The notes below the pieces were generated by a model, which saw nothing but the letters and a program-made list of their open reading frames with translations, did not search any database and was not told the DNA's origin. Below are positions 1-64,000 of a stretch of DNA of 64,000 nt, one piece after another; the first letter of the stretch is position 1, and each line of letters begins with the position of its first letter. Source of the DNA: Ruminococcus sp. (GTDB lineage: Bacteria > Bacillota > Clostridia > Oscillospirales > Ruminococcaceae); the NCBI GenBank assembly GCA_021200415.1, contig JAJQGO010000011.1:1-64000 (forward strand). The letters run 5' to 3'. Both the position numbers and the translations under genes were made by a program.

Positions 1-11
1 CTACCAAAAAT

Positions 12-45
12 GCCCTCGGAGTGAATGCTCTGAGGGCGTTTTTTT
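12..45 (+). terminator. Intrinsic terminator at window start
   Basis: A 10-bp stem (12-21 with 28-37, one mismatch) closes a 6-nt loop and is followed by a run of T at 39-45. It probably ends a transcript entering from the left, outside the window. Confidence 0.75.
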
Positions 46-68
46 ATTCGAAAAATAGGGACTTTTTG

Positions 69-102
69 CAAAAGTGACACCCCACCCCCAAAAGTGACAC
101 CC
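69..102. repeat. Short tandem direct repeat CAAAAGTGACACCC
   Basis: The 14-mer CAAAAGTGACACCC occurs at 69-82 and again at 89-102, with a 6-nt spacer. It lies between a terminator and the recombinase remnant. It may be a scar or binding site of the lost mobile element; nothing else in the sequence assigns a role. Confidence 0.5.
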
Positions 103-111
103 TAAGGGGTT

Positions 112-402
112 TTGTTAAATTGTATCAAAGATGAGGTGGAGATAGATGACGGCTATACTGGCACTAATTTTGCTCGCCCCGATTTTCAGCGAATGATGAG
201 TGACATTAAAAGTGGTTTTGTCGGAACAGTGATCGTCAAGGATATGAGCCGTTTGGGACGAAATTATCTTTTGGTGGGTCAGTATGTGGAGATGGAGTTT
301 CCGAAGTACAATGTTCGTTTTATCGCAATAAGTGATAACGTGGATTCGGCAAAAGGAATAAATGATTTACTGCCGATCAATAATTTGATGAATGAGTGGC
401 CG
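112..402 (+). pseudogene. Remnant of large serine recombinase (resolvase domain)
   Basis: The frame encodes an internal piece of the resolvase N-terminal domain of a large serine recombinase (TnpX/TndX-like transposon recombinases). It covers DDGYTGTNFARPDFQRM, the conserved VIVKDMSRLGRNYLLVGQY block, RFIAISDNVDS and the terminal NEW near 399. The N-terminal part with the catalytic serine is missing. After about position 402 the frame runs on with unrelated residues to a stop at 516. Both ends are therefore lost and no active enzyme can be made. It is probably debris from an excised or decayed integrative element. The frame opens at a TTG with no convincing ribosome site. Confidence 0.75.
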
Positions 403-458
403 CTCCATCACAACGTTTTTTATCGCGTTTTTGGATTTACAGAGTTTTTTCGTGAAAC

Positions 459-1418
459 CTACTCATATATTATTTCCATTTTTGCAATGCTTCCATCATC
501 GTTAACATCCAAATAATATGCTCCTCCCGGATTTCCTGTATCGAAATCAGGGCTTCTGGTAAAAAATAAATCAATTCCTAATTCTTCGCCCAAGTCGTAG
601 GGAATTTCAATATATGAATTTTCATCATAAGTTATTTCTCTATACGCTTGCTCTGAGCTTAAAGTCATTATGTTATAACAAAGCTCTTCTGTGAAGTCAT
701 CAAGAATAGGACTTGAATCGTTATATATGTAGTAATAATCACCATCTTCACCAACGAATTCAGCTGTACTTCTGCCGTTGTAGTCTGTATAATACCGGAT
801 TAAGGTAAATATTTCACTGTAACATTCGAAATCGCACGCATCGTCAATTAAATTATATTGGTATAATTCCTTTCCATCTCTGTACCCTTCCTGAACTTCA
901 CCATCAAAATCAACAGCATTATCAATAAAATTGTTATACTGATCTACAGTAACGGTGAGATAATATTTGATTTTCGATGTGCCCAAAAGGTAGCTTTCAA
1001 CGGTATCTGCAACCTCGATATCGAATCCAACGTAGTCTATTTCTCCCACTGTTGACTCGACTGTATTGTATGCTCTTGTTGTAAGTTTAATTTCACTTGG
1101 ATTAGATGATAAGAAACTTAGGTCTATAATTTCTGCATCCTCATAAGCGCTTTCAATTTCAGTTGCTTCTGCCGTGGTTTGAGTTTCCATTGCTGTTGTT
1201 GATTGTGTTTCTGTAGTTGTTGTTGGTTGAGCTTCTGTATTCGTTGAAGTAACCTGTGTATCTTCTTCGTTTGCTTCTGTATCAGAATCAGCTGACTCAG
1301 AAGAATTACTTTCGCTTTTGATGCTGTCCGTGTTGTTTTCATCAGAGCCTTCATTACAGCCCGAAAAAAGTGAAAAAATCATCGAACCAATAATACACAT
1401 GGCAATTGCTTTTTTCAT
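459..1418 (-). CDS. Predicted lipoprotein with Ser/Thr/Gln-rich linker, function unknown
   Basis: The 319-aa product begins with a lipoprotein signal: a charged start, a hydrophobic stretch and a lipobox ending at Cys21 (FSGC). Residues about 22-95 are a low-complexity Ser/Thr/Glu/Gln linker, as expected for a domain held off the membrane. The rest (about 95-319) is acidic and Tyr-rich with no family that I recognise. The start is set by GGGGAGG about 10 nt upstream of the ATG at 1418. Its 3' end lies next to the recombinase remnant. It should be anchored on the outer face of the cytoplasmic membrane. Confidence 0.7.
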   Translation of the reverse strand: MKKAIAMCIIGSMIFSLFSGCNEGSDENNTDSIKSESNSSESADSDTEANEEDTQVTSTNTEAQPTTTTETQSTTAMETQTTAEATEIESAYEDAEIIDLSFLSSNPSEIKLTTRAYNTVESTVGEIDYVGFDIEVADTVESYLLGTSKIKYYLTVTVDQYNNFIDNAVDFDGEVQEGYRDGKELYQYNLIDDACDFECYSEIFTLIRYYTDYNGRSTAEFVGEDGDYYYIYNDSSPILDDFTEELCYNIMTLSSEQAYREITYDENSYIEIPYDLGEELGIDLFFTRSPDFDTGNPGGAYYLDVNDDGSIAKMEIIYE

Positions 1419-1490
1419 ATTTTTATTAACCTCCCCTGATTATATCGCCTATATCATATTGCACTTTTATTTGCGCATGGTGTACCCGAA

Positions 1491-2657
1491 TTACAAGCTT
1501 TCCTTCAGAATCTGAATTATCTCATCACGGCTGAGAACCTTGTAGCCGCCCTCATTGATAAACGTGCCGTCAGCGATTCCCTCAAGCATATCTTCAGTTA
1601 CGCCAAGATCGCTGATATTCATTACAAGACCGATTCTCTTCATCCAGCTCTCCATAGCGGCAAGTCCCTCAGAAGCAATCTCCTCGTCGGACTTATTTTC
1701 CGCAGAAACATTCCAGACATTGACAGCATAGCGCTTGAATTTTTCAATTCCGTAAGGCATGATACAGCGGTAATAGGGGAGGGAAACAGCCGAAAGCGTC
1801 ATACCGTGAGTTGCGTCGGTGTAAGCGCCTATAGACTGACCGATCATATGCACCATCCAGTCAGTTGTTTTTCCCTTTGCAACGAGAGTATTGAGTGCCC
1901 ATGTTGCAATCCACATAATATTGCTGCGGGCTTCGTAATCCGTAGGATTTTTTACAGCAATCTCCGAGCTGTGAATCAGCGAGCGCAGAAGTCCCTCCAT
2001 AATATAGTCGGAGGTATTATCGTCTGTATCTGAAAAATACTGCTCCAGAATATGGGACATAATATCAAAAAATCCTGCCTTCATCTGATAATCGGGCAAG
2101 GTATAGGTAAGCTCAGGATTGAGTATTGAGAATTTCGGGAAAACCTCTTCTCCGAAAACGTGACCGATTTTAAGCTTCGTGTCATGATTCGTAATAACCG
2201 AGCCGCCGTTCATTTCCGAACCCGTACCAACCATTGTCAGAACGCAGCCGACAGGTATAATTTCACAGTCCGGCTCTTCAAATTTCAGGTAATATTTTTC
2301 CCAGGGATCCTCCTTGCAGTTTATTGAAACGGCAAGAGCCTTTGAGTAATCGCAGACAGATCCGCCGCCAACTGCAAGTATAAAATTGATATTATTTTCT
2401 CTGGCAATCCTGCATCCCTCGTACAGCTTTTCAACTGTAGGATTAGGCATAACGCCGCCGTCCTCGAAAACCTGTTTTCCGCATTCGTTTAAGATTTTTA
2501 CGATTTTGTCATAAAGACCGGTTTTCTTAATTGAGCCGCCGCCGTAGACCAGCAAAACACGATCGCCGTATTTTGAAAGCTCAGCAGAAAGGTTGTCAAG
2601 AGAGTCTTTACCAAAGTAAAGACGGGTAGGATTTGAGTAAACAAAATTTCCAAGCAT
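1491..2657 (-). CDS. Iron-containing alcohol dehydrogenase (BdhA/YqhD-like)
   Basis: Group III Fe-dependent alcohol dehydrogenase that reduces aldehydes to alcohols with NAD(P)H, probably the terminal ethanol or butanol step of fermentation. The N-terminal nucleotide-binding half contains GGGS motifs (LLVYGGGSIK, LAVGGGSVCD). Metal ligands are recognisable in FFDIMSHILEQ (Asp, His) and in the WMVHMIGQS...DATHG segment (two His). Length (388 aa) is normal. An upstream in-frame ATG at 2672 exists, but its own codons contain the GGAGG ribosome site, which sits 7 nt before the ATG at 2657, so 2657 is the likely start. It has its own promoter and is monocistronic. Substrate choice cannot be read from the sequence. 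Confidence 0.88.
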   Translation of the reverse strand: MLGNFVYSNPTRLYFGKDSLDNLSAELSKYGDRVLLVYGGGSIKKTGLYDKIVKILNECGKQVFEDGGVMPNPTVEKLYEGCRIARENNINFILAVGGGSVCDYSKALAVSINCKEDPWEKYYLKFEEPDCEIIPVGCVLTMVGTGSEMNGGSVITNHDTKLKIGHVFGEEVFPKFSILNPELTYTLPDYQMKAGFFDIMSHILEQYFSDTDDNTSDYIMEGLLRSLIHSSEIAVKNPTDYEARSNIMWIATWALNTLVAKGKTTDWMVHMIGQSIGAYTDATHGMTLSAVSLPYYRCIMPYGIEKFKRYAVNVWNVSAENKSDEEIASEGLAAMESWMKRIGLVMNISDLGVTEDMLEGIADGTFINEGGYKVLSRDEIIQILKESL

Positions 2658-2700
2658 AGTATTTACCTCCAAATTTTTTATATTGTAATTTTATATTGTA

Positions 2701-2730
2701 ATTATATTATCACTGCATACTTCAAGTCAA
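2701..2730 (-). promoter_or_regulatory. Promoter of the alcohol dehydrogenase gene
   Basis: On the minus strand TTGACT (2725-2730) and TATAAT (2701-2706) are separated by 18 nt, 43 nt before the start codon. No Rex-like TTGTTAA...TTAACAA palindrome is visible near it. Confidence 0.6.
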
Positions 2731-2802
2731 GAGCAATTTGAATATTTATGCATTCTGCAAATAAATCCTGCATGAAAATATACATTTTGCACAGCTCTAA
2801 AA

Positions 2803-2846
2803 TAAAAACGGCACTGCAAAATCAATCCGCGAATCCTGCAATGCCG
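2803..2846 (-). terminator. Terminator of the rubrerythrin gene
   Basis: On the minus strand a 10-bp arm pair (2837-2846 with 2809-2818, one mismatch) is followed by TTTTTATTTT. It lies about 90 nt past the rubrerythrin stop. Confidence 0.7.
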
Positions 2847-2935
2847 AATATTACAAATTAAATCATATCATAAACCTAAAAAATAAGTGACAAAAATCTT
2901 CAAAATAATAAAATCGAAAATATTTTTAGGTTATA

Positions 2936-3490
2936 TCAGTCCTTGAAATAACGATTGAGAAGCCCCTCAAATGCCTTGCCGTGACGTGCTTCATCTCTTG
3001 CCATTTCGTGAACAGTATCGTGGATAGCGTCAAGATTAAGCTCCTTAGCTCTCTTTGCGAGATCAAGCTTACCCTGTGTTGCGCCATGCTCAGCGGCAAC
3101 TCTCTTTTCAAGGTTTTCCTTAGTCGAAGCGGAAACGACATCTCCAAGAAGCTCTGCGAACTTAGCAGCGTGTTCAGCCTCCTCGTAAGCAGCCTTTTCC
3201 CAGTAGAGTCCGATTTCGGGGTAGCCCTCTCTGTGAGCAGCTCTTGCCATTGCCAGATACATACCAACCTCAGTGCATTCGCCCTCGAAGTTAGCCTTAA
3301 GCCCCTCGATGATTTCGGGGTCGGTTACTGCCTTTGCAACGCCAACCTCATGTTCGCAGGCAAAATCAAGCTTTTCGCCGATTTCCTTTACAACGAACTT
3401 TGAACCGGGAACGCCGCACTGGGGACATTTTTCCGGCGGCTCGTTACCCTCGTGGACATATCCGCAAACGGGACAAACGTATTTCTTCAT
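2936..3490 (-). CDS. rbr: Reverse rubrerythrin (rubredoxin domain first)
   Basis: A 184-aa non-haem iron protein that reduces hydrogen peroxide in the cytosol of anaerobes. A rubredoxin domain comes first, with Cys pairs CPVCG (about 6-9) and CPQCG (about 22-25). The ferritin-like four-helix domain follows, with di-iron ligands in the E...[14 protein letters not shown] and [14 protein letters not shown] helices. This order (rubredoxin first) is that of the reverse rubrerythrins of clostridia; classical rubrerythrin has the rubredoxin last. AGGAGGT lies upstream of the ATG. It is transcribed alone from a promoter whose -10 is covered by a palindrome. Its leader carries one copy of the interspersed repeat family. 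Confidence 0.93.
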
Positions 3491-3518
3491 AATTTATACC
3501 TCCTGATAATATATATAC

Positions 3519-3562
3519 TAAAGGCAGCGCCGCACTAATCTCTGTGCGGTAATGCCTTAAAG
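3519..3562. repeat. Interspersed palindromic repeat, copy A
   Basis: Arms TAAAGGCAGCGCCGCAC and GTGCGGTAATGCCTTA form a near-perfect inverted repeat with an 8-nt loop. It belongs to the same family as copies at 8172, 43261, 43644 and 51738. It lies in the transcribed leader of rubrerythrin. Confidence 0.75.
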
Positions 3563-3593
3563 CAGCCTTTTGGTTTGCATGAAAGCGCAGATA

Positions 3594-3629
3594 CAATTGT
3601 TATTATAACACAATTGAGGAAAAAGTCAA
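3594..3629 (-). promoter_or_regulatory. Rubrerythrin promoter with overlapping operator palindrome
   Basis: Minus-strand TTGACT (3624-3629) and TATAAT (3602-3607) lie 16 nt apart. The -10 sits inside the palindrome TGTTATTATAACA (3598-3610), flanked on both sides by CAATTG (3594-3599 and 3611-3616). The shape resembles Fur/PerR-class operators, and PerR control of rubrerythrins is known in clostridia; the regulator here is inferred. Confidence 0.6.
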
Positions 3630-3674
3630 TAATCAAGAGCCGAACCGGCAAAATTTTATGAAATCTTAACAAAA

Positions 3675-3938
3675 TCACACCGAATGCTTAACTCTGTCCA
3701 TCTCCTCCGCTCTCTTTGCGTTGTTGAATCTTTCGGTAGTTCCGACCAGATAGCCTGTGATTCTTCTGATGCGCTGAAAGGGTGCGTCGCAGAATCTGAA
3801 TTCCAGATTGACATAATCTCCGTCGGTTTTGATTGTAAGCTCGGAGATTTCTCTGCCGCGATATTTTTTTCTTCCGTAGTCAATATAGGAATCAATCTCA
3901 TTCTGACTAAGCCTTTTGCCAATAACATTTATTTTCAT
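3675..3938 (-). CDS. Small protein resembling the C-terminal tail of anaerobic ribonucleotide reductase
   Basis: An 87-aa protein whose second half, RIRRITGYLVGT...RFNNAKRAEEMDRVKH, matches the pattern that ends class III (anaerobic) ribonucleoside-triphosphate reductases (R-x-x-GYL...N-x-x-K-x-AE). The first 50 residues form an apparent alpha/beta segment that I do not recognise. No glycyl-radical loop or cysteines are present, so it cannot be a reductase on its own. AAGGAGGT precedes the ATG. It is divergent from the Crp/Fnr-type gene at 4028, with only 89 bp between them, so joint regulation is plausible. Small proteins of this kind are often annotated as NrdD in clostridia; the actual role is unknown. 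Confidence 0.6.
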   Translation of the reverse strand: MKINVIGKRLSQNEIDSYIDYGRKKYRGREISELTIKTDGDYVNLEFRFCDAPFQRIRRITGYLVGTTERFNNAKRAEEMDRVKHSV

Positions 3939-3951
3939 ATAGATGACCTCC

Positions 3952-4013
3952 TTGACTTTTCTCTGAAATTATTGTATCATATAGTTGCAATAAAATCTGT
4001 TGCATTTGCAACA
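3952..4013 (+). promoter_or_regulatory. Promoter of the Crp/Fnr gene with downstream palindromic operator
   Basis: TTGACT (3952-3957) and TATCAT (3975-3980) are 17 nt apart. A 16-nt perfect palindrome TGTTGCATTTGCAACA (arms of 7, centre TT) covers 3998-4013, just downstream of the start point and 14 nt before the gene. That position suits autorepression by the Crp/Fnr-type product. Confidence 0.6.
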
Positions 4014-4027
4014 ATTAAGGAGTTTTT

Positions 4028-4681
4028 ATGCTGCCGGAGGAGAATATTTTATTTGAGGGAATTGATTTCAACGATTGCAGGAGAATGATAGAATGCTTTA
4101 ACATCGAATGCTGCAAATACAAGTCAGGAAATCTTGTTGCTGAATTTTCCGATTCCAATGACAAAATCGGAATAATTCTCAGCGGCACTGCCGTTATGGT
4201 GAAGTATGACATAAACGGCAACAGGACGATTATTGAAAAGCTTGGAGAACAGGAAATTTTCGGGGAGCTTTTCACCTTTTCGGGAACATCCCGCAGCTGC
4301 GTTGAGGTAATCAGCGAAAGCGAATGCGAGGTAATGTTTTTCAGGTATTCAGATATAACGAAGCGCTGCTCGAAGGCGTGTCAGTGCCATTCACGGCTGG
4401 TAGAAAATCTCCTCATGCTCATGTCGGAAAAGGCAATTTCCCTGAACGAGAGAATAGAGGTTCTCAGTCAGCGTTCAATTGAAGATAAGCTTGTAAGCTG
4501 CCTGCAAATAATCGAGGATAAAACACCTGTCGGGGAAGAACCTAAAATTCCGTTCAGCACAACGGAGCTGTCCGATTATCTGTGCGTGAACAGAAGTGCT
4601 CTTCAACGAGAAATAGCAAAATTAAAAAACAGAGGCGTTCTGAAAATCGAAAAGAGAAAATTCAGATTAAATCGAAGTTGA
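4028..4681 (+). CDS. Crp/Fnr-family transcriptional regulator
   Basis: A 217-aa regulator. The N-terminal cyclic-nucleotide-binding-like beta barrel (about 20-120) includes GEQEIFGELFTFSG. The C-terminal winged helix (about 150-215) has the recognition region TTELSDYLCVNRSALQREIAKL. It lacks the residues expected for cAMP binding. Cysteines occur as ECC near 27-28 and as C-x3-C-x-C-H near 116-122 (RCSKACQCH). Several are also seen in clostridial homologues and could sense redox or metal, but this is inference. The ATG is 6 nt after AAGGAG. Its stop codon overlaps the -35 box of the next gene's promoter. Confidence 0.85.
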   Translation: MLPEENILFEGIDFNDCRRMIECFNIECCKYKSGNLVAEFSDSNDKIGIILSGTAVMVKYDINGNRTIIEKLGEQEIFGELFTFSGTSRSCVEVISESECEVMFFRYSDITKRCSKACQCHSRLVENLLMLMSEKAISLNERIEVLSQRSIEDKLVSCLQIIEDKTPVGEEPKIPFSTTELSDYLCVNRSALQREIAKLKNRGVLKIEKRKFRLNRS

Positions 4682-4706
4682 CATAACGAATGTAATATGG
4701 TATACT
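4678..4706 (+). promoter_or_regulatory. Promoter of uppP
   Basis: TTGACA (4678-4683) and TATACT (4701-4706) are spaced by 17 nt. The -35 overlaps the stop codon of the preceding gene. Confidence 0.75.
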
Positions 4707-4747
4707 TTTATAGTTGTATAAAAATCAAATCATGAAAGGATTTTGCA

Positions 4748-5605
4748 ATGGATATTATTGAAATACTGAAAGCCGCTGTGCTGGGAATTGTTGAGGGCAT
4801 TACCGAATGGCTGCCCATAAGCAGTACAGGACATATGATTCTGGTGGACGAGTTTCTGAAGCTCAATGTCAGTGACGAATTCAAGGAAATGTTTGAGGTT
4901 GTCATTCAGCTTGGAGCAATTCTGGCAGTTGTGGTGCTTTACTGGAAAAAGCTGTTTCCATTCGGAAAAAAGAATAATCCGCATCCGCTTAGCTCATCGG
5001 GTGCAGGAGCATACATAAAAACCGATATTTTCAAAATGTGGTTCAAGGTTCTTGCTGCGTGTATACCTGCGGCAGTTGTCGGACTTCTCTTTGACGATGT
5101 GCTGAACGAGCTGTTCTACAATCCGTGGACAGTCGCAATTGCCCTGATTGTATTTGGTATTGCCTTTATCGTAATCGAAAACTGGAATAAGGGCAGAACG
5201 TCAAAAATAAATTCCATTGACGACATCACGTACAAGGCAGCTTTAATAATCGGAGTTTTTCAGCTTATCGCGGCAGTTTTCCCCGGAACGTCACGTTCGG
5301 GAGCAACGATTGTCGGAGCGCTTCTTATTAGCGTCTCAAGAACGGTCGCCGCTGAATTTACCTTCTATCTGGCAGTTCCCGTAATGTTCGGTGCAAGTCT
5401 GCTGAAGCTTGTGAAATTCGGATTCGATTTCACTTCATTTGAGGCAGTCGTTCTGCTTACGGGCATGGTTGTAGCCTTCCTCGTTTCGATTGTTGTAATC
5501 AAGTTCCTTATGGACTACATAAAGAAGCACGATTTCAAGGTGTTTGGCTGGTACAGAATAATCCTCGGCGCGCTTGTGCTATTGTATTTTTCTATTGTTA
5601 AATAA
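4748..5605 (+). CDS. uppP: Undecaprenyl-diphosphatase UppP (BacA)
   Basis: Integral membrane phosphatase of 285 aa that recycles undecaprenyl pyrophosphate to the monophosphate carrier for peptidoglycan synthesis. The first BacA signature is near the N-terminus ([17 protein letters not shown], about 14-30). The second, [10 protein letters not shown], is near 180-189. About eight hydrophobic segments fit the family. A strong promoter immediately precedes it, and the thioesterase gene follows after 29 bp. Loss or gain of this enzyme affects bacitracin sensitivity in other bacteria. Confidence 0.95.
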
Positions 5606-5634
5606 TCAGTAATTATTGAAACGGAGGTATAAGG

Positions 5635-6027
5635 ATGAGAACTCTGGAAGAGGTTCGCGAGATATTTTCAAATGACAGATTTGCAACGGAAAATTTCGCG
5701 GTAATTGATGAGATAGGGGAGAATTACGCAAAATGCAGTATGCATCTCAATGAGCGCCATAAAAACGCAATGGGATCTGTTATGGGAGGAGCTACGTTTA
5801 CTCTTGCGGATTTTACGTTTGCTGTCGCTACGAACTGGCAGGAGATGAAAACCGTTTCAATTAGCTCCAATATAGCTTATATCGGAGTTGCCAAGGGCAG
5901 CCGTCTTATTGCCGAAGCAAAAATGATAAAAAACGGACGTACAACCTGTTATTATCAGGTCAGCATATCGGACGATCTGGGAAACAAGGTCGCTGAGGTC
6001 ACAATTACAGGATTACATAAATCATAA
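5635..6027 (+). CDS. Hotdog-fold (PaaI-family) acyl-CoA thioesterase
   Basis: A 130-aa single hotdog domain. The segment AMGSVMGGATFTLADFTFAVA is the typical HGG(A/V)-type helix region of PaaI thioesterases, although the usual His is replaced here. The strand TVSISSNIAYIGVAKGSRLIAEA also fits. Such enzymes hydrolyse acyl- or aryl-CoA esters in the cytosol; the substrate cannot be predicted. GGAGGT precedes the ATG. It is co-oriented with uppP and followed by a terminator at 6035. Confidence 0.8.
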   Translation: MRTLEEVREIFSNDRFATENFAVIDEIGENYAKCSMHLNERHKNAMGSVMGGATFTLADFTFAVATNWQEMKTVSISSNIAYIGVAKGSRLIAEAKMIKNGRTTCYYQVSISDDLGNKVAEVTITGLHKS

Positions 6028-6034
6028 GGTCAGG

Positions 6035-6063
6035 CCCTGCTTATTTACAGCAGGGTTTTATTG
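6035..6063 (+). terminator. Terminator after thioesterase gene
   Basis: CCCTGCT (6035-6041) pairs with AGCAGGG (6049-6055) across a 7-nt loop, followed by TTTTATTG. Confidence 0.8.
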
Positions 6064-6152
6064 TTAAATCAGGCAAATAAATTCACTCACATTATTTTTT
6101 GGCGGCATTTTCTTTTGAAATAAATAAATTTCCCCCATATTTTGAAATTAGA

Positions 6153-6193
6153 TTGTTTATTTCTTGACAAACCCCACATAAATGTTGTAAAAT
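6153..6193 (+). promoter_or_regulatory. Rex operator overlapping the aconitase promoter
   Basis: TTGTTTATTTCTTGACAA (6153-6170) matches 12 of the 14 fixed bases of the Rex site TTGTTAA-N4-TTAACAA. Its right half contains the -35 TTGACA (6164-6169). A TAAAAT -10 (6188-6193) follows after 18 nt. Rex is encoded at the end of this same operon, so the site predicts NADH/NAD-sensitive autoregulation. Binding is inferred from the consensus known in Firmicutes. Confidence 0.7.
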
Positions 6194-6225
6194 GAAGGTA
6201 GTATTTATTGAAAGGAATGATTTTA

Positions 6226-8163
6226 ATGGGTTTAACACTCACAGAAAAAATTCTGAAGGCTCATCTTGTTGACGGCGAGATGGTCAAGGGTCAGGAAATC
6301 GGTATAAGAATCGACCAGACTCTTACTCAGGATGCGACAGGTACTATGGCTTACCTCGAATTCGAGGCAATGGGAGTTCCGCGTGTTAAGACGGAGCGTT
6401 CTGTCGCTTATATAGACCACAACACACTTCAAAGCGGATTTGAAAATGCCGACGATCACCGCTTCATCGGCAGCGTTGCCAGGAAGCACGGCATTTATTT
6501 CTCACGTCCCGGCAACGGAATCTGTCATCAGGTTCATCTTGAAAGATTCGGCATTCCCGGAAAGACGCTCATCGGTTCTGACAGTCATACTCCCACAGGC
6601 GGCGGAATCGGCATGATTGCTATTGGTGCAGGCGGACTTGACGTTGCCGTAGCAATGGGCGGCGGAGCTTATTACATAACCTGCCCGAAGGTTGTAAAGG
6701 TCAACCTTACAGGCAAGCTTCAGCCGTGGGTTGCAGCTAAGGACGTTATCCTTGAGGTGCTTAAAAGAATGTCCGTCAAGGGCGGCGTAGGAAAGGTTAT
6801 CGAGTATTGCGGCGAGGGCGTAAAGACACTGTCAGTTCCCGAGCGTGCAACTATTACAAATATGGGCGCTGAGCTTGGCGCAACAACCTCAATCTTCCCG
6901 TCGGACGAGATTACAAAGCAGTTCCTGAAGGCTCAGTGCCGTGAAGAGGTCTGGACACCTCTGGCTGCCGATGAGGACGCTGTATATGACGAGGAAATCA
7001 ACATCAATCTCAGTGAGCTTGTGCCGCTTGCTGCCTGTCCGCATTCACCTGATAATGTCAAGAGCGTTGCTGAAATAGGAAAGCTAAAAATCGATCAGGT
7101 ATGTATCGGTTCATGCACAAACTCATCGCTTCTCGATATGCTCAAGGTAGCTCATATTCTCAAGGGCAAGACCGTTCATCCGGACGTATCGCTTTCAATT
7201 GCTCCCGGTTCAAAGCAGGTTCTCAATATGCTTGCGCAGAACGGTGCGCTTTCCGACCTCATTGAGGCAGGCGCAAGAATCCTCGAAAGTGCCTGCGGTC
7301 CTTGTATCGGTATGGGACAGTCGCCGAACTCAAAGGGAATTTCACTCAGAACCTTCAACAGAAACTTCGAGGGACGTTCCGGAACAAAGGACGGTCAGAT
7401 TTATCTTGTATCTCCCGAAATGGCAGCTGCATCCGCTCTTACAGGCTATCTTACAGACCCGAGAGAGCTTGGCGAAATGCCTGAATTCAAGCTCCCTGAA
7501 ATTTTCACAATAAACGATAATATGGTTGTACCTCCGGCACCTGTAGAGGAAATGGACAGCGTTGAGATTCTCCGTGGTCCGAACATCAAGCCGTTCCCCG
7601 AAACAGCTCCTCTTATGGAAACAATCAGCGCGCCCTGCTCGCTCAAGGTTGGCGACAATATCACAACTGACCATATCATGCCCGCAGGAGCTAAAATTCT
7701 TCCGCTCCGTTCAAATATTCCCGCTATTTCACAGCATTGCTTTGCAGTATGTGATGAAAGCTTCCCATCGAGAGCTAAGGAGCTTGGCAAGAGCATAATT
7801 GTCGGCGGTTCAAACTACGGTCAAGGCTCATCGAGAGAACACGCCGCACTTGCGCCTCTTTATCTCGGAGTCAAGGCAGTTCTCGTTAAGTCCTTTGCCC
7901 GTATTCACAGAGCTAACCTCATCAACGCAGGAATTCTTCCGCTTACATTTGTGAATGAAGCTGATTACGACAACATCTCACAGGGCGATGAGCTTGTTCT
8001 TGCTGATGTAAGAAAGGCTGTTGAGGCAGGAGAATCCGAGCTTACTGTGGTAAACAAGACAAACGGCAAGGAGATAAAGGTTCTCTGCGAGCTGAGCGGA
8101 CGTACAAAGGACATCATGCTTGCAGGCGGCTTGCTTGACTACACAAGAGAGTCAATGAAATAA
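6226..8163 (+). CDS. acn: Aconitate hydratase
   Basis: [4Fe-4S] enzyme interconverting citrate and isocitrate. The 645-aa protein has the compact mitochondrial-type layout. Substrate and cluster motifs are visible: LIGSDSHTPTGGG (about 117-129), the cluster Cys in CIGSCTNSS and the pair in ESACGPCIGMGQ. The swivel domain near the C-terminus has GGSNYGQGSSREHAALAP. An upstream TTG (6208) and ATG (6217) lie in frame, but AAAGGA at 6211-6216 best serves the ATG at 6226. It heads the acn-icd-rex operon and supplies the oxidative branch to 2-oxoglutarate for glutamate synthesis. Confidence 0.95.
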   Translation: MGLTLTEKILKAHLVDGEMVKGQEIGIRIDQTLTQDATGTMAYLEFEAMGVPRVKTERSVAYIDHNTLQSGFENADDHRFIGSVARKHGIYFSRPGNGICHQVHLERFGIPGKTLIGSDSHTPTGGGIGMIAIGAGGLDVAVAMGGGAYYITCPKVVKVNLTGKLQPWVAAKDVILEVLKRMSVKGGVGKVIEYCGEGVKTLSVPERATITNMGAELGATTSIFPSDEITKQFLKAQCREEVWTPLAADEDAVYDEEININLSELVPLAACPHSPDNVKSVAEIGKLKIDQVCIGSCTNSSLLDMLKVAHILKGKTVHPDVSLSIAPGSKQVLNMLAQNGALSDLIEAGARILESACGPCIGMGQSPNSKGISLRTFNRNFEGRSGTKDGQIYLVSPEMAAASALTGYLTDPRELGEMPEFKLPEIFTINDNMVVPPAPVEEMDSVEILRGPNIKPFPETAPLMETISAPCSLKVGDNITTDHIMPAGAKILPLRSNIPAISQHCFAVCDESFPSRAKELGKSIIVGGSNYGQGSSREHAALAPLYLGVKAVLVKSFARIHRANLINAGILPLTFVNEADYDNISQGDELVLADVRKAVEAGESELTVVNKTNGKEIKVLCELSGRTKDIMLAGGLLDYTRESMK

Positions 8164-8171
8164 GACAGTTT

Positions 8172-8228
8172 TAAGGCAGCACCGCACATATTTATATTTT
8201 ATATCAATCCCTGTGCGGTATTGTCTTA
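8172..8228. repeat. Interspersed palindromic repeat, copy B
   Basis: Arms TTAAGGCAGCACCGCACA and TGTGCGGTATTGTCTTA flank an AT-rich middle. It lies in the transcribed gap between acn and icd, so the mRNA will carry a hairpin there. Confidence 0.75.
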
Positions 8229-8291
8229 TACTAAGCGGAATTTCAGGAATATCCGGAATTCACGCGATATAAAATCTAAGGAGGAAAAACA

Positions 8292-9506
8292 ATGGCAAAG
8301 ATTCAGATGAAAACACCGTTGGTTGAAATGGACGGAGATGAAATGACCAGAATTCTCTGGAAGTGGATTAAGGAGATTCTCCTTGAACCATACGTTGATC
8401 TTAATACTGAGTATTATGACCTCGGACTCGAGTACAGAGAGAAAACTAAGGATCAGGTAACATGGGATTCTGCGGAGGCTACAAAGAAGTACGGTGTCGC
8501 TGTAAAATGCGCAACAATTACTCCTAACGCAGCAAGAATGCCTGAATACAATCTTACACAGATGTGGAAATCTCCCAACGGCACAATCAGAGCTGCCCTT
8601 GACGGAACAGTTTTCCGTACTCCGATTATTGTAAAAGGCATCGAGCCGTATATACCCACATGGACAAAGCCTATTACAATTGCCCGTCATGCGTATGGCG
8701 ATGTTTACAAAAATACAGAAATGCGCGTTCCGCAGGGAAGTAAGGCTGAGCTTGTCGTAACCGATAAGGACGGAAACGAATCAAGAGAGCTTATTCATGA
8801 TTTTGCAAAAAGCGACGGCGTAATTCAGGGACTTCACAATCTCGACAGCAGCATTGCAGGCTTCGCAAGAGCTTGTCTTAATTATGGACTTGATCTGAAG
8901 CAGGATGTATGGTTTGCAACCAAGGATACAATTTCCAAGAAGTATGACCACCGCTTTAAGGATATTTTCCAGGAAATATATGATAATGAATACAAGGAAA
9001 GATACGAGGCAGCAGGAATTGAATATTTCTACACTCTTATCGACGACGCTGTAGCAAGAGTTATACGTTCAAACGGCGGCTATATCTGGGCTTGCAAGAA
9101 TTATGACGGCGACGTTATGTCCGACATGGTTTCAACTGCATACGGCAGCCTTGCAATGATGACATCTGTTCTTGTTTCTCCTGACGGCATTTACGAATAT
9201 GAGGCAGCTCACGGAACAGTTCAGAGACATTATTACAAGTATCTGAAGGGCGAGGAAACCTCGACAAACTCCGTAGCTACGATATTCGCATGGAGCGGTG
9301 CGCTCCGCAAGAGAGGCGAACTTGACAAAACTCCCGAGCTTTGCGAATTTGCGGATAAGCTTGAAAAGGCAACAATTCAGACAATCGAGGAGGGCGTAAT
9401 GACGGGCGATCTCTACCTCATTTCCAAGCTTGAAAACAAGGTAAAGGTTGACTCAAAAACATTCCTTGAGGAAATCAACAAAAGACTTGCTGAATTGGTG
9501 AAATAA
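8292..9506 (+). CDS. icd: NADP-dependent isocitrate dehydrogenase (homodimeric, eukaryote-like class)
   Basis: Oxidative decarboxylation of isocitrate to 2-oxoglutarate with NADP+. The 404-aa protein belongs to the type II dimeric IDH class also found in eukaryotes: [15 protein letters not shown] at the start, [27 protein letters not shown] (substrate-binding Ser, Asn and Arg), the metal-binding [10 protein letters not shown] region, and [12 protein letters not shown] near 310. AAGGAGG precedes the ATG. It follows acn after a repeat-bearing gap and precedes rex by 40 bp. With acn it gives the right arm of an incomplete TCA pathway; no citrate synthase or 2-oxoglutarate dehydrogenase is in view. 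Confidence 0.95.
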
Positions 9507-9546
9507 GTTTTATTATTGACGTTATATAAAGAAAGGCATAAAGAAA

Positions 9547-10191
9547 ATGTCAAAAAAAGCAATATCAAAATCCGTAATACGGCGTATGCCGAGATATTAC
9601 AGATTTTTAGGTGAACTTGAACAGCAGGGGTGCATAAGGATTTCTTCAAGGGAGCTTTCGGAAAAAATGGGGCTGACAGCATCGCAGATACGTCAGGATC
9701 TCAATTGCTTCGGGGGCTTTGGGCAGCAGGGCTATGGCTATAACGTCAAGGCTCTGCACGAGGAAATAGGCAGCATACTTGGCGTAAATAAGGAAAATCC
9801 AACGATATTGCTTGGTGCGGGAAATCTTGGAAAAGCAATTGCGACTCACATTGATTTTCACAAGAGAGGGTTTAATCTTATAGGAATATTTGATATAAAT
9901 CCTGAGCTTTCCGGCAAGATTATAGGTACTCTTGAGGTGCAGAATACGGCGGATCTGGAGAGCTTCTGCATGGAACACAATCCGGTCACAGCCGTACTTT
10001 GCATACCGAAGGCTTCGGCGGCGGACGCTGCAAATCGTTTGGTTTCCTATGGAATCAAGGCGTTCTGGAATTTCAGCCATTACGACCTCAGAATTGACCA
10101 TAAAAACGTGATAGTTGAAAATGTGCATCTCGGCGACAGTCTGCTCACATTGTCATACGGACTTAATTCCATTGACGATACAGAGGATTAA
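9547..10191 (+). CDS. rex: Redox-sensing transcriptional repressor Rex
   Basis: A 214-aa Rex protein that represses fermentation and redox genes when NAD+ is high and leaves DNA when NADH binds. The N-terminal winged helix (about 1-80) contains SRELSEKMGLTASQIRQDLNCFGGFGQQGYGY. The C-terminal Rossmann domain starts with ILLGAGNLGKAIA (about 88-100). The C-terminal helix for domain swapping is present. It is the last gene of acn-icd-rex, closed by a terminator at 10192, and a Rex-type operator sits on the operon promoter. It lies directly upstream of the fumarase/Hdr/Flx operon, whose promoter region shows only a weak off-spaced candidate. Confidence 0.95.
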   Translation: MSKKAISKSVIRRMPRYYRFLGELEQQGCIRISSRELSEKMGLTASQIRQDLNCFGGFGQQGYGYNVKALHEEIGSILGVNKENPTILLGAGNLGKAIATHIDFHKRGFNLIGIFDINPELSGKIIGTLEVQNTADLESFCMEHNPVTAVLCIPKASAADAANRLVSYGIKAFWNFSHYDLRIDHKNVIVENVHLGDSLLTLSYGLNSIDDTED

Positions 10192-10219
10192 AACAAGGCG
10201 AAAACTGCCTTGTTTTTTC
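10192..10219 (+). terminator. Terminator of the acn-icd-rex operon
   Basis: AACAAGGC (10192-10199) and GCCTTGTT (10207-10214) form a perfect 8-bp stem directly after the rex stop, followed by a T run. Confidence 0.88.
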
Positions 10220-10518
10220 TTGAAAGCGTATGTGAAAAAAATGTCAAACACTTTACTCAGTATATATTGTTTGGAATAATCACATTCTGAATTTATATCA
10301 GATTTCAAGCTTTGCCGTTAACCTCATGCAACATTTTGCAGGGAAAACGGACGTACAAATCTTGAATTGCAAAAATCATTGAACTTGAATTAAACCGTGA
10401 TTTTTCCTATAGATCCCTGTTTTTCGGCAATTTGCTGACTAACAGGCATCCGTTTGCACGATGTAAAATCCTTGTTATTTTATATCAATATGAGAATACC
10501 AATATGCACAATGAGAAT
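10220..10518. other. Non-coding gap upstream of fumC
   Basis: This AT-rich stretch holds no credible coding frame. A loose dyad TTGTTA (10472-10477) ... TATCAA (10483-10488) resembles a Rex site, but its spacing is one base short. I see no riboswitch or RNA gene that I can name. The length suggests a regulatory region for the large operon downstream. Confidence 0.4.
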
Positions 10519-10547
10519 TTGCAATTTTTTTGGTTTACTGGTATACT
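10519..10547 (+). promoter_or_regulatory. Candidate promoter of the fumC-hdr-flx-frd operon
   Basis: TTGCAA (10519-10524) and TATACT (10542-10547) are spaced by 17 nt, leaving a leader of about 95 nt before fumC. A second TATAAT overlaps at 10548-10553 but has no matching -35. Confidence 0.5.
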
Positions 10548-10646
10548 TATAATTATAAATATAGTAATGTCGGAAATTGCGTTATCAGACGGTTTTTTGT
10601 CCCTTCGCATCCGATGTTAAAAACAGTTTTAGGAGAGGATATTGAA

Positions 10647-12023
10647 ATGGAATATCGTATCGAACATGACTCAATGGGCGAGGTAAAGGTTCCTGCCGAT
10701 AAGTATTGGGCTGCCCAGACAGAGCGCAGCCATGAGAATTTCCCTATAGGCGTCGGAATTGAAACCATGCCCAGAGAAATCACTCATGCATTCGGAATTC
10801 TTAAAAAGGCTGCTGCTACCGCAAATCATTCCATCAAGCCGGAGAAAATGACCGACGAAAAGTTCAGCGCAATTTCTCAGGCGTGCGATGAGGTTATCAG
10901 CGGCTCTCTTAACGAGCATTTCCCGCTTGTTGTATGGCAGACAGGCAGCGGTACGCAGTCGAACATGAATGCTAATGAGGTTATCGCCAACCGCGGAAAT
11001 GAAATTGCAGGAGCTAAGCTTCTTCATCCAAACGATGATGTCAACATGAGCCAGTCCTCAAACGACACCTTCCCGACAGCTATGCATATTGCTGCCGTTA
11101 TCGCAATCGAGGATAAGGTAATTCCTGCTATTGATACTCTTACCGCAACCTTCAGACGCCTTGAGGAGGAAAATGAGGGAATCGTCAAGAGCGGCAGAAC
11201 TCATCTTCAGGACGCAACTCCCATCAAGTTTTCTCAGGAGATAAGCGGCTGGCGTTCATCACTTGAAAAGGACAGAAAAATGCTTCTTGCTTCATGCGAC
11301 GAGCTTAAGGAGCTTGCACTTGGCGGAACTGCCGTAGGAACAGGTCTTAACGCTCCCGCAGGATTTGCTGAAAAGGCTGCCGAGGCAATCAGCGAAATCA
11401 CAGGTAAAAAATTCGTGACTGCTCCCAATAAATTCCATGCCCTCACTTCAAAGGACGAGATCGTGTATGCCCACGGAGCTTTGAAGGCTCTGGCTGCCGA
11501 TATGATGAAGATTGCCAATGACGTTCGCTGGCTGGCTTCCGGTCCGCGTGACGGTCTTGGTGAAATATTTATTCCGGAAAATGAACCCGGTTCGTCAATT
11601 ATGCCGGGAAAGGTCAATCCGACTCAGTGCGAGTCCGTTACCATGGTAGCCGTACAGGTTATGGGCAACGACGTTGCTGTAGGAATGGCTGCTTCTCAGG
11701 GTAATTTCGAACTCAATGTTTTCATGCCGGTATGCGCATATAATTTCCTTCAGTCAGCAAGACTCCTTGCTGAGTCAATCACCTCCTTCAACAAGAATTG
11801 TGCTGTGGGAATCAAGGCAAACAAGGAAAAAATGCACCACAATCTCTATAATTCTCTTATGCTCGTTACGGCTCTTAACCCGTACATTGGTTATGAAAAT
11901 GCCGCTAAAACAGCTAAGAAGGCTTATAAGGACAATATCTCGCTTAAAGAGGCCTGCGTAGAGCTTGGCTTCCTTACTGCCGAGAGGTTCGACGAGGTTT
12001 TCCACCCCGAAGAAATGGCATAA
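10647..12023 (+). CDS. fumC: Fumarate hydratase, class II
   Basis: Iron-independent fumarase (malate to fumarate plus water), 458 aa. The signature GSSIMPGKVNPTQCE (about 315-330) carries the catalytic Ser loop. SGRTHLQDATP and GSGTQSNMNANEVIANR are also present. The open frame runs upstream to 10530, but AGGAGAGG at 10631-10638 fits the ATG at 10647. It is the first gene of an 11-gene operon; hdrB starts 24 bp after its stop. Its position next to frdA/frdB-like genes suggests that it feeds fumarate to them. Confidence 0.95.
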   Translation: MEYRIEHDSMGEVKVPADKYWAAQTERSHENFPIGVGIETMPREITHAFGILKKAAATANHSIKPEKMTDEKFSAISQACDEVISGSLNEHFPLVVWQTGSGTQSNMNANEVIANRGNEIAGAKLLHPNDDVNMSQSSNDTFPTAMHIAAVIAIEDKVIPAIDTLTATFRRLEEENEGIVKSGRTHLQDATPIKFSQEISGWRSSLEKDRKMLLASCDELKELALGGTAVGTGLNAPAGFAEKAAEAISEITGKKFVTAPNKFHALTSKDEIVYAHGALKALAADMMKIANDVRWLASGPRDGLGEIFIPENEPGSSIMPGKVNPTQCESVTMVAVQVMGNDVAVGMAASQGNFELNVFMPVCAYNFLQSARLLAESITSFNKNCAVGIKANKEKMHHNLYNSLMLVTALNPYIGYENAAKTAKKAYKDNISLKEACVELGFLTAERFDEVFHPEEMA

Positions 12024-12047
12024 ATAATTCAGAAAGGAAAACGTGCT

Positions 12048-12842
12048 ATGACTTTCAGTTACTATCCGGGCTGTACGCTCAAAACAAAGGCTAAGGTTCT
12101 TGACAAATACGCAAGAGCTTCTGCCGAGGCACTTGGCATTACTCTTGAAGAACCGGCTGACTGGCAGTGCTGCGGAGGAGCTTATACAACCTCCGCCGAT
12201 GAAATCGCAACAAAGCTTTCAGCCGTAAGAACCCTCAACAGCGCCAAAGAGCTTGGCAGGGATCTTATCACAGTCTGTTCCGCCTGCCACAACGTAATCA
12301 AGCAGACCAACTATGACATCTCAAACAATGAGGACATGGCTATGAAGGTGAATAATTACCTCAAGCTTGACGAGCCTTATAACGGTGAAACCAAGGTTTA
12401 CCATTACCTCGAAATGCTCCGCGATGTCGTTGGCTTCGACACTCTCAGAGAGAAGGTTGTTAATCCTCTCAAGGGAAAGAAAATTGCCGCATATTACGGC
12501 TGCCTTCTCCTCAGACCCAGCAAGGCTCTCGCAATGGACGATCCGGAAAATCCAACAATTATGGAGGATTTCATCAGAGCTTTAGGCGCTGAACCTGTAA
12601 TCTATTCCCAGAGAAACGAATGCTGCGGCGGTTACATCACTATGGAGGACAAGGCGCAGGCTTCAAAGAGAAGCAATGCCGTTATGGATTCCGCAAAGGA
12701 CAAGGGAGCAGATATGGTTATCACAGCCTGTCCGCTTTGTATGTACAATCTTAAAACAAATTCAGACGTTGATCTGCCGGTGGTTTATTTTACTGAGCTT
12801 CTCGCTGAGGCTCTCGGCGTCAAGGAACAGGAGGAAGCGTGA
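12048..12842 (+). CDS. hdrB: Heterodisulfide reductase-type subunit B (HdrB)
   Basis: A 264-aa protein with two CCG domains, each the ligand set for the non-cubane [4Fe-4S] clusters of HdrB. The first is formed by YYPGC (about 5-9), QCCGG and CSAC. The second is formed by YYGC, ECCGG (about 190-194) and CPLC. In methanogens HdrB reduces CoM-S-S-CoB. In bacteria without those cofactors the acceptor is unknown and may be another disulfide or a partner protein. It overlaps hdrC by one base (TGATG) in the fumarase/Flx/Frd operon. Confidence 0.92.
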   Translation: MTFSYYPGCTLKTKAKVLDKYARASAEALGITLEEPADWQCCGGAYTTSADEIATKLSAVRTLNSAKELGRDLITVCSACHNVIKQTNYDISNNEDMAMKVNNYLKLDEPYNGETKVYHYLEMLRDVVGFDTLREKVVNPLKGKKIAAYYGCLLLRPSKALAMDDPENPTIMEDFIRALGAEPVIYSQRNECCGGYITMEDKAQASKRSNAVMDSAKDKGADMVITACPLCMYNLKTNSDVDLPVVYFTELLAEALGVKEQEEA

Positions 12843-13225
12843 TGGATAATAAATTAAAAGAACAGGTTCTCCGTTCAAGTCAGGTAAACGTTCTGAAATG
12901 TATGCGATGCGGCAAATGCTCAGGTACCTGCCCTTCCTACGACGAAATGGAATATCATCCCCATCAGTTCGTATACATGGTTGAGAAAGGCGATATTGAA
13001 AAGCTTATGAATTCAAAGTCGATTTATAAGTGCCTGACCTGCTTTGCCTGCGTTGACAGATGCCCGAGAGATGTTCAGCCTGCAAAAATCGTAGAGGCTG
13101 TACGTCTGGCTGCTATTCGCCAGCAGGGCAATAATCACCTTATACCTGATCAGATTCCGTCAATGCTCGACGAGGAGCTTCCTCAGCAGGCAATTGTTAC
13201 GGCATTCAGAAAATATACTAAGTAA
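12842..13225 (+). CDS. hdrC: Heterodisulfide reductase-type subunit C (HdrC)
   Basis: A 127-aa electron-transfer protein with two [4Fe-4S] binding motifs: CMRCGKCSGTCP (about 20-31) and CLTCFACVDRCP (about 64-75). In the Hdr complex it relays electrons from HdrA to HdrB. A GTG at 12839 is in frame, but the ATG at 12842 is better placed relative to AGGAGG and overlaps the hdrB stop. It is 12 bp from hdrA. Confidence 0.92.
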   Translation: MDNKLKEQVLRSSQVNVLKCMRCGKCSGTCPSYDEMEYHPHQFVYMVEKGDIEKLMNSKSIYKCLTCFACVDRCPRDVQPAKIVEAVRLAAIRQQGNNHLIPDQIPSMLDEELPQQAIVTAFRKYTK

Positions 13226-13237
13226 GGAGGAGAAAAG

Positions 13238-15229
13238 ATGCAGAGAATAGGAGTATTTGTCTGTCACTGCGGTACTAATATTGCTGCTACGGTTGACGTC
13301 AAGGCTGTTGCCGAGGCACTGCAGCATGAACCGGGAGTAGTTATCTCTAAGGAATATCAGTATATGTGTTCTGAGGCAGGTCAGAATCTCGTTAAGGATG
13401 CTATCAAGGAATATAATCTTTCCGGCATTGTAATTTGCTCATGCTCACCGAGAATGCATGAAAATACATTCAGAAAGGCAGCTGCTTCAGTTGGTCTTAA
13501 CCCATATCTTGTAGAAGTGGCTAACATAAGAGAGCAATGCTCTTGGATACATAAGGACATGGAGGAGGCTACCGAGAAGGCTATAATCCTCGGAAGAGCG
13601 GCTATTGCCAAGGTTCACCTCAACGCTCCGCTTACGGCAGGTGAAAGCCCTGTTGCCAAGAGAGCGCTTGTCATCGGCGGCGGTATTGCCGGTATCCAGA
13701 CAGCACTTGACATTGCCGATGCTGGATTCGATGTTGATATAGTTGAAAAAGAACCGACAATCGGCGGTAAGATGACACAGATTGATAAAACCTTCCCGAC
13801 TCTCGACTGCGCAGCTTGTATTCTTACACCAAAAATGGTTGAATGCTCACAGAATGAGAAAATTCACATCCACTCATACAGCGAGGTCAGCGATGTAAAG
13901 GGATTTGTCGGTAACTTCACCGTTACAATCAAGAAAAAGGCTCGTTTTGTTGACGAAACAAAATGTACCGGCTGCGGTCTTTGTACCGAAAAATGTCCCC
14001 AGAAGAAGGTTCCGAATCTCTTCAATCTGGGACTTGACTACAGAAGAGCAATTTATATTCCCTTCGCTCAGGCAGTTCCGAAGGTTGCTACAATTGATGC
14101 CGATTACTGTAATATGCTCAAGAACGGCAAGTGCGGCGTCTGTGCAAAGGTTTGCTCGGCAGGTGCTATTAACTACGAGCAGAAGGACGAATATATCGAG
14201 CAGAAGTATGGCGCAATCATAGTTGCTACAGGTTACAATCCCATTAAGCTTGACAAGTATGATGAGTTCGCTTACTCCCAGTGTCCCGATGTTGTTACAT
14301 CTCTTGAGCTTGAAAGACTCATGAACGCTGCCGGCCCTAATGGCGGTACGCTTCTCAGACCGTCCGATAAATCTCACCCTCACACAATTGTTTTCGTACA
14401 GTGCGTAGGTTCAAGATGCGACGACAGCAAGGGTAAGCCCTACTGCTCAAAGATTTGCTGTATGTACACAGCTAAGCACGCTATGCTTATCCGTGAGAAA
14501 TATCCTGATACAGACGTTTATGTATTCTACATTGATGTAAGAACTCCCGGAAAGAATTTCGATGAATTCTACCGCAGAGCTGTTGAGCAGTACGGCGTTC
14601 ATTATATCAAGGGCATGGTCGGCAAGGTAACGCCGAAATCTGACGGAAAGATTGACGTTCAGGCATCCGACCTTCTTTCAAATGAGCAGCTTCACATTGA
14701 CGCTGATATGGTAGTTCTCGCAACGGCAATCGAGCCTGATAAGACTGCCCGTCCGCTGGCAACAATGCTTACGGCAAGCATGGATACAAACGATTTCTTC
14801 ACTGAGGCTCACGCTAAGCTTCGTCCTGTTGAAAGCCCGACAGCCGGCATTTTCCTTTCGGGAGCCTGCCAAGGCCCTAAGGATATTCCGGAAACGGTTG
14901 CTCAGGCTGGAGCTGCGGCTTCAAAGGCAATCGGACTTCTCTGTAAGGACAGCATTACCTGCAATCCCTGCGTTGCCCATTCAGATGAACTCATGTGCAA
15001 CGGCTGTTCGTCCTGCGAAAAGGTATGTCCCTACGGTGCAATCACTTATCTTGATAAGGAATTCAGAATGCCCGACAGAACCACAAAAATCCGCCGCGTG
15101 GCAAGTGTTAATCCTGCCGTATGTCAGGGCTGCGGAGCTTGTACGGTTGCTTGTCCGTCAGGCGCAATGGATCTGAACGGATTCTCAAATAGTCAAATTA
15201 TGGCGGAGGTAGACGCGATATGCAAGTAA
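13238..15229 (+). CDS. hdrA: Heterodisulfide reductase-type subunit A (HdrA), flavoprotein
   Basis: A 663-aa HdrA, the bifurcating flavin subunit of Hdr complexes. It has an N-terminal Cys region (VCHCGTNIAA), a FAD Rossmann motif VIGGGIAGIQTALDIADAG (about 147-165), and a HdrA-specific Cys cluster region around LDCAACILTPKMVEC. A ferredoxin insertion contains CTGCGLCTEKCP and CGVCAKVC. Two C-terminal [4Fe-4S] motifs follow, CNGCSSCEKVCPYG and CQGCGACTVACPSG. Length is that of single HdrA proteins. It overlaps flxD by 10 bp, so the two products are probably made and assembled together. Confidence 0.94.
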   Translation: MQRIGVFVCHCGTNIAATVDVKAVAEALQHEPGVVISKEYQYMCSEAGQNLVKDAIKEYNLSGIVICSCSPRMHENTFRKAAASVGLNPYLVEVANIREQCSWIHKDMEEATEKAIILGRAAIAKVHLNAPLTAGESPVAKRALVIGGGIAGIQTALDIADAGFDVDIVEKEPTIGGKMTQIDKTFPTLDCAACILTPKMVECSQNEKIHIHSYSEVSDVKGFVGNFTVTIKKKARFVDETKCTGCGLCTEKCPQKKVPNLFNLGLDYRRAIYIPFAQAVPKVATIDADYCNMLKNGKCGVCAKVCSAGAINYEQKDEYIEQKYGAIIVATGYNPIKLDKYDEFAYSQCPDVVTSLELERLMNAAGPNGGTLLRPSDKSHPHTIVFVQCVGSRCDDSKGKPYCSKICCMYTAKHAMLIREKYPDTDVYVFYIDVRTPGKNFDEFYRRAVEQYGVHYIKGMVGKVTPKSDGKIDVQASDLLSNEQLHIDADMVVLATAIEPDKTARPLATMLTASMDTNDFFTEAHAKLRPVESPTAGIFLSGACQGPKDIPETVAQAGAAASKAIGLLCKDSITCNPCVAHSDELMCNGCSSCEKVCPYGAITYLDKEFRMPDRTTKIRRVASVNPAVCQGCGACTVACPSGAMDLNGFSNSQIMAEVDAICK

Positions 15230-15666
15230 ACGAAAATAAAGATTTTGAACCTGTAATTGTTGCCTTCTGCTGCAACTGGTGTTCGTATGCAGGTGCGGAC
15301 CTTTCCGGTACAAATCGTCTTAATTATCCTGCAAATGTTAAAATTATAAGAGTTCCCTGTTCATGCCGTGTAAATCCCATGTTCATTCTCAGAGCCTTCC
15401 AGAAGGGTGCAGACGGCGTAATTCTCTGCGGATGTCACCCCGGCGACTGCCACTATACATCAGGCAACTACTATGCGCGCCGCCGTATGACGCTTCTCTT
15501 CAGTATGCTTGATTTCCTCGGCATTGAGAGAGATCGTACAAGAGTTGAATGGGTTTCGGCTGCCGAGGGCGCTAAGTTTGCGGCTACAATGAATGAATTT
15601 GTTGAATCCGTTAAGAAGCTTGGCAAAAACAGGAGATTGGAGGATCTGAGATGCAGAAAGCAATAA
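15220..15666 (+). CDS. flxD: MvhD/FlxD-type iron-sulfur electron-transfer protein
   Basis: A 148-aa MvhD-like protein, the small [2Fe-2S] subunit that joins an electron donor module to HdrA in methanogens (MvhD) and bacteria (FlxD). Conserved cysteines lie in CCNWCSYAGAD, VPCSCRVNP and CGCHPGDCHYTSGN. GGAGGT precedes the ATG inside the hdrA end. Its place between hdrA and flxC fits the HdrABC-FlxABCD arrangement described in sulfate reducers and other anaerobes. The C-terminal 20 residues overlap the start of flxC. Confidence 0.9.
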   Translation: MQVNENKDFEPVIVAFCCNWCSYAGADLSGTNRLNYPANVKIIRVPCSCRVNPMFILRAFQKGADGVILCGCHPGDCHYTSGNYYARRRMTLLFSMLDFLGIERDRTRVEWVSAAEGAKFAATMNEFVESVKKLGKNRRLEDLRCRKQ

Positions 15667-16622
15667 TTGAAAAAGCAAAGCTGCTTCTTGCCGACGGTAC
15701 AGTAAACCGTGTAATCGGCTGGAAGAAGGGAGACTTTGCCTACGATTCCACACCTGCTGTATTCAATAGTGCCGAAGAGCTTGATAAGGATTTTGTTTAT
15801 GATGACTTCACAGCTGCAAACGTTTCAAAATACCTTATAAAGGAGTCGCAGAAGGAGGGCAGGGTTCTCGTATTTTTAAAGCCCTGCGATACATACAGCT
15901 TTAATCAGCTCATCAAGGAGCATCGCATTAACAGGGACAATGTTTACATCGTCGGAATTGAATGCGGCGGCAAGCTTGATATTGAAAAAATTAAGGCAAA
16001 GGGTATTTCCGGCATTCAGAGCATTACAAATAATGACGGCACACTCACAATTGAAACTCTCTACGGAACAGAATCTGTTTCCGCTGATGATGCAATGGCT
16101 GAAAGATGCCTCACCTGCAAAAGCAAAAAGCACGTTGTATACGACGAGCTTATGGGCGAGGACGGCGATGTTCTTGATTCAAACAGATTCGACCAGGTAG
16201 CTGAGCTTGAAAATATGACCGCAGAGGAGCGTTATGAATTCTGGAGAAGTCAGCTTTCAAAGTGTATTCGCTGCAACGCCTGCCGCAACGTGTGTCCGGC
16301 TTGCTCATGTGAAAACTGCGTGTTCGACAATCCGAATTCCGGCATTGCAAATAAAGCTCCGGCTGACAGCTTCGAGGAAAATATGTTCCATATCATAAGA
16401 GCCTTCCACGTTGCAGGAAGATGTACCGACTGCGGAGAATGCTCAAGAGTCTGTCCTCAGAACATTCCGCTTCACCTCCTCAACCGCAAGTTCATCAAGG
16501 ATATAAACGAGCTTTACGGTGAATATCAGGCAGGTGCGGATACTGAATCAAGAGCGCCTCTTACAAATTATACTCAGAATGACTGCGAACCCTCTGTAGT
16601 ACATGAAAGGGGTGTGGAATAA
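15651..16622 (+). CDS. flxC: FlxC-like iron-sulfur protein (FrhB-like N-terminus, two ferredoxin motifs)
   Basis: A 323-aa protein. The N-terminal half (about 1-180) resembles the FrhB/FpoF-like fold, with VFLKPCDTYSF, GIECGGKLD and ERCLTC segments. The C-terminal half carries ferredoxin motifs CIRCNACRNVCPACSCENC (about 205-223) and CTDCGECSRVCPQN (about 265-278). In Flx complexes FlxC and FlxB wire the NADH-oxidising FlxA to FlxD/HdrA. GGAGG lies 7 nt before the ATG, and the gene overlaps flxD by 16 bp. The C/B letter assignment rests on order and domain content. Confidence 0.8.
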   Translation: MQKAIIEKAKLLLADGTVNRVIGWKKGDFAYDSTPAVFNSAEELDKDFVYDDFTAANVSKYLIKESQKEGRVLVFLKPCDTYSFNQLIKEHRINRDNVYIVGIECGGKLDIEKIKAKGISGIQSITNNDGTLTIETLYGTESVSADDAMAERCLTCKSKKHVVYDELMGEDGDVLDSNRFDQVAELENMTAEERYEFWRSQLSKCIRCNACRNVCPACSCENCVFDNPNSGIANKAPADSFEENMFHIIRAFHVAGRCTDCGECSRVCPQNIPLHLLNRKFIKDINELYGEYQAGADTESRAPLTNYTQNDCEPSVVHERGVE

Positions 16623-16623
16623 G

Positions 16624-17643
16624 ATGTTGATGATGAGCATGGAAAAAATCGACGATTTATTCGCTCTTATTGCCGAAAAACAGGCACTTTATATTCCTGC
16701 CGACAACAAGGACGGCGCAGCTGAATATACAAGATGGAGCGAGGGAGTCAGGTACAGCAGCGCACTCAATACACTTCGCAGCGCAAAGGATTTCTTCTTC
16801 CCACAGACTGAAAATCTCGTTGATTTTAAAATGAACGGTAAAAATATTGAAATTATCGATACCCGCAAGGAGGCTGAGGATTTTGTAATTTTCGGTGTTC
16901 GTGCTTGTGACGCTAAAAGCTTTACTATTCTCGATAATGTATATTTGTCCGAACCTGTTGACACATATTACAAAACACGCCGCGAGCATGGTACAGTTGT
17001 TACTATGGCTTGCACCAAGCCTGCCGAAACCTGCTTCTGCGGAACCTTCGGGATTGACGCAACTCAGCCCGGCGGTGATGTAGAGTGCGCAAGCGACGGT
17101 AAAAACATTTTCTTTGAAGCTAAAACCGAAAAGGGAAAGGCTTTTGTTGAATCAATCTCTTCTCTCCTCAGCGAGGGCGATACCTCCGAGGTTGAAAAGG
17201 TTAAGGAAAACACAAAGGAAATCCTTGCAAAGCTTCCTCTCGCAAATCTTACAACAGATGCCTTTGGCGGAGATAAGCTCAAGGAATACTTCGATTCCGA
17301 TAAATGGGCAGGACTTTCCGAAAGCTGTCTTGGATGCGGAACGTGTACATTCGTCTGCCCGACCTGTCAGTGCTACGATATAAAGGAATTTGATACGGGT
17401 CACGGCATTAAGCGTTATCGCTGCTGGGATTCATGTATGTATTCCGATTTCACGAAGATGGCACACGGAAATCCAAGACTTACTCAGCTTGAAAGATTCC
17501 GTCAGCGTTTCATGCATAAGCTTGTGTACTATCCGGCTAACTACGACGGCGAATTCAGCTGCGTGGGCTGCGGAAGATGTCTTTCGAAGTGCCCTATATC
17601 AATGAATATCGTCAAGGTTATGAAAGCATTGGAGGTTAAGTAA
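16624..17643 (+). CDS. flxB: FlxB-like iron-sulfur protein (AsrA-like dicluster)
   Basis: About 339 aa. The N-terminal part resembles the A subunit of anaerobic sulfite reductase and hydrogenase-linked dicluster proteins (FGVRACDAKSFTILDNVYL, CTKPAETCFCGTFG). Two [4Fe-4S] motifs are at the C-terminal side: CLGCGTCTFVCPTCQC and CVGCGRCLSKCPIS. An in-frame ATG at 16603 lies inside flxC, but AAAGGGG around 16606-16611 better serves the ATG at 16624. It should pass electrons between FlxA and FlxC. Its stop overlaps the flxA start (TAATG). Confidence 0.8.
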   Translation: MLMMSMEKIDDLFALIAEKQALYIPADNKDGAAEYTRWSEGVRYSSALNTLRSAKDFFFPQTENLVDFKMNGKNIEIIDTRKEAEDFVIFGVRACDAKSFTILDNVYLSEPVDTYYKTRREHGTVVTMACTKPAETCFCGTFGIDATQPGGDVECASDGKNIFFEAKTEKGKAFVESISSLLSEGDTSEVEKVKENTKEILAKLPLANLTTDAFGGDKLKEYFDSDKWAGLSESCLGCGTCTFVCPTCQCYDIKEFDTGHGIKRYRCWDSCMYSDFTKMAHGNPRLTQLERFRQRFMHKLVYYPANYDGEFSCVGCGRCLSKCPISMNIVKVMKALEVK

Positions 17644-18470
17644 TGAACAACGATACATTAATACCGCATCTTGGCGTAGTAACCGATATTCGTATTGATA
17701 CGCCCGATGTTAAAACATTCAGAGTTGAAGCTCCGGAGGGCGGCAAGGTATTTGAGCATATGCCCGGTCAGTGCGCTATGCTTTCAATCCCCGGAGTAGG
17801 CGAGGGTATGTTCTCAATTACATCATCTCCTACAAAGAAGGAGTATATGGAATTCAGCATTAAGAAATGCGGCTGTTTGACATCATGGCTTCATATGATG
17901 GAACCGGGTCAGCAAATCACAATAAGAGGACCATACGGAAAGCCTTTCCCCGTTGATACTGAGCTTAAGGGCAAGGATCTGCTCTTTGTTGCCGGCGGTA
18001 TCGGTCTTGCTCCTCTTCATTCCGTAATCAATTACGTCCGCGACAAGCGCGAGAACTACGGCAATATTCAGGTTGTCTACGGTTCACGTTCAATGGAGGA
18101 TCTCGTTGACTACAAGGAGATTCTTGAAGAATGGATGGCAGATCCGAGCATTGAGGTTAACCTGACTATTGACCGTGAGCAGCCCGAATGGGACGGCCAC
18201 GTTGGATTTGTTCCGAATTATGTTAAGGAGCTTAATCCCTCGCTGAACAAGACTGTTCTCATCTGCGGCCCGCCGATTATGATTAAGTTCACGCTTGCAG
18301 GTCTGAAGGAATTAGGTTTTCAGGAAACTCAGGTTTACACAACAATGGAGCTTCGCATGAAGTGCGGAGTCGGAAAATGCGGACGCTGCAATATCGGCGA
18401 TAAATATGTCTGCAAGCATGGACCTGTTTTCCGTTTTGACGAGCTCAGTGAGCTTCCGAATGAATATTAA
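17643..18470 (+). CDS. flxA: FlxA-like NAD(P)H-oxidising flavoprotein (AsrB family)
   Basis: A 275-aa ferredoxin-NADP reductase-type protein related to the B subunit of anaerobic sulfite reductase. A FAD-binding barrel comes first (PGQCAMLSIPGVGEGMFSITSSP). A NAD-binding domain follows (LLFVAGGIGLAPLHSVINYV, VYGSRSMEDLVDYKEI, LICGPPIMIKFT). A C-terminal [2Fe-2S] loop has Cys in KCGVGKCGRCNIGDKYVC. This is the entry point for NADH into the Flx-Hdr complex. The next gene, the frdB-like subunit, starts 14 bp later. Confidence 0.88.
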   Translation: MNNDTLIPHLGVVTDIRIDTPDVKTFRVEAPEGGKVFEHMPGQCAMLSIPGVGEGMFSITSSPTKKEYMEFSIKKCGCLTSWLHMMEPGQQITIRGPYGKPFPVDTELKGKDLLFVAGGIGLAPLHSVINYVRDKRENYGNIQVVYGSRSMEDLVDYKEILEEWMADPSIEVNLTIDREQPEWDGHVGFVPNYVKELNPSLNKTVLICGPPIMIKFTLAGLKELGFQETQVYTTMELRMKCGVGKCGRCNIGDKYVCKHGPVFRFDELSELPNEY

Positions 18471-18484
18471 AAAGGAGCGTTATC

Positions 18485-19159
18485 ATGGAAAAGATGATCA
18501 ATATTTACCTGTTCGGCAAAAAGTATGAAGTGCCGGCTGGTCTTACAATTATGAATGCTATGGAATATGCCGGCTATCAGCTTCTCAGAGGCTGCGGCTG
18601 CCGTAACGGATTCTGCGGAGCCTGCGCTACGATTTACAGAATCAAGGATAAGCAGGAGCTTCATGCCTGTCTTGCTTGTCAGACTGAGGTTGAAGAGGGT
18701 ATGTACGTTGCAACTCTGCCTTTCTTCCCGCTTGTTAAACAGATTTATAACATTGAGGAAATCAAGCCTACCGAGCAGATCATGATGCAGCTTTACCCTG
18801 AAATCTACAGCTGTATCGGCTGCAATGCCTGCACAAAGGCTTGTACTCAGGAGCTGAGCGTAATGCAGTACATAGCTCACGCTCAGAGAGGCGAGTATGA
18901 AAAGTGCGCAGAGCTTTCATTTGACTGCGTAATGTGCGGAGTATGTTCATCACGCTGTCCTGCCGGAATTTCTCATCCACAGGTTGCAATGCTCGCAAGA
19001 CGTCTTAACGGCAAGTATATTGCTCCGGAATGCGGACATCTTGCTGACAGAGTTAACGAAATCAATGACGGTGCTTTTACATCTCTCATTGAGGATCTTA
19101 TGCAGAAGCCTGTTGAGGAGCTTAAAGAGCTTTACAACACCCGTGAAATTGAGAAATAA
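18485..19159 (+). CDS. Fumarate reductase-type iron-sulfur subunit (soluble FrdB/TfrB-like)
   Basis: A 224-aa protein with an N-terminal [2Fe-2S] domain (GCGCRNGFCGAC at about 37-48, then CLAC). Two motifs with four Cys each follow, CIGCNACTKAC (about 111-121) and CVMCGVCSSRCP (about 149-160), so two [4Fe-4S] clusters are predicted. Canonical FrdB/SdhB has one [3Fe-4S] next to the quinone site; that site is not evident. The CCG domain fused to TfrB in methanogens is absent, but a separate HdrB is encoded in this operon. No membrane anchor subunit follows. It is probably the electron relay from the Hdr/Flx complex to the flavin subunit encoded 14 bp downstream. Confidence 0.85.
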   Translation: MEKMINIYLFGKKYEVPAGLTIMNAMEYAGYQLLRGCGCRNGFCGACATIYRIKDKQELHACLACQTEVEEGMYVATLPFFPLVKQIYNIEEIKPTEQIMMQLYPEIYSCIGCNACTKACTQELSVMQYIAHAQRGEYEKCAELSFDCVMCGVCSSRCPAGISHPQVAMLARRLNGKYIAPECGHLADRVNEINDGAFTSLIEDLMQKPVEELKELYNTREIEK

Positions 19160-19173
19160 GGGAGGGTTATACA

Positions 19174-20775
19174 ATGTATAAAATTGATAAATATAACGAG
19201 CTTGCTAAAATTGTTGCCGAGAAAAGACCGGCAAATGCAGCTCTCGAGCCAAGAAGAATGACAGCTGAGGAGAAGGATACACTTCTTGAAACCTTCCATC
19301 CGGACTACAAGAAGGGCGAATTCACAGTCCTTACTGCCGGACAGAATAAGGGCGAAAAGGTACCTACACAGCTTGCCGATCTTCTTCAGGGACACAGCAG
19401 AATCAGCGCGGACGATGTTGATCTTTCAAACCCCGATTATGACACTGACGTACTCATTATCGGCGGCGGCGGCGCAGGCTCTTCGGCAGCAATTGAAGCT
19501 GATGAAGCAGGCGTAAAGGCAATGATCGTCACAAAGCTTCGTATAGGCGACGCAAACACAATGATGGCTGAGGGCGGAATTCAGGCTGCCGACAAGCCTA
19601 ACGATTCACCGGCTGTTCACTATCTTGACGCTTTCGGCGGCGGACATTTCGCAGCTAAGCCTGAGCTTCTGGAGAAGCTCGTTACAAAGGCTCCCGAGGC
19701 AATTCAGTGGCTCAATAATCTGGGCGTTGAGTTCGATAAAGAAGCAGACGGCACAATGATTACAACTCACGGCGGCGGTACTTCAAGAAAGAGAATGCAC
19801 GCTGCTAAGGATTATTCCGGCGCTGAAATTATGAGAACTCTCCGTGATGAGGTTCTCAACAGAGGAATCCCCGTTGTTGACTTCACAGCAGCAATTGAGA
19901 TTATTCTCGATAAGGACGGCAAGGCTGCAGGCGCAGTTCTCATGAACATGGAAACAAAGCAGCTTCTTGTTGCAAGAGCTAAAACAGTTGTCATTGCAAC
20001 AGGCGGCGCAGGACGTCTTCACTATCAGGGCTTCCCGACATCAAACCACTACGGCGCAACAGCTGACGGTCTTGTTCTCGGATACCGTGTAGGCGCTAAG
20101 CTCCTTTACGCAGATACACTTCAGTACCACCCGACAGGCGCTGCTTATCCTGAGCAGATTTTCGGTGCGCTTGTTACCGAAAAGGTTCGTTCGCTTGGCG
20201 CAAAGCTCATCAACATTGACGGCGAGGCTTTCATGCATCCTCTTGAAACACGTGATGTTACAGCTGCTTCGATTATCCGTGAATGCTCCGAGAGAGGCAA
20301 GGGTATCGAAACTGAACAGGGAGTCGGCGTATGGCTTGATACTCCAATGATCGAATACAAAAACGGCGAGGGCACAATTGAAAAGAGAATCCCCGCAATG
20401 ATGAGAATGTTCGGCAAGTACGGCATTGACATCCGCAAGGAACCGATTCTTGTTTATCCTACACTTCACTACCAGAACGGCGGTCTTGATATTACACCTG
20501 ACGGTATGACAGGAGTTGAGAATCTTTTCGCAGCCGGAGAGGTTGTCGGCGGAATTCACGGAAGAAACAGACTCATGGGAAATTCACTTCTCGATGTAAT
20601 CGTATTCGGCAGAAACGCAGGTATCCATGCTGCTGCTAAGGCTAAGGAAACTGCTCAGCCGCAGGGTCTGACACTCGAACATATTAAAAAGTTTGACGCT
20701 GAGCTTAACGAAGCAGGCATAGAAACTGACACGGTTTCACCTAAGCTTCTTCCGAATTATGCGAGAAAAGCATAA
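19174..20775 (+). CDS. Fumarate reductase/succinate dehydrogenase-type flavoprotein subunit (soluble)
   Basis: A 533-aa flavoprotein. After an unusual N-terminal extension of about 92 residues comes the FAD motif VLIIGGGGAGSSAAIEADEAG. LRIGDANTMMAEGGIQAA, HGGGTSRKRMHAA and LQYHPTGAAYPEQIFG follow, then ETRDVTAASIIREC and HGRNRLMGNSLLD. These carry the FAD-binding and substrate His/Arg positions of the FrdA/SdhA family. The protein stops about 55 residues after the FAD domain, so the three-helix C-terminal domain of canonical FrdA is missing. With the upstream iron-sulfur subunit and fumarase in the same operon, fumarate reduction to succinate is the likely role. It is predicted cytosolic, with no signal or membrane segment. 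Confidence 0.87.
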   Translation: MYKIDKYNELAKIVAEKRPANAALEPRRMTAEEKDTLLETFHPDYKKGEFTVLTAGQNKGEKVPTQLADLLQGHSRISADDVDLSNPDYDTDVLIIGGGGAGSSAAIEADEAGVKAMIVTKLRIGDANTMMAEGGIQAADKPNDSPAVHYLDAFGGGHFAAKPELLEKLVTKAPEAIQWLNNLGVEFDKEADGTMITTHGGGTSRKRMHAAKDYSGAEIMRTLRDEVLNRGIPVVDFTAAIEIILDKDGKAAGAVLMNMETKQLLVARAKTVVIATGGAGRLHYQGFPTSNHYGATADGLVLGYRVGAKLLYADTLQYHPTGAAYPEQIFGALVTEKVRSLGAKLINIDGEAFMHPLETRDVTAASIIRECSERGKGIETEQGVGVWLDTPMIEYKNGEGTIEKRIPAMMRMFGKYGIDIRKEPILVYPTLHYQNGGLDITPDGMTGVENLFAAGEVVGGIHGRNRLMGNSLLDVIVFGRNAGIHAAAKAKETAQPQGLTLEHIKKFDAELNEAGIETDTVSPKLLPNYARKA

Positions 20776-20828
20776 TAAACTGTAAAAAATCAGCAATCTT
20801 TATTTAGAAAGTTCGAGGTAATTCACAG

Positions 20829-22070
20829 ATGAATTTAATTACAACCGGTAATTTTTCTATCTCAATTCAGTCAATCACATTTCTTATGTTTACTGTTTTT
20901 GCTATAGCAGCAGTGGGATACGCACTTGGCAGAATAAAAATCAAGGGCGTTTCACTCGGAACAGCAGGCGTGTTCATTGTAGCTCTCCTTTACGGATGCT
21001 TCTTCTACGAAAATCTTGAAAGCGGCTTGACGGTCGGCTCAGGAGATGCAGCAGTTTCCTACGTTACGGACGCATTGAAAATCGTTGAGAATATGGGACT
21101 CGTATTCTTCGTAACTGCCGTTGGCTTCATTGCAGGACCGAGCTTCTTTGGAAATCTCAAGAAAAACTTTAAATCATACGTGCTTCTTGCACTTGTAATT
21201 ATCGTAATGGGCGGACTTGCCTGTGCCGGATGCATTTTCGTTGATTCCAAAATATCTGATCGTCCTCTTGAGGAAATCACAGCAATGCTCGTTGGACTTC
21301 TTTCAGGCTCACTCACAAGTACACCTGCATTTTCAGCGGCAAAATCGACGGTGGCAAATGCAGATCTCGAGGCAATGGTAACTGTCGGACATGGTATCGC
21401 TTATCTTTTCGGCGTAATCGGAGTTGTTCTCTTTGTACAGCTCATTCCGAAATTCTTAAAGGTCGATATGGCTAAGGAGAGGGAGCAGCTGATTTCAGCC
21501 GATTCAAGCAATTCCAAAAAGGCGTATAAGGGCAAGCTCATTGAAATGGACGACTTTGGTTTCATGCCGTTTGCACTTGCCGCAATTTTAGGTATATTTG
21601 TCGGCGTAATCAAGATTGGCAATTTCTCACTTACCACAACCGGAGGCTGCCTCCTTGTTTCTCTGATTTTCGGTCATTTCGGACACATCGGACCGGTTTC
21701 GGTTTCCCCGAAGGAGAGTACCCTCAAGGTGTTCAGAGAGCTTGGACTTATGCTGTTCCTTATCGGTGCAGGTGTTGCCGGCGGCGCAAGCTTCGTCAAA
21801 TATTTTGAAGCAGTTTACTTCATCTACGGAATCATTATGACTCTCGTACCGATGATTGTAGGCTTCCTGTTTGCGAAGTACGTGCTGAAGCTGAGCATAC
21901 TTAACAATCTTGGTTCAATTACAGGCGGTATGACATCCACACCCGCCCTTGGAACTCTTATCAACACAGCCGGAACGGAAAATGTAGCATCTGCTTATGC
22001 TGCAACCTATCCTGTTGCGCTCATAGTTGTTGTAATTGTATCACAGGTTCTGATTTTAATATTCAGATAA
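20829..22070 (+). CDS. AspT/YidE/YbjL-family transporter, candidate succinate exporter
   Basis: A 413-aa membrane protein with about ten hydrophobic segments. It has the internal duplication typical of the AAEx family: GLLSGSLTSTPAFSAAK in the first half and GSITGGMTSTPALGTLI in the second. The hydrophilic loop between halves is short (about 60 residues), without the TrkA-C domains of AspT. Family members include the aspartate:alanine exchanger AspT and the succinate exporter SucE of Corynebacterium. As the last gene of the fumarase/Flx/Hdr/Frd operon, it could carry out succinate. The substrate is an inference from context. Confidence 0.78.
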   Translation: MNLITTGNFSISIQSITFLMFTVFAIAAVGYALGRIKIKGVSLGTAGVFIVALLYGCFFYENLESGLTVGSGDAAVSYVTDALKIVENMGLVFFVTAVGFIAGPSFFGNLKKNFKSYVLLALVIIVMGGLACAGCIFVDSKISDRPLEEITAMLVGLLSGSLTSTPAFSAAKSTVANADLEAMVTVGHGIAYLFGVIGVVLFVQLIPKFLKVDMAKEREQLISADSSNSKKAYKGKLIEMDDFGFMPFALAAILGIFVGVIKIGNFSLTTTGGCLLVSLIFGHFGHIGPVSVSPKESTLKVFRELGLMLFLIGAGVAGGASFVKYFEAVYFIYGIIMTLVPMIVGFLFAKYVLKLSILNNLGSITGGMTSTPALGTLINTAGTENVASAYAATYPVALIVVVIVSQVLILIFR

Positions 22071-22073
22071 TTC

Positions 22074-22143
22074 AAAAAAGCTGTGCATCGTTTGATGTGC
22101 AGCTTTTTTAGCTTAAAAGGCGGACTTCAAGTCCGCTTTTTCT
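22074..22143 (+). terminator. Two tandem terminators closing the 11-gene operon
   Basis: The first is a long hairpin around 22076-22109, with arms beginning AAAAAGCTG and ending CAGCTTTTT, loop GTTT. The second is GCGGAC (22120-22125) pairing with GTCCGC (22131-22136), followed by TTTTTCTG. Such doubling marks a firm end to the operon. Confidence 0.88.
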
Positions 22144-22319
22144 GTTATTGAATGTGTACAAATTGTGATAATGAATATGGTGCAATTCAACAAAAATGGG
22201 ATGAGAATTTTTAAAACAACTTTACTTTTTATTCATAATGTGGTAATATTGACTTGATATTATTTGGAAAATCCTGTGTACAGACCTAAAATTCATAGTG
22301 AACATCGAAATAAAAGCCC
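22144..22319. other. Non-coding AT-rich gap before the TrpR-like gene
   Basis: No credible coding frame or hairpin is seen. Only AT-rich sequence lies between the tandem terminators and the next promoter. Confidence 0.4.
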
Positions 22320-22348
22320 TTTACTTTTGCGTGTTATTGTGCTAAAAT
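22320..22348 (+). promoter_or_regulatory. Promoter of the TrpR-like gene
   Basis: TTTACT (22320-22325) and TAAAAT (22343-22348) are spaced by 17 nt, 46 nt before the ATG. Confidence 0.55.
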
Positions 22349-22394
22349 GTAAAGTGTGAAATTGAAACGCCCAATGGGCAGATTGGAGTTCGTT

Positions 22395-22694
22395 ATGATA
22401 GATAAGATTAAATCTGAAAACATGGATTTGCTGTTTGAAGCAATTCTTTCTCTTGATTCTGTAGATGAATGCTATAAATTTTTTGACGATTTATGCACAA
22501 GTATAGAGCTTAAAGCCTTTGCCCAGAGATTGCAGGTAGCAAAGCTCCTCGATGAACACAGAGTCTACAACAGCATTGTGACGGAAACAGGTGCAAGCAC
22601 TGCAACTATAAGCCGCGTCAACCGTTCCCTGAAGGATGGCAACGACGGATATAATATCGTTTTTCAGCGTCTGAAGGAAAAAAATTTGCTGTAA
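22395..22694 (+). CDS. TrpR-like (YerC/YecD-family) DNA-binding protein
   Basis: A small all-helical protein of 99 aa. The helix-turn-helix is in the YNSIVTETGASTATISRVNRSL segment (about 60-82). The family is related in fold to the tryptophan repressor. Regulatory targets of YerC-type proteins are poorly known. An in-frame GTG at 22356 exists; the ATG at 22395 has a TTGGAG site 6 nt upstream and matches the usual N-terminus. The cellulase gene follows after 45 bp on the same strand, so co-transcription or local control is possible. Confidence 0.85.
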   Translation: MIDKIKSENMDLLFEAILSLDSVDECYKFFDDLCTSIELKAFAQRLQVAKLLDEHRVYNSIVTETGASTATISRVNRSLKDGNDGYNIVFQRLKEKNLL

Positions 22695-22739
22695 TCGGCA
22701 AGTGATTTTTCCTTAATATATAATGAAAAGAGGTCAATC

Positions 22740-25268
22740 ATGAGGAAAAATCACATTTTGAAACGCCTGTTGTCCGTGGGAATCTGCGCGTCAATGCTCA
22801 TGTCGGGTTCTGCAATGACATCTGCTGCCGATGAAAGCTCGTCGTCCGATGTTGAAGTGAATTTTGCCAAAGCACTTCAATTGTCGCTGTATTTTTACGA
22901 TGCAAACAAATGCGGCACGGGAATTACGGGAGGCTGCCTCGAATGGCGCGGCGACTGCCACGTTGAGGATGCTGAAATTCCGTTGAAGCCTATGGGCGAC
23001 GACTACAAGGGAACTAATCTTTCGCAGGAATTTATTGATGCCAACATTGATATTCTTGACCCCGACGGTGACGGCACAATCGACCTTACAGGCGGTATGC
23101 ATGACGCAGGAGATCACGTGAAATTCTGCCTTCCCGGAAGCTATGCCGCATCTACTGTCGGCTGGGGATATTATGAATTCCGTGACGCGTATGTTGATTC
23201 AGGTCAGCAGGAGCACGTTGAGGAAATCCTCCACTGGATGAACGATTATTACCTGAAATGCACATATTTTGATGAAAACGGCGATATTCTTGCCTTTTGC
23301 TATCAGGTGGGAGAGGGAAATATCGACCATAACTACTGGATTGCTCCCGAGCTGCAAAACGAAAATCTTCTCGACTTTGCCCGCCCCGCTTATTTCGCAA
23401 CAGAGGAAACTCCGGCAACCGATATGTGCGCAGGCGTTTCCGCTTCACTTGCCGTAAATTATCTCAATTTCAAGGATACCGAGCCTGAATATGCCGAGGA
23501 ATGCCTTAACACCGCTGTGAAGCTTTACGAGTTTGCAGTCAGAACTCATACCGAAGAAGGCGACTGCGTTGTTACAAGTCTTGGATATGACGGAGGATTC
23601 TACACCTCAAGCTACGATTATGACGAGCTTGCATGGGCAGCTGTCTGGCTTTACGAGTGTACAGGGGATTACGACTATATAGATGATATAATTCATGTTG
23701 ATGAAACCGTGACCGGAGATATGGGCGCTCATCCCTACACAGGCTATTTCAAGCGAATTATGTCTGATACAGGCAACTGCTGGCAGAACATATGGGTTCA
23801 CTGCTGGGATACGGTCTGGGGCGGAGTTTTCGCAAAGCTTGCTCCTATAACAAATACCTCCCGTGATTGGTATATTTTCCGCTGGAATCTTGAATACTGG
23901 GCAGGCATGACTCCTTCCGACGCGGAGGAAGCCGATTTTGAAGTTACCGTAACGTCACACAAGGACTTCGGCATGGACGATCAGGTTTGGAACACCACGA
24001 TTACCGCTGAGGAAATAGCCGATTTGCCTACGGAGGACGGAGCTTTCCTACAGAAAACGCCTGCCGGATTTGCCATGCTGAATGATTATGGCTCGGCACG
24101 TTATGATACGGCTGCGCAGCTTTGCGCTCTCGTTTACGCCAAGGAAACAGGCGATATGACCTTTGCCGACTGGGCTGAGGGTCAGATGGAATATATCATG
24201 GGCGATAATCCTATGGGACGTGCATATATCGTAGGATACGACCTTGAAAACGGAGCATCACATCCGCATCACCGTGCAGCGCATGGTTCAAAAACATTGA
24301 ATATGGACGATCCCGTTGATCAGACTCATGTTCTCTGGGGTGCGCTTGTAGGCGGCCCTGACGCAAACGATTATCACAGAGATGAAACAAAGGATTACAT
24401 CTACAATGAAGTCGCCGTGGACTATAACGCGGGCTTTACAGGTGCCTGCGCAGGCTTGTATGAGTTCTACGGCAGGGAAAACGGCGATGAGCCTCTGGAG
24501 GATTTCCCTCCATCTGAGGAATCCATGAAGGGCGAGATAAACGAATATTACATTGAAGCTCGTGTTGTTCAGGAAAATACAGCCCGCTCTCAGGTTGAAG
24601 TTAAAATTTACAACGACACCTCACTTCCGCCCCGCTATGTTGACAACATCAAATGCCGCTACTATTTTAATATAAGCGAGCTGCTGGAGGCCGGGCAGAG
24701 CATAGATGATGTAATAATCGAGATTTATTATGATGAGGAAAATGCCAATACAAACGGCGAATCCTACGCGACCATTTCCGATCCCGTCAAGTGGGACGAT
24801 GACGGCACGTACTACGTGGAAATAAGCTGGCAGGGCTGTGAGTTCTATGGAACACGTGTATTCCACTTCGGACTTATTGCGGATATGGACGAAAACTACG
24901 AAACAAACTGGGATACCAGTGACGATTACAGCCGTCAGGGACTTGAAATCAGCGAGGATACACTTCTGCTGACTGAGCTTATACCGGTTTATGTTGATGA
25001 TGAGCTTGTATGGGGAATCGAGCCTGATGGCGGCACAGAGGATTCAATTTTGTACGGCGATGCAAATTGTGACGGAGAGGTTGCAATCAACGATGCCGTT
25101 GCAATTCTGAGCTATGCGTCAAATCCCGAAAAATATACTCTTTCTGAACAGGGATATGATAATTCCGACGTATATCAGCGTGGAGATGGAGTAGACAACA
25201 TGGACGCGCTGTCTGTTCAAAGACTGATTTCGTCAGTAATTGAGCAGCTCCCTGAAAGCACCATATAA
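22740..25268 (+). CDS. Cellulosomal GH9 endoglucanase with CBM3c and type I dockerin
   Basis: An 842-aa secreted cellulase. A signal peptide (about 1-30, ending near TSAAD) is followed by a GH9 catalytic domain (about 38-595). Its catalytic base region is GGMHDAGDHVKF, a substrate-binding His motif is HHRAAHGS, and the acid Glu lies in NEVAVDYNAGFTGA. A family 3c cellulose-binding module follows (about 610-745; WDTSDDYSRQGLE). A dockerin near 775-835 has duplicated calcium loops starting DANCDGEVAINDAV and GDGVDNMDALSVQ. The GH9-CBM3c pairing is typical of processive endoglucanases. The dockerin binds cohesins of a scaffoldin, so the host should build a cellulosome. Confidence 0.95.
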   Translation: MRKNHILKRLLSVGICASMLMSGSAMTSAADESSSSDVEVNFAKALQLSLYFYDANKCGTGITGGCLEWRGDCHVEDAEIPLKPMGDDYKGTNLSQEFIDANIDILDPDGDGTIDLTGGMHDAGDHVKFCLPGSYAASTVGWGYYEFRDAYVDSGQQEHVEEILHWMNDYYLKCTYFDENGDILAFCYQVGEGNIDHNYWIAPELQNENLLDFARPAYFATEETPATDMCAGVSASLAVNYLNFKDTEPEYAEECLNTAVKLYEFAVRTHTEEGDCVVTSLGYDGGFYTSSYDYDELAWAAVWLYECTGDYDYIDDIIHVDETVTGDMGAHPYTGYFKRIMSDTGNCWQNIWVHCWDTVWGGVFAKLAPITNTSRDWYIFRWNLEYWAGMTPSDAEEADFEVTVTSHKDFGMDDQVWNTTITAEEIADLPTEDGAFLQKTPAGFAMLNDYGSARYDTAAQLCALVYAKETGDMTFADWAEGQMEYIMGDNPMGRAYIVGYDLENGASHPHHRAAHGSKTLNMDDPVDQTHVLWGALVGGPDANDYHRDETKDYIYNEVAVDYNAGFTGACAGLYEFYGRENGDEPLEDFPPSEESMKGEINEYYIEARVVQENTARSQVEVKIYNDTSLPPRYVDNIKCRYYFNISELLEAGQSIDDVIIEIYYDEENANTNGESYATISDPVKWDDDGTYYVEISWQGCEFYGTRVFHFGLIADMDENYETNWDTSDDYSRQGLEISEDTLLLTELIPVYVDDELVWGIEPDGGTEDSILYGDANCDGEVAINDAVAILSYASNPEKYTLSEQGYDNSDVYQRGDGVDNMDALSVQRLISSVIEQLPESTI

Positions 25269-25277
25269 AACACACTT

Positions 25278-25316
25278 ATCTTCGGCGGGTTATTATGCCT
25301 GCCGAAGATTTTTTAT
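25278..25316 (+). terminator. Terminator of the cellulase gene
   Basis: ATCTTCGGC (25278-25286) pairs with GCCGAAGAT (25301-25309), extended by GG/CC, then TTTTTTATTT. Confidence 0.88.
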
Positions 25317-25342
25317 TTGCGTTTTCATACAATATTTTCTGC

Positions 25343-25371
25343 TTGCATTTTGTGTAGAATTGTAGTATAAT
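25343..25371 (+). promoter_or_regulatory. Promoter of lon
   Basis: TTGCAT (25343-25348) and TATAAT (25366-25371) are 17 nt apart. No CIRCE or CtsR heptad repeat is visible, so heat-shock control is not evident. Confidence 0.65.
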
Positions 25372-25447
25372 AAAAGCTGGCTAATTCTTAGTCCGATAAT
25401 TGACTAAATCAGAGTAAACAAAATATCGGCAGAAATGTGGTGAAATT

Positions 25448-27820
25448 ATGGAACAAACAGTAAAAAATGAAAAAAATTCAGATAATGAAAATGCTTTATA
25501 TACCATTCCAATGAGAGGAATCGTAGCGTTTCCGGATATGGTACTGCATTTTGATGTTGCGAGAAGCAAATCCGTTAAGGCAATTGAAAAGGCACTTGAA
25601 AACAACGAGAAAATTTTCCTTATCACTCAGCGTGACACAAATGTGGACGACCCAAAGACCTCCGAGCTGTTTAAGATTGGCGTAGTGGCTGAAATACGTC
25701 AGGTTTTGAGACTTCCGGATAACATGATGAAGGTTCTTGTGGAGGGAATTTACAGGGCACGTCTTGTCAGCATGACAGACGATGGAGAGGTAAAGAGATC
25801 TGTTGTCAAGCGTATGGCTACATATTCCCGTGCCCGAGAAAAGTATGAGGACGTTGAGGAAGAGGCACTTATTCATTCTGTAAAGAATGAATTTATGAAT
25901 TACGCCCGTCATCTTCCGAAAATGCCGCAGGAATTGATCAATGAGGTTATGACGCAGGAATCGCCTTATAAGCTTTATGAAACAATTACCTTCAACTGCA
26001 ATATCAATTATCACGATAAACAAACCCTTCTTGAGGAATCCCATATTTTAAGAAAGCTCATGTATCTTGTCAACTGCCTTGTTTCGGAAGCAGATGTTCT
26101 GGAGCTTGAGGCTTTCATAAACGAAGAAGCAAGGGACAACATTGATAAAAGCCAGAGGGAATACTTTCTTCGTGAGCAGCTCAAGATAATTCAGGATGAG
26201 CTTGGTGAATCAGGTATATTTTCCGATGAAGATAACTATATTATGAAGATTCTTGAATTGAAAATTGACGACGACAGCCGTCAGATGCTCATTAAGGAGG
26301 CTGAAAAGCTTGGAAAGATTCCGTCCTCATCTCAGGAAGCGTTCGTAATAAAAAATTATCTTGATAGTGTACTCAGCCTTCCGTGGGGAAAATACTCCAA
26401 ATCAAAAATGTCAATTGAAAAGGCTGAGAGTATTCTTGAAAAAGACCACTACGGATTGAAAAAGGTCAAGGAACGCATTCTTGAATTTCTTGCAGTTCAT
26501 ATGCTGAATCCGGACATCAAGGGACAGATAATCTGCCTTGCAGGCCCTCCCGGAGTCGGAAAAACGTCAATTGCGAAATCCATTGCAAAGGCTATGGGAC
26601 GCAAATACGCAAGAATTTCCCTTGGCGGCGTTCGTGATGAAGCCGATATACGCGGTCACAGAAAAACCTATGTCGGAGCAATGCCGGGAAGAGTTATTAC
26701 AGCTCTGCAGCAGGCAGGAACAGCAAATCCGCTTATACTTTTTGACGAGATAGATAAGATGTGCAATGATATTAAGGGAGACCCGTCCTCGGCAATGCTG
26801 GAGGTTCTCGACAGCGAACAGAATAACGCTTTCCGCGACCATTTTATCGAGGTTCCCTTTGATTTAAGCAAGGCTGTTTTTATTACGACTGCCAATAATA
26901 TTTCCGAGATTCCTCAGCCCCTCCTTGACCGTATGGAGGTAATCGAGCTGCCGAGCTATACAGCGGAGGAAAAATTCCATATTGCGAAGAATCATCTTAT
27001 TCCGAAGCAGCTGAAGGAGCATGGGCTTAAAGGAAGTCAGCTGAAAATCGATGACAACGCAATTCATGAGCTTATACAATACTACACGAAGGAGGCAGGC
27101 GTTCGTACACTTGAAAGGAATATAGCCTCCCTGTGCAGAAAGGCGGCTAAGAAGATTGCTGCCGGCGAAGCAAAGAGAGTAACTATAAAAGGCGGAAAGC
27201 TAAAGGATTATCTTGGAATTTACAAGTATATGCCCGACCTTGTTTCAAAGGAAAATCAGGTGGGCGTTGTAAATGGTCTTGCATGGACGTCTGTAGGCGG
27301 AGTTCTTATGCCCCTTGAGGTTCTTGTTCTCAAGGGAACAGGAAAAATTGAGGTCACAGGCTCACTTGGCGATGTAATGAAGGAAAGCGCAAAAATTGCT
27401 GTCAGCTACAGCAGAAGTATTGCCGACCGTTACAACATAAATCCCGAATTTTACAAGGAAAACGATATACACATTCACGCTCCCGAAGGAGCTGTCCAGA
27501 AGGACGGCCCGTCAGCAGGTGTTACAATGGCAACTGCGCTTATATCGGCTCTGTCAGGAATCCCTGTAAGGTCAGATGTGGCTATGACAGGCGAGATAAC
27601 GCTTCACGGAAAGGTTCTTCCCATAGGCGGACTGCGTGAAAAAACTATGGCGGCATACAAATCGGATATAAAAACTGTAATCATACCCTCAGCCAACAAG
27701 CCGGATATTGAAGAGGTTGATGATGTCGTTAAGGAGAAGCTTGAATTTGTCTATGCCGAAAAAATAAGCGACGTTCTGAATGTCGCGCTTGACCAAAGCT
27801 CGTATCATCCTGCTTCATGA
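25448..27820 (+). CDS. lon: ATP-dependent protease Lon (LonA)
   Basis: A 790-aa cytosolic protease with an N-terminal LON substrate domain (about 15-205), then a coiled-coil region. The AAA+ module has Walker [10 protein letters not shown] (about 364-372) and Walker [11 protein letters not shown]. The C-terminal S16 protease domain has the catalytic Ser in [13 protein letters not shown] and the catalytic Lys in [14 protein letters not shown]. Length is standard. It heads lon-ysxC-lysA; the lon-ysxC pairing is also found in Bacillus subtilis. Confidence 0.97.
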
Positions 27821-27856
27821 TAACGGGCAAAAATGACAACGAAAGGGGAGTGCTGT

Positions 27857-28450
27857 ATGAATTACAACAATGCAGAATTCTGTGCCTCATATGGAACTTT
27901 TTCTCAGATACCCTCGCCGGAAAGAATTGAGATTGCCTTTGCGGGACGTTCAAATGTTGGAAAATCCACACTCATAAATAAGCTTTTTAACCGCAAAAAT
28001 CTTGCAAGGGTAAGCTCAGTTCCGGGCAAAACGGCAACAATAAATTTTTACGGACTTGAAAATGTTTACTTTGTTGACCTGCCGGGATACGGATATGCAA
28101 AAGTCGCAAAAACCGAAAAGACACGCTGGTCAAAGCTTATTGAGGGGTATTTGAATTCCGACCGCGACCTCAGACTTGTGTTCATGCTTGTGGATATGAG
28201 ACATGCTCCCACCGAAGATGATATTAACATGATAAATTATCTCATAGATACGGAGCTGCCGTTTGTAATAGTTCTTACAAAGGCTGATAAGCTTAGAAAA
28301 ACTCAGCGTGAAAGCCGCATGGAGGCTTTTAAGGCGGAGATTCCGTATTTTGACGAAATTAACGTAATACCGTTCTCATCTCAGACATTTGAGGGCGTTG
28401 AAGAATTAAGACATATTATTGATGACGTTGCAGCGGAGGACGAAGAATAA
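27857..28450 (+). CDS. engB: Ribosome-biogenesis GTP-binding protein YsxC/EngB
   Basis: A 197-aa GTPase needed for late 50S ribosome assembly. G1 is GRSNVGKST, G3 is DLPGYG, G4 is TKAD and G5 is FSSQT. A frame start at 27833 is in phase, but AAGGGGAG at 27843-27850 serves the ATG at 27857. It lies 36 bp behind lon on the same transcript. Confidence 0.95.
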   Translation: MNYNNAEFCASYGTFSQIPSPERIEIAFAGRSNVGKSTLINKLFNRKNLARVSSVPGKTATINFYGLENVYFVDLPGYGYAKVAKTEKTRWSKLIEGYLNSDRDLRLVFMLVDMRHAPTEDDINMINYLIDTELPFVIVLTKADKLRKTQRESRMEAFKAEIPYFDEINVIPFSSQTFEGVEELRHIIDDVAAEDEE

Positions 28451-28503
28451 TGGCGGCATATCCTTATAGTGCAGCCTAAAAAATCTGAAAGGATGTTGAA
28501 AAT

Positions 28504-29802
28504 ATGTACGTATCTGAAAATCTCGGCACTAATGAAAAGGGACACCTTACTATCGGCGGAATTGATACTGTTTCGCTTGCTGAGGAGTATGGCACGCCTC
28601 TTTATGTAATGGACGAGCAGATGATAAGAAAAAATCTGCGCCGTTTTCATGAAAGTATGCAGAAATATTACGACAACAAGGGGCTTGTTTGTTACGCAAG
28701 CAAGGCATTCTCCTGTCTGGAAATGTGCCGTATTGTCGCAAGCGAGGGCGACGGACTTGACGCTGTATCAATAGGCGAGCTTTACACAGCCGTTAAGGCA
28801 GGATTTCCAATGGAAAAGGTTGGCTTTCATGGCAACAACAAGACGGATGAGGAGCTTAGATATGCTCTTGAATGCGGTGTGGGACATATAATTGTCGATA
28901 ATATCAGCGAGCTGCATCGTCTTGAAGCCATCGCAAAGGAAATGGGAAAGAAGCCGGAAATAATGTTCCGCATAAAGCCGGGCATCGACGCTCATACTCA
29001 TAATTTTGTCAAGACAGGTCAGATTGACAGCAAGTTCGGCTTTGCGCTTGAAACAGGCGAAGCACTTGAAGCTGTCAGGGAGGCAATAGCCTGCGAAAAT
29101 GTTGCCCTTTGCGGACTTCATTGTCATATCGGCTCTCAGATTTTTGATATTGCGCCTTTTGAAGAGGCAGCAAGAGTAATGCTTAAATTTATTGCTGAAA
29201 TAAAAAATGAGCTTAACTTTGAGATAAAGCAGCTTAATCTCGGCGGGGGCTTTGGAATCAAGTATCTCGAAAGTCACGACCCTGCTCCCTTTGAAACATA
29301 TATGGAGAGGGTGTCGAAGGTTGTCAAGAGCTGCTGCGAGGAATACAAAATAGCACAGCCCTTTATCCTCATCGAGCCGGGACGTTCCATAGCAGCTCCT
29401 GCCGGAATCACCCTTTATACAGTTGGCGCACGCAAGGAAATCCCGAATATCAGGACGTATGTATCAATTGACGGTGGTATGTGCGATAATCCGAGATACA
29501 TACTTTACCAGTCCGAATACGAAGCTATCGTTGCAAATAAGGCAAATGAGGAGCGTTCCGAAAGGGTAACAATTGCGGGAAAATGCTGTGAAAGCGGAGA
29601 TCTCATAGGTGAAAATATGCCGCTTCAGCACGCCGAATCAGGAGATATAATTGCCGTATGCGCAACAGGCGCTTATAATTATTCCATGTCATCGAACTAT
29701 AACAGGATTCAGAAGCCGGCAGTTGTATTTGTAAATGAAGGCGAATCGCGAGTGGTAATCAAAAGAGAGTCTCTTGAGGATATTATACGCAACGACCTTT
29801 GA
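28504..29802 (+). CDS. lysA: Diaminopimelate decarboxylase
   Basis: PLP enzyme of 432 aa making L-lysine from meso-diaminopimelate. The PLP Lys is in LVCYASKAFSCLEM (about 60-73). GLHCHIGSQI and LNLGGGFGIKY phosphate-binding segments follow, then EPGRSIAAPAG and KCCESGD with the substrate-site Cys. It ends at a bidirectional terminator shared with the convergent TetR gene. Confidence 0.95.
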   Translation: MYVSENLGTNEKGHLTIGGIDTVSLAEEYGTPLYVMDEQMIRKNLRRFHESMQKYYDNKGLVCYASKAFSCLEMCRIVASEGDGLDAVSIGELYTAVKAGFPMEKVGFHGNNKTDEELRYALECGVGHIIVDNISELHRLEAIAKEMGKKPEIMFRIKPGIDAHTHNFVKTGQIDSKFGFALETGEALEAVREAIACENVALCGLHCHIGSQIFDIAPFEEAARVMLKFIAEIKNELNFEIKQLNLGGGFGIKYLESHDPAPFETYMERVSKVVKSCCEEYKIAQPFILIEPGRSIAAPAGITLYTVGARKEIPNIRTYVSIDGGMCDNPRYILYQSEYEAIVANKANEERSERVTIAGKCCESGDLIGENMPLQHAESGDIIAVCATGAYNYSMSSNYNRIQKPAVVFVNEGESRVVIKRESLEDIIRNDL

Positions 29803-29820
29803 TTAAGACTAAATAATACG

Positions 29821-29856
29821 AAAAAGCCTGCTGACGTCATGTCGGCAGGCGATTTT
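29821..29856. terminator. Bidirectional terminator between lysA and tetR-type gene
   Basis: GCCTGCTGAC (29826-29835) pairs with GTCGGCAGGC (29841-29850; one G-T pair) over a 5-nt loop. T-rich sequence follows on both strands. Confidence 0.8.
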
Positions 29857-30425
29857 CATTTAATCAGATATGTATCCAGATTACGCTTCAGAAGCTCATA
29901 AATCAGCTGAGCAATTTCCTTCGGCGTTTTTGGAATATCATCAATAAGCCATGCGCGTATCAGATAATAACCGCCGCCTCCAAGAAAAACCGAAAGCAAT
30001 TTTTTATCAATTTTGTCGAATGGGAAATTATCCGTTGCCGATGCGTTTGCCTTCAGAAAGGCGGAATTGCAAACATCAATCATATGAACAAAATTCACTT
30101 CGGGATTTGAGCGAATAATAATTTTAGAAATCTCTGCATTATCATAAATATAGGAAAAAAGCTTTTCGAGATACGGCAGAATATCCTCTGCCTTTACAGG
30201 AATAGGCGCGACATTCTGAGCATTTTCAATAAGCTTCTTTTCAATATCCACAAGCAAATCCTGCGGAACATTGTAGTAACGATAAAAGGTGGATCTGTTA
30301 ATTCCCGCTTCACGGCATAGCTCTGTAATACTTATTTTGCTGATGTCCTTATAATTTAGCAGCTTCAGAAGAGCCTCCTTCAGAAGTCTTTTGCTTATAG
30401 AAATCCGCTGATTTTCCTTTTTCAT
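29856..30425 (-). CDS. TetR-family transcriptional regulator
   Basis: A 189-aa regulator. The N-terminal TetR helix-turn-helix (about 8-55) includes DISKISITELCREAGINRSTFYRYY. The C-terminal half resembles the TetR_C domain common in DhaS-like Firmicute regulators (GGGGYYLIRAWLIDDIPKTPKEIAQLI). The ATG at 30425 follows GAGGA; a start at 30446 is also in frame. It is divergent from the TraX-like gene, which may be its target. Confidence 0.85.
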   Translation of the reverse strand: MKKENQRISISKRLLKEALLKLLNYKDISKISITELCREAGINRSTFYRYYNVPQDLLVDIEKKLIENAQNVAPIPVKAEDILPYLEKLFSYIYDNAEISKIIIRSNPEVNFVHMIDVCNSAFLKANASATDNFPFDKIDKKLLSVFLGGGGYYLIRAWLIDDIPKTPKEIAQLIYELLKRNLDTYLIK

Positions 30426-30512
30426 GTGTATTATCCTCGTAAACATTTTGTGAACATTACAACAATTCGGCTTAATTTGACGTATTTACATCATTTTATC
30501 GAAAACTGCCTA

Positions 30513-30541
30513 TTGTTAATGCATCGGGTGTATGATAAAAT
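30513..30541 (+). promoter_or_regulatory. Promoter of the TraX-like gene
   Basis: TTGTTA (30513-30518) and TAAAAT (30536-30541) are spaced by 17 nt. Shortly downstream, GGTGTTGCCTTA (30549-30560) matches one arm of the interspersed repeat family, with no second arm. Confidence 0.5.
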
Positions 30542-30593
30542 AAACGTAGGTGTTGCCTTAATAATAGCGTTTTGTCAAGCGGGAGTCTGAATT

Positions 30594-31292
30594 ATGAAAA
30601 TAGAAACGAGAGGACTTTCTCAAAATCAGCTGAAAATAATCGCGGCAGCGTTAATGCTTGTTGATCATATTGGAGCTGAGCTGCTTCCTCAATATAAAAT
30701 CCTGCGTATAATAGGTCGTCTGTCTTTTCCGCTTTTTGCGTATTTTGTATATGAGGGCTGCAAATACACTCACAGCAAGCCGATATATCTGCTGCGAATA
30801 TGCCTTCTGGGTTTTTTGTGTATGGCTGTATATCTCGTCTATTCGGGCGAATTGTTCGGAAATATACTGATTACCTTTTCTATCTCAATTTGCGTAATCT
30901 ACAGTATTCAATTTTTCAAGGAAAAGCTGAATAGGGGAGAGGGCGAGATACTTGGTCTGACAGCAGCTGTACTGTGCGTTGGTGCAGCATATATCATCTG
31001 TTCCGCATTGAAAATAGATTACGGATTTTATGGAGTCATGCTTCCTGCATTTGCGGAAATATTTGATGGATTCTCAAACCGCAACAAGCATATGCCCTTG
31101 ATAGGCTTCGGAATCGGTCTGTTTCTGATGTCCATGCATCTGGGAGGAAATCAGTATTTCTGCCTCCTTGCGCTGCTGCTTCTTGCGGCATATAACGGCA
31201 AACGGGGAAAGAGGAAAATGAAGTATTTCTTTTATTGGTTTTATCCTGTTCATCTTGCAGCCATCGGCGCAGTTTCAATGCTCATAGAATAA
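30594..31292 (+). CDS. TraX-family membrane protein
   Basis: A 232-aa polytopic membrane protein (about seven hydrophobic segments) opening with LSQNQLKIIAAALMLVDHIG and ending with a YWFYPVHLAAI segment, both typical of the TraX family. F-plasmid TraX acetylates pilin. Chromosomal Firmicute members are related to membrane acyltransferases and have no assigned substrate. No other conjugation gene is nearby, so a plasmid origin is not supported. Confidence 0.8.
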   Translation: MKIETRGLSQNQLKIIAAALMLVDHIGAELLPQYKILRIIGRLSFPLFAYFVYEGCKYTHSKPIYLLRICLLGFLCMAVYLVYSGELFGNILITFSISICVIYSIQFFKEKLNRGEGEILGLTAAVLCVGAAYIICSALKIDYGFYGVMLPAFAEIFDGFSNRNKHMPLIGFGIGLFLMSMHLGGNQYFCLLALLLLAAYNGKRGKRKMKYFFYWFYPVHLAAIGAVSMLIE

Positions 31293-31322
31293 AAAGCTCC
31301 TGAACGAATCAGGAGCTTTTTT
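31291..31322 (+). terminator. Terminator of the TraX-like gene
   Basis: AGCTCCTGA (31295-31303) pairs with TCAGGAGCT (31309-31317) with flanking A and T runs. The symmetry also allows it to stop tRNA-Ser transcription from the other strand. Confidence 0.88.
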
Positions 31323-31336
31323 CTGAAATCCAAATG

Positions 31337-31425
31337 TGGCGGAAGCGGTGGGATTCGAACCCACGAGCCCGTGAAGGCTACCTGATTTCGAGTCAGGCCC
31401 GTTATGACCACTTCGATACGCTTCC
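31337..31425 (-). tRNA. tRNA-Ser (anticodon CGA)
   Basis: The minus strand gives an 89-nt class II tRNA with encoded CCA (31337-31339). The acceptor stem is GGAAGCG/CGCTTCC with discriminator G. A long variable arm and TTCGAATC in the T loop are present. The anticodon loop CTCGAAA has CGA at 31388-31390. It reads UCG codons. Confidence 0.95.
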
Positions 31426-31538
31426 ATAAATTCACAACAGGTATATTATATCATAAGGAAAGAAAAAAATCAAGGGGTTCGGATAAATAAAAATTTTCTA
31501 ACTATTTCATTTTACCACAGGAATTTACAGATTGCCTA

Positions 31539-31567
31539 TTGACTAAAATTAAAAAAAAGACTATAAT
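31539..31567 (+). promoter_or_regulatory. Promoter of glgA
   Basis: TTGACT (31539-31544) and TATAAT (31562-31567) are spaced by 17 nt, 86 nt before the start codon. Confidence 0.7.
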
Positions 31568-31652
31568 AAAAGTGACGGTTTATTGGCGGATTTGTATGGC
31601 TTTGCAGTCTGCTGATGATTGATACCTTCTATTATTTCAAGGAGTTGACATT

Positions 31653-33107
31653 ATGAAAAATATTTTATTTGCAGCTTCGGAATGTGTTCCGTTTATAAAA
31701 ACCGGTGGTCTTGCCGATGTCTGCGGTGCGCTTCCTCAATATCTTGACAAAAACGAATTTGACGTAAGAGTAATCATGCCCTATTATACTTGTATTCCGA
31801 GCAAGTATCGTGACCAGTTCAGATACGTCTGCCATTTTTACATGGACTATGGAATGCGTCCTGTGGGATTCCACGTTGGAATTATGGAATATGAATACAA
31901 CGGCATAAAATTTTACTTTGTTGATAACGAGTATTATTTCAAATGCGACAAGCCCTATACAGGCGATACAAAGTGGGATATTGAAAGATTTACCTTCTTC
32001 TGCAAGGCTGTTCTTGCAATGATGCCTGTTATCGGATTTAAGCCCGATATAATTCACTGCCATGACTGGCAGTCCGCTCTCATACCGGTTTTCCTCCATT
32101 CAACCTATGCTACGCATGATTTTTACTATGGAACGAAAACTATTATGACTATCCACAATCTGAAATTTCAGGGCATCTGGAATATTGATACATTTAAGTA
32201 CAATACGGGACTTCCGGGCTATATGTTCACTCCCGATAAGCTGGAATTCAAAAAGGATGCCAATATGCTCAAGGGCGGTCTTGTCTATGCGGACTATATA
32301 ACGACAGTCAGCGAAACCTATGCCGAGGAAATCAAATATCCCTTCTATGGAGAGGGTCTTGACGGATTGCTTCGGGCACGTTCGTGGTCTTTGAGAGGTA
32401 TTGTCAACGGAATTGATTATAATGTTTTCAATCCGTCAACAGATGATGCAATTTACGCTAAATTCAGCACAAAAAACTTCAAGGCTAAGAAAGCAATAAA
32501 TAAAACGAAGCTTCAGGAGGAGCTTGGTCTGCCTGTAGATGAGAATAAATACATGATTGCCATTATTTCACGTCTTACAGATCAGAAGGGTCTTGACCTT
32601 GTTAATTACGTAATTGAACGTATCGTTGATGAGCATACGCAGTTTGTCGTTATCGGCACAGGCGACCCGAGATATGAAAACCTGTTCAGGCATTATCAGT
32701 GGAAGTATCCTGACAGAGTTTCCGCAAATATTCTCTATTCCGATCCTCTTGCGCATAAGCTTTACGCTGCTGCTGATGCAATGCTCATGCCGTCCCTGTT
32801 TGAACCATGCGGACTTACTCAGCTTATTTCGCTCAGATACGGTACAATTCCGATTGTCCGTGAAACAGGCGGTCTTAAGGATACAGTTGAGCCGTACAAT
32901 GAATTTGCAGGCACAGGCACAGGCTTCTCATTCTCAAATTATAATGCGGGAGATATGCTCAACGTCATCAATTACTCAAAGAAGGTTTATTACGATTACC
33001 GTGATGAATGGGACAAAATGGTTTTGAGAGGCATGGAAAAGGACTTCTCATGGTCAAGCTCCGCAAAGCAGTATGAGGGTATGTATAACTGGCTTATCGG
33101 CAGATAA
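31653..33107 (+). CDS. glgA: Glycogen synthase (ADP-glucose type)
   Basis: GT5 starch/glycogen synthase of 484 aa, transferring glucose from ADP-glucose to glycogen. The N-terminal KTGGLADVCGALP binds ADP-glucose. CHDWQSALIP is present in the middle, and the C-terminal donor region contains PSLFEPCGLTQLISLRYG and RETGGLKDTV. Other glycogen genes (glgB, glgC, glgP) are not in view. The D-LDH-like gene starts 54 bp later on the same strand. Confidence 0.95.
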   Translation: MKNILFAASECVPFIKTGGLADVCGALPQYLDKNEFDVRVIMPYYTCIPSKYRDQFRYVCHFYMDYGMRPVGFHVGIMEYEYNGIKFYFVDNEYYFKCDKPYTGDTKWDIERFTFFCKAVLAMMPVIGFKPDIIHCHDWQSALIPVFLHSTYATHDFYYGTKTIMTIHNLKFQGIWNIDTFKYNTGLPGYMFTPDKLEFKKDANMLKGGLVYADYITTVSETYAEEIKYPFYGEGLDGLLRARSWSLRGIVNGIDYNVFNPSTDDAIYAKFSTKNFKAKKAINKTKLQEELGLPVDENKYMIAIISRLTDQKGLDLVNYVIERIVDEHTQFVVIGTGDPRYENLFRHYQWKYPDRVSANILYSDPLAHKLYAAADAMLMPSLFEPCGLTQLISLRYGTIPIVRETGGLKDTVEPYNEFAGTGTGFSFSNYNAGDMLNVINYSKKVYYDYRDEWDKMVLRGMEKDFSWSSSAKQYEGMYNWLIGR

Positions 33108-33160
33108 TGCATAAACAGCCGCAAAAAGGGGATAATACTCCAAAAGACGGAGGTGTCACA

Positions 33161-34177
33161 ATGAAAAAAGTTGCATTTTTTGATACAAAGCAATATGACC
33201 GTGAATGGTTTGATAAGCTTGATAAATCCTTTGAAATAAAATATTTCGAGGAAAAGCTCAATCCCGAGAACGCCGATTTAGCAGCAGGCTGTGACGGTGC
33301 AGTTGCCTTTGTGAACGATACCATAAACAGCAGAACTATAAAAATTCTTACGGAAAACGGAGTAAATGTTCTCGCCATGCGCTGTGCAGGATATAATAAC
33401 ATCAATTTCAGGGCTGCTCATGAAAACAACCTGAAGGTGCTGCGAGTTCCGGTTTATTCCCCCTATGCGGTTGCCGAGCATACAATGGCTCTTCTTCTGG
33501 CACTCAACAGAAAAATCCATAAGGCATACAACCGGACACGTGACTTCAATTTTTCCCTGAACGGTCTTACAGGATTCGATCTTCACGGCAAGACAATGGG
33601 TGTCATCGGAACAGGCAAAATCGGGCAGATTTTTATAAAGATATGTCAGGGCTTCGGCATGAAGGTTATTGCCTACGACCCTTATCCAATTGAGAATCCG
33701 GATTTTGAATACACCGAACTTGACACGATTTATCGGGAAAGCAACGCTATTTCTCTCCATTGCCCCCTGACGCGCCAGAATCATCATCTTCTGGACAGTG
33801 ACGCATTTATGAAAATGCGCAGCGGCGTGTTTATTATAAACACCTCCAGAGGCGGACTTATTGACAGTGAGGCACTTCTCGACGCCCTGAAAAGCCATAA
33901 GGTTGCAGGCGCGGGTCTTGATGTGTACGAGGAGGAAACGGAGCTGTTTTTTGAGGATCGTTCGGATACTATTGTCGGCGATGATATTCTTGCGAGACTT
34001 GTTTCTCTTCCCAATGTAATATTGACCTCACATCAGGCTTTTCTGACGGAGGAGGCGCTCAAGAACATTGCGGAAATAACGATTGCAAATCTTGAGGATT
34101 ATTTTGCAGGAAGACCCTTGAAAAATGAGGTTTGCTATGACTGCTCCGACGGCGGAGCTACCACCAATTGCAATTAA
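33161..34177 (+). CDS. D-lactate dehydrogenase-like 2-hydroxyacid dehydrogenase
   Basis: A 338-aa NAD-dependent D-2-hydroxyacid dehydrogenase, closest in pattern to fermentative D-LDH (LdhA). The N-terminal half has AMRCAGYNNI with a conserved Arg/Gly region. The NAD site is TMGVIGTGKIGQIFIKI. INTSRGGLIDSEALLDAL and GLDVYEEE (catalytic Glu region) follow, and the catalytic His is in LTSHQAFLTEEAL. The frame opens at 33107, but GGAGGT precedes the ATG at 33161. It would reduce pyruvate to D-lactate and regenerate NAD+. Substrate specificity is not certain. Confidence 0.85.
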   Translation: MKKVAFFDTKQYDREWFDKLDKSFEIKYFEEKLNPENADLAAGCDGAVAFVNDTINSRTIKILTENGVNVLAMRCAGYNNINFRAAHENNLKVLRVPVYSPYAVAEHTMALLLALNRKIHKAYNRTRDFNFSLNGLTGFDLHGKTMGVIGTGKIGQIFIKICQGFGMKVIAYDPYPIENPDFEYTELDTIYRESNAISLHCPLTRQNHHLLDSDAFMKMRSGVFIINTSRGGLIDSEALLDALKSHKVAGAGLDVYEEETELFFEDRSDTIVGDDILARLVSLPNVILTSHQAFLTEEALKNIAEITIANLEDYFAGRPLKNEVCYDCSDGGATTNCN

Positions 34178-34185
34178 AACGTCAC

Positions 34186-34260
34186 GCACAAGGAATGTTT
34201 CACGGATATTCATCTGCCCTGTTTTCCTGTTTCAATGGGCAGACGGAACATTTCTTGTGC
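34186..34260 (+). other. Long imperfect hairpin between D-LDH-like and HAD genes
   Basis: GCACAAGGAATGTT (34186-34199) pairs with AACATTTCTTGTGC (34247-34260), with one mismatch. Nested inside, CTGCCC (34214-34219) pairs with GGGCAG (34237-34242). No T run follows, so it is not a standard terminator. It may be an mRNA stability or processing element. Confidence 0.5.
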
Positions 34261-34284
34261 TGTGTTGTATCAAGGAGGTTTAAA

Positions 34285-34959
34285 ATGCTGAATGGTGCAA
34301 TTTTTGATATGGACGGTCTGATGATTGATACAGAAAAGCTGCTGGTGAAATTCTGGCGGCAGTCGGCAAGAGAGTTCGGCTACAACATGACAGTTCAGAA
34401 TGTTCTTGACATCAGAAGCCTTTCACGAAAATATGCTGTACCGAAGCTGCGTGGAATTTTCGGCGAGCAGTTCGACTTCGAGGGCGTCCGCGCACGCCGT
34501 ATTGAGCTGATGAACGCATATATAGATGAGCATGGCTTTGAGGTTAAAAAGGGACTGTTTGAGCTGCTGAACTACCTGCGCAGTCATTCCTTTAAAATCG
34601 CTGTGGCAACAGCAACTGACCGAAAGCGCACAGAAATGTACTTAAACAGAATTAACGCTCTTGATTATTTTGATGAAATAGTCTGCGGCGATATGGTAAA
34701 AAACGGAAAGCCCGAACCTGATATTTACCTGACGGCAGCCGAAGCGCTCGGACTCAGACCGAATGAATGCGCCGCCCTTGAGGATTCCCCGAACGGCATA
34801 ATATCGGCAAAAAGGGCAGGGTGCAGGGTAATCATGATTCCCGACCTTTCGCAGCCTGATGATAAAATCATGTCCCAACTGGACGCAGTATATGAAAGTC
34901 TTGACAAGGCAGTGGAATTTTTTGAAAAGGATACTGCCCATAAGGAGGCGCTGAAATGA
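34285..34959 (+). CDS. HAD-superfamily phosphatase/beta-phosphoglucomutase-like
   Basis: A 224-aa HAD hydrolase, subfamily I. Motif I is FDMDGLMIDTEK (nucleophile Asp8 and acid/base Asp10). A helical cap follows at about 18-85. Motif II is VATATD, motif III Lys is in NGKPEPDIYL, and motif IV is ALEDSPNGIISAKRAGC. It could be a beta-phosphoglucomutase or a sugar-phosphate phosphatase; the sequence does not decide. GGAGGT precedes the ATG. Its stop overlaps the next start (ATGA). Confidence 0.85.
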   Translation: MLNGAIFDMDGLMIDTEKLLVKFWRQSAREFGYNMTVQNVLDIRSLSRKYAVPKLRGIFGEQFDFEGVRARRIELMNAYIDEHGFEVKKGLFELLNYLRSHSFKIAVATATDRKRTEMYLNRINALDYFDEIVCGDMVKNGKPEPDIYLTAAEALGLRPNECAALEDSPNGIISAKRAGCRVIMIPDLSQPDDKIMSQLDAVYESLDKAVEFFEKDTAHKEALK

Positions 34960-35201
34960 GTGTATCGGAGATATTTGAAATACCGAAGTTTTATTATTTC
35001 GAAAGCGGCAATGACTATTCCGGCAGCAAGGGAGAGTTTGCCTATAAAATCGCAAATGGCGAAAAATTCAAGTGCATGACATGGCACGGCAGACTTTGCT
35101 CAATGAAAGCGGATATTGAAAATGAAGCTGAATTTGAAAAAACGCAGGAGGGCTTCGACGCTATGATAAAATGGCTGGAGGAAAGATATTCCGAGGGATA
35201 A
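34956..35201 (+). CDS. Small conserved-looking protein, function unknown
   Basis: An 81-aa protein with no family that I recognise. It is mixed alpha/beta in appearance and ends in an acidic helix (EGFDAMIKWLEERY). It overlaps the HAD gene by ATGA and has a strong AAGGAGG site, so it is very likely translated. The central FKCMTWHGRLCSMKADIE contains two Cys and a His that could be functional. Translational coupling suggests a role tied to the phosphatase. Confidence 0.7.
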   Translation: MSVSEIFEIPKFYYFESGNDYSGSKGEFAYKIANGEKFKCMTWHGRLCSMKADIENEAEFEKTQEGFDAMIKWLEERYSEG

Positions 35202-35205
35202 AAAT

Positions 35206-35236
35206 AAACCTGTCCGAAATCGGGCAGGTTTTTTGC
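35206..35236. terminator. Bidirectional terminator
   Basis: AACCTGTCCG (35207-35216) pairs with CGGGCAGGTT (35221-35230). T runs on one side and A runs on the other let it end both the HAD gene pair and the convergent polyamine/ABC-F operon. Confidence 0.85.
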
Positions 35237-36838
35237 TTACAGATTCATATTTTTCTTGAATTCAATAAATTCCTCATATGTTCCCTGACGGTCAAGACAG
35301 CCGGAGGGCGTAATTTCGATAATTCTGTTAGCCGTTGTCTGGAGTATTTCGTGGTCGTGGGAAGCAAGAAGAACAACTCCCTTGAAATTGATCAGACTAT
35401 TGTTTACAGCCGTAATGCTTTCGAGGTCGAGGTGATTTGTCGGGCGGTCGAGAATCAGTACATTTGACCCGAACAGCATCATTCTTGAGAACATACAGCG
35501 AACCTTTTCTCCGCCGGACAAAACGTTGACAGGCTTGTAGACATCATCGCCCGAAAACAGCATTCTTCCGAGAAATCCGCGAAGATATGTTTCTGTTTCG
35601 TCCTTGACGGAATATTGGCGAATCCAGTCCAGAATAGACAATTCACAGCCGTTGAAGTAATCGGAATTATCCACCGGCATATATGAGGCCGTAACGGAAA
35701 CTCCCCATTTAAAAGAGCCGCTGTCGGGCTGCTCCTCCTCCATGAGAATTTTGAAAAGCATTGTAATTGCCTGTTCGCTTTCACCAATGAAGGCGACCTT
35801 ATCGGTTCTGCCAAGGGTAAAGCTTACATTGTCAAGGAGCTTTACGCCGTCAACAGTTTTGGTAAGTCCCTCAACCTGAAGAACGTCCTTGCCAAGCTCT
35901 CTGTCCATATCGAAGCCGATGAAGGGGTATCTTCGGCTTGAAGCGGGAAGCTCCTCAACGGTGAGCTTTTCTATGAGCTTTCGGCGGGAGGTTGCCTGAT
36001 TTGACTTTGATTTATTCGCCGAGAAGCGTTCAATGAAGGATTTCAGTTCCTTGATTTTTTCTTCATTTTTCTTATTCTGCTGCTTTATCATGCGCTGAAT
36101 AAGCTGACTTGATTCGTACCAGAATTCATAATTGCCCACGTACATTTTAATTTTTGTGTAATCAATATCTACAATATGAGTGCAGACATTATTAAGAAAA
36201 TGGCGGTCATGGGATACTACAATAACAGTACCGAAATATTCCGAAAGAAAATCCTCCAGCCAGCGTACAGCGTCAATATCAAGATGGTTGGTAGGCTCGT
36301 CCAGAAGAATAATATCGGGATTGCCGAAAAGAGCCTGAGCAAGAAGAATCTTCACCTTTTCGTTGCCTGAGAGTGTGGACATGACGGAGTAGAGAATATC
36401 CTCCGGCAGACCAAGACCCTGAATGAGCTTCGACGCGTCAGATTCAGCCTCCCAGCCGTTCAGCTCGGCAAATTCAGCTTCAAGCTCTGAAGCCTTTACG
36501 CCGTCTTCTTCGGAGAAATCCTCCTTAGCGTAGAGAGCGTCCTTTTCCTGCATAATCTCATACAATCGGGCATTTCCCATAATCACAGTATCAAGGACTG
36601 TGTATTCATCATAGGCAAAATGGTCCTGCTTCAGGACGCTCATGCGCTGCTCCTTTGGAATGACAACCTCGCCTGATGTCGGTTCAAGATCTCCGCAAAG
36701 CACACGCAGAAAAGTAGATTTTCCCGCACCGTTTGCACCAATCACTCCGTAGCAGTTGCCGTTTGTAAATTTCAGGTTGACGTTTTTAAACAGTGTAGAG
36801 CCTCCGAACTGGACGCTGACATTAGAAACAGTAATCAT
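35237..36838 (-). CDS. ABC-F family ATPase (YbiT/YkpA-like)
   Basis: A 533-aa soluble protein of two ABC domains joined by a charged linker (about 225-300), as in ribosome-associated ABC-F translation factors. Domain 1 is complete: GANGAGKST, LSGNEKVKI, LLDEPTNHLD. Domain 2 has a degenerate Walker A (GESEQAITM in place of GxxGxGKS/T), an intact LSGGEKV signature, and LILDRPTNHLD, where Arg replaces the catalytic Glu. ATP hydrolysis in domain 2 is therefore doubtful. No membrane domain is present. It lies only 20 bp behind nspC and appears to be the last gene of the polyamine operon. It could act in translation or antibiotic protection; the substrate is unknown. Confidence 0.88.
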   Translation of the reverse strand: MITVSNVSVQFGGSTLFKNVNLKFTNGNCYGVIGANGAGKSTFLRVLCGDLEPTSGEVVIPKEQRMSVLKQDHFAYDEYTVLDTVIMGNARLYEIMQEKDALYAKEDFSEEDGVKASELEAEFAELNGWEAESDASKLIQGLGLPEDILYSVMSTLSGNEKVKILLAQALFGNPDIILLDEPTNHLDIDAVRWLEDFLSEYFGTVIVVSHDRHFLNNVCTHIVDIDYTKIKMYVGNYEFWYESSQLIQRMIKQQNKKNEEKIKELKSFIERFSANKSKSNQATSRRKLIEKLTVEELPASSRRYPFIGFDMDRELGKDVLQVEGLTKTVDGVKLLDNVSFTLGRTDKVAFIGESEQAITMLFKILMEEEQPDSGSFKWGVSVTASYMPVDNSDYFNGCELSILDWIRQYSVKDETETYLRGFLGRMLFSGDDVYKPVNVLSGGEKVRCMFSRMMLFGSNVLILDRPTNHLDLESITAVNNSLINFKGVVLLASHDHEILQTTANRIIEITPSGCLDRQGTYEEFIEFKKNMNL

Positions 36839-36858
36839 ATAACCTCCGTAAATAAAAA

Positions 36859-37986
36859 TTATAACCGCGATTTGAAATCGCTGTAACCAAATTCCCTGAC
36901 AGCTTCAACTTCTCCGTTACTATGCAAAAGCATAATTGACGGAAGCGGCATACCATTGAAAGTGTTATTTTTAACCATAGAATATATCGCCATATCTTTG
37001 AAAACAAGAGTGTCTCCGATTTCAAGGGGCTTGTCAAAGGAATATTCCCCTATAACATCACCTGCAAGGCACGTCTGAGAGCCAAGACGATACGTATATT
37101 TTTTTTCATCAGGCAGACCCGAATTGAGCAGGGGAGGGCGGTAGGGCATTTCAAGTACATCGGGCATATGACACGCAGCCGATGTATCCAGAATTGCAAC
37201 AGGCATATCGTTTTCCGTCAAATCGAGAACTCTTGTTGCAAGATAGCCTGCGTCAAGGGCAATTGCCTCGCCCGGTTCAAGATAAACCTCAAGACCGTAT
37301 TCCGACTGCATATGACGTATGCATTTTTCAAGCCGCTGAATGTCATAATCCGCACGTGTTATGTGATGACCGCCGCCGAAGTTAATCCACTCCATCCGGC
37401 GGAGATAATCGCCAAATTTTTCCTCAACCGCGTCAAGAGTTTTTTCAAGGTCATCGGAATTTTGTTCACACAGTGTATGGAAATGAAGTCCCGTCACGCC
37501 GTCAAGCTTATCGGGCTGAAAATTTTTCAGAGTTATTCCAAGGCGTGATTTCGGCGAGCATGGATCATAAATCTCATGTCCCTCCTGTGTCGAACATTCC
37601 GGATTGATCCGCAGCCCGATTTTTTTTCCTGCCTTCAGAACTCTTTGACCGTAGCTTTCGAGCTGATTGAATGAGTTAAAGATAATATGTCCGCAGCAGG
37701 AAATAATTTCGTCTATTTCATCTTCACGGTAGGCTGCGGAAAAAACGTGATTTTCCTTGCCCATGCATTCATATCCCAGCTTTGCCTCGTAAAGACCGCT
37801 GCAGGCTGTTCCGCTGATGTACTGTCCGATCAGCGGATAGAGATGATAGCATGAAAATGCCTTTTGTGCAAGAAGAATTTTGCAGTCTGTGCGTTCCTCA
37901 ATTCCGTGCAGAGTTTCAAGATTGTCTGTAAGCTTTTTTTCATCAATAATATAACAGGGAGTTTTTAAATTTGTGAAATCGAACAT
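36859..37986 (-). CDS. nspC: Carboxynorspermidine/carboxyspermidine decarboxylase
   Basis: A 375-aa PLP enzyme of the alanine-racemase/DAP-decarboxylase fold that decarboxylates carboxyspermidine (or carboxynorspermidine) to spermidine. The PLP Lys is in ILLAQKAFSCYHLYP. Family landmarks GLRINPECSTQEG, LHFHTLCEQ, FGGGHHITR and EPGEAI are visible. An upstream frame runs to 38079, but GAGAGGG precedes the ATG at 37986, 10 bp after the end of the partner dehydrogenase. This matches the usual pairing of CASDH and CASDC. Confidence 0.93.
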   Translation of the reverse strand: MFDFTNLKTPCYIIDEKKLTDNLETLHGIEERTDCKILLAQKAFSCYHLYPLIGQYISGTACSGLYEAKLGYECMGKENHVFSAAYREDEIDEIISCCGHIIFNSFNQLESYGQRVLKAGKKIGLRINPECSTQEGHEIYDPCSPKSRLGITLKNFQPDKLDGVTGLHFHTLCEQNSDDLEKTLDAVEEKFGDYLRRMEWINFGGGHHITRADYDIQRLEKCIRHMQSEYGLEVYLEPGEAIALDAGYLATRVLDLTENDMPVAILDTSAACHMPDVLEMPYRPPLLNSGLPDEKKYTYRLGSQTCLAGDVIGEYSFDKPLEIGDTLVFKDMAIYSMVKNNTFNGMPLPSIMLLHSNGEVEAVREFGYSDFKSRL

Positions 37987-37996
37987 TTCAGCCCTC

Positions 37997-39199
37997 TCAG
38001 TCAACAAGAACAGGATTGCGATCCTCTTCCCACGGCAGACCCCATTTGTTAAGAGCATCCATAAACGGATCGGGATCAAACTCTTCGATGTTATACACGC
38101 CTGCCTTATTCCACTGACCTGTCATAATCATCATTGCTCCAATCATAGCGGGAACTCCCGTTGTATAGGAAATTGCCTGTGAGCCAACCTCTTTGTAGCA
38201 TTCCTGATGATCGCATATATTGTAGAGATAGTATGTCTTGTCCTTGCCGTCCTTTTTGCCTTGGAAGATGCAGCCAATATTTGTCTTGCCAACAGTTCTC
38301 GGACCGAGTGAAGCGGGGTCGGGGAGAACGGCTTTCAGGAACTGGAGGGGAACAATTTCTCTGCCCTCGTACATGATAGGCTCAATTGAAGTCATTCCCA
38401 CGTTTTCAAGGCATTTCAGGTGCGTAAGGTAGCTCTGACCGAAGGTCATAAAGAAGCGGATTCTTTTGATTCCCTTGATGTTGAGCGCGAGAGATTCAAG
38501 CTCCTCATGATGGAGAAGGTACATATCCTTTTCGCCGACGCCCTTGAAATTGTAGACGCGCTTGATTTCCATAGGCTCAGTTTCAACCCATTTGCCGTTC
38601 TCAATATAGCTGCCCTTCGCGGAAACCTCACGTATATTGATTTCGGGATTGAAATTTGTAGCAAAGGGGTATCCATGGTCGCCGCCGTTGCAGTCAAGAA
38701 TATCAATGTAATTTATCTCATCAAATTCATGCTTCAGAGCATAGGCAGAAAAAACGCCTGTAACGCCGGGATCAAAGCCGCTGCCGAGGAGAGCTGTAAT
38801 GCCTGCCTTTTCAAAGCGTTCACGGTATGCCCACTGCCATTTGTACTCAAATTTTGCAGTATCGAGAGGCTCATAGTTCGCCGTATCAACATAGTGAGTT
38901 TTAGTTGCAAGGCAGGCGTCCATAATTGTGAGATCCTGATAGGGGAGAGCGAGATTCAGCACCACGTCCGGCTTATATGATTCAATAAGGGCAATAAGCT
39001 CGTCTACATTGTCCGCGTCAACCTGAGCAGTTTCGATTATTGTTTTTGTATTGGGCTGAAGCTTTTCCTTCAATGCGTCGCACTTTGATTTTGTACGGCT
39101 TGCAATCATGATTCCCTCAAAAACCTCGCTGTTCTGACAGCACTTGTGAATTGCAACTGAAGCTACGCCGCCGCAGCCGATTATCATACATTTTTTCAT
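37997..39199 (-). CDS. Carboxynorspermidine/carboxyspermidine dehydrogenase (saccharopine dehydrogenase family)
   Basis: A 400-aa NADPH-dependent enzyme joining aspartate semialdehyde to putrescine or diaminopropane. It has an N-terminal Rossmann motif MIIGCGGVASVAIHKC and LPYQDLTIMDACL. The catalytic-domain segments GSGFDPGVTGVFSAYA and LDCNGGDHGYPFATNFNPEINIRE mark the CASDH branch of the saccharopine dehydrogenase family. The ATG at 39199 is better spaced from AAGGAG than the one at 39205. It precedes nspC and follows speB in the polyamine operon. Confidence 0.92.
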   Translation of the reverse strand: MKKCMIIGCGGVASVAIHKCCQNSEVFEGIMIASRTKSKCDALKEKLQPNTKTIIETAQVDADNVDELIALIESYKPDVVLNLALPYQDLTIMDACLATKTHYVDTANYEPLDTAKFEYKWQWAYRERFEKAGITALLGSGFDPGVTGVFSAYALKHEFDEINYIDILDCNGGDHGYPFATNFNPEINIREVSAKGSYIENGKWVETEPMEIKRVYNFKGVGEKDMYLLHHEELESLALNIKGIKRIRFFMTFGQSYLTHLKCLENVGMTSIEPIMYEGREIVPLQFLKAVLPDPASLGPRTVGKTNIGCIFQGKKDGKDKTYYLYNICDHQECYKEVGSQAISYTTGVPAMIGAMMIMTGQWNKAGVYNIEEFDPDPFMDALNKWGLPWEEDRNPVLVD

Positions 39200-39226
39200 A
39201 TTCATATTCTCCTTTTATTTTTTAAT

Positions 39227-40078
39227 TCAGGACATTGCCAGAAGCATCTCGCGTATTATTTTGCAGGCAGCCGCAGTTGAAACCCCGCTTTGGTCATATT
39301 GGGGACTAAGCTCGTTCACATCGCAGGCTGCAATATTCAGACTGCCGCAGACAAGGGTCAGAGCGCGCCGCAGCTCGTCAAAGGAAACTCCGCCGGCTTC
39401 GGGAGTTCCCGTTCCCGGAAATACAGATGGGTCAAGCACGTCCAGATCTACAGTGAGATAGACATTTTCCCCCTGAAGCCTTTCAACTGCTTCTTCAAGA
39501 CCGTCAAGGTTAAATTTATGCATTTCCGTGTGATTTTCGGCAAATTTAAATTCCTGTCGGTCGCCGCTTCGGATTCCGAACTGATGAATATGTCCGTCAC
39601 CCACAATCTCGTGACATCTTCTGAGTACACAGGCATGAGAAAGCTTTACGCCGAGGTAATCGTCACGAAGATCCGCATGAGCGTCAAAATGAACAATATG
39701 CAGATTGCCGAACCGTTTTGCAGCGGAACGAACCGCACCAAGCGTTACAAGATGCTCACCGCCAATCATAAACGGAATTTTTTTGTCATTCAGAATTGCA
39801 TCCGTGCGCTTGCTTATATCATCGAGAACGCCTTCCGTGCTGCCGAATGAAAGCTCAAGATCGCCGCTGTCGAAATAAGAATAGTCAAGCATATCCTTAT
39901 CCTGATACGGAGAATACGTTTCAATTCCAAAGCTTTCATTTCTGATTGCCGACGGGCCGAATCGTGTGCCGGGCCGAAAGCTTGTAGTTCCGTCAAAGCC
40001 TGCGCCGAAAAGAACGATTTCAGAATCCTCATACTCACCGTCACAGGCAATAAACGTCTGTATATTTTTATTCAACAT
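39227..40078 (-). CDS. speB: Agmatinase (ureohydrolase family)
   Basis: A 283-aa binuclear Mn enzyme cleaving agmatine to putrescine and urea. Metal ligands are in GGEHLVTLG, HFDAHADLRDDYLG and LTVDLDVLDPSVFPGTGTPEAGG. Its start lies inside the end of speE (11-bp overlap, GGAGGAG 10 nt upstream). Because speE and CASDH/nspC flank it, it could also act on aminopropylagmatine, as in some bacteria and archaea. That alternative cannot be judged from sequence alone. Confidence 0.93.
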   Translation of the reverse strand: MLNKNIQTFIACDGEYEDSEIVLFGAGFDGTTSFRPGTRFGPSAIRNESFGIETYSPYQDKDMLDYSYFDSGDLELSFGSTEGVLDDISKRTDAILNDKKIPFMIGGEHLVTLGAVRSAAKRFGNLHIVHFDAHADLRDDYLGVKLSHACVLRRCHEIVGDGHIHQFGIRSGDRQEFKFAENHTEMHKFNLDGLEEAVERLQGENVYLTVDLDVLDPSVFPGTGTPEAGGVSFDELRRALTLVCGSLNIAACDVNELSPQYDQSGVSTAAACKIIREMLLAMS

Positions 40079-40919
40079 CTCTCAAAAGCTCCTCCACATA
40101 ATTAGGCAGCGCAAATGAGCCAATATGCAGACGCGGATTGTAATATCGTGTTTTCAATCCCATCATGCTCCATTTCGTGCCGTTGTAATCGTTTGTCGGG
40201 TGGTATTTTTTCGAGGCAAACCCGAAAAGCCAGTGTCCCGACGGATATGTCGGAATATGAGCCTGATACACCTTGCTTATGGGGAAACTCTCAACAATAC
40301 GCTTATGTGAGCGCTGCATAGCTGCGGCATCCTCGGAATAAAAGGGACTTTCATGCTGATTTACCATAATTCCGTCCTCATGGAGCGCCTTAAAGCAGCT
40401 GCCGTAGAATTCCTTTGTGAAGAGTCCCTCGCCGGGGCCGAAGGGATCGGTGGAATCCACAATGATGATGTCATACATATCCTCACAGCGGCGAACGAAT
40501 TTCACACCGTCCTCATAATAGATATGAAGTCTCGGGTCATCGAATCTACAGGCTGTCGTGGGGAGAAACTGCTTGCTTACCTCCACCACAAGCTCATCTA
40601 TTTCAACTAAATCAATTTGCTCAACAGTAGGGTATCTTGTCAGCTCACGGACAACTCCGCCGTCACCCGCACCAATAACAAGTACGTTTTTGGGATTTGG
40701 GTGAACTGCCATAGGAACGTGCGTTATCATTTCATGGTAGATAAATTCGTCCTTTTCCGTCAGCATCATGTAGCCGTCCAGCGTCAGGAAGTGTCCGAAC
40801 TCCTTGGAATCAAAGACATCAATTCGCTGGAATTCGCTGTTGCCGCTGTAAAGCTGTCTGTCAACCCTGATTGAAAACTTAACATTTGGAGTGTGACGCT
40901 CCGTAAACCATAATTCCAT
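40068..40919 (-). CDS. speE: Spermidine synthase (aminopropyltransferase)
   Basis: A 283-aa aminopropyltransferase that adds the propylamine of decarboxylated SAM to putrescine. Motifs include LTLDGYMMLTEKDEFIYHEM, VLVIGAGDGGVVRELTRYP (decarboxylated-SAM binding), DLVEIDELVVEVSKQFLP and IIVDSTDPFGPGEGLFTKEF. Length is normal. AGGAGG precedes the ATG. It lies between speA and speB in the same operon. Confidence 0.95.
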   Translation of the reverse strand: MELWFTERHTPNVKFSIRVDRQLYSGNSEFQRIDVFDSKEFGHFLTLDGYMMLTEKDEFIYHEMITHVPMAVHPNPKNVLVIGAGDGGVVRELTRYPTVEQIDLVEIDELVVEVSKQFLPTTACRFDDPRLHIYYEDGVKFVRRCEDMYDIIIVDSTDPFGPGEGLFTKEFYGSCFKALHEDGIMVNQHESPFYSEDAAAMQRSHKRIVESFPISKVYQAHIPTYPSGHWLFGFASKKYHPTNDYNGTKWSMMGLKTRYYNPRLHIGSFALPNYVEELLRDVE

Positions 40920-40939
40920 TTTATTCCTCCTGTAATAGA

Positions 40940-42382
40940 TTATATCAGCACATTGAGTCTTTCGATATTTATGTCCTCCGTACCTGTCATAGAGCAGCCC
41001 TTTTCCTTCGCGTATTTAATATACTCGATAATCTCCGGCGTTATAAGCTCTCCCGGCGCAAGTATAGGTATTCCGGGAGGATAGCACATTACAAATTCGC
41101 AGCAGACACGTCCTGCCGTTTCATCGAGGGGAAGTGAAATCTTATCTGCGTAGAAAGCCTTTCTCGGAGCTTCCGCAACGATTGGATTGATGTATTCCTG
41201 TGACAGCATACCTGCGCCCGATTTTCCGAAGCGGCGTTTTATTTCGGAAAGCGCGCTTATAAGCCGTTCTATATCACGCATTCTGTCGCCAACGGAAATA
41301 TACGCCAGAATATTTCCAATATCGCCGAATTCAATCTGAATGTCATACTCATCACGCAAAAGGTCGTAGACCTCAATTCCCGCAAGACCGATAGGCAGCG
41401 TGTGTATGGATAATTTGGAAACGTCAAAATCATAAATGCTGTCATGATTGATAAGCTCCCGTGAATAGGCGTAATAGCCGCCTATGGAGTTGATTTCGGA
41501 GCGTGCGTATTCCGCAAGCTCAACAGTTTTCGCAAATATTTCCCTGCCGCGAAGGGCAAGTCTTTTTCGGGAAATATCAAGGCTTGACAGCAGGAGATAT
41601 GATGCACTTGTTGTCTGTGTGAGATTTATAATCTGACGCATATAGTCTGAATTTATACGGCTGCCCATAAGCAGGAAGGAACTTTGAGTCAGGCTGCCTC
41701 CGGACTTATGCATACTAACGGAGGAAATATCAGCTCCGGCAGCCATTGCTGTAATCGGGAAATTCTCACCGAAGTAAAAATGAGTTCCGTGAGCCTCGTC
41801 AACAAGCACGAGCATTCCCTTTGCGTGGGCAAGCTTGGTAATACGCTTCAGGTCGGAGCAGATACCGTAGTAGGTGGGATTATTAACCAGAACAGCCTTT
41901 GCGTCGGGATTTTCTTCAATTGCCCTTTCCACCTGTTCAACGGACATTCCAAGGGCGATGCCGAGCTGATGATTGACATCGGGATTCACGTAAACCGGAA
42001 CAGCGTCACAGAGAATGAGCGCGTTGATTGCGCTTCTGTGGACGTTGCGCGGAAGTATAATTTTATCGCCGCTTTTGCAGGCATACATTATCATGCTCTG
42101 GACAGCGGAGGTAGTTCCGCCGACCATAAAGAAAGCGTGAGCCGCATTAAAGGCTTCGGCTGCGATTTCCTCAGCCTCTTTAATTACGGAAACGGGATGA
42201 CAAAGATTATCGAGAGGCTTCATGGAATTTACGTCCACGTCCATGCAGGCCTGACCGAGAAATTCGGTAAGCTCAGTATTTCCTCTGCCACGCTTATGAC
42301 CGGGAACGTCAAACGGGACAATACGCATTTTTTTGAATTTCCGGAGAGCGTCATAAATTGGAGCGTCATTCTGGTTAAGCAT
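40940..42382 (-). CDS. speA: Arginine decarboxylase (Orn/Lys/Arg decarboxylase, aminotransferase fold)
   Basis: A 480-aa PLP enzyme of the SpeA/YaaO type found in Bacillus. The N-terminal FDVPGHKRGRGNTELTEFLG and GGTTSAVQSMI are typical. The PLP Lys is in SVSMHKSGGSLTQSSFLL. The C-terminal CYPPGIPILAPGELIT is also present. It most likely makes agmatine, since speB (agmatinase) is in the same operon. Lysine decarboxylase activity is a possible alternative. The ATG at 42382 lies one base after the speD stop; an ATG at 42394 sits too close to GGAAGGA. Confidence 0.9.
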   Translation of the reverse strand: MLNQNDAPIYDALRKFKKMRIVPFDVPGHKRGRGNTELTEFLGQACMDVDVNSMKPLDNLCHPVSVIKEAEEIAAEAFNAAHAFFMVGGTTSAVQSMIMYACKSGDKIILPRNVHRSAINALILCDAVPVYVNPDVNHQLGIALGMSVEQVERAIEENPDAKAVLVNNPTYYGICSDLKRITKLAHAKGMLVLVDEAHGTHFYFGENFPITAMAAGADISSVSMHKSGGSLTQSSFLLMGSRINSDYMRQIINLTQTTSASYLLLSSLDISRKRLALRGREIFAKTVELAEYARSEINSIGGYYAYSRELINHDSIYDFDVSKLSIHTLPIGLAGIEVYDLLRDEYDIQIEFGDIGNILAYISVGDRMRDIERLISALSEIKRRFGKSGAGMLSQEYINPIVAEAPRKAFYADKISLPLDETAGRVCCEFVMCYPPGIPILAPGELITPEIIEYIKYAKEKGCSMTGTEDINIERLNVLI

Positions 42383-42383
42383 T

Positions 42384-43145
42384 TCAGTACACATTCCTTC
42401 CGCTGAAAATTTCAATCATTTCCCTGCGCAGAGCAGTGCTTATTTCAAGCCGCCGTTGTGGGGGCAGCTCGTTAATATCGGTGTTGAATAAATAATTCTG
42501 CAAATACAGCTCCTTGATGAGCATTTTTGTATGAAAAATATTTGCCTGATATACGTTAATATCCATAGCATCGTAACGCTCAAGGGTATTATTATCGATA
42601 TAATCCTGAATTGAGGTTATATTGTGATCGATAAAAACCTTTTCCCCGTCAACATTGCGTGTGAAGCCCCTGACGCGGTAATCCATTGTAATTATATCGG
42701 AATCGAAGCTGCCGATGAGATAATCGAGGGCTGTAAGGGGAGTTATTTTTCCGCAGGTTGCCACATCAATGTCAACCCGAAAGGTAGCGATGCTGTTATG
42801 CGGATGAAATTCAGGGTAGGTGTGGACGGTAACATGACTTTTATCAAGATGAGCCGCAATTTCATTTCCGCCGGCAGGAATCATGGTATCGTCCGAAATG
42901 AGAAATGTAGCGGAAGCCCCCTGCGGATCATAGTCCTGTTTGGAAATATTCAGAACCTGCGCGCCTATCATTTCAGTGACATGAGTCATAATATCGCAGA
43001 TTCGTTCGGAATTATACTGCTCGTCAATGTATGCAATATAATCCTTCTGTTCCTTGGCAGTTTTCGCATAACAGACATCGTATATATTGAAGCTGAGAGA
43101 TTTAGTAAGATTATTGAAGCCGTAAAGCTTTAGCTTATTTTCCAT
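42384..43145 (-). CDS. speD: S-adenosylmethionine decarboxylase proenzyme (E. coli-type)
   Basis: A 253-aa pyruvoyl enzyme giving decarboxylated SAM for SpeE. The self-cleavage site is in [14 protein letters not shown] (about 99-112), where the Ser becomes the pyruvoyl group. Length and the C-terminal [17 protein letters not shown] region indicate the longer class found in E. coli, not the short Bacillus form. GAGGTG precedes the ATG. It is the first gene of the polyamine operon, behind a leader of about 330 nt ending in a terminator hairpin. Confidence 0.94.
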
Positions 43146-43160
43146 AGCGTCACCTCAAAT

Positions 43161-43193
43161 AAAAAGCGCACAAGGCTCAATCCTCCTGTGCGC
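43161..43193 (-). terminator. Terminator hairpin inside the speD leader (attenuator)
   Basis: On the minus strand GCGCACA (43187-43193) pairs with TGTGCGC (43166-43172), with an inner AGG/CCT pairing, followed by TTTTT. It ends 15 nt before the speD start codon, so it must be bypassed for expression of the operon. Confidence 0.7.
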
Positions 43194-43260
43194 ATAAATA
43201 CATATTTTTTGCCGCAGTTACGGCAGTTCCATATGGTTTGCATTGGTATCAGAGTCTATG

Positions 43261-43299
43261 TAGTCAGCACCGCGCAGGCTATGCACGGTATTGTCTATA
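43261..43299. repeat. Interspersed palindromic repeat, copy D
   Basis: Arms TAGTCAGCACCGCGCA and TGCACGGTATTGTCTATA form a short palindrome of the same family as copies A and B. It lies within the speD leader. Confidence 0.7.
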
Positions 43300-43487
43300 G
43301 CAAAAACACTTTTACTACTCTTATTGACCGTTTCACAAGTTGATTTCCAAAAAAACTTATAAAATGAATTTCAATAATACAGCATAAGCTGCCGATCGGC
43401 TCCTGACCCAGCTGTCCGTATGGCTTTAGCTCCCTGAAAGCGGAAGCGGTCAAACAGCTCAAGATAATTGCGATGAGCTTTTATTAC

Positions 43488-43516
43488 ATTTTATCACGGC
43501 ATACGGCAAATGTCAA
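43488..43516 (-). promoter_or_regulatory. Promoter of the polyamine operon
   Basis: Minus-strand TTGACA (43511-43516) and TAAAAT (43488-43493) are spaced by 17 nt. Confidence 0.7.
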
Positions 43517-43638
43517 GTATAATCGGCATGAATTTCACGCAAAATATAGAAATTATAATTGTGTAAGTGATTTTCCAATTGCGGAGATAATGTTGTTTTC
43601 TGGGAAAATAATGATAGAAATTCCGAATGCAATGCGGA

Positions 43639-43732
43639 TATAATATAGGCAACATCGCCTGACGAAAAATCTAACTTAGTTTATACTCGAAGAGTACATC
43701 TGCACGACAATCTTTATGCGGTGTTGCCTATA
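43639..43732. repeat. Interspersed repeat, long copy E (MITE-like)
   Basis: An 89-bp element (43644-43732) bounded by terminal inverted repeats TATAGGCAACA[T/C]CGC. Its interior holds a smaller hairpin TACTC-GAA-GAGTA. A TATAAT lies at 43639-43644. The reverse complement shares GGCAA[C/T]ACCGCA[T/C]AAAGATTGTCG with copy F. It ends 18 bp before the GH1 ribosome site, so it lies in the leader or forms part of the promoter. Confidence 0.75.
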
Positions 43733-43762
43733 GGAACAAAATGCTAAAGAGGAGGAATGTAT

Positions 43763-45118
43763 ATGAAATTTCCTGAAAATTTTATGTGGGGAGCTGCCTC
43801 AGCCTCATATCAGGTTGAGGGAGCATACCTTGAGGACGGAAAGGGAATAAATATTTGGGACGCATACAGTCAGGAGGGCTGTAAAATCGCCCACGGCGAA
43901 AATGGGAATATTGCCTGCGATCATTATCATCGTTTCCGCGAGGACGTTAAGATAATGCGTGAAATGGGTATAAAGAATTATCGTTTTTCCATAAGCTGGA
44001 CGAGGATTCTCCCTGACGGGACAGGCAGAGTCAACGAAAGGGGACTGAAGTTCTATTCTGATCTGGTGGACGAGCTTCTCGCAAACGGAATTGAGCCGCT
44101 TGTGACGCTGTTTCACTGGGATTATCCCTATGCGCTTCATAAAAAGGGCGGCTGGCTGAATGACGACAGCTCCGATTGGTTTGCGGAATACACAAAAATT
44201 GTCGTGGACGCCCTTTCAGACAGAGTAAAATACTGGATGACGATCAATGAGCCACAGGTATTTATTGGCTGCGGATATGACATCGGAAGATTCGCACCCT
44301 TTGAACATCATCAGGCAAAGGACCTTGCGCAGATGACACATAACGTGCTGCTTTCTCACGGCAAGGCAGTTAAAATCATACGTGAAAGGGCAAAAAAAGA
44401 GCCGGTAATCGGATTTGCATTTTCGACTCCCTGTGTAACGCCGAAGGATGATTCCGCCGAAGCAATCGAGGAAGCGAAACGCAAAAGCTTCGCCTTTGAC
44501 AAGGACGATTTTATTTTCGGACTTTCATGGTGGGCAGACCCGATTTTCACCGGAAATTATCCAAAGGACGCCTACGAGCAGCTTGGCAGCAATATGCCGG
44601 AAATTAAGTCGGGGGACATGGAAATTATCTCTCAGCCTGTGGATTTTTATGGTGTAAATATTTACGAGAGCAAGGCAAAATATAATCAGTATGGCTATTC
44701 CGAAAATGCTTATGCAGGCTGTCCGAGAACTCAAATGGGCTGGCCCGTTACGCCGGAGGCTCTTTACTGGTCGCCGAAATTCCTGTATGAACGCTACGGC
44801 AAGCCAATTCTGCTTAGTGAAAACGGAATGGCAGGTCATGATTGGGTGCATCTCGACGGCAGGGTACATGACCCGTACAGAATTGATTTTTTGAAGCGTT
44901 ATCTCCGAGAGCTGTGCCGTGCCGGTGAAGACGGAGTGGAGATAATGGGGTATATGTACTGGTCGGAAATGGACAATTTTGAATGGGCTGATGGACTTGA
45001 TAAGCGCTTTGGACTTGTTTATGTTGACTATAGAACGCAGAAAAGGACAATTAAGGATTCCGGATATTGGTATAAAACAGTTATTGAATCAAATGGAGAA
45101 GCTATTTTCAGTGACTAA
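43763..45118 (+). CDS. GH1 beta-glucosidase
   Basis: A 451-aa retaining beta-glucosidase of glycoside hydrolase family 1. The acid/base Glu is in WMTINEPQVF and the nucleophile Glu in ILLSENGMAGHD. The N-terminal signature FPENFMWGAASASYQVEGAY and the C-terminal WSEMDNFEWADGLDKRFGLVYVDY are intact. No signal peptide is present, so it works in the cytosol on imported cellobiose or other beta-glucosides, fitting the cellulase nearby. GGAGG at 43751-43755 serves the ATG at 43763, not the one at 43757. 6-Phospho specificity is not indicated, as no PTS genes are near. Confidence 0.93.
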   Translation: MKFPENFMWGAASASYQVEGAYLEDGKGINIWDAYSQEGCKIAHGENGNIACDHYHRFREDVKIMREMGIKNYRFSISWTRILPDGTGRVNERGLKFYSDLVDELLANGIEPLVTLFHWDYPYALHKKGGWLNDDSSDWFAEYTKIVVDALSDRVKYWMTINEPQVFIGCGYDIGRFAPFEHHQAKDLAQMTHNVLLSHGKAVKIIRERAKKEPVIGFAFSTPCVTPKDDSAEAIEEAKRKSFAFDKDDFIFGLSWWADPIFTGNYPKDAYEQLGSNMPEIKSGDMEIISQPVDFYGVNIYESKAKYNQYGYSENAYAGCPRTQMGWPVTPEALYWSPKFLYERYGKPILLSENGMAGHDWVHLDGRVHDPYRIDFLKRYLRELCRAGEDGVEIMGYMYWSEMDNFEWADGLDKRFGLVYVDYRTQKRTIKDSGYWYKTVIESNGEAIFSD

Positions 45119-45142
45119 TCGGATAAAATTATATATCAAAAC

Positions 45143-45175
45143 AATCCCCATGCCTTTATAGCATGGGGATTTTAC
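45143..45175. terminator. Bidirectional terminator after GH1 gene
   Basis: AATCCCCATGC (45143-45153) and GCATGGGGATT (45161-45171) form a perfect 11-bp stem with TTTTA after it. It also faces the end of the convergent gene at 45207. Confidence 0.88.
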
Positions 45176-45206
45176 TTAAATTTATTCAGCGGTAACGCCA
45201 AACGGC

Positions 45207-46205
45207 TTATTTCATAGCTTCTTCAACTGCAACTGCACAAGCAACTGTAGCGCCAACCATCGGGTTATTGCCCATGCCGATAAGTCCCATCATCTCAACG
45301 TGTGCCGGAACTGAAGATGAACCTGCGAACTGAGCGTCAGAGTGCATTCTTCCCATTGTGTCCGTCATGCCGTAGGAAGCAGGGCCGGCAGCCATGTTGT
45401 CAGGGTGAAGCGTACGTCCTGTACCGCCGCCCGATGCAACTGAGAAATACTTCTTGCCTGCGTCGATTCTTTCTTTCTTATATGTACCTGCAACAGGGTG
45501 CTGGAATCTTGTCGGGTTAGTTGAGTTACCTGTGATTGAAACATCTACGTTTTCTTTCCACATGATAGCTACGCCTTCTGTTACATCATTTGCACCGTAG
45601 CAATTAACCTTTGAACGAAGTCCGTCAGAATATGCCTTGCGGAATACCTCCTTAACCTCGCCGGTATGGTAATCCATTTCTGTTTCAACATATGTAAAGC
45701 CGTTGATTCTTGCAATAATCTGAGCTGCGTCCTTGCCAAGTCCGTTAAGGATAACTCTGAGAGGATTCTTACGAACTTTATTTGCCTTTTCAGCAATTCC
45801 GATTGCGCCCTCAGCAGCTGCAAATGATTCGTGACCTGCGAGGAAAGCGAAGCATTCTGTATCCTCCTCGAGAAGCATCTTTCCGAGGTTTCCGTGACCA
45901 AGACCAACCTTACGCTGATCAGCTACAGAACCGGGGATACAGAAAGCCTGAAGACCCTCACCGATTGCAGCGGCAGCGTCAGCAGCTCTTGTGCAGCCCT
46001 TCTTGATAGCGATTGCGCAGCCTACAGTGTAAGCCCACTTTGCGTTTTCAAAGCAGATAGGCTGAATGCCCTCAACGAGCTTATAAATATCAAGTCCTTT
46101 TTCCTTGCAAACGTCAGCACACTCTTCAATTGTCTTGATACCGTACTGCTCAAGAACAGCGAGAATCTGCTTTTCTCTTCTTTCATATGATTCAAATAAA
46201 GCCAT
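45207..46205 (-). CDS. GGGtGRT protein (conserved anaerobe protein)
   Basis: A 332-aa cytosolic protein named after its motif, seen here as SVASGGGTGRTLHPDN. The glycine-rich motif and conserved Cys residues (CFENAKWAYTVGCAIAIKKGC, FCIPGSVADQR) are the visible landmarks. The biochemical role is not established. It forms a two-gene operon with the NifU-like gene upstream, 14 bp away, an arrangement conserved in many anaerobes. This suggests iron-sulfur or radical chemistry, but that is only inference. Confidence 0.88.
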   Translation of the reverse strand: MALFESYERREKQILAVLEQYGIKTIEECADVCKEKGLDIYKLVEGIQPICFENAKWAYTVGCAIAIKKGCTRAADAAAAIGEGLQAFCIPGSVADQRKVGLGHGNLGKMLLEEDTECFAFLAGHESFAAAEGAIGIAEKANKVRKNPLRVILNGLGKDAAQIIARINGFTYVETEMDYHTGEVKEVFRKAYSDGLRSKVNCYGANDVTEGVAIMWKENVDVSITGNSTNPTRFQHPVAGTYKKERIDAGKKYFSVASGGGTGRTLHPDNMAAGPASYGMTDTMGRMHSDAQFAGSSSVPAHVEMMGLIGMGNNPMVGATVACAVAVEEAMK

Positions 46206-46219
46206 CTTACAAATCCTCC

Positions 46220-46912
46220 TTATTCTTTTCTCGGGTCAACAATTTTAACAGCGTCAGCAACTCTGCCGTACTGTCCCTTTGCCTTTTCAAAAGCAGTATT
46301 AGCATCGTCGCCTGCCTTGATGAAGTCCATCATCTTGCCAAAGTTTACGAACTGATAACCGATGATTTCATCGTCCTCATTGAGTGCAAGACCTGTAACA
46401 TATCCGTCTGTCATTTCAAGGTAGCGGGGACCCTTTGCGAGAGTACCGTACATTGTACCAACCTGTGAACGAAGACCCTTACCGAGATCCTCAAGACCTG
46501 CGCCGATTACAAGACCGTCTTCAGAGAATGCGCTCTGTGAACGACCATAGACAATCTGGAGGAAAAGTTCTCTCATAGCAGTATTGATAGCGTCACAAAC
46601 GAGGTCAGTGTTAAGAGCCTCAAGAATAGTTCTTCCGGGAAGTATTTCAGATGCCATAGCAGCTGAATGTGTCATACCTGAACATCCGATTGTTTCAACA
46701 AGACATTCCTGAATAACGCCTTCCTTAACATTGAGAGTGAGCTTGCAGGTACCCTGCTGAGGTGCGCACCAGCCCACGCCGTGTGTGAAACCGGAAATAT
46801 CCTTAATTTCCTTAGCCTTTACCCATTTAGCTTCCTCCGGTATCGGAGCAGCGCCGTGAGCAACGCCCTGTGCAATAGGGCACATTGTTTCAACTTCATG
46901 AGAATAAATCAT
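46220..46912 (-). CDS. NifU/IscU-like iron-sulfur scaffold-related protein
   Basis: A 230-aa protein whose N-terminal 140 residues resemble the NifU_N/IscU scaffold fold (LTLNVKEGVIQECLVETIGCSGMTHSAAMASEILPG). Cys residues near 11 (TMCPIAQG), 49 (GWCAPQQGTC) and 78 (GCSG) could bind a cluster. The C-terminal part is specific to this family, which accompanies GGGtGRT proteins. It has its own promoter and a small leader hairpin. A scaffold function is inferred from fold resemblance only. Confidence 0.75.
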   Translation of the reverse strand: MIYSHEVETMCPIAQGVAHGAAPIPEEAKWVKAKEIKDISGFTHGVGWCAPQQGTCKLTLNVKEGVIQECLVETIGCSGMTHSAAMASEILPGRTILEALNTDLVCDAINTAMRELFLQIVYGRSQSAFSEDGLVIGAGLEDLGKGLRSQVGTMYGTLAKGPRYLEMTDGYVTGLALNEDDEIIGYQFVNFGKMMDFIKAGDDANTAFEKAKGQYGRVADAVKIVDPRKE

Positions 46913-46933
46913 ATAATTACTCCTTTCATATAT

Positions 46934-46995
46934 AAGGCGGCAATTATCGCCTTAGCATATATTTAAATTATACACCATTATTTGCTGAAAATCAA
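46934..46995 (-). promoter_or_regulatory. Promoter and leader hairpin of the NifU-like/GGGtGRT operon
   Basis: Minus-strand TTGATT (46990-46995) and TATAAT (46967-46972) are spaced by 17 nt. In the leader, AAGGCG (46948-46953, minus sense) pairs with CGCCTT (46934-46939), just before the ribosome site. Confidence 0.6.
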
Positions 46996-47051
46996 GTCTT
47001 TTTTATCAGTTTTCCGCATATTCGGAAAAAACATATGATTTTCCTCAAAAT

Positions 47052-47098
47052 AAAGGCGACATCGCACAAATTACGCTGTCGCTTTTATACAATCTGAC
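47052..47098 (-). terminator. Probable terminator of parE-parC, possibly a decayed repeat copy
   Basis: On the minus strand AAAAGCGACA pairs with TGTCGCCTTT, followed by ATTTTG. The flanking GGCGACATCGCA and CTGACGAAAAAT resemble copy E of the interspersed repeat, so the terminator may derive from one. Confidence 0.45.
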
Positions 47099-47151
47099 GA
47101 AAAATATTGGTATATCCTATGCACGAAATTTTGCGTGGTAAGTCTGTTTTA

Positions 47152-49392
47152 TCAGAACATCAGCTGATTGGTATCGCCCAAATCCTTGGCAGGCTTACCT
47201 GCGGCAGGAATATTTTTCGAGCGATATTTTCCGAGTGTCTCCTCATCTTCGGGAGCAACAACCTCTGCCGATGACAGAACGGCATTTTTACGCAGCGTCA
47301 TAGCCTGAACTCCCTGAGAATCTCTTGTAGCCTTGGGAAGCATCATTGCCGTGTTGAATACAAGTGCGTGACCGCTTGAGCTGCGCAATAAGACGTCGCA
47401 ATCCTCGGAAATAAACAATGCCGTCACAAGAGGGCTCTTTGACGAATATGCATTTGCAAGCTTTTTGCGGTTTGTTTTTGTTTCGTAGGAATTAAGCGGA
47501 ACCTTAGCAGCCTTGCCGTTTTCAAAGAAGAAAATCATATATCCGCTGTAATCCGTTGTCGGAACAAGAGTTTTAAGATTCTCATCCTCTCCAAAGCCGA
47601 GCTTGGCAGGAATATAATCGCCCAGAACGCTTGCCTTCGTATCATCAAATGCGCTTGCCTTTGACTTATAGACCTGTGCCTTGTCGGTGAAGAATAACAG
47701 GTCTGATTTGTTTGTGCTTTCAAAGGACTGCATAATATAGTCGCCCTCCTTGAGCTTCTGTTCGCTGCTCATTCTGAGGGACTGAACTGTAATTTTCTTG
47801 AAGTAGCCGCTTGCCGAAACAAAAAGGTTTACCGGATAATCGGGAGTATCGTCCTCTGCGGATTCATCCTCCACGTCCGACTGATAATAGAAAAGTGTTT
47901 TTCTCGGCTGAGCATAATTTTTTATAACATCACGAAGCTCATCTATAATTACCTGACGAACTTTATTCTTATCCTTGAGAATATCCTCCATTTTATCAAT
48001 ATCGCTCCGCAGTGAATCAATTTCATCGGTTCGGCGGAGGATATACTGCTTGTTGATATTTCTGAGCTTGATTTCAGCCACATATTCCGCCTGAATCTCG
48101 TCAATTCCGAAGCCAACCATAAGATTCGGCACAACATCAGCTTCCGCTTCTGTTTCACGTATAATTCGTATTGCCTTATCAATATCCAGCAATATTTTCG
48201 CAAGAGCCTCAAGCAAATGCAGCTTTTCCTTTTTCTTTTGCAGGTCGAAATAGGTTCTGCGCTGAATGCATTCCTCACGAAATGCCGTCCACTCAGTCAG
48301 AATCTCACGTACTCCCATAACCTTTGGAGTTCCTGCAATGAGAATATTAAAATTGCAAGGGTAGCTGTCCTGAAGGGGAGTGAGCCTGTAGAGCTTCTGC
48401 ATGAGCTTATCGGGATCGACGCCGCGTTTAAGGTCGATTGCGATTTTCAAGCCGTCAATGTCCGTTTCATCTCTGATGTAAGAAATTTCACGTATCTTAC
48501 CTGCCTTTACAAGCTCAATAATCTTATCCATGATGGCTTCAACTGTGGTGGTATAGGGAATTTCCGTAACCTCAATGCAGTTTGCAGATTTATCATAGCT
48601 GTACTTTGAGCGAACCTTTATACTTCCTCGTCCCGTTTCGTAGACCTTATTCAGCTCGGCTTCATCATACAGCATCATTCCGCCGCCAGGAAAATCAGGG
48701 CCTTTCAGTGTGCTGATAATATCGTGATCCGGATTTTGCATCAGAGCAATAGTTGTTTCGCATACCTCTTCAAGATTAAATGGGCAGACGTTGCTTGCCA
48801 TTGAAACGGCAATTCCCGTATTTGAGTTGACGAGAACGGTAGGGAAGGTTGTGGGCAGCAGAGTAGGCTCAGTCATTGTGTTATCGTAATTCGGCACGAA
48901 GTCAACTGTTTCCTTGTCAATATCACGAAAAAGCTCGTTGCAGATTTTTTCAAGCTTTACCTCAGTATATCGCGGAGCAGCGCATCTCATTTTGCTTGAA
49001 TACGCCTTACCGAAGTTTCCCTTTGAGTCAACATAGGGGTGGAGAAGCGCTTCATTGCCTCTTGTCAGACGAACCATAGTTTCATAAATAGCCTGATCGC
49101 CGTGGGGATTGAGCTTCATAGTTTCGCCCACGACGTTAGCCGACTTTGAGCGCTCCTTATCGGGATTAAGAAGTCCGCGCTTGTACATCATGTAGAGCAG
49201 CTTACGGTGAGACGGCTTGAATCCGTCAATTTCGGGCAGCGCACGGGAAATAATAACGCTCATGGCATAGGGCATATAGTTATTTTTAAGCACATCTGTG
49301 ATTCTTTCGTTTACAACAGTTCCTGAGCCTTCGATATACGCTTCATGCTTCGGAGCTGTTTTCTTTTTTGGAGTTTCCTTTTTTCTTGGCAT
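47152..49392 (-). CDS. parC: Type IIA topoisomerase subunit A (ParC-like)
   Basis: A 746-aa DNA cleavage/rejoining subunit. The N-terminal basic segment is followed by the winged-helix region with the catalytic Tyr in KMRCAAPRYTEVKLEKI (about 133-149) and the QRDR-like KSANVVGETMKLNPHGDQAIYE. The coiled-coil arm spans about 375-480. The C-terminal beta-pinwheel is short, and the GyrA box QRRGGKG is not seen, which argues for topoisomerase IV type. It follows parE by 87 bp on the same transcript. Final assignment between ParC and a second GyrA is not certain without comparison. Confidence 0.87.
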   Translation of the reverse strand: MPRKKETPKKKTAPKHEAYIEGSGTVVNERITDVLKNNYMPYAMSVIISRALPEIDGFKPSHRKLLYMMYKRGLLNPDKERSKSANVVGETMKLNPHGDQAIYETMVRLTRGNEALLHPYVDSKGNFGKAYSSKMRCAAPRYTEVKLEKICNELFRDIDKETVDFVPNYDNTMTEPTLLPTTFPTVLVNSNTGIAVSMASNVCPFNLEEVCETTIALMQNPDHDIISTLKGPDFPGGGMMLYDEAELNKVYETGRGSIKVRSKYSYDKSANCIEVTEIPYTTTVEAIMDKIIELVKAGKIREISYIRDETDIDGLKIAIDLKRGVDPDKLMQKLYRLTPLQDSYPCNFNILIAGTPKVMGVREILTEWTAFREECIQRRTYFDLQKKKEKLHLLEALAKILLDIDKAIRIIRETEAEADVVPNLMVGFGIDEIQAEYVAEIKLRNINKQYILRRTDEIDSLRSDIDKMEDILKDKNKVRQVIIDELRDVIKNYAQPRKTLFYYQSDVEDESAEDDTPDYPVNLFVSASGYFKKITVQSLRMSSEQKLKEGDYIMQSFESTNKSDLLFFTDKAQVYKSKASAFDDTKASVLGDYIPAKLGFGEDENLKTLVPTTDYSGYMIFFFENGKAAKVPLNSYETKTNRKKLANAYSSKSPLVTALFISEDCDVLLRSSSGHALVFNTAMMLPKATRDSQGVQAMTLRKNAVLSSAEVVAPEDEETLGKYRSKNIPAAGKPAKDLGDTNQLMF

Positions 49393-49479
49393 TTATATTA
49401 AATCTCCTTTTCGTAATCGGAATACTGTACGGCAATGTGTTTTTGCGATTGGTTCTCATTTCATGAGAATGCGGAAAAT

Positions 49480-51474
49480 TCAGCTTATATCCGCAAGCTC
49501 CAGATAATCGCTGCCGTATTCGGAAATATAATCCTTTCGTCCCTGCAAATCATCTCCGAGAAGCATCTCGAAAACCTGTGCCGATTCCTCAACATCGTCC
49601 ACGTCAACCTTAATAAGCCTGCGTGTTTCAGGATTCATAGTCGTCAGGGACATCATATCTGGTTCGTTTTCACCAAGACCCTTTGAACGCTGAATGGTAT
49701 ATTTCTTGTCGCCGATAAGCTCAAGAATACGCTGCTTTTCCTTCTCTGTATACGCGAAATATGTTTTTTCCTTTGTATTGATCTCAAACAGGGGAGATTC
49801 GGCAATATAAACATATCCCTCCCGTATGAGAGTCGGAGTCAGCCTGTAAAGCATTGTCAGAATCAGCGTGCGTATCTGGAATCCGTCCACGTCCGCATCA
49901 GTACATATAACAATTTTGCTCCAGCGGAAATTTTCTATATTAAACGATGAAAGATCCTTGTTTGACTTAGAGGTAACCTCAACTCCGCAGCCGAGAACCT
50001 TGATTAAATCTGTAATAATCTCATTCTTGAAGATTTTGGTATACTCCGCTTTAAGGCAGTTTAAAATTTTTCCGCGGACAGGGATAACTGCCTGAAATTC
50101 AGCGTCGCGGGCAAGCTTAACCGAGCCGAGAGCCGAATCGCCCTCCACAATATAAATTTCACGCCTTGATGTATCCTTAGTACGGCAGTCAACAAATTTT
50201 TCCACCATATTTGCGAGGTCGATTGTGCCTGAAAGCTTCTTTTTCATATTCTGACGGGTCTTTTCCGCATTTTCACGGCTTCGCTTATTGAGCAGAACCT
50301 GCTTTGCAATCCTGTCAGCCTCGTCGGGATTTTCAATAAAATAAACCTCAATCTGGTGCTTGAGGAAGTCGGTCATAGCCTCATAAATGAATTTATTTGT
50401 TATAGCCTTTTTTGTTTGATTTTCGTAGGACGTCTGAGTTGAAAATGACGACGACACAAGTATCAGGCATTCCTCAACATCGTTAAATGTTATTTTAGCT
50501 TCGTTTTTCTGGTATCCGCTGTTCTGCTTCAGATAAGCGTCAATCTGGGACACAAAAGCCTGCTTGACAGCTCTTTCAGGTGAACCGCCGTGTTCGAGAA
50601 AGCTTGAGTTGTGATAATATTCAATTTGCTTTACCTGATTTGAAAAGGTCAGTGCAATATCAAGCTTTACCTTGTATTCGGGCTTATCCTCACGATCCTT
50701 GCCCTTTCTGTCGCACTGCCAATGCTGAATTGACGTAAGCGCTTTATCTCCGACAATTTCGCCAACGTAATCGGTTATACCGTTCTCGTAAATAAATTCA
50801 GTTTCGGTAAATCCGCCCGATACATTTTCAGAGCGAAACAGGAAGAGAATATTCGGGTTTACGACAGCCTGACGCTTCAGAACATCGTGGAAATATTCAT
50901 CGGTTACGGCAATATCGGTAAAGACCTCCAAATCGGGACGCCAGCGCGTTTTAGTACCTGTCTGCTTCTTTTTGCAAGGCTCTTTTTTCAGACCTCCCAC
51001 GTTGTTGCCCTTTTCAAAATGCAGCGAATATTTGAATCCGTCGCGAACAACCTCAACGTCCATAAATTCAGAGGAATACTGAGTTGCGCACAAGCCGAGA
51101 CCGTTCAATCCGAGAGAGTATTCGTAGGATTCAGCATCTGCGTCATATTTTCCGCCTGCGTAAAGCTCACAATAAACAAGCTCCCAGTTATATCTGTTTT
51201 CATTTTTATTGAAATCTACGGGACAGCCTCTGCCGAAATCCTCAACCTCAATATCATTGTTTCGGTAATGGGTAATTATAATTTTATTGCCGTAACCCGA
51301 CCGTGCTTCATCTATGGAGTTTGAAATAATCTCAAAAATTGAATGCTCACAGCCGTCAAGTCCGTCCGAACCAAAAATAACAGCAGGACGTTTCCTGACC
51401 TTATCAGCACCCTTCAGCATTGTAATACTTTCGTTTCCGTAACTATCTTTTTTAGCCATATATCGCTGCCGCAA
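49480..51474 (-). CDS. parE: Type IIA topoisomerase subunit B (ParE-like)
   Basis: The ATPase subunit, about 664 aa. The GHKL domain has ISNSIDEARSGYG (Mg/ATP Asn and Glu-type positions), VEDFGRGCPVD and LGLNGLGLCATQYSSEF. A transducer domain follows, then the TOPRIM motifs EGDSALGSVKLARD and DADVDGFQIRTLILTML. The ATG at 51459 (MAKKD...) matches common homologue starts but lacks a ribosome site. The TTG at 51474 has GGGAG 10 nt upstream, so the start is ambiguous by five codons. With parC it relaxes and decatenates daughter chromosomes. Confidence 0.88.
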   Translation of the reverse strand: MRQRYMAKKDSYGNESITMLKGADKVRKRPAVIFGSDGLDGCEHSIFEIISNSIDEARSGYGNKIIITHYRNNDIEVEDFGRGCPVDFNKNENRYNWELVYCELYAGGKYDADAESYEYSLGLNGLGLCATQYSSEFMDVEVVRDGFKYSLHFEKGNNVGGLKKEPCKKKQTGTKTRWRPDLEVFTDIAVTDEYFHDVLKRQAVVNPNILFLFRSENVSGGFTETEFIYENGITDYVGEIVGDKALTSIQHWQCDRKGKDREDKPEYKVKLDIALTFSNQVKQIEYYHNSSFLEHGGSPERAVKQAFVSQIDAYLKQNSGYQKNEAKITFNDVEECLILVSSSFSTQTSYENQTKKAITNKFIYEAMTDFLKHQIEVYFIENPDEADRIAKQVLLNKRSRENAEKTRQNMKKKLSGTIDLANMVEKFVDCRTKDTSRREIYIVEGDSALGSVKLARDAEFQAVIPVRGKILNCLKAEYTKIFKNEIITDLIKVLGCGVEVTSKSNKDLSSFNIENFRWSKIVICTDADVDGFQIRTLILTMLYRLTPTLIREGYVYIAESPLFEINTKEKTYFAYTEKEKQRILELIGDKKYTIQRSKGLGENEPDMMSLTTMNPETRRLIKVDVDDVEESAQVFEMLLGDDLQGRKDYISEYGSDYLELADIS

Positions 51475-51513
51475 ACCACGGCTTCTCCCTTCATATTCTT
51501 AATAATCATTCTT

Positions 51514-51542
51514 ATGATACCACAAACGCCGGATAAATGCAA
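51514..51542 (-). promoter_or_regulatory. Promoter of parE-parC
   Basis: Minus-strand TTGCAT (51537-51542) and TATCAT (51514-51519) are spaced by 17 nt. Confidence 0.6.
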
Positions 51543-51584
51543 GGCATATTTTTATAGTTAAATTTTCAAAATTTTTTTAATGCC

Positions 51585-51613
51585 TTGACAAGGTGTGTAT
51601 TATTTGGTATAAT
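51585..51613 (+). promoter_or_regulatory. Consensus promoter of tRNA-Leu
   Basis: TTGACA (51585-51590), 17 nt, TATAAT (51608-51613): an exact match to the sigma-A consensus with ideal spacing, ending 14 nt before the tRNA. Confidence 0.9.
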
Positions 51614-51627
51614 ATACTGTGTTATGT

Positions 51628-51714
51628 GCCGGTGTGATGGAATTGGCAGACGTGCCGGACTCAAAATCCGGTGGTAGCGATACCGTACCGGTTCGACCCC
51701 GGTCACCGGCACCA
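51628..51714 (+). tRNA. tRNA-Leu (anticodon CAA)
   Basis: An 87-nt class II tRNA including encoded CCA (51712-51714). The acceptor stem is GCCGGTG/CACCGGC with discriminator A. The anticodon stem CCGGA/TCCGG holds the loop CTCAAAA with CAA at 51662-51664. A long variable arm and GGTTCGACCCC T arm are present. It reads UUG. Confidence 0.95.
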
Positions 51715-51737
51715 CAATTAAAACTCCCGCTAAGCTT

Positions 51738-51787
51738 TAAGGCAATACCGCACAAAGATTGTCGAGCTTTGCGGGATGTTGTTTTAT
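51738..51787. repeat. Interspersed palindromic repeat, copy F
   Basis: A 50-bp shortened copy. The left arm TTAAGGCAATACCGCA continues into AAAGATTGTCG, which is shared with copy E in reverse. The right arm is GCGGGATGTTGTTTTA. It lies between tRNA-Leu and the VTT-domain gene. Confidence 0.7.
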
Positions 51788-51837
51788 CCGATACTGAAAG
51801 CTGCAAAGAGCTGATGAATAACAGGGGAGGAATAAAA

Positions 51838-52539
51838 TTGAAGCTTTATAAGCAAAATTCCTTTGAGCTGAAAAAAATAAAGAATAGATTTTTGAACATT
51901 CTGCGTTTTGTTCCGCTTATATTGTGTGTAATATTTATGGCAATATATTTGTTTTCCGACGAAGAAATCAGTGCGGAAAATCTTTTGAATTATGCACCTA
52001 AAAAACCGCTGTATGCCGCCATATTTGTAGTGCTTTTATATGCATTAAAAAGCCTGACAATTGTTTTTCCTCTTATTGTATTGAAGCTTCTGGGCGGATT
52101 TCTGTTTGATCCGATTGATGCGATAATCGTCAATTCAATTGGTGTTCTTGTTGAGCTTATAGTACCTTATTGGGTGGGAAGATTATCAGGAGCAAAATTT
52201 GTAGAAAAAATATGTGCCAAATACCCCAAAATAAATGAGATATTCGGCAGCAATGATAACAGTGATTTCTTTATATCATTTTTTCTTCGCATAATTGATT
52301 TTTTGCCGGGCGATGTTATCAGTATGGCTTTTGGAGCAAGAAAATTTCCGTTTTTCACATCCTTAGTCGGAAGCTTTCTCGGAATGCTCCCGGGAATAAT
52401 TACGGCAACTTTCCTTGGAACAAGCATTACCGATCCCACATCACCGATGTTCTGGATTTCAATAAGCTTGACTGTCGGTCTGTCAGTATCGTCCGCCCTG
52501 ATTTATTACATCTGGAGGAAGAAGAAGATATTGTCCTGA
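51838..52539 (+). CDS. VTT-domain (TVP38/TMEM64, DedA-related) membrane protein
   Basis: A 233-aa membrane protein with about six hydrophobic segments. The VTT signature is visible as GGFLFDPIDAIIVNSIGVLVELIVPYW, FFLRIIDFLPGDVISMAFG and FLGMLPGIITATFLGTS. Related proteins include lipid scramblases and undecaprenyl-phosphate flippases of the DedA superfamily; the precise role is unknown. The open frame extends upstream through the tRNA, but AGGGGAGGA at about 51823-51831 points to the TTG at 51838. It may share the tRNA-Leu promoter, as no terminator separates them. Confidence 0.85.
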   Translation: MKLYKQNSFELKKIKNRFLNILRFVPLILCVIFMAIYLFSDEEISAENLLNYAPKKPLYAAIFVVLLYALKSLTIVFPLIVLKLLGGFLFDPIDAIIVNSIGVLVELIVPYWVGRLSGAKFVEKICAKYPKINEIFGSNDNSDFFISFFLRIIDFLPGDVISMAFGARKFPFFTSLVGSFLGMLPGIITATFLGTSITDPTSPMFWISISLTVGLSVSSALIYYIWRKKKILS

Positions 52540-52541
52540 AG

Positions 52542-53759
52542 CTATTTTATCTCATGACGTATGAAGGTTCCCTCCGGAAAAACCATATCGGATTTGAATG
52601 AAAATTTCATCATTGCATGATTTGCCGTTTCAATTTCGTCGCCATTCTCATCAAACATCTTTTCAATCCGCATATTGACAGGCTTTTTTCCGGGAGATAA
52701 AATCTCAACATCGTCACCTGCAAGGAATTTATTTCTCTGCGTACAATAAACAGTACCGTTTTCGCATCCTTCCACAACGGCAACAACGTCATAATTTCTG
52801 ATATAGCCGCCGTTTTCATAGAACTGTGATTCCTGTGGATTTCCAAAGAAAAATCCATGGGAATATTTTCTGTGACTCACCTTATAAACCTCATCGTGAA
52901 TCCAGTCCGGAAGTGAGAAGCTGTCGGGATTTTTATAATATTCCTCAACAGCCATATTATATGCATTCGTGACAACCGCAACATAATACGCTGATTTTGC
53001 GCGCCCTTCAATCTTCAGACTTGTAACTCCCGCATCGGCAAGCTTGTCTATGTGGTCAATCATGCACAGGTCCTTTGCGTTAAGTATGTATGTGCCCTTT
53101 TCGTCCTCAAAAACAGGGAAGTATTCTCCGGGACGTTTTTCCTCCATGAGATGATACCCCCAGCGGCATGGCTGAGCGCATTCGCCTCTGTTCGCGTCAC
53201 GATTCACAAGATACTGTGACAGCAGACATCTGCCGGAAAAAGACACGCACATAGCTCCATGCACGAAGGCTTCAATATCCAGATCGGGGCTTGTTCTGGC
53301 ACGTATTTCGGCAATCTCATCCAAGGTCAGCTCACGTGCCAGCACGATACGCTTTGCGCCCATGTTGTAAAGCTCCTGAGCCGTTACATAATTAACAATA
53401 CCCGTCTGAGTTGAAATATGTATCTCCATATCCGGTGCAAACTTTTTTATAAGTGACAGCAGACCAATATCCGCAACAATAAGAGCGTCAACCTCAGCAT
53501 CAACAGCCTCTTTGACAAATTGCTCGAATGCGGGAATTTCGTTGTTCCTCGGAAGTGTATTGCAGGTCAGATAAACCTTTACTCCTCTTGAATGAGCAGC
53601 TTTTACAGCCTGAATAAGCTCCTGAAAATCGAAATTCATCGGAGAGGAACGCATACCGAATTGTTTTCTTCCGAGATAAACAGCGTCAGCGCCGTAATCT
53701 ATAGCCGCTTTAAAACGCTCGGCATCACCGGCAGGCGACAGAACCTCAAGTTGTGACAT
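52542..53759 (-). CDS. Peptidase U32 family protein (TrhP/YrrO-like tRNA hydroxylation)
   Basis: A 405-aa U32 protein starting with LEVLSPAGDAERFKAAIDYGADAVYLG. The family signature surrounds EAFVHGAMCVSFSGRCLLSQYLVNRDANRGECAQPCRW. Its four Cys bind an iron-sulfur cluster in characterised members. Its length fits TrhP/YrrO, which takes part in 5-hydroxyuridine formation at tRNA position 34, not a true protease. The ATG at 53759 has AGGAGG upstream inside the end of mltG. In B. subtilis mltG (yrrL) also lies just upstream of yrrN-yrrO, which supports the call. Confidence 0.87.
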   Translation of the reverse strand: MSQLEVLSPAGDAERFKAAIDYGADAVYLGRKQFGMRSSPMNFDFQELIQAVKAAHSRGVKVYLTCNTLPRNNEIPAFEQFVKEAVDAEVDALIVADIGLLSLIKKFAPDMEIHISTQTGIVNYVTAQELYNMGAKRIVLARELTLDEIAEIRARTSPDLDIEAFVHGAMCVSFSGRCLLSQYLVNRDANRGECAQPCRWGYHLMEEKRPGEYFPVFEDEKGTYILNAKDLCMIDHIDKLADAGVTSLKIEGRAKSAYYVAVVTNAYNMAVEEYYKNPDSFSLPDWIHDEVYKVSHRKYSHGFFFGNPQESQFYENGGYIRNYDVVAVVEGCENGTVYCTQRNKFLAGDDVEILSPGKKPVNMRIEKMFDENGDEIETANHAMMKFSFKSDMVFPEGTFIRHEIK

Positions 53760-53760
53760 A

Positions 53761-55194
53761 TTATTCTTCCTCCTGATTTTCTTCCGCTGCCATTTGCTCT
53801 TCAATCATTGCCTGATAAGCCTCATGCTCCTCAAGTGTTGTCGAGAAGTAAGTCTCTCCCGTATTAACATTTGCAATGAAATAATAATAATCGCTTTCAA
53901 ACGCCTCAAGAACAGCGTCTATTGCGTCAGTTCCGGGATTGCATATAGGTCCGGGCGGCAGTCCCGTAGAAACGTAGGTATTATACGCATCTATAATAAC
54001 CTGATCGTAGACCTCCATATGCGGCTTGATAACATTTTCCGCATAGAGCCTTGTAGGGTCGGACTGAAGCAGCGGGAACTGATCCTGATGATTTAATCTG
54101 TTCCAGAAAACCGATGCGACAAGCGTCATGGATTCCTGCGTTGCGGCTTCCTGCTGTACAATCGAGGCAAAGGTTATAAGCTGATCGAGAGTAAGATTAA
54201 GATCTTCCATTTTCTCATATCGCTCATCAGTCATTTTATTATCGAAATTCATATAAATTTTCTGGCAAACCTGCTTCGGATCCATATCCTCATAGAAGTA
54301 ATAGGTATCAGGGAACAGGTATCCCTCCATCTGATAGAATTTCAGACTTGAACGTGCCGAGAGCTTGCTTTCAAATTCAAAGCCCAGATCTCCCGCATTA
54401 AAATAGAACAGGAAATCATCAATTGAGCAAACGCCGTTTTCCTCAAGCAAAACAGCTGCGTCATAGAGAGTAATACCCTCAGGGAAGGTTACCTCCACAG
54501 AGGTTTTCTGTTCGCTTTCCGATGATGTAAGCTCCTGAATAATCGTTTCATACGCCATATTTGGTCTTAAAAAATGTTCGCCTGCAATATATTCGGTATC
54601 CGAGCCGCTGAGCTGCGAAAAAAGCGTAAAAAATTCGGGAGATTTAATAATGCCCTCTTCCTCAAGCAAAGCAGCAATTTCTTCTGTTGTCGCGCCCTCC
54701 TCGATAATAATAAGGTGGGTGGTTTCGCTTTTGCCTATGCCGAGCATATCCTTTCCATATGCAATAATAACGAGGGAAAGGCAAATGGAAACAGCAAAAA
54801 TGAATGTCGTGAGAATAAGTACGCCGGGCAGACGGCTTCTTTTTTTCTTCTTTTTCTTTTTCTTCTTTTTTGCCGGAGCTTCATTTTCCCTGACAGGCGT
54901 ATGATTTTGCGGATTATCCTGACGCTCCCTTGATTTATTGGGAGCTTTGCGTATTTTCACATTTTCCTGATAATTTCCGCTCTCGCCTGACCTGCCGGTG
55001 TCGTGCTGCGGCTGTTCTGCTTCGGGAATTTCAATCTGCTTTTCCTGCTCGTCGTTTGCAGCCTCCTCACGCATTTCAACAGGCTCTTCAGGCTGCCCTG
55101 CCGATTCAGATGCCATGTCGTCATTGTGATTTTTTTTTCTTTCAAGCTCATCTAAGATGTTGTTTATAATGTCGTCATTATTATTATTTGGCAC
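53761..55194 (-). CDS. mltG: Endolytic murein transglycosylase MltG
   Basis: A 477-aa membrane-anchored lytic transglycosylase that ends growing glycan strands. A long acidic and polar cytoplasmic region (about 1-108) ends in ten consecutive Lys, followed by RSR and a single membrane helix (about 125-147). A LysM-like segment (HLIIIEEGATTEEIAALLEEEGII) and the YceG domain follow. The catalytic Glu is in ITFASIVQQEAATQESM, with GLPPGPICNPGTDAIDA near the end. The start is a GTG at 55194 with AAAGGATGG about 10 nt upstream, overlapping the cycloligase end by 11 bp. The cytoplasmic tail is much longer than in E. coli MltG. Confidence 0.93.
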   Translation of the reverse strand: MPNNNNDDIINNILDELERKKNHNDDMASESAGQPEEPVEMREEAANDEQEKQIEIPEAEQPQHDTGRSGESGNYQENVKIRKAPNKSRERQDNPQNHTPVRENEAPAKKKKKKKKKKRSRLPGVLILTTFIFAVSICLSLVIIAYGKDMLGIGKSETTHLIIIEEGATTEEIAALLEEEGIIKSPEFFTLFSQLSGSDTEYIAGEHFLRPNMAYETIIQELTSSESEQKTSVEVTFPEGITLYDAAVLLEENGVCSIDDFLFYFNAGDLGFEFESKLSARSSLKFYQMEGYLFPDTYYFYEDMDPKQVCQKIYMNFDNKMTDERYEKMEDLNLTLDQLITFASIVQQEAATQESMTLVASVFWNRLNHQDQFPLLQSDPTRLYAENVIKPHMEVYDQVIIDAYNTYVSTGLPPGPICNPGTDAIDAVLEAFESDYYYFIANVNTGETYFSTTLEEHEAYQAMIEEQMAAEENQEEE

Positions 55195-55747
55195 AGCAAA
55201 GCACCATCCTTTCTTCTGTAACGATAGCGTCCATTTTCAGGTCATGAGGCAATGTCGGCAGCTCAGGAAAAATCATTGCTTCATAGGTCAGTCCGATTTT
55301 GTAAAGCTGTGGATAAAGCGCAATAAACCTGTCATAATAGCCTCCGCCATAGCCCAATCTTGCACCTGATTCCGTAAAGGCAAGTCCCGGAACAATGCAG
55401 ACAGCTTTATCTGTCATAATCAACGACGGTGCAGATTCGGGAGGTTCGGGGATATTGTATTTCCCCGTAATCAGCTCATCGGCTGAATTTATATAATGAA
55501 ACGTCATGATTCCGTTTTCATGGCACTTCGGCAAGGCAATTTTTTTCTGCAAATTCAGCAGCCTTTCCATTAGCTCAAAGGTGTCTGTTTCCGAGCCGAC
55601 AGCTGCGTACAGCAGAATATTTTCCGCATTTTTAATTTCCCTGCACTCAAGGAGAATATCTGCGGCGTCAGCGGCTTTTTTCAATTTATCCGTGACAGAC
55701 TCTCTCCTTTTCCTGCAAAGGCTGCGAAGGTTTTTTTTATCGCACAT
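55184..55747 (-). CDS. 5-formyltetrahydrofolate cyclo-ligase
   Basis: A 187-aa enzyme converting 5-formyl-THF to 5,10-methenyl-THF with ATP. The C-terminal motif ARLGYGGGYYDRFIA is diagnostic. KNLRSLCRKRRESV at the start and PKCHENGIMTFHYI in the middle fit the family. The frame is open to a GTG at 55756, inside the DJ-1 gene; the ATG at 55747 is chosen by position, and neither has a strong ribosome site. Folate metabolism links it to thyX in the same operon. Confidence 0.9.
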   Translation of the reverse strand: MCDKKNLRSLCRKRRESVTDKLKKAADAADILLECREIKNAENILLYAAVGSETDTFELMERLLNLQKKIALPKCHENGIMTFHYINSADELITGKYNIPEPPESAPSLIMTDKAVCIVPGLAFTESGARLGYGGGYYDRFIALYPQLYKIGLTYEAMIFPELPTLPHDLKMDAIVTEERMVLCCAK

Positions 55748-55748
55748 A

Positions 55749-56291
55749 TCAATCACACATTATTGACTTGCTGAGCTTCTGGCTTGCCTCCGCGGAAACG
55801 AGTGTTTCAACAAGCTTCAGACCGAATTTTACGGCAACTCCCGCACCTCTGGCAGTAATGATATTGCCGTCAACAGCAACGGATTCCGTGCCGATTTCCG
55901 CGCCTGAGAGCTGATCCTCGAATCCCTCATAGCACACAGCTGTTTTGCCATTGAGAAGATTTTTATGCCCAAGTATAGAGGGAGCGGCGCAAATGGCAGC
56001 AATATATTTATTATGCTCCGAGCAGTAATCAATTGCCTTCTGAACGCTGCTGTCCTTTTCGAGATTAAGAGTTCCCGGCATACCTCCGGGGAGAACGATC
56101 ATCTCAAGGTCGTCCCCAAGAACAATCTCTTCGGCGGAAATGTCGGCAGCAACGGGAATCTTATGTGAGCCGACAACATTTTTGCCGCCTACGCCAGCTG
56201 TAACCACTTCTTTTCCGCTGCGTCTGAGCAAATCAATCGGTGCAATTGCTTCAACCTCTTCAAATCCGTTAGCAAGAAAAACATAAATCAT
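55749..56291 (-). CDS. DJ-1/PfpI family protein
   Basis: A 180-aa DJ-1-like protein. It opens with VFLANGFEEVEAIAPIDLLRR, including the conserved Glu. The nucleophile Cys is in YIAAICAAPSILG (about 97-109), and ITARGAGVAVKFGLKLVE is at the C-terminal side. Bacterial members have been linked to deglycation, chaperone or stress roles; the activity here is not decidable. GGAGGT precedes the ATG. It lies between the DUF2156 gene and the cycloligase gene. Confidence 0.9.
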   Translation of the reverse strand: MIYVFLANGFEEVEAIAPIDLLRRSGKEVVTAGVGGKNVVGSHKIPVAADISAEEIVLGDDLEMIVLPGGMPGTLNLEKDSSVQKAIDYCSEHNKYIAAICAAPSILGHKNLLNGKTAVCYEGFEDQLSGAEIGTESVAVDGNIITARGAGVAVKFGLKLVETLVSAEASQKLSKSIMCD

Positions 56292-56333
56292 AATTTAACC
56301 TCCAATGCCGTTTTAAGCGAACGGTACGCTGAA

Positions 56334-57224
56334 TTATTTAAAAGTTACAATATATTTTTTTAAAAGGAACACGGGATGATATGAAAGCTTTGATTTTCTT
56401 AATCCCTCAATTCCAAGATCCTCCTCGCGGTTAATGTATTCATAGTCAGACGCAAATGCTTTAGCAAAGCAATTATTTATGCCTGCGTAAATTCCCTCAT
56501 AGGAGGTATCGCCCTTTTCGATATGAACGCAAAAGGTATTTGAATTAAGCCCCTCTCCGATAGTTACGGCAGCGGGCTTTCCGTCAATTCTGATTATGCC
56601 GCCCTTGAGTCCAAGCTCATTAAAGTACGTAAAATAGGTGTTTATGGCGTACTGTTCAGCAATAAATGAATGTGTGTTTTCACTTGTTTTGCTGTTGTAG
56701 GCTTCAGTGCTGAACGAAATGCAGTCGTCAAAATCATTTTCGGTAATAGGGGAGAAGAAGTAATCCAATTTATTGAAGCGGGACAAATGGTTTCTTTTTC
56801 CATGATATTTTTTGCCTGTAAGCTCAATCAAATCATTTGATTTATAGATATAATCCGAACCATCTCTGTCCAATTCGCTTACAAATTGGGATGGGAACAG
56901 CTCATTCAGAAGTGCAAGCAGATTCTCGGTAACGCCCGATAGTCTGAGGGGACATCCGCAGGATTCCGAATATTTGCGCAGCTCGGCGAAAAGCTCCCTG
57001 TAATCACCCTCACCGGCAGGAAAAACAAACGTAGGAATATTATCTTCTGTTGTAAAAGCGCATGAGATATAGAAATCCTTGAAAAAGGCAATTTTTGAAT
57101 CGGAAAGACGTTTCCATGCCATATTATTTGCAAAGCTGTACTCACAGCCCATAAAATCCGATTTTTTTAAAGCGTTATTGATTTTATCTTTATCTGAAAT
57201 ATCAATATCTCTGAATTCGAGCAT
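56334..57224 (-). CDS. DUF2156 (GNAT-like phosphatidylglycerol lysyltransferase C-terminal domain) protein
   Basis: A 296-aa soluble protein with the double-GNAT look of DUF2156: FRDIDISDKDKINNAL at the start, DYIYKSNDLIELTGKKYHGKRNHLSRF in the middle and EEDLGIEGLRKSKLSYHPVFLLKKY at the end. Family relatives include the aminoacyl-transfer domain of MprF, but the membrane flippase part is absent. An aminoacyl-tRNA or acyl-CoA donor is possible; no substrate is known. It sits 24 bp behind thyX, with AGGAGGT upstream. Confidence 0.82.
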   Translation of the reverse strand: MLEFRDIDISDKDKINNALKKSDFMGCEYSFANNMAWKRLSDSKIAFFKDFYISCAFTTEDNIPTFVFPAGEGDYRELFAELRKYSESCGCPLRLSGVTENLLALLNELFPSQFVSELDRDGSDYIYKSNDLIELTGKKYHGKRNHLSRFNKLDYFFSPITENDFDDCISFSTEAYNSKTSENTHSFIAEQYAINTYFTYFNELGLKGGIIRIDGKPAAVTIGEGLNSNTFCVHIEKGDTSYEGIYAGINNCFAKAFASDYEYINREEDLGIEGLRKSKLSYHPVFLLKKYIVTFK

Positions 57225-57248
57225 TTAAATACCTCCTGAATGAAGAAT

Positions 57249-58016
57249 TCATTCGCCCCTGAGATTCTTGAAAAATTCCCGTACTTCATCGGGCTTTCCG
57301 CAGGACATTTTGCCCTCGGTGCATTTTCCGAAGCAGCATGACGGACCGGCATTTTTGAATATATTCGGAGCAGCTGCATAGCAGAGCCTGTACATTTCGA
57401 TGGCAAGCTCACGGATTTCCCACTGAGCGCGATTGCAGCAGCGGTGCTTGAAAAAGTTAAAGAGGCTGCGCGCGTTCATGGTTACGACAATTTTTGTTTC
57501 GCAGGCATTGGGCAAAACAAAGCGAGCGTCTTCATATGCTTTTTTTCGTGCCTTTGAGGCAGCCTCCTTTTCGGAAAGTCCCTGTGCGATGAAGCTTTTT
57601 TTATGGCTTTCCGTGAGAATTTCGGCGATTTTTTCATATGATTCCGTTACAGCGTTCATTTGCTTTTCAAATTCGGCTTTAGCCTCGGGAACAGCAGCTA
57701 TTTCCGGAGGAAGAATATATTCAAATCCGTTTTCGTTTACATACCTCTGGCTTTTCTGGGAATATGAAGCGATTCTGTGTCTGACCAGCTGATGTGAGCA
57801 GGCTCTTGAAATTCCCTCAATAGCGAAGGTAAAGGAAACGTGCTCCATAGGACTTTCATGCCCCATAGAAGCCAGCATATCCACAAAATCGGCTGCTTTT
57901 TCATTTGTGAAATTATTCATTATATCAGATGCTCCGGCATCGGAATAGCACAATCTTGCAGCAGCAGCTATAAGCTTTTCAGGCTCCGGAGTATGTGAAA
58001 TCAAGGTGACGTTCAT
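57249..58016 (-). CDS. thyX: Flavin-dependent thymidylate synthase
   Basis: A 255-aa ThyX making dTMP from dUMP with methylene-THF, FAD and NADPH. The ThyX motif RHRxxSxxxxSxR appears as [13 protein letters not shown] (about 79-91). [24 protein letters not shown] precedes it, and [25 protein letters not shown] follows. AGGAGGT precedes the ATG. It is the first gene of thyX-DUF2156-DJ-1-cycloligase-mltG-U32. Confidence 0.96.
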
Positions 58017-58053
58017 TTTTCAACCTCCTGAAAATAGTAAGTGTTTCCCTAAT

Positions 58054-58082
58054 ATTGTACCATTTTTATAGCATTTAGTCAA
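58054..58082 (-). promoter_or_regulatory. Promoter of the thyX operon
   Basis: Minus-strand TTGACT (58077-58082) and TACAAT (58054-58059) are spaced by 17 nt. Confidence 0.7.
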
Positions 58083-58101
58083 GACAAAGTTAGCGGCTGA
58101 A

Positions 58102-59043
58102 TCATACCAGCTTTTCAAAATCGGGGACAGGCGCAGTGAATTTTTTTGAATTAAGATATTTCAGCCGCGAATCCTCACCAAAGCGGAATCTGAGTGAATA
58201 TGCGCAAAGTGCCTGTATATGGCGGTTATATGCTCTGTTAGCGGAGGGGCTGCCATATTTTTCATCACCTAAAATCGGCAAGCCTGCGCTTGCGAGATGC
58301 GCTCTTATTTGATGAGTTCTTCCCGTGAAAAGAGTAACCTCGAGAAGGGATAGGGGAGAGCGAGTGCGGATAACTCTGTATCCTGTTTTTATTTCTCGAT
58401 AGCCATCCTTTGGCGTTGGGGAAATCCTGACAATATTTCCCTCTGATTCCTTGAAATGGTAAGCGGTCAGTACAGCCTCCTTTTCGGGCGGAGTCCCTAC
58501 CGCAACGCAGTGATAAATCTTCTCGGAATTGCCCTCACGTATAGCCCTGTTAATTTCCCGCAGAGCCATAGCATTTTTCGCAGCTGTAATAAGTCCGCAG
58601 GTGTTTTTATCCAATCTGCTGCACAGGGCAGGGGAGAAGGAGTTTTCCGCTTGCGGGTCGTAGCAGCCGCAATTATACAAATATTTTTTTATGCGGTCGA
58701 TGAGGGTATCTGAGCTATGCTCATTATCGCAATGAACGGCAATGCCGACATTCTTGTTAACAATTAAAATATTTTCGTCCTCATAGACAATATCAAGAGC
58801 ATCCGAAGCATTCATAAAAGAAATATCCTTGTCGGATTCCGAAAATTTATCATGAATATAAACAGATACCGTGTCACCCGTCATGAGCTTTGCGGAAATG
58901 TCACATTTCCGCCCGTTTATTCTGATGTCCTTTTTTCTTATCATCTTGTACATCATGCTTTTCGGGAGCTTCGGAAACATTTTTAAAATAAAACGGTCTA
59001 TTCTCTGTCCGCTGTCATTTTCGTTGATTATAATATTACGCAT
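58102..59043 (-). CDS. RluA-family pseudouridine synthase
   Basis: A 313-aa pseudouridine synthase. An N-terminal S4 RNA-binding domain (GQRIDRFILKMFPKLPKSMMYKMIRKKDIRING) is followed by the catalytic domain, with the essential Asp in CSRLDKNTCGLITAAKN (about 140-156). GRTHQIRAHLASAGLPILGDEKYG is at the C-terminal side. It modifies rRNA or tRNA uridines; the site cannot be told from sequence (RluC/RluD-like). GGAG precedes the ATG. It is transcribed separately from thyX. Confidence 0.93.
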   Translation of the reverse strand: MRNIIINENDSGQRIDRFILKMFPKLPKSMMYKMIRKKDIRINGRKCDISAKLMTGDTVSVYIHDKFSESDKDISFMNASDALDIVYEDENILIVNKNVGIAVHCDNEHSSDTLIDRIKKYLYNCGCYDPQAENSFSPALCSRLDKNTCGLITAAKNAMALREINRAIREGNSEKIYHCVAVGTPPEKEAVLTAYHFKESEGNIVRISPTPKDGYREIKTGYRVIRTRSPLSLLEVTLFTGRTHQIRAHLASAGLPILGDEKYGSPSANRAYNRHIQALCAYSLRFRFGEDSRLKYLNSKKFTAPVPDFEKLV

Positions 59044-59070
59044 TTTCTCACTCCTTTTTATTGGACTTGC

Positions 59071-59168
59071 CGGCTGAATTCAGCCGAAAATGTGAAATAA
59101 GTTGGCACATTTTTTGCTTCACTTTTTCTAAATATAAACAGTATATCACATTTCTTTTTTTAAGTCAA
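59071..59168 (-). promoter_or_regulatory. Promoter and palindromic leader of the pseudouridine synthase gene
   Basis: Minus-strand TTGACT (59163-59168) and TATACT (59140-59145) are spaced by 17 nt. The leader contains a perfect 16-bp palindrome CGGCTGAATTCAGCCG (59071-59086), 27 nt before the start codon. It may form a hairpin in RNA or bind a dimeric protein. Confidence 0.6.
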
Positions 59169-59240
59169 ACACTTATTGAGTTTATTGCACAAAATCAACA
59201 GTCAATCTTAGTAGAAAAGGTAGATTTTATCTGAAAAGTG

Positions 59241-59270
59241 TTGAAATTCTCGTGCGTCCTATTGTATAAT
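59241..59270 (+). promoter_or_regulatory. Promoter of the GH25 lysozyme gene
   Basis: TTGAAA (59241-59246) and TATAAT (59265-59270) are spaced by 18 nt. Confidence 0.6.
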
Positions 59271-59307
59271 AAAGACAAATTTTAATATGAAAGGAGACGT
59301 GATTACA

Positions 59308-60291
59308 ATGCATTTTTTCAAAAAGTTCATTGTGGCTGCTTTAACCGGAAGTCTTATTCTTTCAGGAATTTCCGGCGTGTCTGTCAGTGCAGAAGCAGAC
59401 GATTCGGATTATACCGATGAGCAGTCCGTAACTTACACGGATACATATGACGAAGGTGAATATGCCGAACCGGATGAGATACCAGATAATTCCCTCGGCG
59501 CATCATTTAAGGTCTTTGATATCTATGATGCATATGTACAGTACGAATCAATCACAACAACAACGACGACGACAACAACAACTACTACCACTACTACTAC
59601 AACCACTACTACGAAGAAAACAACCACAACCACAACTACCACAACAACTGCGGTGACCTCACGGGATTTAAGCTCCGGACTCAAGGGCATTGACGTTTCA
59701 AGATGGCAAGGCTCTATTGACTGGACAAAGGTTAAGGCTGCCGGAATCAACTTCGCTATTATACGTGCCGGCTACGGTAAGTACGCTTCTCAGGAAGACC
59801 CATATTTCGATACAAATATGGTAAACGCCGAGAAGGCAGGAGTTGACTGCGGAATTTATTGGTACAGCTACGCTACAACTGTTGAGGAAGCATACCTCGA
59901 AGCGGAAGCCTGCTACTCCGTTATAAAGGACTACAGCTTCGAATATCCGCTTGTTTTCGATATTGAGGAGGACGCGCAGTATAATCTGAGTACGGCGACT
60001 GTTTCGGCAATTATCGACGCTTTCTGTTCGACTATGGAAAGCAAGGGATATTATGTATCACTTTACAGCTATGCGAATTTCCTGAACACTAAGGTTTATT
60101 CCTCTGTTCTCTCAAAATATGACATATGGGTTGCGCATTTCTATGTTTCAACTCCGTCATATTACAACGCATACGGAATGTGGCAGTATACCAATTTAGG
60201 CACAGTCAATGGAATATCGGGAAATGTGGATTTGGATTACGCATATAAGGATTATCCGTACCTCATGAAAAAATATGGGTTAATGGGTTAA
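59308..60291 (+). CDS. Secreted GH25 lysozyme with poly-threonine linker
   Basis: A 327-aa secreted muramidase. A signal peptide (about 1-26, ending VSVSAEA) is followed by an acidic region, then a linker of 20 Thr, two Lys and 10 Thr (59554-59649). The GH25 domain (about 128-327) starts with LKGIDVSRWQGSIDW. The catalytic Asp/Glu pair is in YPLVFDIEEDAQY, with IWVAHF and MWQYTN later. AAAGGAG lies 11 nt before the ATG at 59308; an upstream ATG at 59287 overlaps that site. It probably cleaves peptidoglycan for remodelling or against neighbours. Confidence 0.92.
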   Translation: MHFFKKFIVAALTGSLILSGISGVSVSAEADDSDYTDEQSVTYTDTYDEGEYAEPDEIPDNSLGASFKVFDIYDAYVQYESITTTTTTTTTTTTTTTTTTTTKKTTTTTTTTTTAVTSRDLSSGLKGIDVSRWQGSIDWTKVKAAGINFAIIRAGYGKYASQEDPYFDTNMVNAEKAGVDCGIYWYSYATTVEEAYLEAEACYSVIKDYSFEYPLVFDIEEDAQYNLSTATVSAIIDAFCSTMESKGYYVSLYSYANFLNTKVYSSVLSKYDIWVAHFYVSTPSYYNAYGMWQYTNLGTVNGISGNVDLDYAYKDYPYLMKKYGLMG

Positions 60292-60321
60292 ACGGATGCT
60301 AAACTATATATTTTAAAATCT

Positions 60322-60356
60322 AAACGCATACTGCTGAAATTCGCGGTATGCGTTTT
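60322..60356 (+). terminator. Terminator between lysozyme and addB
   Basis: AAACGCATAC (60322-60331) and GTATGCGTTT (60346-60355) form a perfect 10-bp stem ending in TTTT. Confidence 0.78.
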
Positions 60357-60378
60357 CATGTTAGCGGGAGGACATTTT

Positions 60379-63300
60379 GTGATAGAATTTATAACAGGTG
60401 CTGCCGGAAGCGGCAAGTCAACGGAAATGATAAAAAATATAGACTCTTTGTCAGAAATGGGCAAGGATATTTGTATAATAGTCCCTGAACAATTTTCCTA
60501 CGAATTTGACAAAAATCTTTACAGGATTATTGGTGCTAAAAAGTTCAATAAGCTTTTTTCGCTTAGCTTTACAAGTATTGCAAGAGAGCTTTTTCAGATG
60601 TACGGCGACAGCAAGAGAAACGGCAGATACGCTGACGAAACGGCAAGAATGATTCTGATATATCAGGCTATTGCGGCTATGCGAGGAAATCCGCAGTCTA
60701 AAAGATTTTTCGAAAGACAGCTTTCCCATACGGGCTTTGCCGAGGAAATACTCAGGCTTATTTCTGAAATGAAAATGTCGGGGATTACCCCTCAGAAGCT
60801 GATGGAAAAATCCCTGCTTACCGATAAAAAACTGATGGATAAGATAAATGATTTCAGCCTTATTTATCTGAACTACGAACACCTTATGACTGAATACGGC
60901 TTCAAGGACAGCTGGGACGACATCAAGGAGGCTGCAAGGATAGCCAATTTAAATCAATACTTCCGCGGAAAAAATGTCTTTTTAGATGAATTTGAAAGCT
61001 TTACCGGCGATCAGATTGAATTTATCAGGGTTATAATATCTTCAGCTGATAATGTATATATAACTCTCCGGACGGATGATGTAAACGCGGGAGAATTCAC
61101 GTTATTTGAAACCGTTAACAATACATATCGTCATCTTGCGCAGATATGCCGCGAATTGAACAAGGAATACAAAATTATCAAATGCGGCGGCAGCTATCGC
61201 TTTCGCAGCCCCGATATTGCTTATCTCAGCGAAAACATTCTGCGTGACAGCAGGAAGGAAATATCTGAAATTCCCAAGGCTGAAAATATCAAAATATTTG
61301 AAGCTAAGGATTACTACAGCGAATGCGAATATGTCTGCGCTTCAATAAAGCGTCTCGTTTACAGCGATAAATCAATGAAATTCAGCGATATTGCTGTAAT
61401 TTCAAATAATATCGAGGAATACTCGGAGGTTCTCAAAGCGGCTTTTGAACGTTATGATATACCGTATTTTTTAAGCGTGGAGAAGCCGGTTCTGCACACC
61501 TCAATTATGATTTTTTTCTCAACGCTGCTAAATATCATATCGAGAAGAAAATACAGCTCGGAGCAGCTTTTCAGATTTATGAAATGCGGGCTGCTTGACG
61601 TATCGCTTATTGAGGTTTCCTTAATCGAAAACTATTGCTATAAATGGAGCATTGACGGAGATACATGGACTGAAGAATTTACAGCTCCTGACGACGATCT
61701 GGAACGTCTCGAGCAAATCAGGCGCAGCATAATAGCTCCGCTTGAGAAGCTGAAAAAAAGCTTAGCCGGAAAAAATAACGCAGCTCAGTTTTGCCGCCTT
61801 ATTTATGATTATATCGCCGGCTGCGGAGCTGAAAAAAATATATCAAGAGCTATGGGCAGGCTCATAAAGGAAAACAAGGATTACGAAGCGTCGGAGCTTA
61901 AAAAACTCTGGTCGTGCCTGATTGATATTCTTGACAGCGTATCCGAAACGCTCAGGGATTCAGAAATTTCCTTTAACGAATTTAAACGTATTGTTAATTC
62001 TCTTATCGGAATGATTACCTATTCCGTACCACCGCAGACGCTTGACAGCGTTACTGCCGCATCGGCAGGAACAGCAAGATTGATGCAGCCGCGCGTTGTT
62101 TTTGTAATGGGCGCAAACGACGGAAATTTTCCCAATACCGTTTCATCTCACGGCATATTTTCAGATGCCGATAAACAAAAGCTTGCGGATAACGGCATTG
62201 AAATTTCCCGAAGTATGCCCGAGCTGATTGCATTCGAAAGACTTGTAGTTTACAAAGCACTGTCTGCGTCCTCGGAAAAATTGTATATAACATATTCGCT
62301 TTCGGATTTATCGGGGCAGTCGAAATATTCTGCGCCTGTTATTGATTCGATAATAGGATTATTCAACGACAGCCAGATACGTCGGACGGAATCGCAGATT
62401 GAACCGGATTATTACGCTGTTACCATGAAATCGGCGTATTATCATTATATGCAGGACAGAAAGCTTAATAATACCTCCATAAATTCAATTAAGCAGATAT
62501 TGATTAACGATGCGGATTACAGCCGAAAGCTGTCGTATGTTATGAGCAGCGGCAGGACTAAGGGAAATTATCATATAGATACATCTCTTGTGGAAAAATT
62601 GAAGAGCTTTGAACCCATGAAAATTTCGCCGTCCTCATTTGAGCTGTACAACAAATGCCATTTCAGCTATTTTTGTCAGGAATGTCTGAGATTGATACTT
62701 CGTGAAAAAATTGATATTGATGTGCGCTATACGGGTAATATAATTCACAGCTGCTTTTATAATATAATTTCATCCCGCAAAAAGGAGGACTTTATCCGAC
62801 TTTCCTACGAGGAGCTTCAGAAGGAAATTTCAACGTCCGCTGAAAAATATCTTGAAGAAAATATGGGCGGAGAATTTTCAAAAAATCCCCGTTTTGAGCT
62901 TGAATTTAACAAGTTGTCCGAAAGGCTTGTAAGAGTTTTTGTTCATACTCAGCAGGAATTTATGGCTTCAAGCTTTGAACCTCATTTGTTTGAGATAAAT
63001 CTCCGTGACGAGCAAAATGACAATTCCCTTTCGATTCAATTCGGAAACGGAAAGACCTTGAGCTTCGGAGGCATAATCGACCGTGCTGACACCTGTATTA
63101 TCAACGATGAAAAATATGTAAGAATAATAGACTACAAAAGCAGCAAAAAAACAATTGATGAATATACTCTCAGCAATGGAATAAATATGCAGATGCTTTT
63201 GTATTTATTCGCCATTACTCAGGACGGAAATATCTTTTCGGGATATAAGCCTGCTGGCATTTTGTATTCTCCCGTGTCAATTAAATCAATTGAAGCTGAG

Positions 63301-63738
63301 GACAGAAAAGACAATTCCGAAAATCAAAAGAATATTGATTCCAATCTGAAAACAAGCGGACTGCTGCTCGGCGAGAGAGATGTTCTTGAGGCTATGGAGC
63401 ATGATTTATCAGGAAAATATATTCCCGCAAAGCTTAACAAGGGGAATCAGATTGATGAGAATTCAAGCTGCATTTCCGATAAAGCCTTTGATAAATTGGA
63501 AAGGTACACCTACAAAAAGCTTGTTGAAATGGCAAATTCCGTGTACAGCGGAGATGCTGACGCAAATCCCCTTATTCTGAATCAAAACAGTATTCCCTGC
63601 AATTACTGCGCATATGCGGATATATGCGGAAACACACCGATTACAAGATACAGGGATAAAAGCAGCTCTGACACTTCCGAGGCAATAGAAATACTCAGCG
63701 ACAAAATGAAGGAGAGTGATACAAATGGCGTGGACTAA
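60379..63738 (+). CDS. addB: ATP-dependent helicase/nuclease subunit AddB
   Basis: About 1119 aa. AddB of the AddAB helicase-nuclease, which processes double-strand breaks for RecA. The N-terminal Walker A is GAAGSGKSTEM. The C-terminal RecB-type nuclease domain contains GGIIDRADTC and RIIDYKSSKK. Four Cys of the iron-sulfur staple lie in NKCHFSYFCQ and IPCNYCAYADICG. The frame is open from 60358, but GGGAGGA is placed for the GTG at 60379. It overlaps addA by 14 bp. Confidence 0.95.
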   Translation: MIEFITGAAGSGKSTEMIKNIDSLSEMGKDICIIVPEQFSYEFDKNLYRIIGAKKFNKLFSLSFTSIARELFQMYGDSKRNGRYADETARMILIYQAIAAMRGNPQSKRFFERQLSHTGFAEEILRLISEMKMSGITPQKLMEKSLLTDKKLMDKINDFSLIYLNYEHLMTEYGFKDSWDDIKEAARIANLNQYFRGKNVFLDEFESFTGDQIEFIRVIISSADNVYITLRTDDVNAGEFTLFETVNNTYRHLAQICRELNKEYKIIKCGGSYRFRSPDIAYLSENILRDSRKEISEIPKAENIKIFEAKDYYSECEYVCASIKRLVYSDKSMKFSDIAVISNNIEEYSEVLKAAFERYDIPYFLSVEKPVLHTSIMIFFSTLLNIISRRKYSSEQLFRFMKCGLLDVSLIEVSLIENYCYKWSIDGDTWTEEFTAPDDDLERLEQIRRSIIAPLEKLKKSLAGKNNAAQFCRLIYDYIAGCGAEKNISRAMGRLIKENKDYEASELKKLWSCLIDILDSVSETLRDSEISFNEFKRIVNSLIGMITYSVPPQTLDSVTAASAGTARLMQPRVVFVMGANDGNFPNTVSSHGIFSDADKQKLADNGIEISRSMPELIAFERLVVYKALSASSEKLYITYSLSDLSGQSKYSAPVIDSIIGLFNDSQIRRTESQIEPDYYAVTMKSAYYHYMQDRKLNNTSINSIKQILINDADYSRKLSYVMSSGRTKGNYHIDTSLVEKLKSFEPMKISPSSFELYNKCHFSYFCQECLRLILREKIDIDVRYTGNIIHSCFYNIISSRKKEDFIRLSYEELQKEISTSAEKYLEENMGGEFSKNPRFELEFNKLSERLVRVFVHTQQEFMASSFEPHLFEINLRDEQNDNSLSIQFGNGKTLSFGGIIDRADTCIINDEKYVRIIDYKSSKKTIDEYTLSNGINMQMLLYLFAITQDGNIFSGYKPAGILYSPVSIKSIEAEDRKDNSENQKNIDSNLKTSGLLLGERDVLEAMEHDLSGKYIPAKLNKGNQIDENSSCISDKAFDKLERYTYKKLVEMANSVYSGDADANPLILNQNSIPCNYCAYADICGNTPITRYRDKSSSDTSEAIEILSDKMKESDTNGVD

Positions 63739-64000
63739 GCAGCAGGAAAATGCAATAAAAATCAGAAATTCATCTGTAATAGTTTCGGCAGCTGCAGGAA
63801 GCGGAAAAACAGCCGTACTTACAGAGCGTCTTGGGCAGCTTATTTCTGATGAGGAGGCGCAGATACGTGCCGACAGGATAATTGTTGTAACCTTTACAAA
63901 CGATGCGGCATCGGAGCTGAGAAAGCGTCTTGATTCTAAGCTGCACGAGATGATTTCCAATAACCCGACAAGCAGGTATCTTTTAAAACAGCAGACGCTC
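63725..64000 (+). CDS. addA: ATP-dependent helicase/nuclease subunit AddA (5' part)
   Basis: The first 92 codons of AddA, cut by the window end. It begins MAWTKQQENAIKIRNSSV. The UvrD-type Walker A is SAAAGSGKTAVLTERL, and motif Ia is IIVVTFTNDAASELRKRL. The start is the ATG at 63725, 11 nt after GGAG and inside the end of addB, as usual for addBA. The helicase motor and second nuclease domain lie beyond the window. Confidence 0.95.
   Translation, partial: MAWTKQQENAIKIRNSSVIVSAAAGSGKTAVLTERLGQLISDEEAQIRADRIIVVTFTNDAASELRKRLDSKLHEMISNNPTSRYLLKQQTL

Follow-up and report, generated by a model that had tools for sequence, protein, structure and literature searches.

A candidate soluble NADH:fumarate reductase encoded with Flx-Hdr genes in a Ruminococcus sp. 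operon

Gene content and layout of the operon

The window, a 64,000-nucleotide stretch of Ruminococcus sp. contig JAJQGO010000011.1, carries an eleven-gene run from fumC to an AAEx-family transporter gene, which the ORF list places at 10647 to 22070 (Table 1). The coordinates bear out the original prediction that the eleven genes share one strand (+) with gaps of at most about 55 bp and several overlaps; in order from fumC to AAEx the spacings are +24, -4, +12, -10, -16, -20, -1, +14, +14, and +53 bp, five of them negative and the largest 53 bp. The mechanical ORF of fumC begins at a TTG at 10530, and ATG 10647 was chosen as the start, with the family match beginning at residue 3. Two terminators had also been claimed for the end of the operon; one strong hairpin is present, but a second directly after the operon was not found, the next + strand terminator-like site being at 22684. 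Seven weak + strand sites lie within operon genes and none between genes, and the region from 8000 to 24500 has 22 terminator-like sites on both strands, versus 15.7 (sd 3.4) in shuffles.

Table 1. Features of the operon and its flanks
Feature	Position	Strand	Basis
rex, NADH-sensing repressor, upstream neighbor	9547..10191	+	NF003990 289.5 bits, cut-off 233
fumC, class II fumarate hydratase	10647..12023	+	TIGR00979 708 bits, cut-off 665
hdrB, two CCG domains	12048..12842	+	PF02754; solved relatives 8rvv, 7bkb, 5odc
hdrC, two 4Fe-4S motifs	12839..13225	+	TIGR03290 71 bits (cut-off 160, not reached); Fer4_8
hdrA, FAD/Fe-S subunit, proposed bifurcating flavin	13238..15229	+	5odc_A
flxD (MvhD-like, FlpD)	15220..15666	+	PF02662 190 bits
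flxC, Fe-S subunit, two 4Fe-4S motifs	15651..16622	+	Fer4_8/Fer4_9
flxB, AsrA/sulfhydrogenase-beta-like Fe-S subunit	16603..17643	+	PF17179 105 bits; NF040829 170 bits
flxA, FAD/NAD-binding subunit, proposed NADH entry	17643..18470	+	PF00175, PF00970, PF10418; AsrB- and HydG-like
frdB-like (224 aa), Fer2 + Fer4	18485..19159	+	profile matches, alignment
frdA-like flavoprotein	19174..20775	+	PF00890 (FAD_binding_2) 235 bits; TfrA best NCBIfam model
AAEx-family transporter	20829..22070	+	PF06826 (Asp-Al_Ex) 195 bits, two stretches; TIGR01625 over cut-off
Intrinsic terminator-like hairpin after operon	22115..22141	+	terminator search

The rex gene immediately upstream codes for a possible regulator of the operon that lies outside the enzyme. 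With a Rex consensus and up to 3 mismatches allowed, a site is present upstream of fumC in 21/81 loci, versus 66/1620 random windows, and an element resembling TTGTTAA-n4-ATATCAA recurs upstream in 14/59 loci. The window itself has no site with ≤3 mismatches upstream of fumC, only a one-base-shorter variant at 10472-10488, and Rex control is thus a lead rather than a part of the operon. At the other end, the AAEx transporter is probably a succinate exporter or exchanger; it is detected after frdA in 62 of the best 80 of 460 loci.

Subunits and conserved residues

The FlxABCD-HdrABC domain set is complete (FlxA FAD/NAD, FlxB AsrA-like, FlxC Fe-S, FlxD MvhD, and HdrA, HdrB, and HdrC), and the HdrB, HdrC, and HdrA models match clearly, although the methanogen equivalog cut-offs are not reached. 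The best match of HdrA is the solved methanogen HdrA (5odc_A, 692 bits, residues 3-660), and the operon copy is the one full-length HdrA match in the genome, two others being Fe-S matches of ∼20 bits. Ten HdrB cysteines (C9, C41, C42, C77, C80, C152, C192, C193, C228, and C231) are invariant in 23 aligned sequences, a pattern that would suit the E subunit of complex II but that HdrB proteins carrying two full CCG motifs have in general.

FrdB has invariant [2Fe-2S] cysteines (C39, C44, C47, and C65) and two invariant four-cysteine motifs, C110/113/116/120 and C148/151/154/158, in 24 aligned sequences. The second motif has the pattern for a second [4Fe-4S] in place of [3Fe-4S], by the criterion given in PMC2680327. 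Profile search finds no CCG domain in FrdB, with HdrB encoded separately. The TfrB profile is matched weakly and piecewise by FrdB (19-148, 36 bits), HdrC (131-220, 29 bits), and HdrB (264-487, 41 bits), in successive segments with slight overlap; the HdrC match is generic, since FlxC matches the same region.

For FrdA, the TfrA model gives 342.6 bits, well under its cut-off of 718. Alignment to 7d6v, 1nek, 5kxj, 6lum, and 1chu places H319, T335/E336, R360, H432, and R466, which align with 1nek, are invariant in 23 sequences, and which we take to be the catalytic residues of the fumarate site. FrdA also has an N-terminal extension of ∼88 residues, and nothing in it matches the C-terminal flavoprotein domain of complex II. 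The covalent-FAD His position is Asn (N128, and Asn in 23/23 sequences), and the score of FrdA on the NadB model is close to that on the Sdh/Frd subfamily model (266 versus 278 bits), both of which would suit a flavoprotein that acts on another substrate, such as L-aspartate, or mainly as a succinate dehydrogenase. We regard such a role as very improbable, as TfrA is the best model, a NadB-like gene exists separately in the genome (C5:43488-44660, 437-457 bits, slightly under cut-offs), the operon is headed by fumC, and an frdBA locus of another class (L220) has a fumarase gene (PF05681) upstream. Moreover, PMC7282089 describes Pseudoclostridium thermosuccinogenes, with the same operon type, as making succinate and having ∼4-fold more operon transcript at low CO2, an increase that is not significant for every subunit.

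Recurrence across genomes and the host setting

The order hdrBCA-flxDCBA-frdBA is intact in 61 of the best 80 of 460 loci, the remaining 19 being cut by the locus end with the first detected gene 1-98 bp from it, and in 38/40 loci of a second fetched set. This nine-gene order is beyond chance because it recurs across families of the class, and the operon is present in Ruminococcus flavefaciens FD-1 and ATCC 19208. The original prediction proposed a search for co-occurrence of this frdA type with hdrA/flxA, and by FrdB and HdrA it is near-perfect within the class: among 391 genomes, 55 have FrdB (E 1e-10), 57 have HdrA (E 1e-100), and 53 have both, with 6 discordant (Fisher p 4e-58, with genomes treated as independent and relatedness uncorrected). 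The HdrA threshold is strict and omits remote HdrA types that may be without Frd, exemplified by one genome (G168) with a 48% HdrA and flxD and no Frd seen. Fusions between Frd and Hdr/Flx or other operon genes, which would have pointed to contact, are absent from 1197 adjacent pairs at 147 loci, and this counts against the favored reading.

The association is not general beyond the host's class. In other classes of the phylum, 18/36 examined FrdBA loci have no Hdr/Flx homologue in the stretch seen around frdBA, which counts against the favored reading and leads us to reject the strict view that FrdBA always occurs with Flx-Hdr; some short FrdBA loci seemingly without Hdr do have it farther downstream. 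Across 28 loci, pairwise identities correlate strongly between HdrA and FrdB (0.94) and between HdrA and FrdA (0.91), values that common descent alone also yields. The sample is 31 loci minus three with broken gene calls (L036, L037, and L045); a table including these three gave low FrdA values. The HdrB-FrdB correlation (0.67) is the lowest among 36 protein pairs, which counts against tight HdrB-FrdB contact.

This low value would fit a diffusible thiol:fumarate pathway rather than a single complex, in which a protein dithiol or a small disulfide/thiol carrier would be reduced by Flx-HdrABC and then feed FrdBA. Such a carrier is possible because HdrB retains every disulfide-reductase cysteine, its two CCG motifs being as complete as those of HdrB proteins that reduce disulfides, and PMC10504309 describes an interaction of Desulfovibrio DsrC with Flx-Hdr. 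Nonetheless, DsrC, the carrier searched for, exceeds the PF04358 cut-off in 0/381 class genomes, the host included (three matches fall below it, and the E. coli control is positive), FrdB, unlike TfrB, lacks a CCG domain with which to accept thiol electrons, and the fixed gene order places frdBA within the hdr-flx block; we therefore consider a diffusible carrier unlikely.

A membrane anchor elsewhere in the genome had been named as a finding that would speak against the prediction, and neither of the two anchor families searched, PF01127 and PF02300, has a match in the host genome. The genome is 99.5% complete and likewise has no match to the UbiA prenyltransferase PF01040, which speaks against a quinone; in controls, PF01127 was matched in 7/14, PF02300 in 1/14, and PF01040 in 14/14 genomes. 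HdrB scores equally on the models for HdrB (CoB_CoM_SS_B, 153.5 bits) and for SdhE of 8-methylmenaquinol:fumarate reductase (MFR_anch_SdhE, 152.6 bits), both under cut-off (500 for SdhE), and could thus be read as a true quinone-reactive subunit, FrdBA-HdrB being a quinol:fumarate reductase merely co-transcribed with Flx-Hdr. With no prenyltransferase found, and with hdrC and hdrA adjoining hdrB, this is scarcely credible.

The genome does have rnfC, D, E, A, and B, which are consecutive and each over cut-off. A bifurcating hydrogenase was considered as an alternative NADH sink and rejected, the sole PF02906 match being of the monomeric B1 type.

Taken together, a functional link between FrdBA and Flx-Hdr in the host's class is supported by the genome evidence, through the fixed nine-gene order, the near-perfect co-occurrence, the lack of DsrC over cut-off, the lack of the searched anchors and prenyltransferase, and the intact fumarate-site residues of FrdA. 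The original proposal that NADH reduces fumarate and ferredoxin together through HdrB and FrdAB is supported in part, in that order and co-occurrence tie FrdBA to Flx-Hdr within the class; outside it the link is not general.

Proposed electron path and comparison with known systems

The operon probably encodes a soluble, quinone-free NADH:fumarate reductase of the E type (SdhABE-like), in which HdrB would replace the SdhE anchor and a bifurcating Flx-HdrA would feed it, as judged from sequence. FlxA would receive a hydride from NADH, and FlxB, FlxC, and FlxD would relay electrons to the HdrA flavin, where one branch may pass to ferredoxin and the other via HdrC to the CCG clusters of HdrB. From there electrons would run through FrdB (2Fe-2S and two 4Fe-4S) and the FrdA FAD to fumarate, which FumC would supply, with succinate presumably removed by the AAEx carrier. 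For the proposed HdrB-to-FrdB step, SdhE of E-type complex II and TfrB offer precedents. Rnf would re-oxidize the reduced ferredoxin while pumping ions, such that the pair would constitute indirectly energy-conserving fumarate reduction without a quinone.

NADH could instead reduce fumarate without bifurcation, every electron passing to fumarate and HdrA being a plain conduit. The uncoupled reaction is exergonic by redox potential, and the open-licence literature consulted yielded no in vitro bifurcation by an Flx-Hdr complex. However, the match of HdrA to its solved methanogen counterpart is full-length, a simple NADH dehydrogenase would presumably have no need of HdrA, FlxB, FlxC, and FlxD, and Rnf is present as a ferredoxin user; we find the non-bifurcating scheme quite improbable. 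We give slightly less than an even chance to the broader interpretation, in which HdrB has been recruited by a soluble complex II as its E subunit, within a nine-subunit bifurcating NADH:fumarate/ferredoxin oxidoreductase, with Rnf providing quinone-free energy-conserving fumarate reduction in gut Clostridia including R. flavefaciens, and FrdBA is a plug-in module on other electron inputs in other classes.

In the rumen, the succinate made by bacteria of the R. flavefaciens type is an important intermediate. If the bifurcating scheme is true, NADH would drive fumarate and ferredoxin reduction together, changing ATP yields in rumen and gut fermentation models; the enzyme would compete with hydrogen formation for NADH and would connect heterodisulfide reductase directly with complex II in evolution. 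No biochemical test of the enzyme was found in the open-licence literature, and R. flavefaciens FD-1 and ATCC 19208 offer cultured mesophilic hosts for one.

The operon resembles methanogen TfrAB in that, of the NCBIfam models, TfrA fits FrdA best, and in that FrdB, HdrC, and HdrB weakly match parts of the TfrB profile, but FrdA falls far under the TfrA cut-off, the CCG half that TfrB carries in the same chain would be supplied by the separate HdrB, and the electron source would be NADH. The Desulfovibrio vulgaris FlxABCD-HdrABC is said to be an NADH dehydrogenase/heterodisulfide reductase. It reportedly has the same seven subunits, with DsrC as the partner (PMC10504309), whereas here FrdBA is in the operon and no DsrC is over cut-off.

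Classical QFR/SQR types A-D differ, as no PF01127/PF02300 anchor was found here and the covalent-FAD His is replaced by N128. According to PMC2680327, SdhB of the E type carries a second [4Fe-4S], and the ten-cysteine motif of SdhE is related to Hdr; the operon is like SdhABE and the Wolinella 8-methylmenaquinol:fumarate reductase in its B-subunit pattern, and HdrB, with its ten cysteines but a score under the SdhE cut-off, may correspond to their Hdr-like third subunit. It is unlike the Wolinella enzyme, as described there, in that no quinone prenyltransferase was found, HdrB lies within hdrBCA-flx, and FrdA has no covalent-FAD His.

In tubeworm symbionts and Thioflavicoccus, tfrAB is interspersed with flx-hdr and kor genes, and a fumarate reductase of the Tfr type is proposed, as here, to take electrons directly from Flx-Hdr, in an rTCA carbon-fixation setting with korABCD between hdr genes (PMC6315080 and PMC11636981). 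The tfrAB expression pattern in Riftia symbionts differs from that of the hdr-flx cluster (PMC11636981), which counts against the reading favored here.

The operon type and the bifurcation idea are already in print (2019-2020). In PMC7282089 (2020), the 'succinate operon' of heat-loving P. thermosuccinogenes (CDQ83_RS03365 to RS03315) has, in the same listed order, a fumarate hydratase, an Flx-Hdr block, two tags for fumarate reductase, and a putative succinate transporter; the likeness is drawn from the locus-tag list, the block being seven tags if counted by fives, and this organism is not among the best 80 of 460 loci in the contig scan. The same paper proposes, as an assumption, fumarate reduction coupled to ferredoxin through Flx-Hdr, and cites a 2019 preprint (preprints201912.0288) for the idea; it reports both Ech and Rnf, of which Rnf was the one looked for, and found, here. 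The new support lies in gene order, co-occurrence, conserved residues, the absent searched families, and Rnf, and, unlike P. thermosuccinogenes, the further host added here is a gut Ruminococcus relative.

Operon content and subunit anatomy

All eleven plus-strand ORFs of the original prediction are recovered by ORF calling at the predicted positions, with spacings of -20 to +53 bp between neighboring genes; of two terminators predicted at the operon end, one terminator-like hairpin is present but a second was not found. Family searches match fumC to fumC_II above the cut-off and recognize HdrB (two CCG stretches), HdrC, HdrA, FlxD (FlpD/MvhD), FlxC (a 4Fe-4S protein), FlxB (AsrA/sulfhydrogenase-beta-like), FlxA (FAD/NAD domains), FrdB (Fer2 plus Fer4), FrdA (FAD_binding_2, with TfrA the top NCBIfam model), and the transporter (Asp-Al_Ex, split over two stretches). 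Upstream are rex and aconitase- and isocitrate dehydrogenase-like ORFs, the latter two named by eye.

Features in the window, in loci outside its class, and elsewhere in its own genome
Sequence	Coordinates	Strand	Feature
Window	6153-6170		Rex-like site ~55 bp ahead of the aconitase-like ORF, differing from the Rex consensus at two positions
Window	10472-10488		Upstream of fumC; one-base-shorter form of a Rex-like element, which 14 of 59 named relatives have at that place
Window	10647-22070	+	fumC-hdrBCA-flxDCBA-frdBA-AAEx
Window	22115-22141		Terminator-like hairpin
Window	22740-25268		Large secreted protein, GH9-type cellulase-like with C-terminal dockerin-like part (by eye only)
Locus L220	9176-12777		FMN-binding Fe-S protein and further Fe-S protein preceding frdBA
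Locus L230	3928-14799		hdrC-hdrB-hdrA, 1058-aa protein with HdrA-like flavin/Fe-S parts repeated, flxD, remote flxC-like ORF, frdB, frdA
Own genome (L181)	G000 C12:25385-26209		Second NQR2/RnfD/RnfE-family match (128.6 bits), away from the Rnf cluster
Own genome (L213)	G000 C61:84154-85605		Sole PF02906 [FeFe] hydrogenase match, monomeric group B1

FrdA residues 88 to 491, behind an N-terminal extension of ~88 residues, align to Escherichia coli SdhA (1nek). The complex-II C-terminal flavoprotein domain gives no match in FrdA by family search. Residue alignments of the window with 22 or 23 of 40 longer loci show that the fumarate-site residues H319, T335/E336, R360, H432, and R466 are invariant in 23 sequences, and that all 23 have Asn (N128) where the histidine for covalent FAD attachment would be. 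In FrdB, the cysteines for the 2Fe-2S cluster and those of two complete four-cysteine motifs are invariant in 24 sequences, as are the ten CCG cysteines of HdrB in 23; HdrB matches its counterpart in solved methanogen complexes, and the match of HdrA to the solved methanogen protein extends along its entire length. The genome's second FrdA-like gene is aspartate oxidase-like.

A membrane anchor elsewhere in the genome would speak against a soluble enzyme, and the anchor families PF01127 and PF02300 are both absent from this draft assembly (2.35 Mb, 99.5% complete). The UbiA prenyltransferase family is likewise absent, with 14 of 14 controls positive; judged from these three families, a quinone route is unlikely. 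DsrC is found above cut-off in none of 381 class genomes; three sub-threshold matches include one in a genome with this operon (G320).

Conservation within and beyond the class

Among the 147 genomes of the order, 27 have FrdB (E 1e-20 or better), invariably in the arrangement flxB-flxA-frdB-frdA. The original prediction proposed a search for co-occurrence of this frdA type with hdrA/flxA; in the class, FrdB matches 55 of 391 genomes (E 1e-10) and HdrA 57 (E 1e-100, a strict limit that excludes remote HdrA types). Both occur in 53 genomes (Fisher p 4e-58, uncorrected for shared ancestry) and six are discordant: two have FrdB only, G216 (75% complete) and G409 (a partial match, 42%), and four HdrA only (G168, G178, G182, and G210). 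In G168, HdrA (47 to 48%) lies with flxD and hdrC homologues, and Frd genes are absent from the 19.5 kb seen (L231).

Longer stretches were taken for 20 of 26 other order hits and 20 of 52 further class hits, and all nine genes, hdrBCA-flxDCBA-frdBA, are in order in 38 of these 40; a contig end truncates L043, and L080 has frdBA ahead of hdrBCA-flxDC. A contig scan confirmed at least 460 relatives, and among the best 80 the nine-gene order is complete in 61, the first detected gene in the other 19 lying 1 to 98 bp from the locus end; AAEx follows frdA in 62 and fumC is present in 60. The closest named FrdB proteins in these 80 are from Ruminococcus MAGs (at most 91% identity); R. flavefaciens FD-1 reaches 85% and ATCC 19208 83%. 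The host is therefore most likely related to Ruminococcus. Across loci, the pairwise-identity profiles of the nine proteins correlate to some extent, at r 0.67 to 0.94 (28 of 31 complete loci), high values being expected from shared descent alone, and HdrB-FrdB is the lowest pair. Two MAG contigs labelled Treponema and one labelled Bacteroidaceae (L145, L171, and L161) carry the operon with FrdB 79 to 82% identical, perhaps reflecting horizontal transfer or wrong binning.

Beyond the class, FrdB is found in 38 genomes of the phylum at 1e-25 (39 of 398 including the window's own). Among 29 short loci (~1.5 kb either side of frdBA), the neighbors are flxBA in one, hdrC-hdrB in five, flxD with a remote flxC homologue in ten, and no Hdr/Flx type in 13, although in two of these 13 (G524 and G612) a longer stretch reveals hdrBCA-flxD downstream. 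Seventeen longer loci, chosen across the ranking, have Hdr/Flx genes in five (L222, L225, L227, L229, and L230) and lack them in 12. Combined, 18 of 36 genomes have an Hdr/Flx homologue near frdBA and 18 have none, as detected by tblastn with the window proteins (1e-6) in the vicinity of frdBA only. Some loci without Hdr/Flx (L220 and L228) have genes for a class I fumarase, a malic enzyme, or an FMN-binding Fe-S protein. Because the outside-class loci split in this way, some with other neighbors, FrdBA looks like a module that can be fed by more than one electron input, its close tie to Flx-Hdr being a feature of the window's class.

The FMN-binding/Fe-S pair of L220 is possibly another such input; L224 resembles it, judged from ORF layout only. 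The pair hdrC-hdrB immediately precedes frdBA in L229 (19 kb, hdrA and flx not detected; same genome as L197) and in L191, L194, L196, L197, and L199, each seen over 2 to 4 kb only; classes other than the window's perhaps have a soluble unit resembling SdhABE. L230 is apparently an enlarged-HdrA version of the operon.

A candidate electron route and its precedents

E-type complex II is described in PMC2680327 as having a second [4Fe-4S] cluster in SdhB and a heterodisulfide-reductase-related SdhE with ten cysteines. The window shows both cysteine patterns, in FrdB and HdrB, the latter pattern being common to any HdrB with two full CCG motifs, but here the part of SdhE would be played by an HdrB belonging also to the hdrBCA-flx block. 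Consecutive segments of the fused TfrB profile are matched by FrdB, HdrC, and HdrB, if weakly (36, 29, and 41 bits, the HdrC match being generic). Together these patterns and matches suggest a concrete route, in which electrons would pass from NADH through FlxABCD, HdrA, HdrC, HdrB, FrdB, and FrdA to fumarate, and ferredoxin would form the low-potential branch. Taking potentials of -320 mV for NADH, +33 mV for fumarate, and -420 to -500 mV for ferredoxin, oxidation of two NADH with fumarate and ferredoxin is calculated to release ~33 to 49 kJ per fumarate, and bifurcation is thus affordable. Adjoining genes in the genome match the models for rnfC, rnfD, rnfE, rnfA, and rnfB, while the ORF at the rnfG place gives no match at 1e-30; Rnf could return ferredoxin electrons to NADH with ion pumping.

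PMC7282089 describes a 'succinate operon' in Pseudoclostridium thermosuccinogenes, in which a Flx-Hdr block and two tags for fumarate reductase stand together with fumarate hydratase and a putative succinate transporter and which is ~4-fold up at low CO2 (significance lacking for some subunits). The paper credits a 2019 preprint with proposing the coupling of fumarate reduction to ferredoxin. A similar idea, Flx-Hdr to TfrAB transfer, appears in vent symbiont studies (PMC6315080 and PMC11636981). With these in print, and no assay of such an enzyme found in our literature search, the window operon is a member of an already described kind. The present analysis adds four points: FrdB and HdrA co-occur almost perfectly across the class; named gut bacteria, R. 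flavefaciens among them, keep the nine genes in a fixed order; HdrB and FrdB can be read as E-type subunits; and loci from other classes supply counter-evidence.
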